A DNA stretch of 53,356 nt from Bacteroidota bacterium (lineage in GTDB: Bacteria > Bacteroidota > Bacteroidia > Chitinophagales > Chitinophagaceae), in the NCBI GenBank assembly GCA_018267545.1, contig JAFDYG010000285.1, positions 1 through 53,356 of the forward strand, written 5' to 3'. The position numbers and the translations under genes were made by a program. Shown here piece by piece: positions 1 through 53,356 of this stretch. Within the stretch, counting starts at the first letter, position 1, and each line of letters starts with the position of its first letter. Under the pieces are notes generated by a model. It had not been told where the DNA came from. It searched no databases and was given only the letters and a program-made list of their open reading frames with translations.

Positions 1-776
1 AGCAGGGCGTTCAGGTTAACGTGATAATTACCCGGCAGACCGGCGCCCACACTCTCCTGCCCGATCATCTGCATTCTCGCACCTTTCTTTATGTTCAGGT
101 TCAGAGCCACCTCTTCGCTCATCACCTTATTTCGCAGCGCTTTGACCGGCTGATCATTGGGTATTACCTGCACTCTTTCTACTACGCTTTGCGGAATAGT
201 CGTCGTAGCGATATTGTATTTATCATCCAGCAAATTGTCTCCGTTGATATACAGGTTAGAGACCCGCTTGTTATTATAGAAGATAGTTCCGTCCGTAGAG
301 ACGGTGATACCCGGCAGCTTTTTAAGCACATCCCCGATGGTCATATCCTGTGCGCCTGCGAATTCAGCAACTTTGTAATCCAAGGTATCGCCATGCATCC
401 GCAACACCGGACGGCTGCTTTTGATCTCGACGGACCGCAGCTGGTTTGCCGAAACGACCAAAATAAAATCGTAAGCAAGGCGAATGTCCGTCACCGGCAG
501 GCTCCGGATTTTATACCCGATGCTCGTCGCTTCTATCACCAGTCCGTTGAGGGGCGTATTTGCAGGGATGTGTAAGACATAAACGCCGGCGGTATTCGTA
601 ACAGCATACGCAATAATACTATTGGTAACGGAATTTTTCAGGTTGACGCTGGCATAGGGAACGGCCTTGCCTGCGCTATCCTTTACCGTTCCTTTTATAG
701 TTTGCGTAAAGCCCGCGATGGAAAGCAATACCGCAATGACCAGCAGGCCCGGAGCTTTTGCATGCTTGCTCATCAT
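1..776 (-). CDS. TonB-dependent receptor-like outer membrane beta-barrel protein, N-terminal part (cut by window edge)
   Basis: Reading the minus strand from 776 gives about 258 codons with no stop up to the window edge. It starts with a signal peptide ending near AGFTQT. A carboxypeptidase-regulatory-like Ig fold follows (roughly residues 20-105, with KGTVKDSAGKAVPYASV and an NTAGVY turn). Next is a plug-like domain with the GDVLKKLPGITV motif and a YINGDNLL segment. This order is typical of the outer-membrane beta-barrel family found beside GLPGLI proteins in Bacteroidota. The start ATG (774-776) overlaps the TGA of the upstream GLPGLI gene as ATGA, so the two are translationally coupled. 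The barrel lies outside the window. The substrate cannot be inferred. Confidence 0.85.
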   Translation of the reverse strand, partial: MMSKHAKAPGLLVIAVLLSIAGFTQTIKGTVKDSAGKAVPYASVNLKNSVTNSIIAYAVTNTAGVYVLHIPANTPLNGLVIEATSIGYKIRSLPVTDIRLAYDFILVVSANQLRSVEIKSSRPVLRMHGDTLDYKVAEFAGAQDMTIGDVLKKLPGITVSTDGTIFYNNKRVSNLYINGDNLLDDKYNIATTTIPQSVVERVQVIPNDQPVKALRNKVMSEEVALNLNIKKGARMQMIGQESVGAGLPGNYHVNLNAL

Positions 777-1696
777 TTTTCGGATAGTTCTACCGGGTTA
801 TTGATGACGGGACCGGGAGGTTGGGAACCCTTTGGAGCAACCATGATATGATCCTGCCTTGGCCCGTTGCTCTGATTATTAGCCGCATTAAGAGCTTGAG
901 CAAACGCCGCCGGGTCTTTCTCCATGGTCTCCCGTAGCTTGTCGAATTCTTTTTGAGTGGTTTTAGTCGTACGGGCCGGCGGGACGATCACATTCGGGTC
1001 ATCATTCAAGCCCCGGAGGACCGGCGGGAGGTCATTGTCGTCCGTGCTGCCGGTTTCCGATTTGAGCTTGGGCAACGACGCTGCCGTCTTCTCCACTCCG
1101 TCAAACTGAAAAACCACTTCGTTTTTCGAATCATGGGCGTCCACGATGACGCCGGGCAGACCGTTTAACTTCCACGGGCCGCTATGCACCGGCAGATCGG
1201 GACAGAACCATGCGATGTAATCCCGACCCTTAAAATGGCAGGTAGCCTTCTGGCAGTGCAATCCCCCAAAGGTGGCCGTGTCGCTGCTGATCTTCCAGTC
1301 AATGGCGGGGATAGGACCTTCGATCAGATACGCGTTGACCATCAGCATATCTTTTGTGAACAATTTCTGTTGGGCCGGATACTGATAATATTGGGTGCGC
1401 GAACCTACTCCCCTTCGGTTAATCCTCGGCTGTCCGTCCGGACTGCTGGCCGCCGCCTCGGCCCATGCCTTTTTAAACTGCAGATCGGCCGCCAGCCCGT
1501 CATAGCTTCTATAGGCGCTCGCGCTAGTGCCTACAAATAATACCATATTCTCCGTGTAAGGGTGGGTCCTGTCCGTAGTGTCTCTTACCCATACATACTT
1601 GTAGTGCACCATCAACCCCGCCGTATCGGGTTTTTGCGCTTCAGCGCCGATAAATGTCGCCAGTGCATAGACGACCAATAACAATTGGATTCTCAT
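773..1696 (-). CDS. GLPGLI family protein
   Basis: 307 residues with a signal peptide of about 20 residues (hydrophobic, ending GAEAQ). The diagnostic segment is GPWKLNGLPGVIVDA around residues 170-185, matching the GLPGLI family signature. A preceding WFCPDLPVHSGPW stretch is also typical of the family. The C-terminal third is rich in Asn, Pro and Gln and probably disordered. The molecular role of the family is unknown. Members are usually encoded next to a carboxypeptidase-regulatory-like outer-membrane beta-barrel gene, exactly as here with a 4-bp overlap, so a shared role in the outer membrane or periplasm is inferred. Confidence 0.85.
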   Translation of the reverse strand: MRIQLLLVVYALATFIGAEAQKPDTAGLMVHYKYVWVRDTTDRTHPYTENMVLFVGTSASAYRSYDGLAADLQFKKAWAEAAASSPDGQPRINRRGVGSRTQYYQYPAQQKLFTKDMLMVNAYLIEGPIPAIDWKISSDTATFGGLHCQKATCHFKGRDYIAWFCPDLPVHSGPWKLNGLPGVIVDAHDSKNEVVFQFDGVEKTAASLPKLKSETGSTDDNDLPPVLRGLNDDPNVIVPPARTTKTTQKEFDKLRETMEKDPAAFAQALNAANNQSNGPRQDHIMVAPKGSQPPGPVINNPVELSEK

Positions 1697-1856
1697 GATT
1701 TCTGCTATTTTTAAACAATACTATTCCAGGAACAATGCTTCCCGAAAAAGCTGGTGTAAATAAATCCCGGGCAAGGCTGAAGACCGGAAATTTGTGATCC
1801 AGGATTTCAAAAACGCCTCGTTTAGCCTTCTATGCGGGCCATTAAACACTTGGTTT

Positions 1857-1885
1857 TTGACGGTAAATGCGATATTTTATCTTTG
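1857..1885 (+). promoter_or_regulatory. Bacteroidota-type promoter of the sensor kinase gene
   Basis: TTG at 1857-1859 (within TTTTTG), an 18-nt spacer, then TATCTTTG at 1878-1885, which is a perfect TAnnTTTG -7 box. It lies inside the first codons of the longest possible reading frame (ATG at 1867). The kinase must therefore start at the ATG at 1891, leaving five bases between the box and the start codon. Confidence 0.75.
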
Positions 1886-1890
1886 TCAGT

Positions 1891-3111
1891 ATGCTACCGG
1901 CGAAAAAAAGACTTTGGATAGAAATTTCCCTGCACCTGTTATTTTGGGCAGGCGTCTTGTATGTGCTTACGTCATTGGACAGCCCGCATATTCACGTATT
2001 CAACATGGCCCGTTTATTAGCCAGAGGTTCCTTTGTTGCGAGAGACCAGGTCTTAATAAGCTTCATCTCTACCTATGTGTATCTTATCCTTTTTTTCCTG
2101 GCGGCGCTATTTTATGGCAATGTATTTTGGGTATTCAAAAAAGTGCTCCGGTTCAGGCAAGTCATCATCCGGCTGGCCTTATGCGTCGGATGGTTCGCGA
2201 TAGTATTTGGCGCGAATTATTTTGTCGTTGGTCCATCGTTCGATCAGGCAAACCCGGTCCCCGAACCGCCAGTTGAAAAAGCTATGCCTGCGAGGCGGGA
2301 CACTCAATTAGGACACATCCAGCCTGATACGGCGGGTCGTCGTCATATCGACCCGGCCCACCCTCCTCATATCAATGCTATAAGTTTCACGATCACCGAC
2401 TGGCTGCAGATCCAGCCTGTCCTGCTGCTCGCCTTTCTTGTTATAGAAGGAATCGCCGTTGCCTATTTCTTTTTGAACGCATGGGCCAAAAGCGAGCTCA
2501 TCCAAAGCAGGCTGCAGGCCAACCAGCTGAGCACCGAAATCAAGTTCCTTAAATCGCAGGTCAACCCGCATTTCCTGTTCAATACCCTCAATAACCTGTT
2601 TTCAATGGCGCAGGACAAAGGAAACGATGAGCTTGCCGACGGCATTTCAAAACTTTCCGGGATGATGCGCTATATGCTCTATGACAGCAATGAGGAAACG
2701 GTTCCGCTTGACAAGGAAATCACCTACCTGGAGGAATGCATCACCCTCAATAAGCTTCGCTATGACGATGAGGAAGTAAGGGTAACCTTCGAACACCCGG
2801 GGCCAGGTTCCAATATCCCCGTCGCGCCTATGTTGTTTATTCCCTTTGTGGAAAACGCCTTTAAGCACGGTGTTGCCATAGGTCAACAGTCGGCAATCGA
2901 CATCGCCATCGCCGTCGCGGGTCAAAAGCTTCTGTTCACCTGTATAAACAGAGATTACAGCTTTATCAAAAAAATGCACATGGAAATCAGCGGCATCGGG
3001 CTGGAAAATGTAAAACGAAGGCTGGAGCTGGTTTACCCGAACAAGCACCATCTGGTAATTAATAAGGAAAAGGATAAATTTATGGTTCAACTGGAAATCA
3101 ATCTATCATGA
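1891..3111 (+). CDS. LytS/YehU-type sensor histidine kinase
   Basis: 406 residues from the ATG at 1891. An in-frame ATG at 1867 is rejected because a TATCTTTG promoter box lies between the two. Hydrophobic segments lie near residues 10-28, 58-82, 92-113 and 175-195. A His_kinase domain follows, with QVNPHFLFNTLNNLF; the phospho-accepting His is about residue 227. A C-terminal ATPase domain contains the PMLFIPFVENAFKHG N-box. Between the third and fourth membrane segments is a hydrophilic Pro/His/Arg-rich loop of about 45 residues containing HIDPAHPPH. The kinase presumably phosphorylates the LytTR regulator encoded next, with which it overlaps by 4 bp (ATGA). The stimulus is unknown. Confidence 0.93.
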   Translation: MLPAKKRLWIEISLHLLFWAGVLYVLTSLDSPHIHVFNMARLLARGSFVARDQVLISFISTYVYLILFFLAALFYGNVFWVFKKVLRFRQVIIRLALCVGWFAIVFGANYFVVGPSFDQANPVPEPPVEKAMPARRDTQLGHIQPDTAGRRHIDPAHPPHINAISFTITDWLQIQPVLLLAFLVIEGIAVAYFFLNAWAKSELIQSRLQANQLSTEIKFLKSQVNPHFLFNTLNNLFSMAQDKGNDELADGISKLSGMMRYMLYDSNEETVPLDKEITYLEECITLNKLRYDDEEVRVTFEHPGPGSNIPVAPMLFIPFVENAFKHGVAIGQQSAIDIAIAVAGQKLLFTCINRDYSFIKKMHMEISGIGLENVKRRLELVYPNKHHLVINKEKDKFMVQLEINLS

Positions 3112-3800
3112 TCACCTGCATAGCCATTGACGACGAACCAAAAGCCCTGGCAGTAATAGAACGGTATTGTCAAAAGATGAGTCTGATCAGCCTCAAGGCC
3201 ACATTTCGGGAACCGCTCAAGGCGATCGAATTCCTAAACCGGGAAAAAGTCGACCTGATCTTTCTCGACATCAATATGCCGGATATCAGCGGAATGCAGC
3301 TGCTGCAGACATTGTCACCCCGCCCCCTGATCATTTTCACTACCGCCTACAGCCAGTACGCCGTGGAAAGCTATGAGCTGAATGCGCTGGACTACTTGCT
3401 GAAGCCGGTAACCTTTGAACGCTTTTTGATGGCTGTGAATAAGGCCGCGGCGACATTGTCCGCCAAAAATATCGCCGGCATGGATGAAGACGCTGCCGTG
3501 CTGATCAAAAGCGGGCCGCAGACTCACCGGGTCAAAGTTAACGAGATCCTATACCTGGAAAAGAACGGCAATTACATCACCGTTCATCTGAAAGAAGGCA
3601 ATATACTTATCCGTGAAAATATGAGTGACATTTTTGACCTTGTCCCGGCGGCGGACTTTATACGAATCCACAAGTCATACGTGGTGAGCATCCGCCACAT
3701 CAGTATGATCGAGGTCCACCAGGTTATTGTTAATGGAGAAAAGATACCTATTGGCAACACCTACCGCGATTCGCTCCGCGATCGGCTGGGGATCGTGTGA
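3108..3800 (+). CDS. LytTR-family response regulator
   Basis: 230 residues. The receiver domain (1-120) has the acidic pair D8-D9, the phospho-acceptor D54 in FLDINMPD, the conserved Thr near 78 and K99 in LLKPV. A LytTR DNA-binding domain fills about 130-230, with LYLEKNGNY and FIRIHKSYVV. The partner of the upstream kinase, it shares a 4-bp overlap with it. LytTR regulators bind direct repeats upstream of targets; the immediate downstream gene also overlaps by 4 bp or starts 66 bp later, so it could be part of the same transcript. Confidence 0.95.
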   Translation: MITCIAIDDEPKALAVIERYCQKMSLISLKATFREPLKAIEFLNREKVDLIFLDINMPDISGMQLLQTLSPRPLIIFTTAYSQYAVESYELNALDYLLKPVTFERFLMAVNKAAATLSAKNIAGMDEDAAVLIKSGPQTHRVKVNEILYLEKNGNYITVHLKEGNILIRENMSDIFDLVPAADFIRIHKSYVVSIRHISMIEVHQVIVNGEKIPIGNTYRDSLRDRLGIV

Positions 3801-3865
3801 TACCGCCCGCTATTTTTATCGCTTTTTTCTCCTCCAATCGTACTTTTATTAATACCTTTCTATCT

Positions 3866-4303
3866 ATGAAAAGACTACTTATTTTTACCGGCTTTCTAAT
3901 AGCCGCTTATACAATAAAAGCGCAAAGCGCCGATCAGAAGGCCGTCCAGCAAGCCGTCATCGGTATCTTTGATGGAATATCCGCCGCCGATCTCCAGGTG
4001 GTCAAAACCCATGCTACCCCGGACCTCACCATCCTGGAAAACGGCATTGTATGGAATATGGATACGGTGGCAGCCAAAATAACCCAGCTTAAGGCCTTGA
4101 CCTCCTATCACCGGGACAATCATCTTGACTTCATCCAGACTAACATAAATGAAAACACAGCCTGGGTTAGCTATCACAACTCAGCAAACGTAGTCATGAA
4201 CGAAAGAAATTCAACCAGGAACTGGCTGGAAAGCGCCTTCCTCATTAAAAATGGAGGAGTCTGGAAAGTTCAATTATTGCACTCCACCGTTGTAGCAAAA
4301 TAA
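3866..4303 (+). CDS. Secreted SnoaL/NTF2-like protein
   Basis: 145 residues from ATG 3866, chosen because MKRLLIFTGFLIAAYTIKAQ is a clean signal peptide. The longer frame starting at 3797 would put 23 unlikely residues ahead of it. The mature part has the SnoaL-like layout: a helix with VQQAVIGIFDGISAADLQVV, then a curved sheet with AWVSYHNSANVV and WLESAFLIKNGGVWKVQLLHST. Members of this fold include ketosteroid isomerase-like enzymes and ligand-binding proteins without catalysis. No function can be assigned here. It follows the two-component pair on the same strand and may be co-transcribed with it. Confidence 0.8.
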   Translation: MKRLLIFTGFLIAAYTIKAQSADQKAVQQAVIGIFDGISAADLQVVKTHATPDLTILENGIVWNMDTVAAKITQLKALTSYHRDNHLDFIQTNINENTAWVSYHNSANVVMNERNSTRNWLESAFLIKNGGVWKVQLLHSTVVAK

Positions 4304-4306
4304 ATT

Positions 4307-4431
4307 ATGCGAATCCTAAATTTGATTTCTTAATTCCTGCCGCAATCCTATTCCTGATTTCCGTGCCGATTTTCTACACTACATTTAAACACGAAAGATT
4401 GAGATATAAGAAAAGAAAGCCCGCTTCTTAA
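4307..4431 (+). pseudogene. Possible remnant of a small membrane protein
   Basis: A frame without an ATG reads a hydrophobic helix (LIPAAILFLISVPIFY) followed by a strongly basic tail (KHERLRYKKRKPAS) and then TAA at 4429-4431. The frame is open back into the 3' end of the preceding gene but has no normal start codon. It resembles the C-terminal end of a membrane protein left after a deletion. The call is tentative, because a single 40-residue frame could occur by chance. Confidence 0.3.
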
Positions 4432-4844
4432 CATTCTTTATAATCTACCCCTGCATTTCTTACCAGTCCCCAAAAAACAATCGAGCTTATTATAATAAAC
4501 AAAAATACACCGGCCATCATGAAATTTTCACCAGAGCCGAATTCCGTATCTTTTAGCATGGTATATAACTCATATATTCCAAAACCCACGCTGATCAATA
4601 CCAAAGTCATCGCAGCATATCGAACTATTCTTCCGAATCTGCTTGTCCGATGCTTGGTAGAGGCAAGAACCATCAGCAACCCGACCGTAATGATGATGAA
4701 CACATGTCCTATGTAATCCAGGATGCTGTAACTTGAATTGTGCCCGGCCACGCCAACCAAAAATTTTCCAATAAACATCACAGGGATTATAAGGATTAAT
4801 AATACAATGTAAATGATAGAGCATAACTTAAAAACGTACGCCAT
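4428..4844 (-). CDS. Small integral membrane protein, unknown function
   Basis: 138 residues with four predicted membrane helices, at about 5-28, 43-62, 75-95 and 108-127. There are short loops and the protein ends NAGVDYKEC. No domain is recognised. The four-helix pattern and Bacteroidota setting are like many uncharacterised DUF membrane proteins. It stands alone on the minus strand, downstream of the broken ABC permease remnant. Confidence 0.65.
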   Translation of the reverse strand: MAYVFKLCSIIYIVLLILIIPVMFIGKFLVGVAGHNSSYSILDYIGHVFIIITVGLLMVLASTKHRTSRFGRIVRYAAMTLVLISVGFGIYELYTMLKDTEFGSGENFMMAGVFLFIIISSIVFWGLVRNAGVDYKEC

Positions 4845-4902
4845 AGAAAAGTAATTTACTGGTTATATTCACTCGATGGTCCGGATCCTACATAAAGAAA
4901 CC

Positions 4903-5540
4903 TCACTCCGCCCTCAAACTACCTACCGGATTCCCCCTCGCCACCCTAACCGTATGAAAGTACCCGTAACGGAAACCGTCAACGAATCTTCATATACCAG
5001 GGAACGCCCCATCCAATCTTCAGGCGCCCCATGCTGGAAATAACGCTTCGCCTCCGACTCGGTGAGCACCACCGAGAAAGGCTTCTGCAGGGCCGTCGCA
5101 GGATTGCCCGCCAGCCACTGATAATGGAAGAGCTTCAGATAATCTGAATCGGCAAAAACGATGTGATACAGCTCATCGCCGCTCACGCCTGGTATGACCC
5201 GGTCCGGCTGCCCCGCCACCGGGACCAGGACACGGGAATCCTCGGTGAAAAGAGTAGTGACGGCGCTGAAACCGGCGGCCTCCTGCCGCAGAGCGGGGCC
5301 AACGGGACTCGCCATCCACGCCTCATTCCCCTGTCTGCCATGGGCTCGTCTCGAAGCCAGCACCCGGTAGATCCGGTCAGCATCAGCATGGAACTTATCA
5401 TAGTTGAATTCGAAGGCGACATAAAGATAGATGACCACACAGGAAAGAATCCCGAACGTCAGACCAAGGACATTGATCCCTGTTGTCAACCTGTGCCGGA
5501 CCAGACGGCGCAGCGCAAAAAGCAGTTGTTTTTTTATCAT
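4903..5540 (-). pseudogene. ABC permease (FtsX/MacB type) pseudogene with a large internal deletion
   Basis: From ATG 5540 the frame reads MIKKQLLFALRRLVRHRL, a first membrane helix (INVLGLTFGILSCVVIYLYV) and the start of a MacB-type periplasmic domain (YDKFHADADRIYRV). It continues to DSLTVSVTGTF near residue 205. It then reads LGWRGGIR and stops at 4923. In the next frame the same DNA continues as ARGNPVGSLRAE and stops at 4903-4905, which is the usual C-terminus of such permeases (ARxNPVxSLRxE). The family is usually about 780-800 residues long. About 570-580 residues, covering the rest of the periplasmic domain and all later helices, have been lost together with a frameshift. Confidence 0.85.
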
Positions 5541-5626
5541 AAGAGGTTGTTTCGAATCGGTAATGATGCATAAGCTACGGATTTCCATAGTTAAAATGGG
5601 TTAAAAAATGGTACCGGCATTTGTCC

Positions 5627-5634
5627 TACCTTTG
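5627..5634 (+). promoter_or_regulatory. -7 box of the methionine aminopeptidase gene
   Basis: TACCTTTG matches TAnnTTTG exactly and ends four bases before the ATG at 5639. No clear TTG was found at the -33 distance. The position implies that the longer frame opening at 5621 is not the real start and that the mRNA has a very short or absent leader. Confidence 0.55.
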
Positions 5635-5638
5635 CCCC

Positions 5639-6403
5639 ATGTCCATCACAAAAGAATCCGAGCTGACCGGGATGCAAAAAGCCAGCGAAGCCGTCGCCTA
5701 TACCTTAAAGGAAATGATCGCTTACGCCCAGCCCGGCATGAGCACAAAAGAGCTCGACGAATTCGGGGCCGGCATCCTCTCCCGCTTCGGAGCAAAGTCG
5801 GCCCCGTACGTGACCTACGGCTTTCCCGGCTGGACCTGCATAAGCGTCGACAATGAATTTTGCCATGGCATCCCCAGCCAAACCCGCATCTTAAAAGAAG
5901 GAGACCTCATAAACATCGATGTCTCCGCCGAGCTCGCCGGCTTCTGGGCCGACAACGGCGGCTCCTTTGTCCTTGGCAAAGACCTCCACCAGCACCAGAA
6001 GCTGGTCGACACTTCAAAATCCATCCTCCGCAACGCCATCAGCAACATAAAAGGAGGAGTGAAAATAGCAGACATCGGCCACCTCATGGAAACAGAAGCC
6101 AGAAAGCACGGCTTCAAGGTGATTAAAAATCTTGGCGGCCACGGCATCGGCCGCGGACTTCACGAAGACCCCAGCGAGCTCCTGAACTACAGGAACCGTT
6201 TTGACCAAAGAAGATTTAAGAAGAATTCCGTCGTAGCCATCGAAACTTTCATTTCAACTACCTCAACTCTTGCCGTAGAGCTCAACGACGGATGGACGAT
6301 GGCCGGCAACAAAGGAGGCTATATGGCGCAGCACGAGCACACGATCGTCGTTACCGACGGCAAGCCCATCATCCTGACGGAAATGAACGGGATTTTTAAC
6401 TAG
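5639..6403 (+). CDS. map: Type I methionine aminopeptidase
   Basis: 254 residues from ATG 5639 (MSITKESEL). It removes the initiator Met from new proteins in the cytoplasm. The five metal ligands of the pita-bread fold are visible: D94 (INIDVS), D105 (WADNGG), H168 (GGHGIG), E202 (AIETF) and E233 (QHEHT). The substrate-site H76 in EFCHGIP is also present. There is no N-terminal zinc-finger extension. The gene stands alone, not in a ribosomal-protein operon where Bacteroidota usually keep map, so it may be a second copy (inference). Its TAG stop shares the CTAG tetranucleotide with the stop of the convergent AAA ATPase gene. Confidence 0.95.
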   Translation: MSITKESELTGMQKASEAVAYTLKEMIAYAQPGMSTKELDEFGAGILSRFGAKSAPYVTYGFPGWTCISVDNEFCHGIPSQTRILKEGDLINIDVSAELAGFWADNGGSFVLGKDLHQHQKLVDTSKSILRNAISNIKGGVKIADIGHLMETEARKHGFKVIKNLGGHGIGRGLHEDPSELLNYRNRFDQRRFKKNSVVAIETFISTTSTLAVELNDGWTMAGNKGGYMAQHEHTIVVTDGKPIILTEMNGIFN

Positions 6404-7167
6404 CCCTTCTCATCCAGCAGAATTCGCAGCATCCCCGTATGATTATTCAAAAACTCCTTTGAGATCATATAGTTCTGCGTTTCCGTATAAGCAGTCTTTT
6501 GAATGCCATTCTCCGAAAGCTCATAGATGGTGGACGAAGGATAGGCCATCGCGATAGGAGAATGCGTTGCAATAATAAATTGCGATTGCTGACCTATTAG
6601 CTCATGCATTCTCACGAGCATCGCCATTTGCCGTGTCGGAGAAAGCGCCGCCTCCGGCTCATCCAGGATATATAAGCCATTCCCCGAGAACCGGTTCATA
6701 AACAAAGCCCAGAAAGATTCCCCGTGAGACTGCTCGTGAAGCGACTTCCCGCCATAGCTTTCGATAATACGTTTTCTTCCTTCTGATTTGCCGCCTTCTG
6801 CTTTTCTTCCTTCATCTTCGTCCAGGTTCTCTATTTCAGTCGCAAGGTTGAAAAAACTTTCGCTCCGCAAAAAGAACCCGGTACGAAACTTCCCTCCCCC
6901 TCTTCCTATCCGAATATATTCATGAAGCTCCGAATGTGAAGACCGCGTCGAAAAATTAAAATTGCTGCTTCCCCCCTCCGCATTGTATCCATTGGCAACC
7001 GCAATCGCCTCGATCAGCGTAGACTTCCCCATTCCGTTCTCCCCCGTTAGATAAGTCACCTTGGGATGAAAGGTCAGGGTCTTCAGCTGCCGTAAAGCCG
7101 GCAGGTTAAAGGGATAGCGGTCAAAGGAAGGGATCTTTTCCCTGATAAGCTCCAGCTTTTGTAACAT
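6400..7167 (-). CDS. AAA family ATPase (stand-alone, OLD/SMC-like)
   Basis: 255 residues from ATG 7167 (MLQKLELI). A further upstream frame to 7227 overlaps the monooxygenase gene and adds nothing conserved. It has Walker A GENGMGKST at about 42-50, Walker B LYILDEPEAALS at about 170-180, and a switch His in IIATHSPIAMAY. A charged, repeat-like insertion (DEDEGRKAEGGKSEGRKR) lies in the lid region. Such single-domain ATPases resemble ABC/SMC heads, and many act in DNA repair, defence or unknown processes. No partner nuclease gene is adjacent. It lies 32 bp downstream of the monooxygenase gene on the same strand. Confidence 0.8.
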   Translation of the reverse strand: MLQKLELIREKIPSFDRYPFNLPALRQLKTLTFHPKVTYLTGENGMGKSTLIEAIAVANGYNAEGGSSNFNFSTRSSHSELHEYIRIGRGGGKFRTGFFLRSESFFNLATEIENLDEDEGRKAEGGKSEGRKRIIESYGGKSLHEQSHGESFWALFMNRFSGNGLYILDEPEAALSPTRQMAMLVRMHELIGQQSQFIIATHSPIAMAYPSSTIYELSENGIQKTAYTETQNYMISKEFLNNHTGMLRILLDEKG

Positions 7168-7198
7168 GCTATAAAATACAAAAGATCTTGCCGCATTC

Positions 7199-8674
7199 CT
7201 ACAGGCCTTTAAAATAATCCCTGACACTATCCCCTACCAACGCCACATACCCATCCGGCCGGATAAGCACTACCCCTCTGTCCACACCATATGCCTTTAC
7301 AATAGCCTCATCACCTACCTGCACGACATTCACCCCTTCATCAACGTCAGCCGAAACACCCCCAAACACCAACAGCTTCCATTCCGGCCCCTTCAACCGG
7401 TCCGACAACCAACCTCCCCCAACCAATCGCACATCCGGAGCCCGGTCTCCCGCCCGAAGCCCCGCCCCTGCACTCAGCTCTCCCGCCCGCAACTCCACAT
7501 CCGCACCGCCCACCGACAACGAACTATCCCTATAGTTCAAATTAAGCTGTGTCGTATCCTGGGTCGCCAGCGTCTCGAAACCAGCCTTCCCCGTCGCTGC
7601 AGCAGCCATCATCGCCTTCTGCCGCTCCGAAGTAGCGGCAAGCAGCCAGTCGGCAATAGGAATCCTCTCCTCCCCATACGTATCCAGCAAACCATCCCCC
7701 GCCTGCCCATGAACCACCGCCGCCAGTTTCCAGCCCAGATTATAGGCGTCCTGGATCCCCGTGTTCATCCCCATTCCCCCCGCGATAGAATGCACATGCC
7801 CCGCGTCCCCGGCGATAAAAGCATTACCGACCCGGTAACGCTCCGCCCTGCGAATATTGACTCGGTAGATGGACTGCCAAGTACTATTCGTAAACCTTAC
7901 GCCCTCCATCTGGGTCCGTTCTTTAAAAAGCTCGTTGAACCCCTCCAGCGTCGGCGTAGGTACATTGCCCTCCTCATCCGGCAGCATCACCGCCTGCAGC
8001 TGCCAAATCCTAGTATCTTTAAAGGGAAATAACGCGAAAGCAATTCCGAACTTGGAACCAAGCCAGTTGTACCACGCATCCGGCGTCAACCCCTCGACCT
8101 CCACATCCCCCACCCAAAGCTGCTCCTGCTGGCGCGTCTCTCCGACGAAATTAATCCCGAGCTTCTTCCGCGTACTACTCTTCCCACCATCACAAGCCAC
8201 CATATACCTGCAAGCCACCTCCTCCACAAAACCAGCACGCTCCAACCGGCACATCACGCCGCCATCCGTATGAGAGACATCGGTCAGCTCCGTCGACCAT
8301 TCGATCGTCCCGCCTAACTCCCCCAGCTTGCCCCGCAAAGAATCCTCCACTTTCCACTGAGGCAGCAACAAAGTTTTAGGATAACGAGTATCCTCCCGTG
8401 CAAACACACTCCGCGGCGAATCCCCGATCAGCTGGCTCCCATTGAACTTCCGGAAAGGCAGATCGGTCCACCCCATCTTCATCAGCTCCTCCGCAATCCC
8501 CAGATCATTGAAGACTTCCAGGCTCCGCGGCTGCAGCGCCTTAGCCCTGGACCCACGCGGAGGCTCCGCCAGTCGTTCGACAATACGAAAAGGAACCTTA
8601 CGCCTGGCCAGCTCACAAGCCAGGGTCAGCCCCACAGGGCCCGCTCCTACAATAAGTACAGTAATTTGATTCAT
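7199..8674 (-). CDS. FAD-dependent monooxygenase (PHBH/PheA class)
   Basis: 491 residues. The N-terminal dinucleotide-binding motif is GAGPVGLTLACELARR (about 10-25). The DG-type segment is MVACDGGKSSTRKKLG (near 170). The FAD-ribityl motif GDAGHVHSIAGGMGMNTG lies near 290. The C-terminal 100 residues resemble the thioredoxin-like domain of phenol hydroxylases, including RAPDVRLVGGGWL. This class hydroxylates aromatic compounds with NAD(P)H and oxygen; some members inactivate antibiotics such as rifampicin. The substrate cannot be told from sequence. Its start faces the repeat-bearing gap at 8675-9349. Confidence 0.88.
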   Translation of the reverse strand: MNQITVLIVGAGPVGLTLACELARRKVPFRIVERLAEPPRGSRAKALQPRSLEVFNDLGIAEELMKMGWTDLPFRKFNGSQLIGDSPRSVFAREDTRYPKTLLLPQWKVEDSLRGKLGELGGTIEWSTELTDVSHTDGGVMCRLERAGFVEEVACRYMVACDGGKSSTRKKLGINFVGETRQQEQLWVGDVEVEGLTPDAWYNWLGSKFGIAFALFPFKDTRIWQLQAVMLPDEEGNVPTPTLEGFNELFKERTQMEGVRFTNSTWQSIYRVNIRRAERYRVGNAFIAGDAGHVHSIAGGMGMNTGIQDAYNLGWKLAAVVHGQAGDGLLDTYGEERIPIADWLLAATSERQKAMMAAAATGKAGFETLATQDTTQLNLNYRDSSLSVGGADVELRAGELSAGAGLRAGDRAPDVRLVGGGWLSDRLKGPEWKLLVFGGVSADVDEGVNVVQVGDEAIVKAYGVDRGVVLIRPDGYVALVGDSVRDYFKGL

Positions 8675-9349
8675 CAGTAGTGTAATTTATAAGACAAAGC
8701 TATCAGTTGCCCGACCCCACTACGATAACAATTGTTAAGAATTCCTCTCCCATTTATTGCAGTCGATATTGCAGTTGTTACTTCATCTCTTTTTTACTAA
8801 TACAGTATAATTCAAATCAAATAGTTAATAGAAAACTTGCAGAGTTATTCTATGGAACTAGTTAATTATTTACAAATTGCAGTTGAGCAGATTAAGTATT
8901 AGAAGTCAAATTAATATTATCGATTTCGTTGCAGTCGAGGCCAATTTCATTGCAGTCGAAGCCATTTTCGTTGCAGTCACCCGCATTTTTGCTAAGGCAA
9001 TAGATAGAAAAATGGAAAACTCAATATTGCCCTCTTTGATAATCAAAAACTTAGGATAACCGAATACTAGTTCATCTATGGGATTATAGTTCTGCCATAA
9101 ATAATTCTGCAAGTTAAAGAGAAGCAACACATTACCACTGCTTCAGGCCAGAACTCACCGCGACCGCAGCACCAACAACAAAATCTGCCCCGTCACAATC
9201 AACAATTCAACAATCTTCAAAAGAAATGGATTGCTCCGGCAAATAAACCGCTTGCCTTTTCTTCTCGACATGGATGATCGATAACAGCTTTTAACGATTG
9301 ACGTGACTGCTATCGCTTATCCAAAAAATATCGCTTACCCGAAAAAATA
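8675..9349. other. Gene-free AT-rich gap
   Basis: 675 bases between two minus-strand genes. No credible gene was found on either strand; the short frames of 60-74 codons lie across the tandem repeat and lack gene-like composition. The stretch is much more AT-rich than its flanks and holds three tandem 21-bp units plus scattered partial copies. The side near 8675 presumably contains the promoter of the monooxygenase gene, though I saw no perfect TTTG/TAnnTTTG pair. Confidence 0.6.
8928..8990 (+). repeat. Three 21-bp tandem repeats
   Basis: Units at 8928-8948, 8949-8969 and 8970-8990 share the pattern RTTGCAGTCGARGCCAWTTTC, with the third unit the most diverged. Partial copies of TTGCAGTCGA or TTGCAGTTG occur at 8757-8777 (two in a row) and near 8876-8885. 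In one frame the units would read VAVEANF, IAVEAIF and VAVTRIF, but nothing else supports a protein. Confidence 0.75.
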
Positions 9350-11320
9350 TTACTTCCCCGACCAGCTATTATTCCCCCTCTCCACATCCGGCAGCACCTT
9401 CTCCGGGTCCAGCACCACCTTCTCGATCTTCGAAACCGACGCATACTTGAAAGTCCACGTCCCCCCTCTGCGCCAGATTTCCACCGGCAGCACCGTCGTC
9501 CCCGTTCCCCCATTACTCTGAGTAACCGACACAATCACCGGCATAATCATCTTACCCTTATTCTCGATAGTAATCAACGCCCCCTTCGCCGGGTCCCCAT
9601 CGACATACTTCACCGCGGTCACCGCCTGATCCAGCTTCCAGGTAGTAAAAAACCATTCCTTCCAAAACCAGTTCAAATCCTCGCCGGCAGCATTATTGAT
9701 ACAATGGAAGAAGTCGTACGGCGTAGGATGCTTGAACGCCCAGGCTTCCGTATACTTTCTAAAAGCATAGTCGAACCGCTCCTTCCCCACCACGACCGTA
9801 CGAAGCAGGTTAAGCCCATAAGCCGTCTTGCCATAAAATTGATAGTGCTCCTCTTCCGTCATCGCATCCGAAACCGTCATCAGCGGATCCTTATACTGCA
9901 TAAACTGCTCGTAGTCGCGCGAGCCAAAAAACGTCTTATCGAAATACGCCGCCGCATTCACATACTCGCCATTATTAAAAAGGTCGGTAGCGATATAATT
10001 CACATAGGTATTAAAACCCTCGTCCTGCCACATATACCTCCTCTCATTGCTGCCTACAATCATCGGATACCAGTTGTGCCCGATCTCGTGCGCAATCAAA
10101 AACCACAGCCTCGCCCGCACCTCCGCATAGTTATTGAAGATTACCCCCGGATATTCCATCCCCGGTGTAATCCCCGCGCTGCTCACGGCGACGCTCCAGG
10201 GATACTCGAACAAGCTCTTCGAATAGGTCTCGATGCTCGCCTTTAAATATTCGGTCGACCGGGTCCAGGCCGAATCGCCTGCACTCTCCACCGGATAGCA
10301 CGACATCGCAAGAACCTTGCGACCCGAGGGCACATTGACCCTGGCTGCATCCCAGATCATCGCTTTACCGGCGGCCCACGCCACATCCCTCGTATGCTTC
10401 ATCGAAAAATGCCAGGTGAGATTTCCTTTTGCCGTCGGACGGGTAGAGGCTTTGCCCACCTCGTCCGCCCCGATAATCGTAACGGTCTTATCGCTGGCAG
10501 CTGCAGCCGCCAGTCTCTTGATCTCCGTCGCCGTAAGCACTTCCGTCGGATTCAGCAAATCCCCCGAGCCATAAATAATCATTTCCGCCGGAGCCGTTAC
10601 ATAATATTCATAATCGCCATAGTCGCAGTAAAACTCACCAAGTCCCATATATGGCAGCGTATTCCATCCTTCCACTTCATCATATACACACATGCGCGGA
10701 TACCACTGCCCGATCTGATACGATACTCCGTTCTTCGTGTATTGGCGGCCAAACCGTCCCGCGCCATCAAGAGGTATTCTGAATCGGAAATGCATCGTGA
10801 CCGCCACCTTCCCACCACCCGGCAACACCGACTTAGCCAACCGGACCTGCATCCTCGTATCCGTCACAACAGGAGCTACAGCATAAGACTGAGCCCCCTG
10901 CGTAACCGAAACATCCTTTATCTCATACCCGCCATCCTTCGCGGCCAAAATAGAAAAGTAATCCCCCGGATACTTCGTCGCCGCAACGGCCCTTGAAGAA
11001 GACTTGAAAATATTTTGGTCGAGCTGAAGCCACAAATAATCCAGCGAGTCCGGGCTGTTGTTGGTATAATTGATCGTGACGTCACCGGAAACCGTCGTAT
11101 CCTGCTCGCTAAACGTAGCGTGTATCAGATAGCTGGCGCTGTTCTGCCAGTAATTGGGGCCGGGCACACCCTTCGCCGACCGGAACCCGCTGCCCGCAGG
11201 CACGTCAAAATTTTGGGTAAAAAGCTCATGCGGATTATATCCCGCACCCTCCGTCGTTTTTTGCGCACACAGCGACCCTGCGCTCATTGCTACAATAAAA
11301 GCCAATACAAATTTTCTCAT
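9350..11320 (-). CDS. M1 family metallopeptidase, secreted
   Basis: 656 residues with a signal peptide ending SLCAQ. The M1 N-terminal beta domain (about 60-290) precedes the gluzincin domain. The zinc site is H411-E412-x-x-H415 (HEIGHNWYP) with the third ligand E434, 18 residues on (WQDEGF). The usual GxMEN exopeptidase motif appears as PGMEY at about 386-390. The Bacteroidota M1 group with this layout is secreted or periplasmic and cleaves peptides from the N-terminus. It is monocistronic, next to the divergent Gly-rich protein gene. Confidence 0.92.
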   Translation of the reverse strand: MRKFVLAFIVAMSAGSLCAQKTTEGAGYNPHELFTQNFDVPAGSGFRSAKGVPGPNYWQNSASYLIHATFSEQDTTVSGDVTINYTNNSPDSLDYLWLQLDQNIFKSSSRAVAATKYPGDYFSILAAKDGGYEIKDVSVTQGAQSYAVAPVVTDTRMQVRLAKSVLPGGGKVAVTMHFRFRIPLDGAGRFGRQYTKNGVSYQIGQWYPRMCVYDEVEGWNTLPYMGLGEFYCDYGDYEYYVTAPAEMIIYGSGDLLNPTEVLTATEIKRLAAAAASDKTVTIIGADEVGKASTRPTAKGNLTWHFSMKHTRDVAWAAGKAMIWDAARVNVPSGRKVLAMSCYPVESAGDSAWTRSTEYLKASIETYSKSLFEYPWSVAVSSAGITPGMEYPGVIFNNYAEVRARLWFLIAHEIGHNWYPMIVGSNERRYMWQDEGFNTYVNYIATDLFNNGEYVNAAAYFDKTFFGSRDYEQFMQYKDPLMTVSDAMTEEEHYQFYGKTAYGLNLLRTVVVGKERFDYAFRKYTEAWAFKHPTPYDFFHCINNAAGEDLNWFWKEWFFTTWKLDQAVTAVKYVDGDPAKGALITIENKGKMIMPVIVSVTQSNGGTGTTVLPVEIWRRGGTWTFKYASVSKIEKVVLDPEKVLPDVERGNNSWSGK

Positions 11321-11381
11321 GCCAGCAGTTTAAATAGATAATTTCGACCAAAAACCTAATTTAGTCTATATTTCACACTAA

Positions 11382-12065
11382 ATGAGCCCCCATTTTACTT
11401 TATTCCTGCTTCTCTTTCTTTTTAATTTCTGTCCAGACGGATACTCCCAGAAAAAACAAGACCCCGCTAGGAAGGCCGTGAAATTTTCCAGACGAAACAA
11501 ATCCTATAGCATCCACTACGACGGAGAACCGGGCAAAAATGGACGAAGCTCCTTCGATCTTTTTAACTTCCTCAACTTTAGAGGAAGCGAAGGTCACCCT
11601 GGAGGTCCGGGCCCCCATCTGCAAGTCAACGTATCGGCCATCCCCTCCGGAGATTCTATTCTCCTCGCCCTGGCCGTCACCGAAGAAGAGAATCTCGAAA
11701 CGGATTACTTCTATGTAAACCCGCGACGCGGAACCATTAGCATTTTTGCCGACGGAGGTCACGGCGGCAGCGGCGGAGATGGCAGCGATGTCGATTATAC
11801 CAGCGGATACTCAGGAGGCAACGGTGGTCCCGGCGGCGCCATCACGATGACGTACGATTCCTCCGCGATACCGTTTGTCGATTGTCCGTGTATCATCGCA
11901 TTGAACCATGGAGGCAGGGGCGGCGACGGAGGAGAGGGAGGAAGGAAAGGCGATTCCCGGGCCAGCCAGGGATCGCTCGGGATCAACGGCATACCGGGGC
12001 CGCCCGTATGCAAAAAGGATAAGAACGGAAATATCCTGCGGACCATGCCTCCGTTAAAATACTAG
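11382..12065 (+). CDS. Secreted Gly-rich collagen-like protein
   Basis: 227 residues with a signal peptide (hydrophobic 5-17, then SQ). Three Gly-rich blocks are seen: GSEGHPGGPGP near 70-80, DGGHGGSGGDGS with SGGNGGPGG near 125-150, and GGRGGDGGEGGRKG near 175-190. These are separated by short beta-like segments. The G-x-y spacing is irregular, so this is not a true collagen triple-helix repeat. Two Cys (DCPC) and a KKDKNGN tail are present. Similar genes in Bacteroidota are annotated only as hypothetical or collagen-like. A surface or matrix role is possible but unproven. Confidence 0.7.
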   Translation: MSPHFTLFLLLFLFNFCPDGYSQKKQDPARKAVKFSRRNKSYSIHYDGEPGKNGRSSFDLFNFLNFRGSEGHPGGPGPHLQVNVSAIPSGDSILLALAVTEEENLETDYFYVNPRRGTISIFADGGHGGSGGDGSDVDYTSGYSGGNGGPGGAITMTYDSSAIPFVDCPCIIALNHGGRGGDGGEGGRKGDSRASQGSLGINGIPGPPVCKKDKNGNILRTMPPLKY

Positions 12066-12078
12066 ACCCGACGAACCG

Positions 12079-13833
12079 TTATTCAGGATAATAGCCCAAT
12101 TTCTTAATGCGTGAGTAAACGGCGCCCTTGGTTCGGCCGAAATGCTCGGCCATATCGCCGACCGACGCTCCGGCATCCACCATGGTCATAAGCTCCTGGT
12201 CCAGATCGGCCGTCCAGGGCTGATATGCTTCTTTAATGGACCTTCTTTTTTCAGAAATTGTGTACGACTTCTCTTTAGCACCCTTCTTTTCAGCGGCCTT
12301 CGCTCCGCCGCGTGCGGCGCCTTTACCCGCCAGGATGTGCCTGCTCCCCGCAAGACGCTTCGGCGCCAATCCTTCCGGGATAAAAATTTTATGCTTCGCC
12401 CGCGTAACAGCAACATAAAGTAGATTAATCTCCTCGTTCAGCTTTGAAAGATTCAATAAACCGTCCTTACCTTTTTGCTCCGTCTTGATCTTCTCCAGTC
12501 TTTCCTCCGTCATAAAGTCATCGACCAGGTAAACCACATCGTATTCCATACCTTTCGCCCTGTGTACGGTGGAAAATACCATTTCCGCCTTTGCCTTGTC
12601 GTCGCCTTCGATATGCAGTTTCTTCAAAGACTTCATAATGTCGAAGATTTCGTCCCCGTATTCTTTTACGATCTCCGACATCATCGACAATTGAACGTCT
12701 TCCGTCTTTTCGATGTATTCATCCAGCTCATCGAGGTCTTTCATGGACGCTACCAGCTTGTCACGAATACGATCACGCTTGTCGTTGTGCAGGTTCAGCA
12801 CATCGTACAAAGAGGCGCCTTCGTCTGCATAGGTGTAGGAATTGATATTCCCTTCGAAATAAATCCGGCGGACACTCCTGTTCTCTGTTATGTATTCGAT
12901 GGCTTTTAAAAGAAGCCCCAGATTGGTCCTTGCAATGGTAGCCTTCGAAACTTCCTTCGTTTCCCTCCCTTTTCCAGTAATGACAACACTGTCGAAGTCC
13001 TGCAGCTTCTTCTTCCAATCCAGGACACTCAGGGCCAGCTCTGCAATATCCTGGGGAAAACGAAAGCTGGCGGAAAGGTGAAAGGTTTTGAAATCCGTCT
13101 TTTCCAGGGAATTTACCGCATGCCGCCAGCCATAAATCTGCTGATGCACATCCCCGACAATGACCTTCGTAGCTTTTTGTCTAAGGAAAATATCCAGCAT
13201 AACCGCAGAAGCGTCCTGCCCCTCATCGAAGAGAATATAATCGAAGGGGAGCAGGGGATTGGACAGCTGGAATTTTTTCAGATAGAAGTCGTGCGTTATG
13301 TCGATCTCCCCCCTGTCCATCTTCGCCAGCAGCAGCCGGGTACCCTCTTCGATCGGAGCGTAGAAAGTCTTGACGAAAGCCCTTGCCGCACTATCTGAAA
13401 TAATGTCCAGGTAATTGAGGTCCTGTACTTTCGGCTTATCGCTATTGCAGAAATAGGTTACAAACTTGCTGATATGGTTTGCCAGGATATATTCGGTGTG
13501 CTTTTCTCCATTGTTTTGAAGCCCCAGCAGGTCAACGATCTCAAAAGTCCTATAGCTCTGCGTCCTTACATTGTATCCATTGGAAAAGACAATGCTTTTA
13601 TAGGCCAGCGAATGAGCCGTCTCGACTTTGACATTACGAAGCCCGCGTTCCTCGATCTTCTTCGCTGCTTCCAGCCGCACGGATTTATTAAAAGCAAGAT
13701 AGAGAATCCTCGAATCTTTGGGCCGTGAAGCCGCATATTCGATAATCGTAGTCGTCTTGCCTGAGCCGGCCACGGCATTGATCTTTATATTCCCCGTAGA
13801 ATGGATGATGGCAATTTGCTCTTCCGTAAGCAT
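12079..13833 (-). CDS. UvrD/FBH1-like superfamily 1 DNA helicase with C-terminal HTH
   Basis: 584 residues. SF1A motifs are in order: Walker A VAGSGKTTT at 21-29; YLAFNKSV (Ia); FDYILFDEGQD (II); VGDVHQQIYGWR (III); LSASFRFP (IV); VFSTVHRAKGMEYDVVYL (V); and LLYVAVTRAKHKIF (VI). The layout, with small 1B/2B domains, resembles FBH1-type helicases more than full-length UvrD. After a Lys/Ala-rich linker the last 45 residues form a helix-turn-helix (DMAEHFGRTKGAVYSRIKKLG) like those in GcrA or Myb-type domains. A role in DNA repair or recombination is inferred. Confidence 0.88.
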   Translation of the reverse strand: MLTEEQIAIIHSTGNIKINAVAGSGKTTTIIEYAASRPKDSRILYLAFNKSVRLEAAKKIEERGLRNVKVETAHSLAYKSIVFSNGYNVRTQSYRTFEIVDLLGLQNNGEKHTEYILANHISKFVTYFCNSDKPKVQDLNYLDIISDSAARAFVKTFYAPIEEGTRLLLAKMDRGEIDITHDFYLKKFQLSNPLLPFDYILFDEGQDASAVMLDIFLRQKATKVIVGDVHQQIYGWRHAVNSLEKTDFKTFHLSASFRFPQDIAELALSVLDWKKKLQDFDSVVITGKGRETKEVSKATIARTNLGLLLKAIEYITENRSVRRIYFEGNINSYTYADEGASLYDVLNLHNDKRDRIRDKLVASMKDLDELDEYIEKTEDVQLSMMSEIVKEYGDEIFDIMKSLKKLHIEGDDKAKAEMVFSTVHRAKGMEYDVVYLVDDFMTEERLEKIKTEQKGKDGLLNLSKLNEEINLLYVAVTRAKHKIFIPEGLAPKRLAGSRHILAGKGAARGGAKAAEKKGAKEKSYTISEKRRSIKEAYQPWTADLDQELMTMVDAGASVGDMAEHFGRTKGAVYSRIKKLGYYPE

Positions 13834-13852
13834 CCCCGATAAAGTTTAACAG

Positions 13853-14848
13853 TTACAACCTTCCAAGCGAGTCGGCAAACCTCGGCAGCCGCATACACCG
13901 AACCGCTTCATTCATCTGTGCCTTCCCATACACCAGCAGCCACTCGTATGTACCCATGGGTAGCTTTCCGGCAGCCATTAATTCCCCAAAGACTTTCAAC
14001 GTAATCCCCTCCATCATCTGATCGACCTGAACATCCCTGGGCTTGCTCCGCACTGCCGTCTGAAACATCAGCAGTGAATAAATTATCCTGGAAATCTGGC
14101 GCATCACATAAAAACGCGCCCTTTTATATTCATCTACCGCCCCGTCGAAATAAATACGCAGCAATTCCGCCTCCTGCTGTTCGGTCTGCACAAAAAAGTT
14201 CGCAGCCGTCGCCAGATCGACGTATCTGTCATTCAGAAACGCCCCGTCCCAATCGATTATCCACAATCGAGCCCCGTCACAAACCAAATTACCGGGATTG
14301 ATATCGTTATGGCTAAACACCCTATCCGGGTCATCCCAGGGATACTTTTCCGTGATCGAAGCATAATACGCAAGACACTCGTCCACTACAGGCCCGCTCA
14401 GCATCCGGGTCTGCAGAAAATCCCCAACAATGCCCCCAACCACCTGCTTCAAGCTATGCCCCAGAACAGAACAGGGAAGAGCGTGTATCGACCGAATGGT
14501 TTGGGCCAGTTCACTGACCAGTCTTTCCGGCCCCAGCACCACTCTCGCCGGTTGGTTTTCGACGTACCCGGTGATAGTAATCCCGGCAGCCGGGTCGAGA
14601 TGATAAAGCTTCGGCGCAATCCCGCCTTCCGACGCACATACCAGCCCCTGATGTTGCCGCTCCGATGGGGTATCCAGCTTCAGCACATACGCTTGTCCCC
14701 CGATCAGCATCTTATAAACGCCTGATCCCGAAAGCCCCCCGGCAAGCCGCTCGATCTTTTCGACCGCAGCCTGCGAAAAAATTTTACCCAACGCTGTCTC
14801 CAAAGCGGCCCTATGCGACTCCGGTATTAAGCTCAAATCATTATCCAT
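13853..14848 (-). CDS. Aminoglycoside phosphotransferase/choline-kinase-like kinase
   Basis: 331 residues. It has a Gly-rich nucleotide loop (AGGLSGSGVYKM, about 36-47), the ATP-binding K57 in YVLKLD, the Brenner catalytic loop SHNDINPGN with D182, and the metal-binding IIDWDGA with D199. These are the marks of the APH/choline kinase fold. The substrate is not determined; homologues phosphorylate choline, aminoglycosides or homoserine. It lies 20 bp upstream of the helicase gene on the same strand and may share a transcript with it. Confidence 0.85.
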   Translation of the reverse strand: MDNDLSLIPESHRAALETALGKIFSQAAVEKIERLAGGLSGSGVYKMLIGGQAYVLKLDTPSERQHQGLVCASEGGIAPKLYHLDPAAGITITGYVENQPARVVLGPERLVSELAQTIRSIHALPCSVLGHSLKQVVGGIVGDFLQTRMLSGPVVDECLAYYASITEKYPWDDPDRVFSHNDINPGNLVCDGARLWIIDWDGAFLNDRYVDLATAANFFVQTEQQEAELLRIYFDGAVDEYKRARFYVMRQISRIIYSLLMFQTAVRSKPRDVQVDQMMEGITLKVFGELMAAGKLPMGTYEWLLVYGKAQMNEAVRCMRLPRFADSLGRL

Positions 14849-14901
14849 GGTTTCAAATAAACAACATTTTTCTATCTTGCACCTAGAAAAATTTATTCCC
14901 C

Positions 14902-15414
14902 ATGAGCATGATCGGTCAGTTCATCCTCGTTACCCCACAAGAGCTCCAGGATTATCTCGGCAACAGCGCGCTGCTGGAGGAAAGAGTGATGAACGCATTT
15001 GAAGAGGACGAAGAAGACCCGGCCTTTTTTGATATCGATAAAAACTGGGAAGCCATTTCTTTCCTGCTAACCGGCGTCCCGGCGGCAGAAATACAAAAAG
15101 CCTATCCTCCCCTCTCCTGGGTCGTATTTGGAGACCATGTTATCGATCAGGAACAGGACCTGGGATACGGCCCCGCCGCTTACCTGACCCTGGAGCAGGT
15201 TAAAGACGTTTCTATCGCTTTAAATAATATATCCACGGCCGATTTTATAGGCAATTACGACGCGGACCAAATGAATAAACAGGGAATCTACCCGGAAGGC
15301 TGGGATAACGCCCCTCGCCAGGAAGGCTGGCTGGCCGAAAGCTTTGAAAACCTAAAAGCATTTTATGAGAAGGCCGCCGCGAGCGATAGGGCCGTAATTA
15401 CCTTTATATCATAA
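14902..15414 (+). CDS. YfbM/DUF1877 family protein
   Basis: 170 residues. The start MSMIGQFILVTPQEL, the central WVVFGDHVIDQ and the GYGPAAYLTLEQV segment match the DUF1877 (YfbM) family of small cytoplasmic proteins of unknown function. The C-terminus is acidic with a YPEGWD motif. A weak -7 box (TATCTTGC) lies at 14873-14880. Its last six bases overlap the 3' end of the convergent PIG-L pseudogene. Confidence 0.8.
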   Translation: MSMIGQFILVTPQELQDYLGNSALLEERVMNAFEEDEEDPAFFDIDKNWEAISFLLTGVPAAEIQKAYPPLSWVVFGDHVIDQEQDLGYGPAAYLTLEQVKDVSIALNNISTADFIGNYDADQMNKQGIYPEGWDNAPRQEGWLAESFENLKAFYEKAAASDRAVITFIS

Positions 15415-15996
15415 CACACTCCGCTTCACCATATCCACCACAAAGCGACGGAAATAAAGCACATTCGTCGTATCCTTTCTCTCCGCCGCAACCCACTCCT
15501 CCACTTCCTGGGGCAGATTCTGGCTCTCGTGACACCGGATGGCCCTGAAATACTTTTCTTTATCCTCCGCACTAAATCGCACCTCCGCATTGAAATATCG
15601 CTTATCGAGATAATTCAGCTCCTCGATTCCAAATTTGGCCGCCTGCTCCTTTGTCCATCCCAAATAATATACCGGATACCGCCCATACCACGCCTCCCTT
15701 AATATAAGCTCCGTAACGACATCCCCCACAATCCGATGATCGGGATGCCCCGTATCTCCGTCCGGTCCGAATGTAACGATCAAATCCGGCTGTATCGCCG
15801 CTATCCTGGTCTCTCTACCCCAAGCTGCCTGACAATATAATAGACCTTCCCCAACCGGGCATACCTGGCCATCATGGGCCCGATGGTCGTTTCATCATCG
15901 GGGTGCGCCAGAATGACCAGAACGACCTTATTGCGCTTGTCCTTTACAAACGCACACTCCACCACCAAATAAAACCAATATAAGTAACCATTTCAT
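15409..15996 (-). pseudogene. PIG-L family deacetylase pseudogene
   Basis: Three parts of one gene lie in three frames. ATG 15996 opens a signal peptide (MKWLLILVLFGGG to KGQAQ) that stops at once. The next frame reads KVVLVILAHPDDETTIGPMM, the zinc-binding AHPDDE motif, to VYYIV. A third frame resumes at RETRIAAIQPDLIVTFGPDG, then GHPDHR, and runs to the TGA at 15409-15411. Compared with intact relatives, about 60-70 residues are missing between VYYIV and the RETRIAA stretch, along with at least two frameshifts. The fragment from 15783 still looks like an ORF but lacks the first half of the zinc site and is probably not functional. Confidence 0.85.
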
Positions 15997-16113
15997 GACC
16001 ATCAAGATACTGCCCCTTCACCGTTTGTACAAGCATCCCCGCCGATAATAAAAACAATACCCGCAAAACCCGCCTACCGCGTACCTTGAAGTCCACAGAA
16101 ACAAAACCTCGAC

Positions 16114-16491
16114 ATGAAAAACTTCAACACGCCCAAAGCACCCCGCATGAGCCAGGCTTTTCCCCAGGCCGTAATCGCAGATAAGTTCATCTTCGTCTCC
16201 GGCACACCCGGCCTCGACCCTAGCACCGGCGCAGTCGTCAGCGCCGACTTCGAAGACCAAACCCGCCAAAGCTTCCAAAATATCAAAACCATCCTCGAAG
16301 AAGCCGGCAGCGGCCTCTCCAGCGTCGTAAAAACAACCATCTTCATGGTCTCCGGTAACGATTTCGGCGTCATCAACAAGGTCTACGGAGAATTTTTTCC
16401 CGAGAATCCCCCCGCCCGAAGCACTCCACAGGTTATGCCCTTCCCTGCAGGCATCCTAATTTCCGTTGAATGTATCGCGCTGATAGCTTAA
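16114..16491 (+). CDS. RidA/YjgF family protein
   Basis: 125 residues filling the whole RidA fold. The key Arg is R102 in PPARSTPQV and the Glu of the active site is in SVECIALI. RidA proteins hydrolyse reactive 2-aminoacrylate and related enamines to ketoacids; members without full catalytic function are also common. The Arg and Glu needed for catalysis are present. It is followed 26 bp later by the S9 peptidase gene on the same strand, so co-transcription is likely. Confidence 0.9.
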   Translation: MKNFNTPKAPRMSQAFPQAVIADKFIFVSGTPGLDPSTGAVVSADFEDQTRQSFQNIKTILEEAGSGLSSVVKTTIFMVSGNDFGVINKVYGEFFPENPPARSTPQVMPFPAGILISVECIALIA

Positions 16492-16517
16492 TTTACACAT
16501 ACCAAAAACTTCCTGCA

Positions 16518-18515
16518 ATGAGTCGATTTTATCTGATCGTCGTTCTATCCATTTTCGCATATGCATCCCACGGCGCGCCCGGTCCAGCGGCCGAACCTCC
16601 CGGTCCAGCGGCCATGGGAATATCCGGCCTCACAAGCCGCGAAGCCGTCGACACCCTCCCCATCGAAACCGCCCTCTCCTCCTACACCCCCGGGGCACCC
16701 CTCATCTCCCCCGACGGCGCCAAAGCCATCATCCCCGTCCGGCAAGTCGGAAAAGGAGCAGGCCTCCCCGCCTCCCACCTCTGGCTGCTCGACATCCCGA
16801 CAAAAACCATCCGCCAATTCACCAGCTCCCCGAAAGGAGAAAGCAGCCCCAAATGGTCCCCCGATAGCAAAAAGCTCGCTTTCCTCTCCGGACGAAGCGG
16901 CTCCTCCCAAATCTTTCTAATGGACATGGCCGGCGGCGAGGCCCTGCAGCTCACCGAATCCCCAACCGATATAAGCTCTTTCGAATGGAACCCCGACGGC
17001 GCCTCCCTCCTCTTCATTACTCATGATAAGCTCCCGGACTCCATCAAAAAACGACAGGACGACAAGTTCGACGAAAAGGTGATGAGCCAGTCCGAACACC
17101 CTTCCCGCGTGTACCGCATATCGATCGCCGACAAGTCCACCAAACGAATCCTCGCTCCCGACTACGATATCGACGAGCTCACCTGGCTTCCCTCCGGCAA
17201 GGAGCTGCTCCTGGTCGTCTCCCCCATCCCATCCCCCGAGCTTCCCTCGCCGAAGCTCATCAAATTCAACCTCACCGACTCGACCTCGACCACCCTCGCC
17301 TCCCCCGGTCACAGCTTCTACGGCAACATCCTGCCCTCCCCCGATGGCGCCACCGCCGTCTTCGTCGGCGCGCGTGACAGCGGCCCCATGGCCTTCGACC
17401 TCTTCCTGCACAAGCTGACCGAAAACAAGTTCGAAAACATCACGGCGAAATCGCTCGACAGACATATCCAGCGGTATAAATTTATAAACAACCACACCCT
17501 GCTCGCCCTCGTGCAAATGGGCTTTACCAAAAACCTCTACCAAATCCAGGACAACGGAACAGCCACTCCACATGCCCTCAAAGACAATATCCAGGCCTTC
17601 GACGTAGCAAACGACGGCACCATTGTATATGTAAAAAGTTCCTTCGACCAGCTACCCGAAGTATACCTCGCCAAACCAGGCGGCCAGGGAGAAAAGGTGT
17701 CCAGCTTCAATAAAGCTATCCCGCTTGTGAGCGCGAGAATATTTACCTACAAAAGTTTTGACGGCAAGACGATCGAAGGAGCCCTCTACAAACCATCGAA
17801 CACCACCGCCGCCACCACTGCCGCCACCGCCAAATCCTTGCCGCTCATCGCCTTCATCCACGGAGGCCCGACCGGTTCCTTCACCGATACCTACAGCGCC
17901 TGGGCGCAGCTGCTCGCACAAAACGGCTACGCCGTATTCTGTCCCAACATCCGCGGCTCCGGCGGATACAGCTGGGACTTCCTGACGTCCAACCGCAAAG
18001 ACTGGGGCGGCAACGACTACAAGGATATGATGGCCGGCATCGACTATCTCATCAAAAATGAAAACATCGACTCCGCCCGCCTCGGCATCTCTGGCTGGTC
18101 CTATGGCGGCTATATGGCCGAATGGGCCATCACCCAAACCCGCCGCTTCAAAGCCTCGGTATCCGGCGCGGGAATGGCCAATTTGGCCAGCGAGTTCGGG
18201 ACCGAAAGTGGCGCGGCCTATGACTACTGGTTCTGGGGTACCCCCTACGAAAATCTCGACCTGTTCTATAAACACTCCCCGATCGCCTACCTCAAAAACG
18301 CAAAGACGCCGACCCTCATCATACAGGGAGAAGAAGACGCAACCGACCCCATCGGTCAATCCCAGGAACTATATCGCGGCCTCCGCTATAACAACGTACC
18401 CTGCGAGCTGGTCCTCTATCCCCGCGAGCCGCACGGCTTCAGAGAGATTAACCACAACATCGACTTTTACCGGCGCATGATCGCCTGGTTCAAAAAATAT
18501 ATGAGCCCTAACTAA
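16518..18515 (+). CDS. Prolyl oligopeptidase family (S9) serine peptidase, secreted
   Basis: 665 residues from ATG 16518, chosen because it begins a signal peptide (MSRFYLIVVLSIFAYASHG); the frame opening at 16470 overlaps ridA. A Pro/Ala-rich stretch follows. Then comes a TolB/WD40-like beta-propeller (about 55-390, with WSPDSKKLAFLS blades) and an alpha/beta-hydrolase domain. The catalytic triad is S528 (GWSYGGYM), D607 (EEDATDP) and H639 (EPHGF), with an oxyanion HGGPTGS. It probably cuts short peptides as a dipeptidyl or acylaminoacyl peptidase in the periplasm. It ends at a strong two-way terminator. Confidence 0.93.
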   Translation: MSRFYLIVVLSIFAYASHGAPGPAAEPPGPAAMGISGLTSREAVDTLPIETALSSYTPGAPLISPDGAKAIIPVRQVGKGAGLPASHLWLLDIPTKTIRQFTSSPKGESSPKWSPDSKKLAFLSGRSGSSQIFLMDMAGGEALQLTESPTDISSFEWNPDGASLLFITHDKLPDSIKKRQDDKFDEKVMSQSEHPSRVYRISIADKSTKRILAPDYDIDELTWLPSGKELLLVVSPIPSPELPSPKLIKFNLTDSTSTTLASPGHSFYGNILPSPDGATAVFVGARDSGPMAFDLFLHKLTENKFENITAKSLDRHIQRYKFINNHTLLALVQMGFTKNLYQIQDNGTATPHALKDNIQAFDVANDGTIVYVKSSFDQLPEVYLAKPGGQGEKVSSFNKAIPLVSARIFTYKSFDGKTIEGALYKPSNTTAATTAATAKSLPLIAFIHGGPTGSFTDTYSAWAQLLAQNGYAVFCPNIRGSGGYSWDFLTSNRKDWGGNDYKDMMAGIDYLIKNENIDSARLGISGWSYGGYMAEWAITQTRRFKASVSGAGMANLASEFGTESGAAYDYWFWGTPYENLDLFYKHSPIAYLKNAKTPTLIIQGEEDATDPIGQSQELYRGLRYNNVPCELVLYPREPHGFREINHNIDFYRRMIAWFKKYMSPN

Positions 18516-18517
18516 TA

Positions 18518-18547
18518 AAAAAGGCCCCTGAAATCAGGGGCCTTTTT
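18518..18547. terminator. Bidirectional intrinsic terminator
   Basis: A perfect 14-bp stem (18518-18531 with 18534-18547) with a two-base loop, A-run on one side and T-run on the other. It can stop transcripts from the S9 peptidase gene (+) and from the yceI-like gene (-), which converge here. Confidence 0.9.
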
Positions 18548-18548
18548 G

Positions 18549-19088
18549 TTACACTTTTAGAAGCTCTATGTGACAAGAGATCTTGACCATCTCGCCCACC
18601 GCGACCCCTCCAAAGTCCAGCGCGGCATTCCACGTAATGCCCCAATCTTTCCGATTGATCTTGCCTGAAACGTAAAACCCTGCCTTTGTATTCCCGAATG
18701 GGTCCCTTTCCACGATACCCGCATACTCCACATCCAGCACAATAGCCTTTGTAATCCCCAGCATCGTCAGGTCGCCCCACATACTATACTGTCCCTTCTC
18801 CAGCACGTCGATCTTCGTGCTCTTGAAGTGAATCGTCGGAAATCGCTCCGCATGTAAAAAATCCGCCGACGCCAAATGTACATCCCTATTCTTCTCCTGC
18901 GTGTCCACGCTCGAGGCATCGATGCTCAGCTCGACCGCCGCATCGGAAAAATCCGACCGGTCCGTGTCGATCGAACCCTCGAAATTCCGGAAGAAGCCTT
19001 CCGTCTCGGAAATACCGAAATGCCGCACGCTAAATCCAATTTTACAATGCGCGGGCTCAAATATCCACTTGACCTTTTGTTCTACCAT
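18549..19088 (-). CDS. YceI family protein
   Basis: 179 residues forming one lipocalin-like YceI barrel. Motifs include HCKIGFSVRHFGIS, GSIDTD, FLHAERFPTIHFKST, GDLTMLGITKAIVLDVEY and the C-terminal DWGITWNAALD. YceI proteins bind polyisoprenoid-like amphiphilic molecules and are usually periplasmic. This one has no signal peptide, starting MVEQKVKWIFEP, so it is probably cytoplasmic. It lies 67 bp after the AraC regulator gene on the same strand. An 8-bp inverted repeat precedes it. Confidence 0.92.
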   Translation of the reverse strand: MVEQKVKWIFEPAHCKIGFSVRHFGISETEGFFRNFEGSIDTDRSDFSDAAVELSIDASSVDTQEKNRDVHLASADFLHAERFPTIHFKSTKIDVLEKGQYSMWGDLTMLGITKAIVLDVEYAGIVERDPFGNTKAGFYVSGKINRKDWGITWNAALDFGGVAVGEMVKISCHIELLKV

Positions 19089-19091
19089 ATA

Positions 19092-19118
19092 TTTGCTCTT
19101 TTAGTTTTACAGAGCAAA
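19092..19118 (-). promoter_or_regulatory. Inverted repeat before the yceI-like gene
   Basis: TTTGCTCT (19092-19099) and AGAGCAAA (19111-19118) form perfect 8-bp arms with an 11-base spacer. They lie three bases upstream of the yceI start, in the gap after the AraC gene. It could be an operator or an RNA hairpin in the leader. Confidence 0.45.
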
Positions 19119-19155
19119 ATTGAGAACCGAAAGGCCGTTCCTGTTATAACAAAAA

Positions 19156-20040
19156 CTATTTAATTCGGTATTTTTCGGACATCTTCTTTTTAAAGGCATT
19201 GGCAGCCTGTCCCGTTTCCTGCCGGAACAATTTGGAAAAATAGGAGCTATCGAAATAACCCAGCTCGGAAGCAATCTCAGTAACCGTATAATCGGAAAAG
19301 GTAAGCAGCCTCTTGGCTTCCAGCATGCTTCTCTCCCGAATCACCTGCCCGGCCGTCTTCCCGGTTACGCTTTTAACCACCAGGTTCAAATGATGCTGGG
19401 TAATATTTAACCGTTCGGCATAAAAACTAACCGGTTCATTCCTGGAAAAATTCTCTTCCAGCAATTCCCGCAATCTTTTATAAAGAACAAGGTACTTTTT
19501 GGAATACTCCCTGTCTTCATTGTTATCGATGCACCGCTGAACCTGGGCAAGTAAAACGTGCAGCAACGACTGAACGATGGCTACGCTACGATCTTTCCGT
19601 TTATATTCACCCGAAATGATGTCGATGGTCTTTTTAACGTCGGCAAAATCCTTCCTCCCCAGCTGAAGGCAAGGGTTCGTATAAAAATTGTCCAGAAAGC
19701 TCAGCTCGAATAGCTTATCCTTGTTATACAAGCCCAGCAAAAACAGCTCTTCCGTAAATAAAATGCTCCCCCCGGCCAGCGGCTTCCATTCCTCGAACCG
19801 GTGTACCTGGTTGGGCGAAATAAAAAACAAGCTCCCCGGCCGGACCTCATATTCCTTATAGTCGATCGTCTGCCTGCTCATCCCCTTCTCCGTCCAGATA
19901 ATTTCATAGAAAGCATGCTTATGGATCTCGTCGACGTCCGGCTCCTCCAACCCCTCGAAATAAAGGATTTCGAAGTCGGTCCGCCTGGCCGGCTCGTTGA
20001 CAAAATGCCCGATGGAATACGTTGACAGCAAATCTTTCAT
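19156..20040 (-). CDS. AraC family transcriptional regulator
   Basis: 294 residues from ATG 20040. An in-frame TTG at 20046 falls inside a TAAGTTTG -7 box (20044-20051) and is rejected. The N-terminal cupin sensor (about 20-130) has HKHAFYEIIW and PGSLFFISPNQVHRFE. The C-terminal double helix-turn-helix includes LNITQHHLNLVVK and TEIASELGYFDSSYFSKLFRQETG. It likely acts as an activator. Targets may be the downstream yceI-like gene (same strand) or the divergent arsR-like operon; neither is shown. Confidence 0.9.
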   Translation of the reverse strand: MKDLLSTYSIGHFVNEPARRTDFEILYFEGLEEPDVDEIHKHAFYEIIWTEKGMSRQTIDYKEYEVRPGSLFFISPNQVHRFEEWKPLAGGSILFTEELFLLGLYNKDKLFELSFLDNFYTNPCLQLGRKDFADVKKTIDIISGEYKRKDRSVAIVQSLLHVLLAQVQRCIDNNEDREYSKKYLVLYKRLRELLEENFSRNEPVSFYAERLNITQHHLNLVVKSVTGKTAGQVIRERSMLEAKRLLTFSDYTVTEIASELGYFDSSYFSKLFRQETGQAANAFKKKMSEKYRIK

Positions 20041-20115
20041 ACTCAAACTTACTATTAATCAGTATCCCTTCGCCCAGGCGCCGACCCAGCAACCGACAAA
20101 AAAAAGACAAATAAA

Positions 20116-20147
20116 TTTGCGCAACCCAAAAGTTGCACATATATTTG
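20116..20147 (+). promoter_or_regulatory. Promoter of the ArsR-AHSA1 operon
   Basis: TTTG at 20116-20119, a 20-nt spacer and TATATTTG at 20140-20147: a near-perfect Bacteroidota vegetative promoter. The spacer contains an inverted repeat (GCAAC 20121-20125, GTTGC 20132-20136), and the -7 box abuts a perfect palindrome, so a repressor bound here would cover the promoter. Confidence 0.85.
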
Positions 20148-20162
20148 CAACCTGCAGGTTGC
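20147..20162. promoter_or_regulatory. Perfect 16-bp palindromic operator
   Basis: GCAACCTGCAGGTTGC is identical on both strands and begins at the last base of the -7 box. The same GCAAC/GTTGC half-sites recur at 20121-20136. The most likely ligand is the ArsR-type protein encoded 16 bp downstream (autorepression; inference). Confidence 0.7.
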
Positions 20163-20177
20163 TAATTAAACCTCTAT

Positions 20178-20498
20178 ATGACACAAGACATCTTCCAGGC
20201 AATAGCCGACCCGACACGTAGGGCCATCCTGACTTTAATTGCTATTAAAGCATTGACGCCGAATGCAATGGCGGAAAAGTTCGACATGACCCGCCAGGCG
20301 GTATCAAAACACATTAAAGTACTGCACGAATGCGAATTGATCAGAGCCGAGCACGCTGGCAGGGAAATTTATTATCACTTCAATGGTAAAAAGATGCAGG
20401 AATTCGATCACTGGCTGGCCCAATTCAGACAAAGCTGGGAAACGCAATTTAATCAGCTGGACAAGGTATTATCGACACTTAAAAACCAGAAAAAATGA
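20178..20498 (+). CDS. ArsR family regulator (AHSA1-linked type)
   Basis: 106 residues of a single winged helix. It begins [18 protein letters not shown] and has a recognition helix in [18 protein letters not shown] and a wing GREIYYHF. There is no metal-binding CxC pair, as in the ArsR subgroup that is co-encoded with AHSA1 proteins. It overlaps the next gene by 4 bp (ATGA). It probably represses its own operon from the palindromes just upstream. Confidence 0.93.
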
Positions 20499-20995
20499 AT
20501 AACGACTTGCTATTTGATTTTACCGTTGATAAAGCAGCAAAAAAGGTATTTATAACAAGGGAATTCGATGCCGAGCTTTCTTTGGTATGGGATGCTTTTA
20601 CCAAACAGGAATTGCTGGACCAATGGGGCGCTCCTGAACCCATGCACTGCCAAACGAAATACATGGATTTTAAAGTCGGCGGGAAAAGATTCTTTGCTAT
20701 GGTAAGCCCCGACGGACAAGAGCGTTGGTCGCTGCAAACGTATACGTCCATTACTCCGAAGACCAATTTCAAAATGTTCAATTCCTTCGCGGATAAAGAT
20801 GAGAATCCTCAATTGCCAGGTTCTGAATGGGACTACAATTTCAGCGAACAAAACGGCAGAACGACAGTGAGGATTACCATTTATAATGAATCGCTCGAAC
20901 GAATGGAAAATTTACTCGACGGCTTCAGGATAGGATTTACCATGACATTGAAAAACCTGGAAAACCTGCTGGCAGCTACATCGCGCAAATCGTAA
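20495..20995 (+). CDS. SRPBCC/AHSA1 family protein
   Basis: 166 residues with the START-like fold: [28 protein letters not shown] at the start, [14 protein letters not shown] in the middle, then TVRITIYNE and a long C-terminal helix. AHSA1-type proteins in bacteria bind hydrophobic ligands or act as cyclases or chaperone-like factors; the ligand is unknown. It is translationally coupled to the ArsR gene. The ligand may act as the inducing signal for the operon (inference). Confidence 0.9.
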
Positions 20996-21032
20996 TAAAA
21001 GTCACAATCGATAACATACAAAAATTAAATTT

Positions 21033-21461
21033 ATGAAAGCAATTAATCCATGGATCAACTTCAACGGAAATGCCGAAGAAGCATTCACTTTTTACAAATC
21101 GGTTTTTGGCGGCGAGTTCTCGAAGCTCCTCCGTTTTAAAGACCTGTCAAGCGCCGAATTTCCCATTCCCAAAAATGAGGAAAACAAAATAATGCAGATC
21201 GCTTTACCTATCGGCAAAAACAATGTGCTGCTGGCCAATGATGTTCCCGAATTTATGGGACGGACCAACGAAAACGAAAACAGGTCGAAAATATCAGTCA
21301 GCACAGACAGCCGCGAAGAAGCGACCAAAATATTCAACGGACTCTCCGCAGGCGGGAACGTCGAAGGGCCCATCGGCGACACTCCCTGGGGCACATACGC
21401 CGGAATGTTCAGAGACAAGTATGGCATCGAGTGGATCGTGGAATTCAACCCGAATTATTAA
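21033..21461 (+). CDS. VOC/PhnB-like glyoxalase-fold protein
   Basis: 142 residues with two beta-alpha-beta-beta-beta units. It starts MKAINPWINFNGNAEEAFTFY and ends with the family mark DTPWGTYAGMFRDKYGIEWIV. This matches the PhnB-like part of the VOC superfamily. Function is unknown; relatives are often co-encoded with AHSA1 proteins. It lies 37 bp downstream of the AHSA1 gene and is probably the third gene of the operon, which ends at the terminator at 21486-21516. Confidence 0.9.
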   Translation: MKAINPWINFNGNAEEAFTFYKSVFGGEFSKLLRFKDLSSAEFPIPKNEENKIMQIALPIGKNNVLLANDVPEFMGRTNENENRSKISVSTDSREEATKIFNGLSAGGNVEGPIGDTPWGTYAGMFRDKYGIEWIVEFNPNY

Positions 21462-21485
21462 TCACCCGTCTTCCCAATAAACCAA

Positions 21486-21516
21486 AAGCCCGCCAGGCAA
21501 ACTACCCGGCGGGCTT
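21486..21516. terminator. Intrinsic terminator between convergent genes
   Basis: AAGCCCGCC (21486-21494) pairs with GGCGGGCTT (21508-21516), with two further G-C pairs inside. The T-run is better on the minus side (CTTTTGGTTT). It lies between the VOC gene and the convergent lipoprotein gene. Confidence 0.7.
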
Positions 21517-21520
21517 AAAC

Positions 21521-22390
21521 TTACAAACTTCCCGACTTCCAATTCCTCCAATCATTATTCGCTTTCTGCGTCGGCCTCCACTTCGTTGTATCCCTCGTCA
21601 CCAAAACTTTCGCAATCAGCTTATACGTTTCCTGCATGCTCGGCGGGCGGCCTTTGTCATACGCACTCTCGAAATGAAACTCGCCAATAGTCATCAATTT
21701 CGGTAAATTCTTAGGTATATGTTGACGAATATCACCTTCCGTTGCGCTGATAAGCGCGGGCCGGGTCTCATTCAGGTACCGCACAAAATCCTCAAACCCG
21801 ATCAGCTTTCGGGGATTATCATGCTCCCTGACCTTGATTCCCAACTTCTCATAATCCCTATAATTGCTATCGAACGGAACCGCTACCCCTCTTACCTTGA
21901 TTTCCTTTACGCCTGCCCCGATCAGCTCGAACCGCTCCATATCACTACCCAATTTATTCTCAACTCTTTCATACTCCTCCGACCCAATGAGGGTTATCCT
22001 GCTCGCATTCGTTATGTAACTTTGCTCAGCATACTTATCCACCGGATAATCGATACAATTACCCACATAATCCAATTCGATTTCCGCCCTGAAGCCCCGA
22101 TTCGCGTAGCCGTTCTTCTCGAACACGATTGCCCACCTCGTCGAATCTCCATACAAATGAATCCTGCTGCCGGCAGTCACAAAATACCCGTGCTCCAGGT
22201 CGAGAAAAAAATTATACCTGATATCCTTTGAATGACCCCGCGGATAATGATCACTCTGTATTCCATTAAAAGCCAGGTCCAGCTCATCCAATATTTCAGC
22301 CTCCGAAACCATTCCGGTTCCGTTTTTATGACCAGCATTACAGGATTCAAGCAACAAAAACATACCAACTAATATTGAAAAATACCTCAT
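21521..22390 (-). CDS. Putative lipoprotein, unknown (DUF7003-like)
   Basis: 289 residues. MRYFSILVGMFLLLESCNAG is a lipoprotein signal with Cys 17. The body has a segment ILDELDLAFNGI, a YFVTAGSRIHLYGDSTRWAIVFEKNGY block and an ERVENKLGSDMERFELI block. These are reminiscent of the DUF7003 family; the family name is from memory and not checked. The protein probably sits in the periplasm or outer membrane. It starts one base after the stop of the beta-helix protein gene, so the two are one transcript. Confidence 0.65.
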   Translation of the reverse strand: MRYFSILVGMFLLLESCNAGHKNGTGMVSEAEILDELDLAFNGIQSDHYPRGHSKDIRYNFFLDLEHGYFVTAGSRIHLYGDSTRWAIVFEKNGYANRGFRAEIELDYVGNCIDYPVDKYAEQSYITNASRITLIGSEEYERVENKLGSDMERFELIGAGVKEIKVRGVAVPFDSNYRDYEKLGIKVREHDNPRKLIGFEDFVRYLNETRPALISATEGDIRQHIPKNLPKLMTIGEFHFESAYDKGRPPSMQETYKLIAKVLVTRDTTKWRPTQKANNDWRNWKSGSL

Positions 22391-22391
22391 A

Positions 22392-23420
22392 TTATTTCTT
22401 GAACAATCCCGCTCCCAGCTCGGCGCCGAGTCCCCCCTCCTTCACCTGCAAATAGTTCTTCTTCCCCTGGTTCTTCTCGATCTCCACCACCCCATCCTTC
22501 TTCACATTCTCCATCTGCAGGAAATCACTCGAAATCGCCGCGCCTCTCCCATTTGCCGTCAAAAGCACATTTCCGGCAAACACGCAATCATGCACCTTAT
22601 ACTTCGTCTGTGTATTGTCCGCAATCCACGCCGCCCTGCACCCGGCAATGACATTATGGTGATACTCGAAATCGGCAGCCGTACCCTTCGTCGTCCACAC
22701 ACCGCTATAATGAGGACCGTACACCACGCAATACCGCATTGCATTATGCCGGCTAACTCCTCCCTCTTCATCGCCAAAAACGACCGGGTTCTCACAATTG
22801 TAAAATACACAGTGGTCCACCACCACCCCATTCCCATTGGCGATAATCGCTACCCGCAGGGGCATCACATCGATGTTCCCCACAAACATACACTGCGTCA
22901 CCACCAAATCTTCCAGATTCTTCCCATTCCGCCAGATAGGATAGGAACGGCGGTTCTGCCGCCCATCGATATAATAATAGTCCGGACTGCCGCTAAACCG
23001 CAATCCTTCCATCGTCACGTGACTGACCTCGATCTCCAGCCCCCTCGCCTCTTCTCCGTCTCCATTGGCCTTTACCGGAACTACCGTCACGATGATCGGC
23101 ATCCGCTGGGGACTCCACCCCGGTTCGTCCGGCATCACCTCCGCCCGGATCGTCAGCCTGCCTTCCTGGCTAAACCGGTTGTTATTGAATAGAACCGTCT
23201 CCGTCAATAAATGCACCCCATCGGAGAGCAGGATCGTGTCGCCGCCCTTCATTGAGCTAAAATTTACGCGAAAGGCCGCCTCGCGCAGGGTCTTCAAGGG
23301 CATCGCCTTCGTTCCCGGATTGGCGTCGTTGCCCGTAAAAGAATTGACGTGCCATTCCCCGGCCGAAGCCATTAATCCTGCAAACACCATCGATAAGAAA
23401 AGACATAATTGCTTGACCAT
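22392..23420 (-). CDS. Secreted parallel beta-helix protein (pectin-lyase-like fold)
   Basis: 343 residues from ATG 23420, which opens a signal peptide (MVKQLCLFLSMVFAGLMASA). The frame to 23630 runs through the promoter region and is rejected. The mature start WHVNSFTGNDANPGT and the following LKTLREAAF are typical of DUF1565/right-handed beta-helix proteins. PbH1-like turns follow (VSHVTMEGLRFSG, DHCVFYNCENPVVFGD, YHHNVIAGCRAAWI). Such folds occur in polysaccharide lyases and hydrolases, but no catalytic residues can be assigned. It is co-transcribed with the lipoprotein gene. Confidence 0.78.
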   Translation of the reverse strand: MVKQLCLFLSMVFAGLMASAGEWHVNSFTGNDANPGTKAMPLKTLREAAFRVNFSSMKGGDTILLSDGVHLLTETVLFNNNRFSQEGRLTIRAEVMPDEPGWSPQRMPIIVTVVPVKANGDGEEARGLEIEVSHVTMEGLRFSGSPDYYYIDGRQNRRSYPIWRNGKNLEDLVVTQCMFVGNIDVMPLRVAIIANGNGVVVDHCVFYNCENPVVFGDEEGGVSRHNAMRYCVVYGPHYSGVWTTKGTAADFEYHHNVIAGCRAAWIADNTQTKYKVHDCVFAGNVLLTANGRGAAISSDFLQMENVKKDGVVEIEKNQGKKNYLQVKEGGLGAELGAGLFKK

Positions 23421-23421
23421 A

Positions 23422-23444
23422 CCAACTTTTTTCCGCAAAGTTGG
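23422..23444 (-). promoter_or_regulatory. Inverted repeat over the promoter of the beta-helix gene
   Basis: CCAACTTT (23422-23429) and AAAGTTGG (23437-23444) are perfect 8-bp arms with a 7-base spacer. On the minus strand the upstream arm forms part of a CAACTTTG -7-like box, with a TTG 18 nt further up. The repeat ends one base before the start codon. It could be an operator or a leader hairpin hiding the start. Confidence 0.5.
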
Positions 23445-23589
23445 ATAGCCGCCAATCCCTGCAATGGTCATTTTGAAAACAAACCGGTCATTTGAAGCGC
23501 GCGAGCCTTCCACAACAAAGCGCCCGCCCCAACCAGAGCGCGCAGAGCCCTCCAGCAAAACGCCGAAAGCCCCCACAGAACCGCCCCCC

Positions 23590-23991
23590 CTACTCCACCC
23601 TCTTAAAAACCGCCACCGGACTATCCTCATTCCGATACAACCTCAGCTGCTTCGTATCCGCAGTCTGCACGGTTATCGTATCACCCATAATCACAAACCG
23701 GTCACCCTTCAGCAACCGATACGTAGTATTCGTATTATTCTGCTTTAACCCGCCCTTCTGCTCAGAGATGCTTTTATAATCCGCGGTAAACGTAAGGACA
23801 AGGCCCTTATTGGTCTTATTCGCCTTCGCCACCACGTCATCCGGCGCGTTCTTCAGCTCGCCCGCAAATTCAAATCGTTCGAAAGCCCATTTTCCTACCA
23901 TCGCCGACTGCTTTTTGGAAGGAGTGACATTTTGCGCAAAAAGGCAGGGCGCCAAAAGAACAAAGCACAAAGCGAAAGAAAGCTTCTTCAT
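23590..23991 (-). CDS. Secreted lipocalin-like protein
   Basis: 133 residues from ATG 23991, which starts a good signal peptide (MKKLSFALCFVLLAPCLFAQ). The frame extending to 24135 overlaps the AraC gene. The body reads MVGKWAFERFEF near 37-48, then a short helix and six to seven beta strands (LVLTFTADYKSI, TTYRLLKGDRFVIMGDTITV), ending VAVFKRVE. This is the layout of lipocalin-like domains in Bacteroidota, whose ligands are unknown. It lies downstream of the AraC gene on the same strand. Confidence 0.72.
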   Translation of the reverse strand: MKKLSFALCFVLLAPCLFAQNVTPSKKQSAMVGKWAFERFEFAGELKNAPDDVVAKANKTNKGLVLTFTADYKSISEQKGGLKQNNTNTTYRLLKGDRFVIMGDTITVQTADTKQLRLYRNEDSPVAVFKRVE

Positions 23992-24037
23992 AGCCAGGGT
24001 TTTTATAAAGACCAAAATATAAAAAAGCCCCATAACC

Positions 24038-24904
24038 TCAAAGCCCGTCCCTATACTGCTGCGCCGTCGTACCCGTGATTTTCTTAAAGAACCGGTTGAA
24101 GTTGGAAGGGTCCGAAAAGTCGAAATCGTACGCAATCTCCTTCACGGACCTATTGCAACGCAGCTCTCTCTTGATCGAAGAAATCAGCCGCTGATGAATC
24201 ATCTGTTGCGCAGTAAGGCCGCTATATTGCCGGCAGACCTTATTGAGGTGTGTAGAGCTAATCCTTAATACCTCAGTATAATCCGTAACGCGGTGATACG
24301 CCATAAACTCCTTCTCCAACAACGACCGGAAACGGAAGAAGTCCGGATGAACATGCGTATCGCTTTCCACCTGGTAAACCGTCGCATAATGCCGGTTCAG
24401 CAACACCAGCAGCTGATACAAAATCGCCCTAAGCAAATGGCTGCTATCACTGCGAAGCAGCATAAACTCCTCTTCCACCCCGCGCACCAGGTCGAGAGCC
24501 CGGCGAAACTCTCTCGACGGCATCTTCATGCTCGTCGGACGAGCGTATTGATGAAAGAACTGGAAGCGATATAAAAACAGATCGTCCGTAAAAAACAGAT
24601 TCAAAAAATCCTTCTCGAAGAAAAGGGTGTACCCTTCTACATCCCTGGCATCCCACCGGCGGACCTGCCCCGGGGAAGTAAAGATGACCGTCCCCGGCCC
24701 CAGCACCGTCCGATTCTCATCCAGCGAAAAAGTTCCCTTCCCCTTTTCGATAAGCATCACTTCATAAAAACTGATCTGATGCAGGGTAGTGTCCAGGACA
24801 AAGTTCTTCAGGTTCTCGATCCGGCCGATATCCAGTAGCAGCTCCCTCCCATACTTCCGGGAAAGAAAATGATAACACTTTATTTCCGACGAGTCTGTTC
24901 CCAT
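24038..24904 (-). CDS. AraC family transcriptional regulator
   Basis: 288 residues. An N-terminal cupin-like sensor has SFYEVMLIEKGKGTF and LGPGTVIFTSPGQVRRW. A C-terminal double helix-turn-helix has LRISSTHLNKVCRQYSGLTAQQMI and KEIAYDFDFSDPSNFNRFFKKITG. It is divergent from the ABC operon starting at 25066, with 161 bp between, so it is a candidate regulator of that operon (inference). A TAGTTTTG -7 box lies on the minus strand at 24934-24941. Confidence 0.9.
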   Translation of the reverse strand: MGTDSSEIKCYHFLSRKYGRELLLDIGRIENLKNFVLDTTLHQISFYEVMLIEKGKGTFSLDENRTVLGPGTVIFTSPGQVRRWDARDVEGYTLFFEKDFLNLFFTDDLFLYRFQFFHQYARPTSMKMPSREFRRALDLVRGVEEEFMLLRSDSSHLLRAILYQLLVLLNRHYATVYQVESDTHVHPDFFRFRSLLEKEFMAYHRVTDYTEVLRISSTHLNKVCRQYSGLTAQQMIHQRLISSIKRELRCNRSVKEIAYDFDFSDPSNFNRFFKKITGTTAQQYRDGL

Positions 24905-24933
24905 GAAACACAGGTCTTAAACCGGCAAGCTAG

Positions 24934-24941
24934 CAAAACTA
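24934..24941 (-). promoter_or_regulatory. -7 box of the AraC gene in the divergent promoter region
   Basis: TAGTTTTG (minus strand) matches TAnnTTTG, 29 nt upstream of the AraC ATG. The nearest upstream TTG is 24 nt away, a little far. On the plus strand TATATTTA at 25020-25027 is a candidate -7 box for the ABC operon. Confidence 0.4.
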
Positions 24942-25065
24942 ATATAAGAAACCACATCCAGCCATCAATATAATGGAAAACAATATATTATTCAATTTCT
25001 CCATAACTTATGGATGCCGTATATTTATCGCACAAAACTCCTTTCCAGAACCAACTCCCCAAATA

Positions 25066-26421
25066 ATGAAATCAATATTTGCGTGTAGTCTCGCCTTCCT
25101 TACAATCGCTCTGGTGTCCCTTATAAGCTGCAACAACAAAAAATTGCCAATTACATTGACCATATTAGGCGAAAATTCATCCAACCTTCAGGCGATGGAA
25201 GCCCTGAAAGGCAACTATGAAAAAGACTCCAATGTCAAAATAGATTTTAAACCCAACACCTTTGAAGACGCCTTTAATAAAGCCAATCAGGATTTTGCAA
25301 ACGGCACCGGCATATACGACATCGTCCTTCAATACAACTTCTCCTTGTCCTCCTTTGTCCGGAATGGATACGTCTATAACATCGACGAATTGAGCAAAGA
25401 CATCTCTACCGAACAAAAACAATTTGAAAACGACCTCTTCCCAAACGCATGGCAGGAAGTCGGCTATTACTATAAAAACCCGGCCGTTCCCTCCGAAGGA
25501 ACAATAAAAATCGGCTACCCGTTTGCCGCAAATACCATGGTCTTAGTCTATAACCGGGAAATGTTCGAAAATGCCGACAACAAAGCGCTCTACAAAAAAA
25601 CATACAAGGAAGAGCTTACCGTACCCACCGACTGGCAACAATATAGAAGGGTGGCAAAATTCTTCACCAACCCCGGCAAGAAAACATTTGGAGTCTGTCT
25701 GCAGGGTGCCGGAGGAGGGTGGCTATACTACGAATATTGCGACTTTTTGTTTGGCATGGGCGGTACCGTATTTGAAAAGCAAAGAGGATGGGAGGGGGAA
25801 GCAAATACCCCGTTAAAAATCACCTCTCCCGAGGCCGTCGCTGCGACTGATTTCTACAAAAGCCTAAAGCCATACAATGCCGGCAACTTCACAGCCATCG
25901 ATGCAACCGAGCAGACGAAGCTGATGAAAAATGGGAACATAGCCATGGCATTTGTCTGGAGCGACTATCTCTACGGCTTCACCTTTGCCGAAGGTGGGAA
26001 AGCGGACGATCAGTTTGGCTTTACTACCCTTCCCGGAAGCAAATCGCCGCTGGCTGGCGGATGCTACTATATCAACAAAAAAGCCAAGCATCCGCAGGAA
26101 GCGCTAAAGTATGTGATAAGCCTGATGCAGAACCAGAACCAGGTCGCACTGGCTAAAAAAGGGCTATGCTCCCCCCTCAAATCGACCTACGACGACCCCG
26201 AGGTTCAAAAAATACCCTATGCTAGCGCCTTGAAAAATTCGCTGCAAAGAGGCGTATACATGTTTGAAGCAGGGCCCGAAAGCGACCTCGTCAATCAGGC
26301 CCTGACGAACTATCTGCAGCAGCTTTGGGCGGATAAGCTAACCACAAAGGAAGCCCTGGAGCACGCCAGCGAAGACATCATCAAGGGCAGGGAAGAAATC
26401 TACAAGAAGCTCAAACATTAA
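25066..26421 (+). CDS. ABC transporter extracellular solute-binding lipoprotein
   Basis: 451 residues from ATG 25066, chosen because MKSIFACSLAFLTIALVSLISC is a lipoprotein signal (lipobox LISC). The body is a cluster-B/D type solute-binding protein, with a family 1 start (LTILGENSSNLQAMEALKGNYEKDSNVKI), YDIVLQYN, a hinge region and MAFVWSDYLYG. Length and pattern fit sugar-type (CUT1) binders or polyamine/iron-type binders. It is the first gene of a five-gene operon. In Bacteroidota most glycan uptake uses SusCD, so an ABC importer of this type is unusual. Confidence 0.88.
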   Translation: MKSIFACSLAFLTIALVSLISCNNKKLPITLTILGENSSNLQAMEALKGNYEKDSNVKIDFKPNTFEDAFNKANQDFANGTGIYDIVLQYNFSLSSFVRNGYVYNIDELSKDISTEQKQFENDLFPNAWQEVGYYYKNPAVPSEGTIKIGYPFAANTMVLVYNREMFENADNKALYKKTYKEELTVPTDWQQYRRVAKFFTNPGKKTFGVCLQGAGGGWLYYEYCDFLFGMGGTVFEKQRGWEGEANTPLKITSPEAVAATDFYKSLKPYNAGNFTAIDATEQTKLMKNGNIAMAFVWSDYLYGFTFAEGGKADDQFGFTTLPGSKSPLAGGCYYINKKAKHPQEALKYVISLMQNQNQVALAKKGLCSPLKSTYDDPEVQKIPYASALKNSLQRGVYMFEAGPESDLVNQALTNYLQQLWADKLTTKEALEHASEDIIKGREEIYKKLKH

Positions 26422-26424
26422 TTT

Positions 26425-28032
26425 TTGAGAATCAAGCAACTACCTGTAAACAAGCTGATAACGTTCGCCGTAATCCTCATTACGATCGTATTCCTGCTGC
26501 CTGTCTTTATCGGCGGAATTTCCGGCAATGGTGTATCTAGCTTGTTGACCGATTCGTCCAACGGCTTCATCCCTTCACTGGAAAGGGCCATCTTATTCAC
26601 GCTTCTCTCATCCATTTCAACAGTCATATTCGGCTTCTGCCTCGCTCTTCTGCTCTCCAACATTCCATCGGAATCGAAGCTGGGGCGGCAGCTTTCATTC
26701 TTTATCCTGCCTATTACCTTCGGGAACATCTCGATCGTATTTATATTAAAAATCCTCTTATTCAATACCGCTCTCCTCGATACGATTATAATAAAGGGCA
26801 GCCCGGCCCAAACCCTTTTCCTGCTGGTCGTCCAGCTCTGGCAATTCGGCTTCCTTTTCGCATATCTGTTCTGGCTCAACATCCAGGCTACCCCGCGACG
26901 CCTCCGGGATTATGCGATAGCGGCAGGACTCACCCGCTTCGAAAAGATTCGGGACATCATCCTTCCGCAATCCAGGAATCTCTTCATCCTTCTGGTGATC
27001 ATCTCATTTACCTTTTCGTTCTACGAAGACGCAAAAAGTCAATTCATCTTCAGGGCCTCACAGGGTACAGAAACAGAGCTCGTCAACCACTGGCTCGACC
27101 GGGTCTACCATTCCGATCTGTTGATTAATCCTAAATATGCGGGTCAGCAGGCCTTTGCGACAGGAATGTCTATATTCGTAATCGCCCTCCTTCTATTTCT
27201 GCTGCTGGGACTTTTAATAATAGTCGCAGTCAAGCTATTCTCAAAACTCAAAGCCCGCGCTGGAGCGCCCGCCCCCGCAACCCATAAAAAAACCTCATTG
27301 ACCATAGCAGCAGCAAGTATCGCTATAATCATAGCTCCGGTAATACTAGCCCTGCTAAAATCACAATACCATTTCTCCGACAATATCTATTCTCTCCTCT
27401 TTCCCTTTATCCTTACCTTGATCGGAGCAATCGCAGCAACCCTCTTCGCCATCACCTACGGCATTTTTTCCAAGCTGTCCTTTCAGCACCTGCTCAATGG
27501 ATTTAACGCAAAATCGCTCCTTTACTTTCTTATCCTATTCATCTTACAAATTATCCCACCCCTCTGCATAGTATTATGCGGATTCACGTGGCTCAGCTGG
27601 GTTGGCTATAGCTCCGACACGCTCATCTATATAGTTTGGGTCATCGGACATTGTATCCTCAGGCTTCCCTTGCTCGGGAGCTTTGTCCTCGTAGCCCATT
27701 TCTCGGTAAAAGCAAACGAATTGAACTATCAAATGGCTCATGGCATCTCCCGGGGCAACATCATAAAATACAGCTTCCTGAAAAGATTTAGAGCGGAGTA
27801 CATCCTGACCTTGCTATTTGCGTTCTCCTTTATCTGGAACGACTCCGGACTCAACGCAACGCTGTCGGATCAAATCCCCTCCTTTTCCTCCAACCTGCAA
27901 ATGCTATTCATCGGCAGAGCTGCAGACTATTCGAAAGCGACGGGCTTCGCCATAGTCGCATTGCTTCTGTCCTTATCCTGCATTTTCGGCTGGCAATACA
28001 TCATAAGAAAAAAAGATTACCTAAAAGCATAA
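26425..28032 (+). CDS. ABC transporter permease with two fused transport halves
   Basis: 535 residues, starting at TTG 26425; no ATG occurs before the first membrane helix, so the TTG start is required. There are about 12 predicted helices in two halves separated near residue 280 by a short Ala/Pro-rich linker (RAGAPAPATHKK). The first half has a good EAA-type loop (YAIAAGLTRFEKIRDIILP). The second has a weaker one (QMAHGISRGNIIKY). Fused double permeases are typical of iron(III) and thiamine importers (FbpB/ThiP type). It lies 3 bp after the binding-protein gene and abuts the ATPase gene. Confidence 0.88.
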   Translation: MRIKQLPVNKLITFAVILITIVFLLPVFIGGISGNGVSSLLTDSSNGFIPSLERAILFTLLSSISTVIFGFCLALLLSNIPSESKLGRQLSFFILPITFGNISIVFILKILLFNTALLDTIIIKGSPAQTLFLLVVQLWQFGFLFAYLFWLNIQATPRRLRDYAIAAGLTRFEKIRDIILPQSRNLFILLVIISFTFSFYEDAKSQFIFRASQGTETELVNHWLDRVYHSDLLINPKYAGQQAFATGMSIFVIALLLFLLLGLLIIVAVKLFSKLKARAGAPAPATHKKTSLTIAAASIAIIIAPVILALLKSQYHFSDNIYSLLFPFILTLIGAIAATLFAITYGIFSKLSFQHLLNGFNAKSLLYFLILFILQIIPPLCIVLCGFTWLSWVGYSSDTLIYIVWVIGHCILRLPLLGSFVLVAHFSVKANELNYQMAHGISRGNIIKYSFLKRFRAEYILTLLFAFSFIWNDSGLNATLSDQIPSFSSNLQMLFIGRAADYSKATGFAIVALLLSLSCIFGWQYIIRKKDYLKA

Positions 28033-29100
28033 ATGAAGAAACTGATATTCGAACAAGTTACTTTTGGCTATAGAAAAGATAAGCCCCTCTTTAGCAACCT
28101 TTCGTTTGAAATCGCACAACCGGAAGACAAGGGAATCGTGATTGGCTTAATGGGCGCAAGCGGCAGCGGTAAATCTACCATCCTGAAGCTCATCCTGGGC
28201 ATAGAAAAGACCTACAGAGGGGATATTTCGATCACGCCCGAAAACCCCATCGTCTCCTACGTCCCCCAGGAACCAGTTTTGTTCGAGCACCTGACGCCCT
28301 TCGAAAACGCAGAATATTTCAGCCGCATCAACAACTATAAAGCTAAATTCAATCGGCAGCTATTCGATGAGGTCTCCGGCGTCCTCCAAATCGGAAACAT
28401 CCTGAAAAGTAGCACGTCGGTCAATGAAATAAGCGGCGGCCAAAAACAACGCATCTCGCTGCTCCGCGCCATGAGCATCCAGCCGGACGTCCTGCTCCTG
28501 GACGAGCCGCTGACCGGCATGGACGAGGAAGTAAAAGACCAGTTCCTTCAAACGCTGGCGCTGCTCATCCACCGGTTCAGGCTGATGGTAATCTATGTAA
28601 CGCACCATCCCAAAGAAGCCGAATTTATCTCGGACCAAATTCTTTATCTGGAAAAAGAGCAAAATACAGAAGTCGTTTCCTGGGTTAGACAAACCGACAC
28701 CCAATCATTCTTCCATTATCCTCCAACCATTTCAGCGCTCAATGCGACAAAAAGATTTCAAACAAACACCCTTCAATTTAAACAAACAGAAGATGGAACC
28801 ATCATCCCGTCGCTCACGCCGAACGACCCTGCCACACGGTTGATAAGCTTTCATGAAGAAACAATCCAATTCTCGAACGAATCGGGTTTTGAATTTGAGA
28901 TAGCCGCCCAAACAGGAGCTTATACCCTCTTGAAGCTAAAAAACGTCCAGTCATTTCTCACGATCGACAATGAAACGCTCAGGAAGAAAAGTTTTCCTGG
29001 CTGCCGATTCATTTCTCTTTCGGGAAACGCAAATCTATACGATAGCAAAGGCCTTTTCTTACGAGCAACAGAAATTAAAAACAACAAAACAGCCATTTAG
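28033..29100 (+). CDS. ABC transporter ATP-binding protein with C-terminal extension
   Basis: 355 residues. Walker A GASGSGKST at 41-49, Q-loop VPQEPVLF near 78, signature SGGQKQR at 134-140, Walker B LLLDEP at 154-159 and the switch His at 191. Residues about 210-355 form a beta-rich extension where importers of the MalK/PotA group carry TOBE-like regulatory domains; I cannot identify it from motifs. It begins at the base after the permease stop and ends at the base before the SDR start. It powers the importer. Confidence 0.92.
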   Translation: MKKLIFEQVTFGYRKDKPLFSNLSFEIAQPEDKGIVIGLMGASGSGKSTILKLILGIEKTYRGDISITPENPIVSYVPQEPVLFEHLTPFENAEYFSRINNYKAKFNRQLFDEVSGVLQIGNILKSSTSVNEISGGQKQRISLLRAMSIQPDVLLLDEPLTGMDEEVKDQFLQTLALLIHRFRLMVIYVTHHPKEAEFISDQILYLEKEQNTEVVSWVRQTDTQSFFHYPPTISALNATKRFQTNTLQFKQTEDGTIIPSLTPNDPATRLISFHEETIQFSNESGFEFEIAAQTGAYTLLKLKNVQSFLTIDNETLRKKSFPGCRFISLSGNANLYDSKGLFLRATEIKNNKTAI

Positions 29101-29844
29101 ATGATAGACCAGCAGTCCTTTGTAATAACAGGCGTAAGCTCATTCCTTGGGAGAGCCTTTGTAAAAACGCTCTCTTCGAATAAAAGCTACAAGCTATTTA
29201 TAACGTCCAGGAGCAAATTCGAGTTCGACATTCCATCCGGCAGTAAAGACGTCCTTTATTTGCCGGGCATCGATTTAACCGACGAGGCTGATGTAGACAG
29301 GATGACCAAAGAAATCGACCAATTCCTTCCTGGTAAATTTCACGTAATCAACTGTCTGGGGCACTTCCCCGGCTACAAAACCGTAGCAGAAATCGACATT
29401 CAAACCGCAAAAAAGGTCTTCGACAGCAACATCCTCGCCCTATACAGCGTAGCATGTAAGCTGCTGCCGCTCATGTGCGAGCGAAACGGAGGCCACTTCA
29501 TAGGCTTCAGCACCCATACCCTTTATCAACACTATCCGAAAATGGTCGCTTTCTCAGCCGCAAAATCCGCCGTCGAAAGCCTGATCAAAGGAATCGCAAA
29601 CGAATACCTAAAAAAAGGCATCCACGCTAATACCATATCCCTTGCAACCCTCCAAACCGAGATTGAAATAAAGATGAAGCCAAAAGGCGACTCTAAAAAC
29701 TGGCTGAACCCCGATGAAGTTTGTAAAATGGTGGAAGACCTGATTCTACAGCCCAACCAGCTGATGAATGGAAACGTAATCCACGTCTACAAGCACAGTG
29801 ATAGCTATTTTAACGACTCCTACTTTAATAGAATAAATTCATAA
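29101..29844 (+). CDS. SDR-fold protein lacking the catalytic Tyr
   Basis: 247 residues with a Rossmann fold. The nucleotide loop is TGVSSFLGRAF (10-20), with Phe where most have Gly. NCLG (84-87) replaces NNAG, and N110 of the family is kept. S137/S138 are present in GFSTHT. The expected YxxxK reads F151-S-A-A-K155, so the catalytic Tyr is Phe. Either the protein is not a normal oxidoreductase or it uses a different residue. It starts directly after the ATPase stop. Its fusion into the transporter operon suggests it works on, or senses, the imported solute (inference). Confidence 0.85.
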   Translation: MIDQQSFVITGVSSFLGRAFVKTLSSNKSYKLFITSRSKFEFDIPSGSKDVLYLPGIDLTDEADVDRMTKEIDQFLPGKFHVINCLGHFPGYKTVAEIDIQTAKKVFDSNILALYSVACKLLPLMCERNGGHFIGFSTHTLYQHYPKMVAFSAAKSAVESLIKGIANEYLKKGIHANTISLATLQTEIEIKMKPKGDSKNWLNPDEVCKMVEDLILQPNQLMNGNVIHVYKHSDSYFNDSYFNRINS

Positions 29845-29846
29845 AA

Positions 29847-30764
29847 ATGACTGGCACCCCACCCCCACCACCCCCTACACCTAAATTCTATGAAACATCG
29901 GGGTTCAGGACAGCGATCGCCCTTTTCCTGGTTTATTCCATCCTCCTTACACTCCCGTCCTGGCTATACTTTAACACGGACCTATACAACGCCAAAACCT
30001 TATATACCCAATATTCTATCGACAAGAATAAATTCCTGGTTTCCTATTTAAAAATAGACGAAGTGCTGACCTGGTGTGCGGTTTGTATAACATCCCTGAT
30101 AATCATTTTCGTAAACACCCTGTATTACTGGTGGTCATTTAAGGATGAATTAATGGAACATCATTATGGAGTAAAGAAATCCCTATTTAGCTGGATTTTC
30201 TTCTTATTCCTGCTCTGGCTCGTGGGCACATTAGTCTGCTCTTTCATTTTCTTCTCCGCAGACTACAATAGATTTGGCAAATGCCTGGAGGAGGCGGACA
30301 AATACATCGACAAGACCTTGCAAGGCAGGGTAATTAGTGCTGACAGGCAATTCTCAAAAGAAATATCGGATATATTCGGCGAATTTGTCCATCACGTCGA
30401 ATGGTTTACGATCGGAACCATCATCTTGTTCATTATTATCGACATCCTAAGCTGGCGCGTCAAATATCAACAAGTAAATAATACCACTACCGCTACAACC
30501 CAAACAGAAGGAATGAAATTATTAATACCTCAAAAATCATTTGTGGTTAATCAGCTCCTAATAATCGACATTCCGGTAATAATTGGAATCTTATTGATCT
30601 CCTTCTTTGTATCGCTTTTACCCAAAGATGACGACACTATATTTGACTCAAAATTCGTCTTCGTAGCAGGCGGCATCGGCATGCATCTGATCATCTCGCA
30701 GCTCATATTCCTGATCCTGAACATCAAATACAAGCACGAAGAATACAAGACTAAACACCCTTAG
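29847..30764 (+). CDS. Six-helix membrane protein of unknown function
   Basis: 305 residues with a poly-Pro N-terminus (TGTPPPPPPTPKF). Predicted membrane helices lie at about 20-42, 72-95, 112-135, 186-207, 238-260 and 272-295. A soluble loop with many charges (about 140-185) contains YIDKTLQGRV. No family is recognised. It begins 2 bp after the SDR gene and ends the operon. Its place suggests an accessory of the transport system, but nothing in the sequence shows what it does. Confidence 0.7.
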   Translation: MTGTPPPPPPTPKFYETSGFRTAIALFLVYSILLTLPSWLYFNTDLYNAKTLYTQYSIDKNKFLVSYLKIDEVLTWCAVCITSLIIIFVNTLYYWWSFKDELMEHHYGVKKSLFSWIFFLFLLWLVGTLVCSFIFFSADYNRFGKCLEEADKYIDKTLQGRVISADRQFSKEISDIFGEFVHHVEWFTIGTIILFIIIDILSWRVKYQQVNNTTTATTQTEGMKLLIPQKSFVVNQLLIIDIPVIIGILLISFFVSLLPKDDDTIFDSKFVFVAGGIGMHLIISQLIFLILNIKYKHEEYKTKHP

Positions 30765-30781
30765 CCATAAACACCTTCTGT

Positions 30782-30802
30782 AGATGTACTATTACTACAT
30801 CT
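30782..30802. promoter_or_regulatory. Inverted repeat upstream of the nitroreductase gene
   Basis: AGATGTA (30782-30788) and TACATCT (30796-30802) are perfect 7-bp arms with a 7-base spacer, placed just upstream of the -7 box at 30807. The TGTA/TACA core resembles BlaI/CopY- or MarR-type operators. The cognate regulator is unknown. Confidence 0.5.
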
Positions 30803-30806
30803 GTCA

Positions 30807-30814
30807 TATCTTTG
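30807..30814 (+). promoter_or_regulatory. -7 box of the nitroreductase gene
   Basis: TATCTTTG, a perfect TAnnTTTG. The first possible start codon of the frame (TTG 30812) overlaps it, so the ATG at 30833 is the likely start. No clear -33 TTTG was found; the inverted repeat occupies that region. Confidence 0.6.
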
Positions 30815-30832
30815 AAGATTAAAACTACTAGA

Positions 30833-31414
30833 ATGGTTCTATTCTCCGCCATACAATCCGCCATCATCCAACGCCGCAGCACAAAACCCGCCGCCCTGAA
30901 CGGAACCCTCATCCCCGACGAACAAATCCACCAGCTCCTCGAGCTGGCCAGCTGGGCTCCCACCCACGGCCTCACCGAACCCTGGCGCTTCCTCGTCTAC
31001 AGCGGACCCGCCATCCAGGAATTCTGCCGCCAGCACGCCGAGCTCTACAAGCAGCACACTCCAACGGAAAAATTCAACTCCTCCAAATACGAAAAACAGC
31101 TCCACAACGGCGACAAAGCTTCTCATCTGATCGCCGTCTATATGCAAAGAGGAGAAAATCCCAATATCGCGCCCATCGAAGAAATCTGCGCCGCCGCAGC
31201 CGCCGTCCAAAATATCCTCCTCGGCGCCGAAGCCCTGGGCATCGGTGTTCTCTGGAGCACCGGCGGTCTCATCCTCCATCCCGCGATGAAGCAGCACCTC
31301 GGCCTAAGGGAAGAAGACCACATGATCGGCCTCCTCTACATGGGCTACGCCGACGAACCAGCCAAACCAAGCCGCCGCACTCCCATCGAAACAAAAGTCA
31401 AGTGGTTCCGCTAA
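30833..31414 (+). CDS. Nitroreductase family protein (YdjA-like)
   Basis: 193 residues from ATG 30833. The start has the FMN-binding RRSTKPA motif and LLELASWAPTHGLTEPWRF, typical of small nitroreductases such as YdjA. A loop HNGDKASHLIAVYM and a C-terminal IGLLYMGYAD follow. The enzymes are FMN-dependent and reduce nitro or quinone compounds with NAD(P)H. The physiological substrate is not known. The gene is preceded by a promoter with an inverted repeat, so it is probably inducible. Confidence 0.9.
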   Translation: MVLFSAIQSAIIQRRSTKPAALNGTLIPDEQIHQLLELASWAPTHGLTEPWRFLVYSGPAIQEFCRQHAELYKQHTPTEKFNSSKYEKQLHNGDKASHLIAVYMQRGENPNIAPIEEICAAAAAVQNILLGAEALGIGVLWSTGGLILHPAMKQHLGLREEDHMIGLLYMGYADEPAKPSRRTPIETKVKWFR

Positions 31415-31438
31415 CCCGCGCACAGAAGCCCCAAACGC

Positions 31439-32149
31439 TTAATGCGCCTTCCCCAACCAATTAAACTCCAAATAATCATAATTCATATTCCCCGACACCG
31501 TATATAACCTCAGCACATGAACTCCTTTTTCTAAAGGCAGCACTCCCAATGTATCCACCTTATTCCAATGATGCCATTGCCTCCACGCTACCGTGTCCGC
31601 AGGCTGATACGTCGACCTCGCGCCCAACGGCCCCGTCACATCCTTACCGTCCAGGTCCAGCCGGATCTCCGCATCTCTATTGGCCGTATACATCAACCCG
31701 ACCCGATACATCCCCGACCTCTTCACTTTCACCGTATAATTGGTCCATTCCCCCGGCACCGTCCATCCCACATACAGCTTCCCCATCTCGGGCTTCACAA
31801 AATTGTAAGGATTATCATCGATGCCTCCCGTCTTCGTATAAGAAATGTCCACGCCCTCCCTCATCCTGAACTCATTCAAAAAGCTACCATTCGCAGGATT
31901 CAACATCCCGCTTCCATGATTTACCGCATCGCTGTCATGATACGCTACCCCCTCTCCTCCCTCGTCATATAGCTCACACTCCACCCTGCCCGGTATCTCC
32001 TGCGGCTTCCCCTGCCAGGGCGTCGACGCAGCCTGCCGCGTGCAAGCGCCCAGCACTCCAACGCCCGGCACTCCCGCGCCGCCGGCCTCACGCAACCCCG
32101 CGCCCACACCGGCCGTGATCATCAAAACGATAAGAATTTTTACCTGCAT
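31439..32149 (-). CDS. CBM6-type carbohydrate-binding protein, exported
   Basis: 236 residues from ATG 32149, which opens a hydrophobic signal (MQVKILIVLMITAGVGAG). A Gly-rich run and GAC, a possible lipobox, follow. The body is one beta-sandwich of the CBM6 type (about 55-235): VECELYDEGGEGVAYHD at the start, VDISYT, GEWTNYTVKVKRSGMYRVGLMYTA in the middle and GVHVLRLYTVSGNMNYDYLEF at the end. No catalytic domain is attached. It may hold glycans at the surface. The upstream frame to 32233 is unlikely. Confidence 0.8.
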   Translation of the reverse strand: MQVKILIVLMITAGVGAGLREAGGAGVPGVGVLGACTRQAASTPWQGKPQEIPGRVECELYDEGGEGVAYHDSDAVNHGSGMLNPANGSFLNEFRMREGVDISYTKTGGIDDNPYNFVKPEMGKLYVGWTVPGEWTNYTVKVKRSGMYRVGLMYTANRDAEIRLDLDGKDVTGPLGARSTYQPADTVAWRQWHHWNKVDTLGVLPLEKGVHVLRLYTVSGNMNYDYLEFNWLGKAH

Positions 32150-32306
32150 AAAATCTCCCCATTTACCCTGAGGACCCCAACAAAATAAGCATAAAATCCG
32201 TAACCAGCACGATGGTTTAATCATTCCCGCCACTCAGCCGTACCCCTTACCCGTTTGGTAATCCGCCCCGCCAAACCATAGCAACCCATCTACCTTCGCC
32301 CTTTAA

Positions 32307-33638
<1,332 letters not shown>

Positions 33639-33639
33639 T

Positions 33640-34713
33640 ATGACGAAAGTATTTTCATTCGACCATCCCATTATCCTCGAGTCAGGTGCAGTCCTCCCGG
33701 GCTACCACCTGACTTACTCTACCCATGGACAGCTGAACAGGGATGGCAGCAACGTCGTCTGGGTCTTTCACGCCCTCACGGCCAACAGCGAGCCCTACGA
33801 ATGGTGGCCCGGCCTGGTCGGAGAAGGAAAGCTCTTCGATCCCTTTAATTATTTTATCGTCTGCGTCAACATGCCCGGCAGCTGCTACGGCAGCATCGGA
33901 CCGCTCGACAAGGATCCGCTGCTCAGAGAGCCATACTATCACAACTTCCCGTTCTTCACCATCCGGGATATGATCCGGGCCTATCGTCCGCTCAAGGAAT
34001 ACCTGGGCATCAAAAAGATAGCGATCGGCATCGGCGGCAGCATGGGGGGACAGCAGCTATTGGAATGGGCCATCGAAGAGCCTAATCTCTTCCAATACAT
34101 TGTTCCCATCTGCACCAACGCCCAGCATTCGCCCTGGGGCATCGCCTTCAACACCGCACAGCGCATGGCCATCGAAGCCGACCCCAGCTGGGACGAGCGG
34201 CACGAAAGAGCAGGCATGGCAGGGATGCGCGCAGCCCGCGCTACCGCGCTCCTCTCCTACCGGCACTATGATACTTATCTGAAAATGCAGCCCCGCTCGA
34301 CGGGCTTCCTGGCCGAAACAGACTCGGGCCTCGCCGCTACCAGCGAAGGAGCGGCCTCCTATCAACGCTACCAGGGGGAAAAGCTGGCCCGCCGCTTCTC
34401 CCCGTTCAGCTACTATAAATTGAGTCAAAGCATGGACTCTCACGATGTATCGCGTGGCCGGGGCAACCTGACAAAGGCTCTGACATTGGTCCAAGCCAGG
34501 ACCCTGGTCATCGGCATCGAATCCGACATGCTCTTTCCCCTGCAGGAACAGCAGTTGCTGGCTTCGTTGATCCCAGGGGCCTTTCTCCGCTCGATCACTT
34601 CCCTCTACGGCCACGACGGCTTCCTCCTCGAATACAAGCAAATCGAAGCCCTCGTCCGGGACTTCCTCGCACACGCCGAAGCCGGGGATCTTGGCAATTC
34701 CAACTATCAATAG
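33640..34713 (+). CDS. metX: Homoserine O-acetyltransferase
   Basis: 357 residues of the alpha/beta-hydrolase MetX fold. The nucleophile is S134 in GIGGSMGGQQ, the Asp is in IESDMLFPL and the His in YGHDGFLLE. HALTANSEPYEWW carries the oxyanion region. It acetylates homoserine with acetyl-CoA. It follows metY by 1 bp, so the two enzymes form the direct-sulfhydrylation route to methionine. No SAM riboswitch was seen upstream of the pair. Confidence 0.95.
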   Translation: MTKVFSFDHPIILESGAVLPGYHLTYSTHGQLNRDGSNVVWVFHALTANSEPYEWWPGLVGEGKLFDPFNYFIVCVNMPGSCYGSIGPLDKDPLLREPYYHNFPFFTIRDMIRAYRPLKEYLGIKKIAIGIGGSMGGQQLLEWAIEEPNLFQYIVPICTNAQHSPWGIAFNTAQRMAIEADPSWDERHERAGMAGMRAARATALLSYRHYDTYLKMQPRSTGFLAETDSGLAATSEGAASYQRYQGEKLARRFSPFSYYKLSQSMDSHDVSRGRGNLTKALTLVQARTLVIGIESDMLFPLQEQQLLASLIPGAFLRSITSLYGHDGFLLEYKQIEALVRDFLAHAEAGDLGNSNYQ

Positions 34714-34727
34714 TATATTAGGAAACT

Positions 34728-35579
34728 ATGAAGAAAATTCTATCCCCCTTACTCCTTATCATAACAGTCATCTATAGCTGCCAGTCACCCAATCCTCATA
34801 TCTTACGTACCGATACGACCCACATCACCGATACCGCAGCAACCACCCGGCCCGGCGGCGGCCCACACTACAGCAGCCCCCAGCTCCTCGCATACGACCA
34901 GTGGCTCACCACCCTCGACACGCAAAAAGTCGGCAACAGCCTCCTCGCTATGCAGCGCTTCCAGCAGCTCTTTGCCAAACAGTCCGCCGCCATCTGCGAT
35001 ACCGCCTTCTACCTCTTCAACATCTTCCATACCCGCCAGGCCGACTTCCTATCGACCAATCCCAACACCAACGACTCCCTCACCCTCGCCCACAACGGCA
35101 TTCGCACCTATGAGGAAGAAGGTCTGCCCCAGCTTGCAAAAGACTGGGCCTTCCTCGACCGTTATTTCTCCCCATATGTATCCGCAGAAATGAAAGAGTT
35201 CCTATCCCAGGAATCGAAAGAAGACAAAGAAGGCTTCCAGGACGACGCGGCGCTGACCATCGCACCCGAGCACCTCGTCGACCGGGCCGTCTGGTGGGAA
35301 CAATTCGCCCACAAACATCCCGCCTTCCTATATACACAGGACGCACGCGACCAGCACGCCTTCTACCTTCGCATTTTGCTGACAGGCATGGACAATACGC
35401 CGATACAATCGGAAGGGAAGCTGACCGAATACTATAAAAACGCTTACACCTTCGCCCAAAAATCATACGGGCAAACTGAAACAAACGCCGTCCTGGCGCC
35501 CTATTTCACCGCCCTCAAGACAGGCGACACGGCAACGGTCTCCCGCATACAGGAGAAGTACGCACCGCCGCATCCCTAG
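34728..35579 (+). CDS. Putative lipoprotein of unknown function
   Basis: 283 residues. MKKILSPLLLIITVIYSCQSPN is a lipoprotein signal with Cys 18. After a Thr-rich linker the body is almost all helix (about 45-280), with FQQLFAKQSAAICDTAFYLFNIFHTRQ and AYTFAQKSYGQTE. No family is recognised. It starts 14 bp after metX and may be read through from the methionine genes, but nothing links it to that pathway. Its stop is 1 bp from the stop of the convergent fucosidase gene. Confidence 0.65.
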   Translation: MKKILSPLLLIITVIYSCQSPNPHILRTDTTHITDTAATTRPGGGPHYSSPQLLAYDQWLTTLDTQKVGNSLLAMQRFQQLFAKQSAAICDTAFYLFNIFHTRQADFLSTNPNTNDSLTLAHNGIRTYEEEGLPQLAKDWAFLDRYFSPYVSAEMKEFLSQESKEDKEGFQDDAALTIAPEHLVDRAVWWEQFAHKHPAFLYTQDARDQHAFYLRILLTGMDNTPIQSEGKLTEYYKNAYTFAQKSYGQTETNAVLAPYFTALKTGDTATVSRIQEKYAPPHP

Positions 35580-35580
35580 T

Positions 35581-37695
35581 CTACCTGACGCCAACTTCCG
35601 CAACGACTACGCCATTGCCACCGACTACGTGCTGAATAGAAAATTTAAAATACCGCGTATTTACCGGCCGGCTTAGCGCGACCACCTGCTCCAGCGGATT
35701 GGACTTGATATTGGAAAACTCGCCCTCGGCCGCCACCTTCCAGCTCACACCGTCGTCCGAAATATAAAAGACATACTGATCGGCAATTCCCTCCGTCCGC
35801 TTATCCTGCCGCGGCAGATAGGTAAACGCCTTGACCGTCTGCACCTTTCCCATATCGATGCTGATCTCCTGCGGGAACCGGCCCTCCAGCGCGCTATCCC
35901 GCTGCAAGGTGCTCCACACCGTCCGGCCGTCATCGTCGATCGCATTTCCATAACGGCTCCGAACGCCGGCAATCTGCTCCATCACCTTCCATCCACCCTT
36001 CGAAAGCCCCAGCTCCTTCGTCGTTACTTCACTAGCCGAACCATCTCCTTCAAAGCTCTTCGCCTTTACGATTCCACCGCCAGCTAAAGGAAAAGCCCCC
36101 GCATATACCGGAGACTTCAACCCCGGCTCCGAACCATCAAGTGTATAATGTATGCTCGCCACCGGGCTGATCGTCCCTACACTCACCACCCCTTCCTTGT
36201 CCCTGGTAATCGTCGGCGCTACCAGGTGCACCGGCTCTTTGAAAAGACCAAAATCACTAAGGGCAATACAAGCGCCCGCATCCGTAACCGACAAACGCAG
36301 CTTGCTCGCTGTCACATTCTGCTGCAGCCGGATCAGCCGGTTGGCCCCGATGCTCGTAGCGGTCCCGATCGTCTTCCAGGCGCCATCCACAAATGCCTCG
36401 ATCGTAACGGCCTTGATCCGCTGACCCAGCTTGATATTCTCACGCAGCCGTATCACGTTGAATGTAGTAGGTTTACCCAGATCGATCGACAGCTGCGGCC
36501 GGCTCACAGAATCATCTGTCGACCAATAGCTATATCGATCCTTATCGACCAGCATCCCCGGCCCATAAAGCGCCTTATTCTTTCCGCGTACATTGCTGGC
36601 GGTAAAAGTGGCGCCCTGCGCAAGGTTCACAGAAAAGATCTCCTTTAACAAATCTCCAAATCCCTTCAACGCATCCACATCGTGCTGGTCCAAACGGCCC
36701 TCCCGATTTGGCGCAAGCCCCAGATCGAGATCCGCGCCCCGACCGACACTCTGATAATATAAGTCCAGCAGCTGATAAGGAGATTTTACCTGCTCGTCCT
36801 GTGAAGTGTGATAGAACCAACCCGGCCGCAAGGGCACGTCGCATTCTGCCGGCAGCCAGTACTGACCATTCCAGGTTCCTTCCGTAGCCTCCCAGTACTT
36901 GTTATATCCATTTGCCGGCTTCTTGCCCTCATCCGGAGCCTGCGGCGTATAGGTCGCCCAGCAGGTCGTACCCGCATGTCCTTCCTCGTTGCCAACCCAC
37001 CGTACATCTGGACCAACGTCTCCAAAAATCGCTGCCCCCGGCTGCAATTGTCTGATCATACCCCAGGTCGTATCCCAGCCGTAATAAGTGGTCCGATCAA
37101 TTTTCCGTGTATCCCTCGTGCCGCCATAATAACCGTCGCCTCCATTCGCCCCGTCATGCCAGGACATAAATAGCGATCCATAGCCGGTATACAATTCTTT
37201 TAGCTGCGCCCGATAGGTCTTGACATATGCCGGTGACCCATACTCCGGATTATTCCGATCCCAGGGCGAACAATACAAACCCATCTTCATCCCCAGCCTG
37301 GCGCAGGCCAGCTGATATTCCTTCACCATATCCCCCTTGCCATTCTTCCAGGGGCTCTTGGTGATATTATGCTCCGTCGTCTTCGTCGGCCAGATACACA
37401 ACCCATCGTGATGCTTGGCGACGATCACGACCCCCTTGAATCCTCCCGCCTTTGCCGCCCCGACGATCTGAGACGCATCGAAATTTACCGGATTCAAAAT
37501 CTTAGGGTCCTCGTCCCCATACCCCCACTCCTTGTCCGTATAGGTATCCACCCCAAAATGAATGATACAATACATCTCCGTCTCATGCCACACCAGCTGC
37601 CGCTTCGTCGGCAGCACCCCAAAGGGCTTTGGCGGAGCCTGGGCGCACGCGATCTCGCTAACGAACAAAAGACCAAAGAATATTTTCCGTATCAT
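35581..37695 (-). CDS. GH29 alpha-L-fucosidase with discoidin domains
   Basis: 704 residues with a signal peptide ending IACAQ. The GH29 barrel (about 25-345) has IIHFGVDTYTDKEW, the KHHDGLCIWPTK motif and the likely nucleophile D181 in MSWHDGANGG. The pattern is that of subfamily B (alpha-1,3/4) rather than A; this assignment is from memory. It is followed by a F5/8-type discoidin module (about 355-480), a chitobiase C-terminal-like segment (about 495-550) and a second discoidin module to the end. It is 9 bp downstream of the GH35-GH20 gene. Confidence 0.93.
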   Translation of the reverse strand: MIRKIFFGLLFVSEIACAQAPPKPFGVLPTKRQLVWHETEMYCIIHFGVDTYTDKEWGYGDEDPKILNPVNFDASQIVGAAKAGGFKGVVIVAKHHDGLCIWPTKTTEHNITKSPWKNGKGDMVKEYQLACARLGMKMGLYCSPWDRNNPEYGSPAYVKTYRAQLKELYTGYGSLFMSWHDGANGGDGYYGGTRDTRKIDRTTYYGWDTTWGMIRQLQPGAAIFGDVGPDVRWVGNEEGHAGTTCWATYTPQAPDEGKKPANGYNKYWEATEGTWNGQYWLPAECDVPLRPGWFYHTSQDEQVKSPYQLLDLYYQSVGRGADLDLGLAPNREGRLDQHDVDALKGFGDLLKEIFSVNLAQGATFTASNVRGKNKALYGPGMLVDKDRYSYWSTDDSVSRPQLSIDLGKPTTFNVIRLRENIKLGQRIKAVTIEAFVDGAWKTIGTATSIGANRLIRLQQNVTASKLRLSVTDAGACIALSDFGLFKEPVHLVAPTITRDKEGVVSVGTISPVASIHYTLDGSEPGLKSPVYAGAFPLAGGGIVKAKSFEGDGSASEVTTKELGLSKGGWKVMEQIAGVRSRYGNAIDDDGRTVWSTLQRDSALEGRFPQEISIDMGKVQTVKAFTYLPRQDKRTEGIADQYVFYISDDGVSWKVAAEGEFSNIKSNPLEQVVALSRPVNTRYFKFSIQHVVGGNGVVVAEVGVR

Positions 37696-37704
37696 AAAAC
37701 AAAC

Positions 37705-40700
37705 TTAGTGTTTAAACCATTGCGCCGGAACCTCTTTCGGCTCCGACCCGTTAAAGCTATAGCGAAGCTGCAGCACGTATCCACCTCCGCCTTCGATAAA
37801 ATCCAGCGCGAATTTCTGCGGTCCCTTCTTCAACGCTACCTGCCCATTCTTCTCGAACGGCGCATGATTCCCGTCATTATTCACCACCTCCCGGTCCGCA
37901 ATCCGCAATATACCCCCATCATCACACATAAGATAGAAGCTGTACACCCCATCCTGCGGCACATCCAGATATCCACGGTATTGAAGACCGAAGGATGGCG
38001 CTTCCAACGCCGGAGGAACCACTATCCCTCCTACCGTCATCACCGTATCCACCTTTCGGTCGGCCATCCTACCCGTCATTCGGAAATGTCCCTTGAACTG
38101 GCTGCAGACCAAACCTTCGCTCAGCCCCGCCGCAGAAGCCGGCTCCGCCAGCGTCTGCTTCTGATATTGCAAATCATAAACATCCCCCCTCGAACCATCC
38201 GGCCGGAATGCAGCCACCCGGAGCTTCTTCGATTCCCCGATCACCAGCGGCGCGCTCAAAACGGGCGAGGCGGCCGTCGGGGCCGTACTATCCATCGAAT
38301 ACCGGATGGTCAAACCATCCAGCGGCTTCCTGATCCACAAAGTATCCTTGTTCGTAAATGCGTTCAAAGATAAAAAACCATTCAAATCAGGCAACCGGTA
38401 ATGCACGCCCAACGCATCCAGCCGGCCATAGCTGGACCGCAGACGACGTAAATAAGACGCATAGTCCCGCTGGGGCGTCCACAAGATCTCCGCCATCGCC
38501 GTCATCCGGGGCATGTACATATAGTCCGCACGCCGCTCCGTCGGAATATATTCCGTCCAGATATTGGCCTGTGCTCCGATGATATTGCGTGCCTCTGCAT
38601 CCGTCAATCCCTTCGGGATCGGATTGAAATTATACACCGCCGGCAGCGAATTCCGGTCCGGCGTCGCATCGAAATACAAGGGATTGCCCGGCGTCATGAC
38701 CACCGCATTCCCGTTCTTTGCCGCCTCCGAAGGAGCCTTTGGCACCCAGGTCCGCCAATACATCACCATTGCCGTCTTGCTGATCCCGCCTTCCAAAATC
38801 TCGTCCCAGCCAATCAGCTTCCGACCCTTGGAATTGAAGAACTGCTCCATCTTCCGGATAAAGTAGCTCTGCAGCTCCGCCGTAGTCTTCAGTCCTTCCT
38901 TTTCCATCAACGCCTTACACTCCGGCGACTTGGCCCACAAAGATCGGTCGACCTCGTCGCCGCCGATATGGATATACTGACTGGGAAAGATGTCCATGAT
39001 CTCCGAATACACGTCCTGCGCAAATTGAAAGGTCGTCGGCAGACAGGGACAGATCGGCGTGGAGAAAAGTTTTCCAAAAACGCTGGTCCCGTCACAGCTC
39101 AGATAATTATATTGATTGATCGCCGCCATCATGTGCCCGGGCATATCGATCTCGGGTATGATGGTAATATGTCTCGCAGCCGCATACGCGACCAATCCAC
39201 GCATCTCTTCCTGCGTATAAAAACCGCCATACAGGGTCTTGCCATCTTTTTGTATAATATGCGAAGGGTCGATGACAAAATCGGGATTGTCTACCGCCCG
39301 TTTCATACACGCCGAATCCTGGTTGTTGAAGGTTCGCCAGGCTCCATTCTGTGTCAACAACGGATATTTTTTAATCTCGATTCGCCAGCCCTGATCGTCC
39401 GTCAAGTGCAAATGGAAAGTATTCAGCTTATACAACGCCATTATATCGACAAACCGGCGCAGGTAATCCATCGAAAAGAAATGCCTCGACACGTCCAGGT
39501 GCATGCCTCGCCAGCCGTAGGTCGGCGCATCCTTGATTGTCAGCGCCGGCAAGCGCACCTCTCCTGTTCCAACGGGCAGCAATTGTCTTATTGTCTGCAC
39601 TCCCATAAATGCCCCCGCCGGAGTCCTCGCCGACAACACCATATGCTTTGGGCTAATGACGAGCTCATACCCTTCCTCCTCTTTAATATTATTATCATAC
39701 TTCAACATGATATCCGCCGTCTTCCCTGTCGCCAACGGTTTAGCAAAATAGCTATTCAAAATTTCCCCCTCGCTCTTAAACCGCGCATCCACCACCAGCG
39801 TCGTCGCCGGCCCCACCACAAACTCTCCCTCCGCAGGATTCAACGAAACCGGGTACGGGATGATCGGATACCTGCCGTCCGTCCGCTGGGTCGCCACCGG
39901 GTGCAGCAGCTGATCCAAAACCGGCGTCGCAATCGTATTTAATGTCTTATGTCCTCCCTTCAGCTCATCCAAAACCACCACTTCATTCACGCCTTTCTTC
40001 AGCCACCCGGCCGGTACATATAAGGTCTGCTGCGGGCCGATCTCCCAGTACCGCCCCAGATTTATGCCGTTTAAAAACACTATGCCCTTCCCGAATCCCC
40101 GCATATCGATATAAGTATCCTTCGTCTCGTTAACAGTAAAAGTCCCCTTGTACAGCCCCGGTCCGTTACCAGCCTGTATAGCGCCCCACTTCACTGCGCC
40201 CACCTTATTAAAAGGAAAGCCATACATCTCCCATCCGCGAAGCTCCGAGCCGCCGAGCGTCACGCTTTTTGTAATCCCTTGTCTATTGTCCGTCAAAAAA
40301 GGTCCGTAATTAATTCGCCCCATATTCTCCACCCAAATCTCCAGCCGCGCTCCCGCAGGCACATGCTCCAGTCGCAGCGAGTCCTGCTTTAACCGTCGGT
40401 CCAGCGTTCCAACTTGCTTTCCATCCACATAAACGATCGCATAGTCCCGCAGCTCGTTGAGCCGCAGCCAGCCGTCCGCAGCGTCGGCCAGCCTGGTCCG
40501 ATATAAAACAAATCCATAGGCCTGATTCAGATCCTCAAAACAAAGCGGCGTCGGAGATCGCACCGGGGCGGGCAGGTTCTCGAACACTCCTGCATATCCC
40601 GTCAGCTTTATACCGGAGATCGCCATCGTCTTGCTCCGCTCAGGAACCGGCGGCAGCGTCTGCCCCGCCGGCAGGTGCTTTGCGATTACGTCCCGGAACG

Positions 40701-41793
40701 CGAAATATTTGTCCGTCGGGTTCCCCGCCTCATCCAACGGCGAATCATAATCATAGCTCGACACCTGCGGCGAATAAGGAGCCCGCTTATTCATATTCGC
40801 CCCGTTCATAAACCCGCGCGTGCTGCCGCCATGAAACAGGTAGATATTTATCGATATTCCGGCGCTCAGGATTTTATCCAGTGTTGCCGCTGCGCGTTTA
40901 GAGTCCACGTGCGCATGCGGCTTGCCCCAGTCGTCGAACCAGCCCGGATACCACTCGGCCACATAATAAGGCCCCTTCCCTTCATGATACTTGTTAATCA
41001 CCGCCTTCACCGACGCCGGATTCTCCTCCCCGTTCACTGCGGGCAGATAACCCGGCAGGTGACCATCCCCCATCTTGTCGGCCCCATCACACGTAAACAA
41101 CAGCCCATCGAATCCCGCCTCCCGGAAAATCCTCTGGTTCAAATCGAGATAGCTCTTATCATTACTATAAGAACCATACTCATTCTCGATCTGCACCATC
41201 AGGATATTGCCCCCATGCGTCACCAGCAAGGGAGACAGCTGCTTTCCCACCTGCAGCACATAATTTCGATACGCTTCGATAAACTTTGGGTCTTTGCTCC
41301 GCACCGTAACCGTACTATCCTTTAGCAGCCACCAGGGATATCCACCGAACTCCCACTCCGCGCATACATACGGGCTCGGGCGAAGCACCACCCAAAGCCC
41401 CTCCTCTTTTGCAATCCGGACAAATTCCGCTATGTCATTATTCCCCGAAAAATCATACTTCCCCCTTTCTACTTCGTGCGCATTCCAAAAAACATAGGTC
41501 CCGATCGTATTCAGTCCCATCGCCCTGGCCATCTTCATCCGGTCTCTCCAATACGCACGCGGCACACGGGTGTAGTGCATCTCGCCACTGATCATCTGCA
41601 GCGGCTTGCCGTCCAGCAAAAACGTGCTATCGCCAAGGCTAAACGTATGCTTCGGACTTTGCGTCCCATTCACACCTTGCGCACCGCTCGCCCGCCGGGC
41701 CGGCGCTATACTTTTCGCGCCCTGCGCCCACGCTATACTACTGCTAAAAAAGAGAGAAAGACAAACGATCCAGGAGAGGGGAAACTTTTTCAT
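37705..41793 (-). CDS. GH35 beta-galactosidase-GH20 hexosaminidase fusion with PA14-like domain
   Basis: 1362 residues with a signal peptide ending AWAQ. GH35 (about 48-375) has acid/base E205 in QIENEYG and nucleophile E280 in VAEWYPGWFDDWG. Beta-sandwich domains typical of GH35 run to about 615. After the linker HPVATQRTDGRY a complete GH20 follows: N-terminal subdomain (640-755), barrel with WRGMHLDVSRHFF and the catalytic pair D946-E947 in HIGGDEV. A chitobiase C-terminal-like segment (about 1140-1205) and a PA14-like domain (about 1225-1355) end the protein. The two enzymes normally exist as separate polypeptides. Divergent from the sigma-factor gene of the same locus. Confidence 0.93.
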   Translation of the reverse strand: MKKFPLSWIVCLSLFFSSSIAWAQGAKSIAPARRASGAQGVNGTQSPKHTFSLGDSTFLLDGKPLQMISGEMHYTRVPRAYWRDRMKMARAMGLNTIGTYVFWNAHEVERGKYDFSGNNDIAEFVRIAKEEGLWVVLRPSPYVCAEWEFGGYPWWLLKDSTVTVRSKDPKFIEAYRNYVLQVGKQLSPLLVTHGGNILMVQIENEYGSYSNDKSYLDLNQRIFREAGFDGLLFTCDGADKMGDGHLPGYLPAVNGEENPASVKAVINKYHEGKGPYYVAEWYPGWFDDWGKPHAHVDSKRAAATLDKILSAGISINIYLFHGGSTRGFMNGANMNKRAPYSPQVSSYDYDSPLDEAGNPTDKYFAFRDVIAKHLPAGQTLPPVPERSKTMAISGIKLTGYAGVFENLPAPVRSPTPLCFEDLNQAYGFVLYRTRLADAADGWLRLNELRDYAIVYVDGKQVGTLDRRLKQDSLRLEHVPAGARLEIWVENMGRINYGPFLTDNRQGITKSVTLGGSELRGWEMYGFPFNKVGAVKWGAIQAGNGPGLYKGTFTVNETKDTYIDMRGFGKGIVFLNGINLGRYWEIGPQQTLYVPAGWLKKGVNEVVVLDELKGGHKTLNTIATPVLDQLLHPVATQRTDGRYPIIPYPVSLNPAEGEFVVGPATTLVVDARFKSEGEILNSYFAKPLATGKTADIMLKYDNNIKEEEGYELVISPKHMVLSARTPAGAFMGVQTIRQLLPVGTGEVRLPALTIKDAPTYGWRGMHLDVSRHFFSMDYLRRFVDIMALYKLNTFHLHLTDDQGWRIEIKKYPLLTQNGAWRTFNNQDSACMKRAVDNPDFVIDPSHIIQKDGKTLYGGFYTQEEMRGLVAYAAARHITIIPEIDMPGHMMAAINQYNYLSCDGTSVFGKLFSTPICPCLPTTFQFAQDVYSEIMDIFPSQYIHIGGDEVDRSLWAKSPECKALMEKEGLKTTAELQSYFIRKMEQFFNSKGRKLIGWDEILEGGISKTAMVMYWRTWVPKAPSEAAKNGNAVVMTPGNPLYFDATPDRNSLPAVYNFNPIPKGLTDAEARNIIGAQANIWTEYIPTERRADYMYMPRMTAMAEILWTPQRDYASYLRRLRSSYGRLDALGVHYRLPDLNGFLSLNAFTNKDTLWIRKPLDGLTIRYSMDSTAPTAASPVLSAPLVIGESKKLRVAAFRPDGSRGDVYDLQYQKQTLAEPASAAGLSEGLVCSQFKGHFRMTGRMADRKVDTVMTVGGIVVPPALEAPSFGLQYRGYLDVPQDGVYSFYLMCDDGGILRIADREVVNNDGNHAPFEKNGQVALKKGPQKFALDFIEGGGGYVLQLRYSFNGSEPKEVPAQWFKH

Positions 41794-41900
41794 ATAAAGA
41801 CGTAGACATTTAATCCGGGCCGAATGCCTACAAGATCGAAAAATAAAATTTGCTAAATATATTTTTTTAATTTTAATTTCGATAGACCAACCAGACTGCT
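41794..41900. other. Divergent promoter region of the glycan locus
   Basis: 107 bases between the GH35-GH20 gene (-) and the ECF sigma gene (+). The half near the sigma gene is very AT-rich (about 41840-41880). No convincing TTTG/TAnnTTTG pair was found, so ECF-dependent promoters are possible for both directions (inference). Confidence 0.4.
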
Positions 41901-42593
41901 TTGAAAGATAGAAAAATTGATACGATCCACCTGTGGCAACGCATCAGCAATCAGGACGACGACAAGGCTTTCGAGTCGCTTTTCCACTTGCTAAACACCG
42001 CGCTGATCAAGTTTTCCATGATGTACGTCCATCGCAAGGAAGTCGCGGAAGAAATCGTCTCCGACGTTTTTGTTAAATGCTGGTTATCGCGAAAATCCCT
42101 AAGCGACCTCCGCAACATCGACACCTATCTCTTCGTAGCAGTAAAAAATCAGTCCCTCAACCACCTCAAAAAATACTCTCACATCCACCTGGTCCAGGTA
42201 GAAGACTCGAGCGAGATAAAATTTATCCGCACCTCAACCCCACAGGAAACCCTCGAGAAAAAAGAGCTCTTCTTCAAAATGGAGCAATCCATCGAAGAGC
42301 TGCCCCAGCAATGCCGCATTATCTTCCGCCTCATCAAAGAAGATGGCCTCAAATACAAAGAAGTAGCCGAAATCCTCAACATCTCCGTACGAACCGTCCA
42401 AACCCAGCTCTTCCGGGCGACGAAAAAATTGAGCGCCATTCTTTCCGAATACCTCGCGCCCGGCAATACCACCTCCGCCAGCGCCGCCTCTGCTAGCCAC
42501 GGCGCCAACGGCAACCCCGATCAAACCTCCATCCCTCCCAACGCCCTCCCCAGCATCCTGCTCTTACTCGCCCTTTCCAAAATATTTTTCTAA
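41901..42593 (+). CDS. ECF RNA polymerase sigma factor with unusual C-terminal tail
   Basis: 230 residues from TTG 41901 (no suitable ATG upstream or nearby). Region 2 (about 20-95) has VAEEIVSDVFVKCWLSR and YLFVAVKNQSLNHLK; region 4 (about 130-185) has LPQQCRIIFRLIKEDGLKYKEVAEILNISVRTVQTQLFRA. Bacteroidota ECF factors of this group end soon after region 4. Here about 45 further residues follow: a Ser/Ala/Asn-rich linker and a hydrophobic end LPSILLLLALSKIFF. It presumably activates susCD, held by the FecR protein encoded next. Confidence 0.92.
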   Translation: MKDRKIDTIHLWQRISNQDDDKAFESLFHLLNTALIKFSMMYVHRKEVAEEIVSDVFVKCWLSRKSLSDLRNIDTYLFVAVKNQSLNHLKKYSHIHLVQVEDSSEIKFIRTSTPQETLEKKELFFKMEQSIEELPQQCRIIFRLIKEDGLKYKEVAEILNISVRTVQTQLFRATKKLSAILSEYLAPGNTTSASAASASHGANGNPDQTSIPPNALPSILLLLALSKIFF

Positions 42594-42671
42594 TCCTTGT
42601 AGGCAATTTCTCCCGAAACGCTGTCCATACTCTCGGAGCCGCAGGGTGCGCTCCCCACACAATACTGCTTT

Positions 42672-43790
42672 ATGGTGACCGATAGGTTTATACAACTGCT
42701 AACCAAAGAATTATGCGAGCAGCTCACTGACGCTGAGCAAGAAGAGCTATCCGCCTTTTTGCAGGAAAGTCAGGAGTGCCGAGACCAGCGCCAGCTCCTG
42801 ATGCAGTACTGGGAACATGACAAGGGCGATTACAAGGCCAACACCGCCATGTTCAAAAAAGTCCTCGAAAAAATCAAGGCAGAGGAACATCCCGCCGCCA
42901 CCCAGCCCACGCAAGCCCCCGTCATCGAGCTAGCCCACACCGAACCCCAGCCACGCCGCCGCTACCGCGCGTTTTGGTACAGCGCCGCAGCAGCCCTCAT
43001 CCTCACCATCGGCATCGTCGCCTACTATCACAAAAACCCAAAAACCGCTCCCCAGCCCGTCGCCATCAGCTGGATGCAGAAGGCAACCCGGCCCACAAAA
43101 AAAATCAGTCTCACCCTCGCCGATAGCACCGTCATCACCCTCAACTCCGCGACTACCATCCGCTATCCCGATAAATTTAACGACAGCACCCGTGAAGTAT
43201 ACCTCGACGGCGAAGCCTACTTCGACGTACACAAAGACCCCGCCCGCCCCTTCATCATCCACGCAGGCAAGATAAACATCCGCGTCCTCGGCACGGCCTT
43301 CAACGTAAAGAGCTACCAAAACGACCCCCTCAGCGAAGCCTCCCTCATCAAAGGTTCCATCGAGGTCACCCTCAGCGACAGACCCTCCGACCGCATTATC
43401 TTAAAGCCAAAGGAAAAGCTCATCGTCCAGAATAATCTCACCATAAAAAAACAGCTGCACACAAAAATCGACTCCACACAAGAAAACACCACCAGGACTA
43501 CACGCTACTCCCTCACTAACCTGACCTATTTCCCAAACACAAGTAAAACCGTCGTCGAAACTTCCTGGGTTGAAAACAAGCTCGTCTTCAGCGACAAATC
43601 TTTCATCGATCTCTCCAGCCAGCTGGAAAGATGGTACGGCGTACACATCCGTTTCAAAAACGATCGCGTGAAGGATTATAGCTTTACCGGCTTCTTCGAG
43701 AAGGAATCGCTGCCTGAAGCCCTTGATGCATTAAAGATGATCGAACACTTTAACTATAAAATTGCAGATTCAACCGTATATATATATTAA
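42672..43790 (+). CDS. FecR family anti-sigma factor
   Basis: 372 residues. The N-terminal cytoplasmic part (1-95) has the sigma-binding region with LTDAEQEELSAFL. One membrane helix (about 102-120, SAAAALILTIGIVAYY) follows. The periplasmic FecR domain (about 145-245) has KISLTLADSTVITLNSATTI and GEAYFDVHKDPARPF. The C-terminal DUF4974-like domain (about 310-372) has FIDLSSQLERWYGVHI. It passes the signal from the SusC receptor's STN domain to the sigma factor. 78 bp separate it from the sigma gene. Confidence 0.95.
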   Translation: MVTDRFIQLLTKELCEQLTDAEQEELSAFLQESQECRDQRQLLMQYWEHDKGDYKANTAMFKKVLEKIKAEEHPAATQPTQAPVIELAHTEPQPRRRYRAFWYSAAAALILTIGIVAYYHKNPKTAPQPVAISWMQKATRPTKKISLTLADSTVITLNSATTIRYPDKFNDSTREVYLDGEAYFDVHKDPARPFIIHAGKINIRVLGTAFNVKSYQNDPLSEASLIKGSIEVTLSDRPSDRIILKPKEKLIVQNNLTIKKQLHTKIDSTQENTTRTTRYSLTNLTYFPNTSKTVVETSWVENKLVFSDKSFIDLSSQLERWYGVHIRFKNDRVKDYSFTGFFEKESLPEALDALKMIEHFNYKIADSTVYIY

Positions 43791-43820
43791 ACCCAATAAT
43801 GCTAATGACATGCTTGAAAA

Positions 43821-43852
43821 AGCGGGAACCGACCTAAAAGGCAATTCCCGCT
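43821..43852 (+). promoter_or_regulatory. Leader hairpin upstream of susC
   Basis: AGCGGGAA (43821-43828) pairs perfectly with TTCCCGCT (43845-43852), 16-base loop, no T-run after. It lies in the 141-bp gap between fecR and susC, inside an 18-codon frame (43810-43866, MLEKAGTDLKGN onward). In related genomes a hairpin is often seen at this spot (from memory). It may act as a leader element controlling susC. Confidence 0.45.
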
Positions 43853-43931
43853 CACTTAACGCTTAAAGATCAGTATGTCGCCATCTCTGGTACAGATCGC
43901 GGCAATTATCAACCTTTAACTCAGTAAACAT

Positions 43932-46900
43932 ATGAAATTTTTAAAACACCCCAAAATGGGTGTAATGGGGAACCCATGGTTGCTTAAGTCCATAATAATC
44001 ATGAAACTAACGCTAATCCTTTTATTATTCTTCAACCTCAATCTGTGTGCGAATGCCTGGTCGCAAACAAGGGTGACCATTAATCTGAAGGCAGCCGATT
44101 TCAAAAAGATCATCTCCACCATCGAGAAACAAAGCGTCTATCATTTCATCTACAGCGAAAAGAAGATCCCCATTCTCGGAAAATTGGACATCGACGTCCG
44201 GAACGAAGAAGTTCCCAGGCTGCTCGATAACCTTATGGCCAACTCCGGTTTCAAATACAACCTGCTTGCCAATAATCTCATTGTCATCACAAAAGCCGAC
44301 GACGAAACATCCGTCACCGCCCCTCCCTTCTCCGGGAAGGTCACGGACGAAAAAGGTCAGCCCCTCGTCGGAGCTTCCGTCCGCATCAAAGGGGCGAAGA
44401 CCGGCACCAGCACCGACGCCACCGGATCCTTTACGCTCGAGGTTCCGGACAATACGGTGCTGATCATCAGTTACCTCGGATACGAGGACAAGGAAGTAGC
44501 CGCCACCGGCTCACCGCTCACAATTGCACTCCGTCTTGCGACGAATAGCTTGAACGAAGCCGTAGTAATTGGTTACGGAACGCAAAAAAAGGTCAACCTC
44601 ACCGGGGCCATAGCTACGGTCAATGCGGACAAGCTCGAAGGCCGCCCCATGGTTAACCTGGCCGATGGCCTGGAAGGGCTCATTCCCAACCTCAACGTAA
44701 ACCTGACCAGCGGGCAGCCCGGCGCCAAAGCCACATTCAATATCCGCGGCCTGACGACGCTCGCTCTCAATACCTCCGGCACGTCCATCAGCGCCTCCAC
44801 GACCGGCCCCCTCATCCTCGTCGACGGCGTATCCCGCGACCCGAACCTCATCGACCCCAATGACGTGGAAAGCGTCACCGTCCTCAAAGACGCCGCCGCC
44901 TCCGCTATATACGGCAGCCGCGCCGCTAATGGCGTTATGCTCATCACCACCAAGACAGGGAAAAAAGGACCGGTCCATTTATCCTATTCCGGTTCTTATA
45001 CCATTTCACGTCCCACTCAGCTGGTCGACCAGGTAAACTCCGGGGACTATATCAAAATGTTCAATGAAGCCAACCGCACCGGCCTGGCCAGCGGCGCATA
45101 TACTACAACACCTTTCTCTTCCACCGACTCGACAATGGCGGCGGCATATCGTGCCGACCCCGCGCATAATCCAACCGGTTACCAGGACCCGTCCAACCCC
45201 AAACGCTACCGATATGTCGGCAACACCGACTGGATACACGTTCTCTATCCCGGATGGGCGCCTCAGCAGCAGCACAATGTCTCGGTATCCGGCGGCCAGG
45301 ATAATACTACCTACCTCGCAAGCCTGGGCTACTATCGGCAGGAAGGCCTGGAAAAAACCGCCAACCAGGTATTCCAGCGCTATACCCCCTCTCTGAAAGT
45401 GAATACCGACGTGACCAAATGGCTGACCTTTAATTTTAACCTCTCCCTTACTCACACGGATAACAACCAGCCGGCGGCAACCCGTATCAACCAGGGCGGT
45501 GCGACTAATGGCGGCTGGCTCGAATCCGGGCTTCCGCCGGTAATGCCCGTTCGCAACCCGGACGGCAACTTCGCAGGTCAGGGCAATTACTCCAATCCCG
45601 TCGCCATCAACGCCCTGTCGGGACGAGACATCGATCAGCAGAACGACTTCTGGAGCACGGGCCGCATCATACTTAAGCCCGTAAATCATCTGACGCTTAC
45701 CGCCGATTATACATGGAACAGCTTTGCCGAATTCGACAAGGCCAACCTCATACCCTTTAACGAGTACGGCTACAACGGCGCGTTCCTCGATATCTTCCCC
45801 TGGACTAATCCCTCGCAGGTCACCGAAACCCGGCGGAACAACACCTACAAGGCTCTCAACGCCTACGGCACCTACGAGAACACATTCGCAAAGGCGCACT
45901 ATTTCAAGTTCCTGCTTGGTTATAACCAGGAATATTATCATTATTTTACAAGCACGTCGCTTGCAAAGAACCTGGTCGACCCCAATCTGCCCGCCATCGG
46001 TCTCAACAACGACTCCAAACCATCTGTAAGCGAGGTCGAAACAGAATCCGCTCTCATCGGGACATTTACCCGGTTGAACTATATCTACAAGAATCGCTAT
46101 CTTCTCGAAATCAATGCCCGCTATGACGGCACTTCCCGCTTCCAGCCCGGTCACCAGTACGTATTTTCTCCATCTGCATCCGCAGGATGGAACATTGCTG
46201 AAGAATCCTTCATGGAAAATACCCGCGGCGTTCTCGACGTGCTAAAGCTGAGACTGTCCTATGGTCAGCTGCCCGACCAGCTGACTCCACCCGGAGCAGC
46301 CTCTTCACTCAATCAATATCCCACTGTCGCCGTGATGCCCGCCGGCGCAGTACCATATCTCATCAATGGTCAGCCCGGCGTTACCGTCAGCACGCCAAGG
46401 CTTATTTCGCCCATCCAGTCCTGGGAAAAGGTACAGACAAAGAACATCGGCCTGGACTATTCTTTCCTTCGCGACCGGCTCAATGGCAGCTTCGACTACT
46501 TCCTCAACAACATCAAAGACATCCTTGTCGGCGGACCACTATTACCCACTCTGCTGGGAACGGGTTCACCTTCGGGTAACTTTGCCGGGGCCAAAAGCCA
46601 TGGCTATGAATTCAGCCTCAACTGGCGTGACAAGCTGTTCGAAGGCAAGCTTTCCTATGCCGTGACCCTGAGCCTGGCCAACACTTCCAATACCGAAATC
46701 ACCAGCTATCCCAATAATCCTAACAACAACATCAAGGATGTTTATGTCGGCAGCCATATCGGGGATATATGGGGATTCCAGAACAACGGCTTCTACGCAA
46801 CCGATGCCGAAGCGCAGGCCGTAAACAATTCGGCCCTTGCCGGGTACAAATGGCTGGCCGGAGACATCAGATATCGCGACGTGAACAAGGATGGGAAGAT

Positions 46901-47432
46901 CGACTATGGGACCAATACGGTAGGCAACCCCGGCGACCAATCCATCATCGCCAACAGCACGGTCCACAACCGCTTCGGCTTCAATCTCAACCTCGGCTAC
47001 AAAGGATTCGATTTCACGACCTTCCTGCAGGGAGTGCTCAAGCACGACTTCTATCCCAACGAGTATGTGTTCTACGCCTTCCGCGACGACGAATACAGCA
47101 TTCCTTCGCAGTTCGCAACCGATTACTGGACGCCTGCGCATACCAATGCTTTCTTCCCACGTCTGCGTTTCTCCGGCGGCGGCAACGAACAGGCACAGGA
47201 CAAGTATATTTTAAATGCTTCCTATGTACGCGTGAAACAGCTGACGCTCGGATACACCATCCCCGCAGCAACGACGAAAAGATGGAAGATCCAGCGCGTC
47301 CGGTTCTATATCACCGGGCAGAACCTGTTCACCTTTACGCCTTTAAACAAGAACTATGATCCCGAAGTAATCGGCTTCAACACTTATCCGTTGAACAAAT
47401 CCTTATCCTTCGGGATCCAGGCCGGTTTGTAA
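43932..47432 (+). CDS. SusC/RagA-type TonB-dependent receptor with STN domain
   Basis: 1166 residues. The signal peptide core is MKLTLILLLFFNLNLC (from residue 24); the N-terminal 23 residues MKFLKHPKMGVMGNPWLLKS are a common extension in such receptors, so the first ATG is kept. The STN domain (about 45-115) is followed by a carboxypeptidase-like domain (about 135-210), TonB-box-like EAVVIGYGTQKK near 213, a plug with DVESVTVLKDAAASAIYGSRAANGV and a barrel ending SLSFGIQAGL. STN ties it to the FecR/ECF pair upstream. It imports an oligosaccharide with the SusD partner encoded next. Confidence 0.96.
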   Translation: MKFLKHPKMGVMGNPWLLKSIIIMKLTLILLLFFNLNLCANAWSQTRVTINLKAADFKKIISTIEKQSVYHFIYSEKKIPILGKLDIDVRNEEVPRLLDNLMANSGFKYNLLANNLIVITKADDETSVTAPPFSGKVTDEKGQPLVGASVRIKGAKTGTSTDATGSFTLEVPDNTVLIISYLGYEDKEVAATGSPLTIALRLATNSLNEAVVIGYGTQKKVNLTGAIATVNADKLEGRPMVNLADGLEGLIPNLNVNLTSGQPGAKATFNIRGLTTLALNTSGTSISASTTGPLILVDGVSRDPNLIDPNDVESVTVLKDAAASAIYGSRAANGVMLITTKTGKKGPVHLSYSGSYTISRPTQLVDQVNSGDYIKMFNEANRTGLASGAYTTTPFSSTDSTMAAAYRADPAHNPTGYQDPSNPKRYRYVGNTDWIHVLYPGWAPQQQHNVSVSGGQDNTTYLASLGYYRQEGLEKTANQVFQRYTPSLKVNTDVTKWLTFNFNLSLTHTDNNQPAATRINQGGATNGGWLESGLPPVMPVRNPDGNFAGQGNYSNPVAINALSGRDIDQQNDFWSTGRIILKPVNHLTLTADYTWNSFAEFDKANLIPFNEYGYNGAFLDIFPWTNPSQVTETRRNNTYKALNAYGTYENTFAKAHYFKFLLGYNQEYYHYFTSTSLAKNLVDPNLPAIGLNNDSKPSVSEVETESALIGTFTRLNYIYKNRYLLEINARYDGTSRFQPGHQYVFSPSASAGWNIAEESFMENTRGVLDVLKLRLSYGQLPDQLTPPGAASSLNQYPTVAVMPAGAVPYLINGQPGVTVSTPRLISPIQSWEKVQTKNIGLDYSFLRDRLNGSFDYFLNNIKDILVGGPLLPTLLGTGSPSGNFAGAKSHGYEFSLNWRDKLFEGKLSYAVTLSLANTSNTEITSYPNNPNNNIKDVYVGSHIGDIWGFQNNGFYATDAEAQAVNNSALAGYKWLAGDIRYRDVNKDGKIDYGTNTVGNPGDQSIIANSTVHNRFGFNLNLGYKGFDFTTFLQGVLKHDFYPNEYVFYAFRDDEYSIPSQFATDYWTPAHTNAFFPRLRFSGGGNEQAQDKYILNASYVRVKQLTLGYTIPAATTKRWKIQRVRFYITGQNLFTFTPLNKNYDPEVIGFNTYPLNKSLSFGIQAGL

Positions 47433-47465
47433 AAAGAAAATCTTTTTTAAGCAAACGATCAAAAA

Positions 47466-49193
47466 ATGAAATCTAAAAATATACTGGCAATAGCCGTCCT
47501 GGTTATTTCCGCCTTGAGTTCATGCAAAAAAGACAGCTTCCTGAACCGCTCTCCATTGAGCGATATCAGCCCGTCTACATTCTTTAGCGACGAGACCGAC
47601 CTGCAGCTGTACTGCAATCAATATTACACCGGTCTGCCCGTGCAAACACTCGTCAATGCAGATGACCAGTCAGACGACAAAGCCAACTCCTCGATCAACC
47701 TGCTGCTTTCCGGCAGCTATACCATTCCGCCCGCCGTCGATACGGCCAATGACCTTGTTGGAACAGGCGCTCTCAAAGACGTCAGGGGACTGCTGAACGG
47801 CACAGGGACCAATTATTCATTCGCTCAGATAAGAAGATGCAATTTCTTCCTGGCCAATTATGGCAGGGCCCAGATCAGCGACTCTATCAAGAATGTCTAT
47901 GCCGGCGAAACATACTTCTTCCGGGCCAACGACTTCTGGAAAAAGGTCAAGGCCTTCGGCGATGTTCCTTATATCAATACCTATATCACCGACACGTCCA
48001 AATCATCCCTCTACAGCACCCGAACCCCTCACCAGCAGGTCATGGATTCGGTACTGAAAGACATCAACTTTGCCGTGGACCATCTTCCCGTCACCCCTTC
48101 CCAGACCGGACGTATCAACAAGTATGCTGCCCTTGCCCTTAAAGCGCGCATATGCCTTTGGGAAGGCACCTACCGGAAATACTGGACAGGAGCAGGCGAC
48201 CCCGCCCCCTATTTACAGGGAGCGGTCGATGCTGCGGAACGGCTCATGAGCTCCGGACAATTCGGGATATACAGCACCGGCCATCCGCAATCCGATTATT
48301 ATAACCTGTTCATCCAGGATGAGCTCCAAGGCAATAAGGAAGCCATCCTTCCGATGCGCTACCTGTCCTCGATATTGATGAATGGCATCGACAGGTCGCT
48401 TGGGGAAGCAGGAGACGGCTATAGCAAAAACTTCGTTCGCGGCTACCTCTGCACGGATGGACTGCCGATCGCGCTTAGCCCGCTGTATAAAGGCGACGAT
48501 TCTATTGAAAACGAATTAAAAAATCGCGACCCACGGTTCACGCAGGAAATCGCCACTCCGGGTTTCGACCTGCTTGCCGGCGATATAATTACCGTTCCCC
48601 GTATCAGCACTACCGCAACCTCAACTGGCTATATGCCGATCAAGGGCCGCTCCAACAGCCTCGCCGCCTGGAATGCCAATGCGTCGACCTACGACTTCTT
48701 CATCTTCCGCTATGCAGAGACCCTGCTTATCGAAGCCGAAGCCAAGGCCGAGCTGGGGCAATGCGATCAGGCCGTGCTCGACAAGACCATCAACCTGCTG
48801 CGCGATCGCGTCGGTATGCCGCATATGGTCATCGCCAGCCTGGTAAAAGACCCCAATTCCATATTTCCCGCCCTGCCCGTGCTGCTGGATGAGATAAGAA
48901 GAGAAAGAAGGGTCGAGCTCGCCTCCGAAGGCTTCCGGTTCGACGACCTCCACCGCTGGCACGCCGGACAGCTCATCAACAATCCCGAAACCATTTTAGG
49001 CATCAAGCTGTTGCCGCAATACCGTGCCAGGTATACGTATGACATCAGCGGAATATCCGTTGACGCCAACAGCTATGTCCGCGTGTATCCGGGCATCACC
49101 GCCCGCTCCTGGAATGACAAGATGTATCTATATCCCATTCCCACCCAGGAGATCACGCTCAATCCCGCGATTAAGCAAAATCCGGGCTGGTAA
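47466..49193 (+). CDS. SusD/RagB-type glycan-binding lipoprotein
   Basis: 575 residues. MKSKNILAIAVLVISALSSCKKDSF is a lipoprotein signal (Cys 20). The family N-terminal region reads FLNRSPLSDISPSTFFSDETDLQLYCNQYY; the TPR-bearing middle has AEAKAELG; and the C-terminal LLDEIRRERRVELASEGFRFDDLHRW motif is diagnostic. It covers the SusC barrel at the cell surface. It starts 33 bp after susC and is followed by a strong terminator, which ends the locus transcript. Confidence 0.96.
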   Translation: MKSKNILAIAVLVISALSSCKKDSFLNRSPLSDISPSTFFSDETDLQLYCNQYYTGLPVQTLVNADDQSDDKANSSINLLLSGSYTIPPAVDTANDLVGTGALKDVRGLLNGTGTNYSFAQIRRCNFFLANYGRAQISDSIKNVYAGETYFFRANDFWKKVKAFGDVPYINTYITDTSKSSLYSTRTPHQQVMDSVLKDINFAVDHLPVTPSQTGRINKYAALALKARICLWEGTYRKYWTGAGDPAPYLQGAVDAAERLMSSGQFGIYSTGHPQSDYYNLFIQDELQGNKEAILPMRYLSSILMNGIDRSLGEAGDGYSKNFVRGYLCTDGLPIALSPLYKGDDSIENELKNRDPRFTQEIATPGFDLLAGDIITVPRISTTATSTGYMPIKGRSNSLAAWNANASTYDFFIFRYAETLLIEAEAKAELGQCDQAVLDKTINLLRDRVGMPHMVIASLVKDPNSIFPALPVLLDEIRRERRVELASEGFRFDDLHRWHAGQLINNPETILGIKLLPQYRARYTYDISGISVDANSYVRVYPGITARSWNDKMYLYPIPTQEITLNPAIKQNPGW

Positions 49194-49225
49194 CAAAGGA
49201 CGCGAAACGCTCCAAAAGATATCAC

Positions 49226-49259
49226 GCAAAAAGGGTCACATCGCTGTGACCCTTTTTGC
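49226..49259 (+). terminator. Intrinsic terminator after susD
   Basis: Perfect 15-bp stem (49226-49240 with 49245-49259), four-base loop TCGC, followed in the stem by a T-run. It closes the sigma-fecR-susC-susD transcription unit. Confidence 0.9.
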
Positions 49260-49263
49260 ACTA

Positions 49264-49280
49264 ATTGGACGGAGTCCAAT
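49264..49280. promoter_or_regulatory. Perfect inverted repeat upstream of the SDR gene
   Basis: ATTGGAC (49264-49270), a 3-base gap, and GTCCAAT (49274-49280). A second, shorter repeat TTACC-attt-GGTAA lies at 49296-49309. Size and symmetry fit TetR- or HxlR-type operators of the SDR gene at 49360. No regulator gene is adjacent. Confidence 0.5.
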
Positions 49281-49359
49281 ACAGACATTATGAATTTACC
49301 ATTTGGTAATTAATACGCCTTCGCGCCGCCCGACCTTTGTCCTACTAAAGCAAAGAATC

Positions 49360-50094
49360 ATGAAACAGCAAACGAACACACTCGACGGGAAGAAAGTCAT
49401 CATCCTCGGCGGGAGCGCCGGCATCGGCCTCGCCACCGCCAAAGCCGCAGCGTCCGAAGGCGCCCAGGTCACCATCGTATCCAGCAACCAGCAGCGCATC
49501 GACCAGGCCCTGCAGCAGCTTCCCGCGAGCGCCAAGGGTGTCGCCGTCGACCTCAGCAAAGAAGCCAACATAAAAGAATTCTTCGACAAGACCGGCAGCT
49601 TTGACCACCTGCTCTATACCGCCGGTGAAAACCTAAGCCTCAGCCCCATTGCCGACACCGACATCGACCAGGCCCGCAGCTTCTTTACTATCCGCTATTG
49701 GGGCGCCTTCGCCGCGGTCAAATACGCCGCGCCCCACATCAACCCCGGCGGCTCCATCGGCCTCATGGGCGGCACAGCCAGCCCCCGCCCCGGTAAAGGT
49801 TGGTCCGTAGCCTCCAGCATCTGCGCAGCCATGGAAGGTTTCACCCGCGCCATGGCCGTCGAGCTCGCGCCCGTCCGCGTCAACCTCGTCGCCGCCGGCG
49901 TCGTCAGGACCGATCTCTGGAACGGCTTCCCCGAAGCAGACCGCAACCAGTTCTTTAAAACAGTGGGTGATTCATTGCTTGTAAAAAGAATCGGTGAGCC
50001 CGAAGACATCGCCCAGGCCTTTATCTATCTGATGAAACAAGGGTATTGTACAGGTCAGTCACTTATCCTCGACGGCGGTAACGTATTGGTTTAA
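49360..50094 (+). CDS. Atypical SDR-family protein lacking Tyr and Lys
   Basis: 244 residues from ATG 49360. The cofactor loop ILGGSAGIGLATAK (about 15-28) is normal. The usual catalytic YxxxK is replaced: alignment of AAMEGFTRAMAVELAPVRVN with the family leaves A-S-S-I-C where YxxxK belongs. The C-terminus is normal (AQAFIYLMKQGYCTGQSLILDGG). A divergent SDR group with this AMEG pattern exists in many bacteria; its members cannot use the standard mechanism. It is preceded by two inverted repeats. Confidence 0.88.
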   Translation: MKQQTNTLDGKKVIILGGSAGIGLATAKAAASEGAQVTIVSSNQQRIDQALQQLPASAKGVAVDLSKEANIKEFFDKTGSFDHLLYTAGENLSLSPIADTDIDQARSFFTIRYWGAFAAVKYAAPHINPGGSIGLMGGTASPRPGKGWSVASSICAAMEGFTRAMAVELAPVRVNLVAAGVVRTDLWNGFPEADRNQFFKTVGDSLLVKRIGEPEDIAQAFIYLMKQGYCTGQSLILDGGNVLV

Positions 50095-50951
50095 TTCCGT
50101 CCCTTCAAATAATCCGCAATCCTCGCATACTTCGCCCTCTCGACCTCATCGGTCATCTCCTGCGGTGCATAGAGCGCCCATCCGAGCGGTGTCCCGCCAT
50201 AAGCGCGGTCCGTCGCATTCACATCGGCACCCGCCTCCACCAACACCTGCACCGCCTCGAGCGAGCCCGACCACACCGCCTGATGCAGCGCCGTCGCATG
50301 CGTATGAAAACCGCTACCCTCCACCGGGTAAGCATTGATATCTACCCCTAATTCAATAAGCAATCTCAGCAAGGAAGATCGGCCGTGAAAAGCCGCTACC
50401 ACCAGCGCCAGCGACCGCTCTTCCCTGCTTGCTTTCCTCGCCATTGCAGCCGCTTCCTCTTCGAGTCCCAATCCAACCGCCGAAGCCAGCGTAATCCTCC
50501 CGCCCTTCGAAATAAGATGCCGCGCCGCATCCGGATTCCCATGCGCGATCGCACTAAGCCCTTCCCCCGGCAACGCCCCCGCATCCAGCATCAAATCGAT
50601 CAGAGACAGCTGTACTCCACACTCCCTCGGTATACGCCCCGTAGCAATTAACCCCAACGCATATCCGACCTGCTCCTTCAAAAGCTCCGGCGCATTCTTT
50701 CGAACACCCTCGACAATCATCCTCGCCATCCCGACGATATTCGAAGCCAGCACGCCCCTCCGTATCGGATTGTCCGCAACAAACCACAGCAGATAAGGGT
50801 GCTTGAAATATCCCTCATCCGGCTGGTCTGCGCGTAATCGCACCAGGTCGGGATGCTCCGCCAGCAGCCGTTCCAGCGCCTCCATATCACCGCCATCCAG
50901 ATACCCCACCGCCTCCCTGAACAAGGGATCGGCAATGTCGATATTCTCCAT
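50091..50951 (-). CDS. Ankyrin-repeat protein
   Basis: 286 residues without a signal peptide. Clear ankyrin units lie in the C-terminal half: ATALHQAVWSGSLEAVQVLVEAGADVNATDRAYGGTPLGWAL (about 215-265) and LALVVAAFHGRSSLLRLLIELGVDINAY (about 180-210), with weaker ones before. The N-terminal 100 residues are helical (GDMEALERLLAEHPDLVRL). Ankyrin proteins bind other proteins; no partner can be named. Its 3' end overlaps the SDR gene's stop by 4 bp. It is divergent from the Tat-exported protein gene. Confidence 0.85.
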   Translation of the reverse strand: MENIDIADPLFREAVGYLDGGDMEALERLLAEHPDLVRLRADQPDEGYFKHPYLLWFVADNPIRRGVLASNIVGMARMIVEGVRKNAPELLKEQVGYALGLIATGRIPRECGVQLSLIDLMLDAGALPGEGLSAIAHGNPDAARHLISKGGRITLASAVGLGLEEEAAAMARKASREERSLALVVAAFHGRSSLLRLLIELGVDINAYPVEGSGFHTHATALHQAVWSGSLEAVQVLVEAGADVNATDRAYGGTPLGWALYAPQEMTDEVERAKYARIADYLKGRN

Positions 50952-50988
50952 GATTAATGATCGATTTACCCTAAGTTCGCACTAAAAA

Positions 50989-53073
50989 GTGAGCAAGCCT
51001 TTATCCAGACGTAACTTTATTCTCACCACCGCCGCAGGCGCCCTCGGCCTCTCCGCTACCCGCCTGAATGCAGGCGCAGCAACCGCAGCACTCCCCGCAG
51101 CCAGCGCTCAGACCGCCGAAGCAGCAGCCATCGCCCAAGCCGCAACCGACGCCGCCGAGCTGCATACCCTCAGCCTTTCCCTCTCGGAAACCTGGGCCAA
51201 AAAACTTCTCAGCCTCCAGGTCCTCGACTCCGCCCGACCCGAATACGGCGGCATCCTTTGTCCCTCCTACCACATCGTCCATGGTCGCATCGGCGACACC
51301 ATCTATCCCTTCCTGCACATGGCCCGCCGCACCGGCGATCACCGCTATATAGACGCATCCGTCCTCCTGTTCCGCTGGATGGAATCACACGTCAGCCAAC
51401 CCGACGGTTCCTGGCTCAACGAACCCCGCGACTCCTGGAAAGGCACCACTATCTTCGCCACCATCGCCCTCTGCGAAGCCCTCCGCTACCACGGCGACCT
51501 GCTCGAACCCGCTTTCAAAAAAGAAATACAAGCCCGCCTGCAAAAAGCCGGTGACTTCATCTACAATACAGTAACAATAGATTACGGCAATATCAACTAT
51601 CCAATATCCGCTTCTTACGCCCTCTCACTGTTAGGCACCCTCGAAGACCAGCCAAAATACAAAGAAAAAGCGCGCAACCTCGCACACCAGGCCCTTGGCT
51701 TCTTCACGAAAAACGACCATTTCATTTTCGGCGAAGGCACGCCCTACTACGAGCCCAGCAAAAGAGGCTGCTTTTCCGTCGACCTTGGCTACAACGTCGA
51801 AGAATCCCTGCCCTCTCTCACACTCTACGGCATCCTCAACCAGGACGAAGAGCTGCTGGCCATGGTCACCCGTTCCCTCCAAACCCATATGGAGTTTATG
51901 TTGCCCGATGGCGGCTGGGATAACAGCTGGGGCACCCGCAACTACAAATGGACCTGGTGGGGCAGCCGCACCTCCGACGGCTGCCAGCCCGCCTACGCCC
52001 TCCTCGCGAACCGCGACTCCAGATTTACCCGCGTAGCCCTCAAAAACACCCAGCTCTTCGAGCGCTGCACTATCGACGGCATCCTCTACGGCGGCCCCCA
52101 CTATGCATCGCACCACATTCCGCCCAGCATCCACCATACATTTACCCATATTAAAGCGCTCACCACCATTCTCGACCACCAACCCGAAGCCGGCGCAACG
52201 CCCTCGAATGCGGCCCCCGGAAGCGGCGCAACGCCAGCCAACGTGGCCCCCGGAGTCAGCCGGCCTGCCGTCGCCGCCGCATCCGCCAAAACCGCGACCG
52301 CCGCACTCCTCCTCCCCCGCGAAGCCCCTCACTCCCCCCGCTTTTTCCCCGACATCCAAACCTGGCTCCTCAGCACCGGCGGCTACCGCGCCACCATCAC
52401 CGCCTACGACCGCGAATACAAAGCCATGCACAACGGACACGCCACCGGCGGCGCCCTCTCCCTGCTCTGGCACGAACAAACCGGCCCCATCTTCGTCGCC
52501 AGCATGACCGCCTACCAGCTCGTCGAAGCCGGTAACATGCAAAAAGACACCGACCCTCACTCCATGTCCTTAACTCCCCGCATGGAATATACCACCGACG
52601 GCGTAACCTACACCAACATTGCTGACCTGGAATCAAAAGTAACAGTAGAAGAAAAACACGACAGGACCATCGTAAGAACCGAATCCCGGCTCGTCGACAA
52701 GGACCAGCACGAACCCGCACAGGGAACCATTCGCTGCCAGATAACCTACACCTTTACACCCAAAAATATCCGTCTCTCCTTTCACCATAACTCAACACCG
52801 CAGGCGAGCGACATCCGCATCGTCCTACCGGTCATCTCCGCATCGGGCGAATCCTTCACAACGCAAGGCGACAAAACTATCCATATAAAAAAACAAAACG
52901 CTACCCTTACGATACGAGCAAACCAGCCCCTCCAACAGTTACCCACAACCGACGGCCGGATCTTCAATTTTGTCCCCGGTTTCGAAGCCATTCCTCTCGC
53001 CATCCAACCAGCACAAGCCGCACCTCCCACACCCGTAAAACCACCCACCATTATCGACATCACTATCCACTAA
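50989..53073 (+). CDS. Tat-exported alpha/alpha-barrel protein, putative polysaccharide lyase or hydrolase
   Basis: 694 residues from GTG 50989. The signal has the twin-Arg motif SRRNFILTTAAGALGL, so it is exported folded by Tat. Residues about 60-400 form helical repeats with aromatic-rich loops (DGSWLNEPRDSWKGTT, GGWDNSWGTRNYKWTWWGSRTSDG, HTFTHIKALTT) like an (alpha/alpha)6 toroid of lyases and glycoside hydrolases. A beta-rich C-terminal part (about 460-694) resembles heparinase-type sandwich domains. Between them is a Pro/Ala linker with two 11-residue repeats (GATPSNAAPGS, GATPANVAPGV). Catalytic residues are not assigned. Confidence 0.75.
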   Translation: MSKPLSRRNFILTTAAGALGLSATRLNAGAATAALPAASAQTAEAAAIAQAATDAAELHTLSLSLSETWAKKLLSLQVLDSARPEYGGILCPSYHIVHGRIGDTIYPFLHMARRTGDHRYIDASVLLFRWMESHVSQPDGSWLNEPRDSWKGTTIFATIALCEALRYHGDLLEPAFKKEIQARLQKAGDFIYNTVTIDYGNINYPISASYALSLLGTLEDQPKYKEKARNLAHQALGFFTKNDHFIFGEGTPYYEPSKRGCFSVDLGYNVEESLPSLTLYGILNQDEELLAMVTRSLQTHMEFMLPDGGWDNSWGTRNYKWTWWGSRTSDGCQPAYALLANRDSRFTRVALKNTQLFERCTIDGILYGGPHYASHHIPPSIHHTFTHIKALTTILDHQPEAGATPSNAAPGSGATPANVAPGVSRPAVAAASAKTATAALLLPREAPHSPRFFPDIQTWLLSTGGYRATITAYDREYKAMHNGHATGGALSLLWHEQTGPIFVASMTAYQLVEAGNMQKDTDPHSMSLTPRMEYTTDGVTYTNIADLESKVTVEEKHDRTIVRTESRLVDKDQHEPAQGTIRCQITYTFTPKNIRLSFHHNSTPQASDIRIVLPVISASGESFTTQGDKTIHIKKQNATLTIRANQPLQQLPTTDGRIFNFVPGFEAIPLAIQPAQAAPPTPVKPPTIIDITIH
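52191..52254 (+). repeat. Two-copy 33-bp in-frame repeat in a linker
   Basis: Copies at 52191-52221 and 52224-52254 share most bases (CGGCGCAACGCC then GGCCCCCGGA) with a 33-bp period. They encode the two 11-residue Pro/Ala linker units of the Tat-exported protein and look like a recent in-frame duplication. Confidence 0.6.
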
Positions 53074-53356
53074 AACACAGTCCAGCTATCCGTCCGAAAC
53101 GGCGCAACCGGCAATCCCTGCTTGCCAAACAAATTCCCTATCCCCGAATTACTAAACTGGTACCTCACCGCCACCGGCTTTTTCACTTCTTTCGCCGAAA
53201 CCACCATCTTATCTCCCTTGACCTTTCCCGTTGCCGGATAGAACACCCTATCCTCCCCCGCGACCCATAGCTCCCGCACCCCTGCTCCACGCACCACAAT
53301 TTCCTCCGAGAAGCTTAATAGCACCGCATCGCCCTGAACCTCCATCGACCGATACG
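53070..53356 (-). CDS. Sialate O-acetylesterase-like protein, C-terminal end (cut by window edge)
   Basis: The frame is open through the right edge. The residues before the internal ATG at 53345 read YRS, giving YRSMEVQGD, which matches the region before the last domain of SASA-type esterases. The end VAVRYQFSNSGIGNLFGKQG, then LPVAPFRTDSW, is characteristic of the same family. These enzymes remove acetyl groups from sialic acids or plant polysaccharides. The catalytic part lies outside the window. It converges with the Tat-exported protein gene, sharing stop bases (CTAA). Confidence 0.85.
   Translation of the reverse strand, partial: YRSMEVQGDAVLLSFSEEIVVRGAGVRELWVAGEDRVFYPATGKVKGDKMVVSAKEVKKPVAVRYQFSNSGIGNLFGKQGLPVAPFRTDSWTVF

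Follow-up and report, generated by a model that had tools for sequence, protein, structure and literature searches.

A rare, close-packed five-gene array at positions 25066-30764 of the window (the whole 53,356-nucleotide stretch of DNA that was analysed), conserved in two distant relatives within the Bacteroidota, appears to be a unit of a new kind, in which an import pump is joined by partner proteins. It encodes a binding lipoprotein, a double permease, an ATPase, an SDR-like protein and a membrane protein. Our preferred explanation, in which we have moderate confidence, is a horizontally spread cassette for a CUT1-like ABC importer with two added partners, the SDR-like protein and the membrane protein.

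All five genes are on the + strand. The substrate-binding lipoprotein (SBP; SBP_bac_1, CUT1 sugar-type; 25066-26421) has 451 residues, a lipobox (LISC) and a match to Pfam PF01547 (E 3.2e-26); its ORF could start at 24973 or 25066, and the latter fits the signal peptide and lipobox. The fused permease (26425-28032, 535 residues) uses a TTG start and is followed by the ABC ATPase (28033-29100, 355 residues; PF00005 (ABC_tran), E 9.7e-25, residues 33-160), the SDR-like protein (29101-29844, 247 residues; Pfam adh_short, E 9.5e-21) and the membrane protein (29847-30764, 305 residues, about six spans). Parts, families and intergenic gaps (3, 0, 0 and 2 bp in gene order) all agree with the original prediction. 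That prediction had also taken the array for a single unit, and the identical gene order in two further full five-gene loci, L040 and L041, argues against a chance array. An AraC-family gene (24038-24904, - strand; Pfam HTH_18 and AraC_binding) is divergent from the operon, as had been described, but this arrangement is not conserved: it occurs at one of the three five-gene loci, and no AraC gene was seen beside L040 or L041, as judged by reading the translations of their ORFs. We regard it as a candidate local regulator outside the conserved set.

When genome contigs were scanned with the permease as a single query sequence, 37 stretches fitted a pattern and none was a relative; three relative loci emerged from a second scan, made with a two-row SBP alignment. 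The five genes recur, close-packed and in the same order, in Splendidivirga corallicola (Cytophagales) and in a Bacteroidales MAG, so that the three full loci known, and no more, are placed in three Bacteroidota orders with gaps of -4 to 15 bp. In each of these carriers the SDR and membrane genes are single-copy by genome search. Terrimonas carries only the first three genes, followed by a PLP decarboxylase in the slot of the SDR gene, and the SDR and membrane genes were found nowhere in its genome; the core can thus occur without the two partners. The contig of the fourth relative, G968, breaks off within the ATPase gene, and a search of the rest of this genome did not find the two genes. Had they been unlinked from the transporter in all relatives, the proposed association would have lapsed; they are linked to it in two of the four (L040 and L041), and no unlinked SDR orthologue was found in the 394 other genomes of a class sample (E<=1e-30; up to about six first-look candidates scored per genome).

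The five-gene loci form one clade (support 100/99). A tree that groups the window with Terrimonas, the relative from its own family, can be rejected (p-AU 0.00056), a sign that the cassette was spread by horizontal transfer. Relative to the three-gene core of Terrimonas, we propose that the two partners were either gained together or lost together. Importers of this type had been called rare in Bacteroidota; this is true of the permease type, whereas SBP_bac_1 proteins in general are present in 18 of 26 genomes, the window's own included.

The SBP is conserved among the relatives (68/59/47% identity) and is nearest, by profile comparison, to maltose/trehalose-type (CUT1) proteins. Its profile has nine matches at E<=1e-5 among PDB sequences, of which six are named for binding or transporting sugars and three have generic names; the best are MalE3 and the trehalose/maltose-binding protein (TMBP). 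With hhalign the probabilities are 91% for MalE and 84% for UgpB, the kinship expected of a sugar-type SBP of a CUT1 importer. The predicted SBP structure (pLDDT 48) is too poor for a reading of the pocket. Identities of the permease are lower (54/52/33%). BPD_transp_1 covers its N-half below the Pfam cut-off (E 0.00067), and this half, which has an EAA-type loop, appears nearest to the MalF/UgpA type: MalF (74.5%, short of certainty) and UgpA (64.5%) are the closest of 10 E. coli permeases by hhalign. The C-half, at no more than 0.8% with any of the ten, could not be assigned to a type. The four permease family members have 11, 11, 11 and 10 hydrophobic segments. The permease profile found nothing among PDB sequences at E<=1, and in the Splendidivirga permease 36% of the length aligns with two genes of Haladaptatus named 'sugar ABC transporter permease' (E 1e-5). 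In the ATPase (64/58/35% identity) the Walker A, signature (SGGQ), Walker B and H-loop motifs read as intact. Its hhalign alignment to MalK and UgpC covers residues 1-208 and stops there; the C-terminal region of about 145 residues has no Pfam family and no TOBE match.

The array thus resembles CUT1 importers (MalEFGK, UgpBAEC, trehalose/maltose systems) in its MalE/UgpB-type SBP, its MalF/UgpA-type permease N-half and its single ATPase gene. It differs in having one fused permease where CUT1 systems have two, in an ATPase C-terminal region that does not align with that of MalK, and in the added SDR-like and orphan membrane genes. ThiBPQ and YnjBCD share the three-gene core of SBP, ATPase and one double-length permease chain, but permease and SBP show no detectable kinship to theirs (hhalign 0.2-0.4%) and the ATPases alone are alike. 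With the permease at 0.4% for YnjC and 0.2% for ThiP, and a BLASTP E-value of 0.27 to YnjC, we rejected both as the identity of the array. The original prediction knew of no described system that joins these five parts; in agreement with this, no importer with a named substrate was matched in the libraries and literature searched, and no description of the system was found in open-licence literature, covered mostly at abstract level.

As originally predicted, the SDR-like protein lacks the catalytic Tyr: aligned with E. coli FabG, Phe151 takes its place, as in all three five-gene loci. The catalytic Ser (FabG Ser138) is replaced by Thr, Thr and Ala in the three proteins (Thr138 in the window), the middle glycine of the TGxxxGxG motif by Phe, Phe and Tyr, with the TG and last G kept, and the PG motif of FabG is lost. 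Asn110 and Lys155 are retained in register with FabG in all three, so that the protein keeps the SDR domain and these two residues of a classical SDR, and has lost its Tyr, its Ser and the full glycine motif. As controls we took 19 SDRs, the best search matches (20 in all) other than the window's own locus; they are partly related to each other, and one stretch, L020, contains three stops and was included with X. Tyr and Lys are each present in 19/19, Ser and the middle Gly each in 17/19. Both of the latter are gone in two controls, so these two losses by themselves are not unique to the five-gene SDRs. The altered active site is not a sign of decay, since the SDR (65/57% identity) is as similar to its orthologues as the ATPase (64/58%). 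These comparisons support a protein under strong constraint that has lost the Tyr and Ser of classical SDR catalysis. Much of what we take to be the frame that binds the cofactor (TG, last Gly, Asp58, Asn110 and Lys155) is kept, and the partner is best seen as a non-classical, probably cofactor-binding SDR.

Sugar and polyol importers often adjoin SDR dehydrogenases, and a possible, though less probable, alternative is an ordinary catabolic import operon, in which the SDR is an active oxidoreductase that uses His139, Tyr142 or Tyr145 on the imported solute and the membrane protein has a minor accessory role. These three residues, together with Lys147 and Lys155, are invariant in all three SDRs, and the slot in Terrimonas is likewise filled by an enzyme, the PLP decarboxylase. 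Against it stand the joint loss of Tyr151, universal among the controls, and Ser138, and the Phe or Tyr in place of the middle Gly of TGxxxGxG.

We prefer the cassette of importer and added partners, and from the gene anatomy we infer both substrate and mechanism as follows. The lipoprotein-anchored SBP would deliver a small solute, probably akin to a sugar or polyol, to the single fused permease, which one ATPase would drive. The SDR-like protein may be a cytoplasmic NAD(P)-binding partner that acts on or with the importer, its role more likely regulatory or structural than that of a classical dehydrogenase; non-classical catalysis by the invariant His139, Tyr142 and Tyr145 is conceivable and counts against this explanation. 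The six-span protein could be a membrane docking or auxiliary subunit for the SDR. By description the SDR-like protein may be likened to transporter subunits with an enzyme fold and to redox-sensor SDRs (KefF, Kv beta, NmrA), in which a nucleotide-binding enzyme fold has a presumed part in transport or sensing; we know of none with an ABC importer. A bolder version, which we consider rather unlikely, is a redox-gated ABC importer: the disabled SDR would sense NAD(P)(H) and, via the six-span protein, turn the fused sugar-type permease on and off, which would tie uptake to the redox state of the cell, with the cassette spread between Bacteroidota orders.

Conservation is lowest in the membrane protein (34/25% identity to the orthologues at the same operon position). 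The window protein passes no Pfam or NCBIfam cut-off, which upholds the view that it has no recognised family: it has no Pfam family at E<=1 and none in NCBIfam at E<=0.1, and the match of L041 to Pfam Phage_holin_3_6 (E 0.05) is under the cut-off and not common to the others. It had been described as a six-helix protein: two of three family members have six hydrophobic segments and the third has five; in the AlphaFold model six long helices are joined by a short one (mean pLDDT 67.5, pTM 0.63), and with this model of middling quality a fold search gave no PDB match at E<=0.001. In PHROGs the window protein has two weak matches to families of unknown function (E 0.017 and 0.084), its two orthologues and the permease none.

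It is improbable, in our judgement, that the importer is non-nutritional, serving sensing, envelope or conflict functions and carried in genomic islands. Its sporadic distribution and the tree conflict would fit, as would the setting of two copies: that in G968 lies downstream of kinase, VWA, tubulin-like (under cut-off) and AAA genes, that in Terrimonas upstream of DUF4407 and HerA-like genes. However, neighbouring genes vary from locus to locus and the SBP is sugar-type. The ATPase has 11 PADLOC matches (best mad3, 3e-26), most simply explained by shared ATP-binding domains; at 0.01 the SBP, SDR and membrane protein have none and the permease a single marginal one (Mem_04, E 0.0073), and we rejected a defence system on these grounds. 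A phage or plasmid origin was also rejected: plasmids gave no match to the window permease (threshold 1e-5) or to the membrane protein (0.01), phages none to the membrane protein at 0.1, and viral contigs searched with SBP and SDR profiles held no relatives. Chance clustering, with the SDR and membrane genes as unrelated passengers downstream of the transporter, would suit the Terrimonas core that lacks them, but is very improbable given the constant order and tight spacing in three orders and the search of 394 other genomes that found no unlinked SDR orthologue at E<=1e-30.

Should the SDR act as a sensor subunit, ABC importers would have a control device of a sort that, to our knowledge, has no precedent. 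If it catalyses with other residues, it would have a new SDR active site. Plant-associated Bacteroidota are reported to have no ABC importers of high affinity for simple carbon and to rely on TonB-dependent uptake (PMC11892949). The conserved cassette described here, in which an importer is combined with a seemingly disabled SDR and an orphan membrane protein, would be an exception to this, and its parts are testable. At gathering thresholds, the sole Rfam match in the window, L040, L041 and L042 is an RNase P RNA, which lies some 0.5 kb beyond the downstream end of the L041 operon.

The five ORFs of the original prediction lie at window positions 25066–30764 on the forward strand, separated by 3, 0, 0 and 2 bp, and a divergent AraC-family gene (Pfam) is present at 24038–24904 as had been described. 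The first protein combines an SBP_bac_1 match (Pfam) with a lipobox, LISC, recognized by eye. The permease, which begins at a TTG codon, is of double length, and Pfam places BPD_transp_1 over its first half only and below threshold. The ATPase carries an ABC_tran domain and the SDR-like protein matches adh_short (both Pfam). The C-terminal region of the ATPase (28662–29100, ∼ 145 residues) occurs in the whole family and has no Pfam domain match. The operon most likely encodes an importer of the CUT1-like kind together with two partners, a non-classical SDR and an orphan membrane protein; the three may form a physical complex, and the partners may have a regulatory role.

The profile of the substrate-binding protein (SBP) fits MalE (91%) and UgpB (84%) in hhalign but not YnjB, ThiB or YdcS (≤ 0.7%). 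Against PDB sequences it retrieves nine entries at E ≤ 1e-5, headed by MalE3 and a trehalose/maltose-binding protein; six bear sugar-binding or sugar-transporter names and three generic ones. Compared in hhalign with 10 permeases of E. coli, the fused chain agrees best with MalF (74.5%) and UgpA (64.5%) in its first half; its second half reaches ≤ 0.8% with any of them, and the permease profile finds no PDB sequence at E ≤ 1. The fits of the SBP and of the first permease half thus indicate a CUT1-like core with a fused permease, whose substrate would probably be a sugar- or polyol-like solute. ThiP and YnjC share the fused arrangement, but sequence kinship with them is not detectable. The predicted SBP structure is a poor model (pLDDT 48).

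Aligned with E. coli FabG, the SDR-like protein retains Asn110 and Lys155, whereas the catalytic Tyr151, predicted to be missing, is replaced by Phe in all three carriers of the five genes. The position of Ser138 holds Thr, Thr and Ala, and Phe, Phe and Tyr take the place of the middle glycine in the cofactor motif. The protein would probably bind a cofactor. By comparison, Tyr and Lys are present in 19/19 control SDRs, and Ser and the middle Gly in 17/19 each, the same two loci (L006 and L020) lacking both. The gene is conserved to the same degree as that of the ATPase and is therefore under constraint. Judged from the alignment, the invariant His139, Tyr142 and Tyr145 near the altered site would leave room for different chemistry.

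The last protein, described as having six helices and no recognized family, indeed matches nothing in Pfam or NCBIfam, and its AlphaFold model (3 rows, pLDDT 67.5, pTM 0.63) has six long helices; by hydropathy, two of three family members have six spans and the third has five. Orthologues at the same operon position are 34% and 25% identical. Foldseek found no PDB structure at E ≤ 0.001 (best 1.3), and the profile has a single match among PDB sequences (0.17). Two PHROGs families of unknown function match the window protein weakly, below any cut-off, and the Bacteroidales protein has a weak holin-family match, also below cut-off.

At E ≤ 1e-8 no other genome carried the permease among 32 of the genus or 394 of the phylum sample. 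In the family sample, 5/294 genomes matched at E ≤ 0.001: the genome itself, Terrimonas (3.1e-86, query residues 11–529) and three whose weaker matches (1.8e-8 to 8.6e-5) are permeases of single length, aligned to the first half of the query alone. Scanning genome contigs with a two-row SBP alignment gave 280 stretches fitting a pattern, of which three were relatives: Splendidivirga corallicola (L040), a Bacteroidales metagenome-assembled genome (MAG; L041) and Terrimonas ginsenosidimutans (L042), taken to be the Terrimonas genome of the family sample. The first two contain all five genes in identical order, spaced by 15, −4, −4 and −4 bp and by −4, −4, 5 and 12 bp, respectively; the five-gene unit is thus real and conserved, and its SDR-like and membrane genes are linked to the transporter outside the window. 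In Terrimonas, SBP, permease and ATPase are followed by a pyridoxal-dependent decarboxylase. An SBP-profile search (E ≤ 1e-40) added one carrier, G968, among 344 genomes of the order of the Bacteroidales MAG, its contig stopping within the ATPase gene, and none among 341 of the Splendidivirga order. With profiles of the SDR (E ≤ 1e-20) and of the membrane protein (E ≤ 0.01), each of the three five-gene carriers shows a single copy of either gene, and the Terrimonas and G968 genomes show none; among first-look candidates from 395 class genomes (E ≤ 1e-30), the window's own SDR was the sole match. Since these scans rest on short patterns or a capped set of first-look candidates, further carriers may exist. 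The claim that such importers are rare in Bacteroidota holds for this system but not for SBP_bac_1 proteins, which occur in 18/26 genomes tested, own genome included (1 to 4 per positive genome). Plant-associated Bacteroidota are described in one report (PMC11892949) as lacking high-affinity ABC importers for simple carbon.

The nearest relative of the window is Splendidivirga (SBP 68%, permease 54% pairwise identity), followed by the Bacteroidales MAG (59%, 52%) and G968 (47%, 36%); Terrimonas is farthest (47%, 33%) despite the shared family. A tree from the concatenated SBP and permease alignment (5 rows, of which that of G968 has an unusual letter make-up) unites the three five-gene loci in one clade (support 100/99), and a grouping of window with Terrimonas is rejected (p-AU 0.00056). 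Horizontal transfer is the simplest reading of this history; ancient duplicates with subsequent losses would be a less simple one. GC content is 0.42–0.50 in the operon (1-kb steps) versus 0.54–0.58 immediately downstream (31001–37000), and is also widely variable, 0.41–0.57, in the upstream half of the contig.

No AraC gene was seen in the ORF translations flanking the Splendidivirga or Bacteroidales loci; the Terrimonas locus has a short DUF6597 ORF upstream. Directly before the downstream nitroreductase gene (30782–30814), an inverted repeat, AGATGTACTA/TACTACATCT (30782–30802), precedes a TATCTTTG box at 30807, an arrangement resembling an operator and promoter; because of these elements that gene is probably a separate unit. 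Boxes of the pattern TAnnTTTG, which we take to be the Bacteroidota promoter box, are not enriched across the window (29 versus 27.5 by chance).

In Splendidivirga, a gene for a RibD C-terminal-domain reductase (L040 15686–16375) begins 18 bp past the membrane-protein gene and may belong to the operon there as its sixth gene. The Terrimonas decarboxylase gene (L042 14031–15470) begins 9 bp after the importer core, in the place of the SDR gene; its top NCBIfam match, diaminobutyrate decarboxylase, is far under that model's cut-off. Downstream (L042 15562–20128; L036, a second Terrimonas stretch, 391–6202) lie five genes on a single strand, encoding two proteins without a Pfam family, a DUF4407-transglutaminase fusion, another without a family and a HerA-like ATPase. 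The G968 copy is preceded (L049 1166–9676) by a run of genes for protein kinase, VWA, tubulin-like (below cut-off) and Clp-type AAA proteins that resembles an uncharacterized multi-gene system. Elsewhere in the window (6400–8674), a gene for an FAD-binding aromatic hydroxylase-like protein overlaps a same-strand AAA ATPase gene (ABC/SMC-like P-loop).
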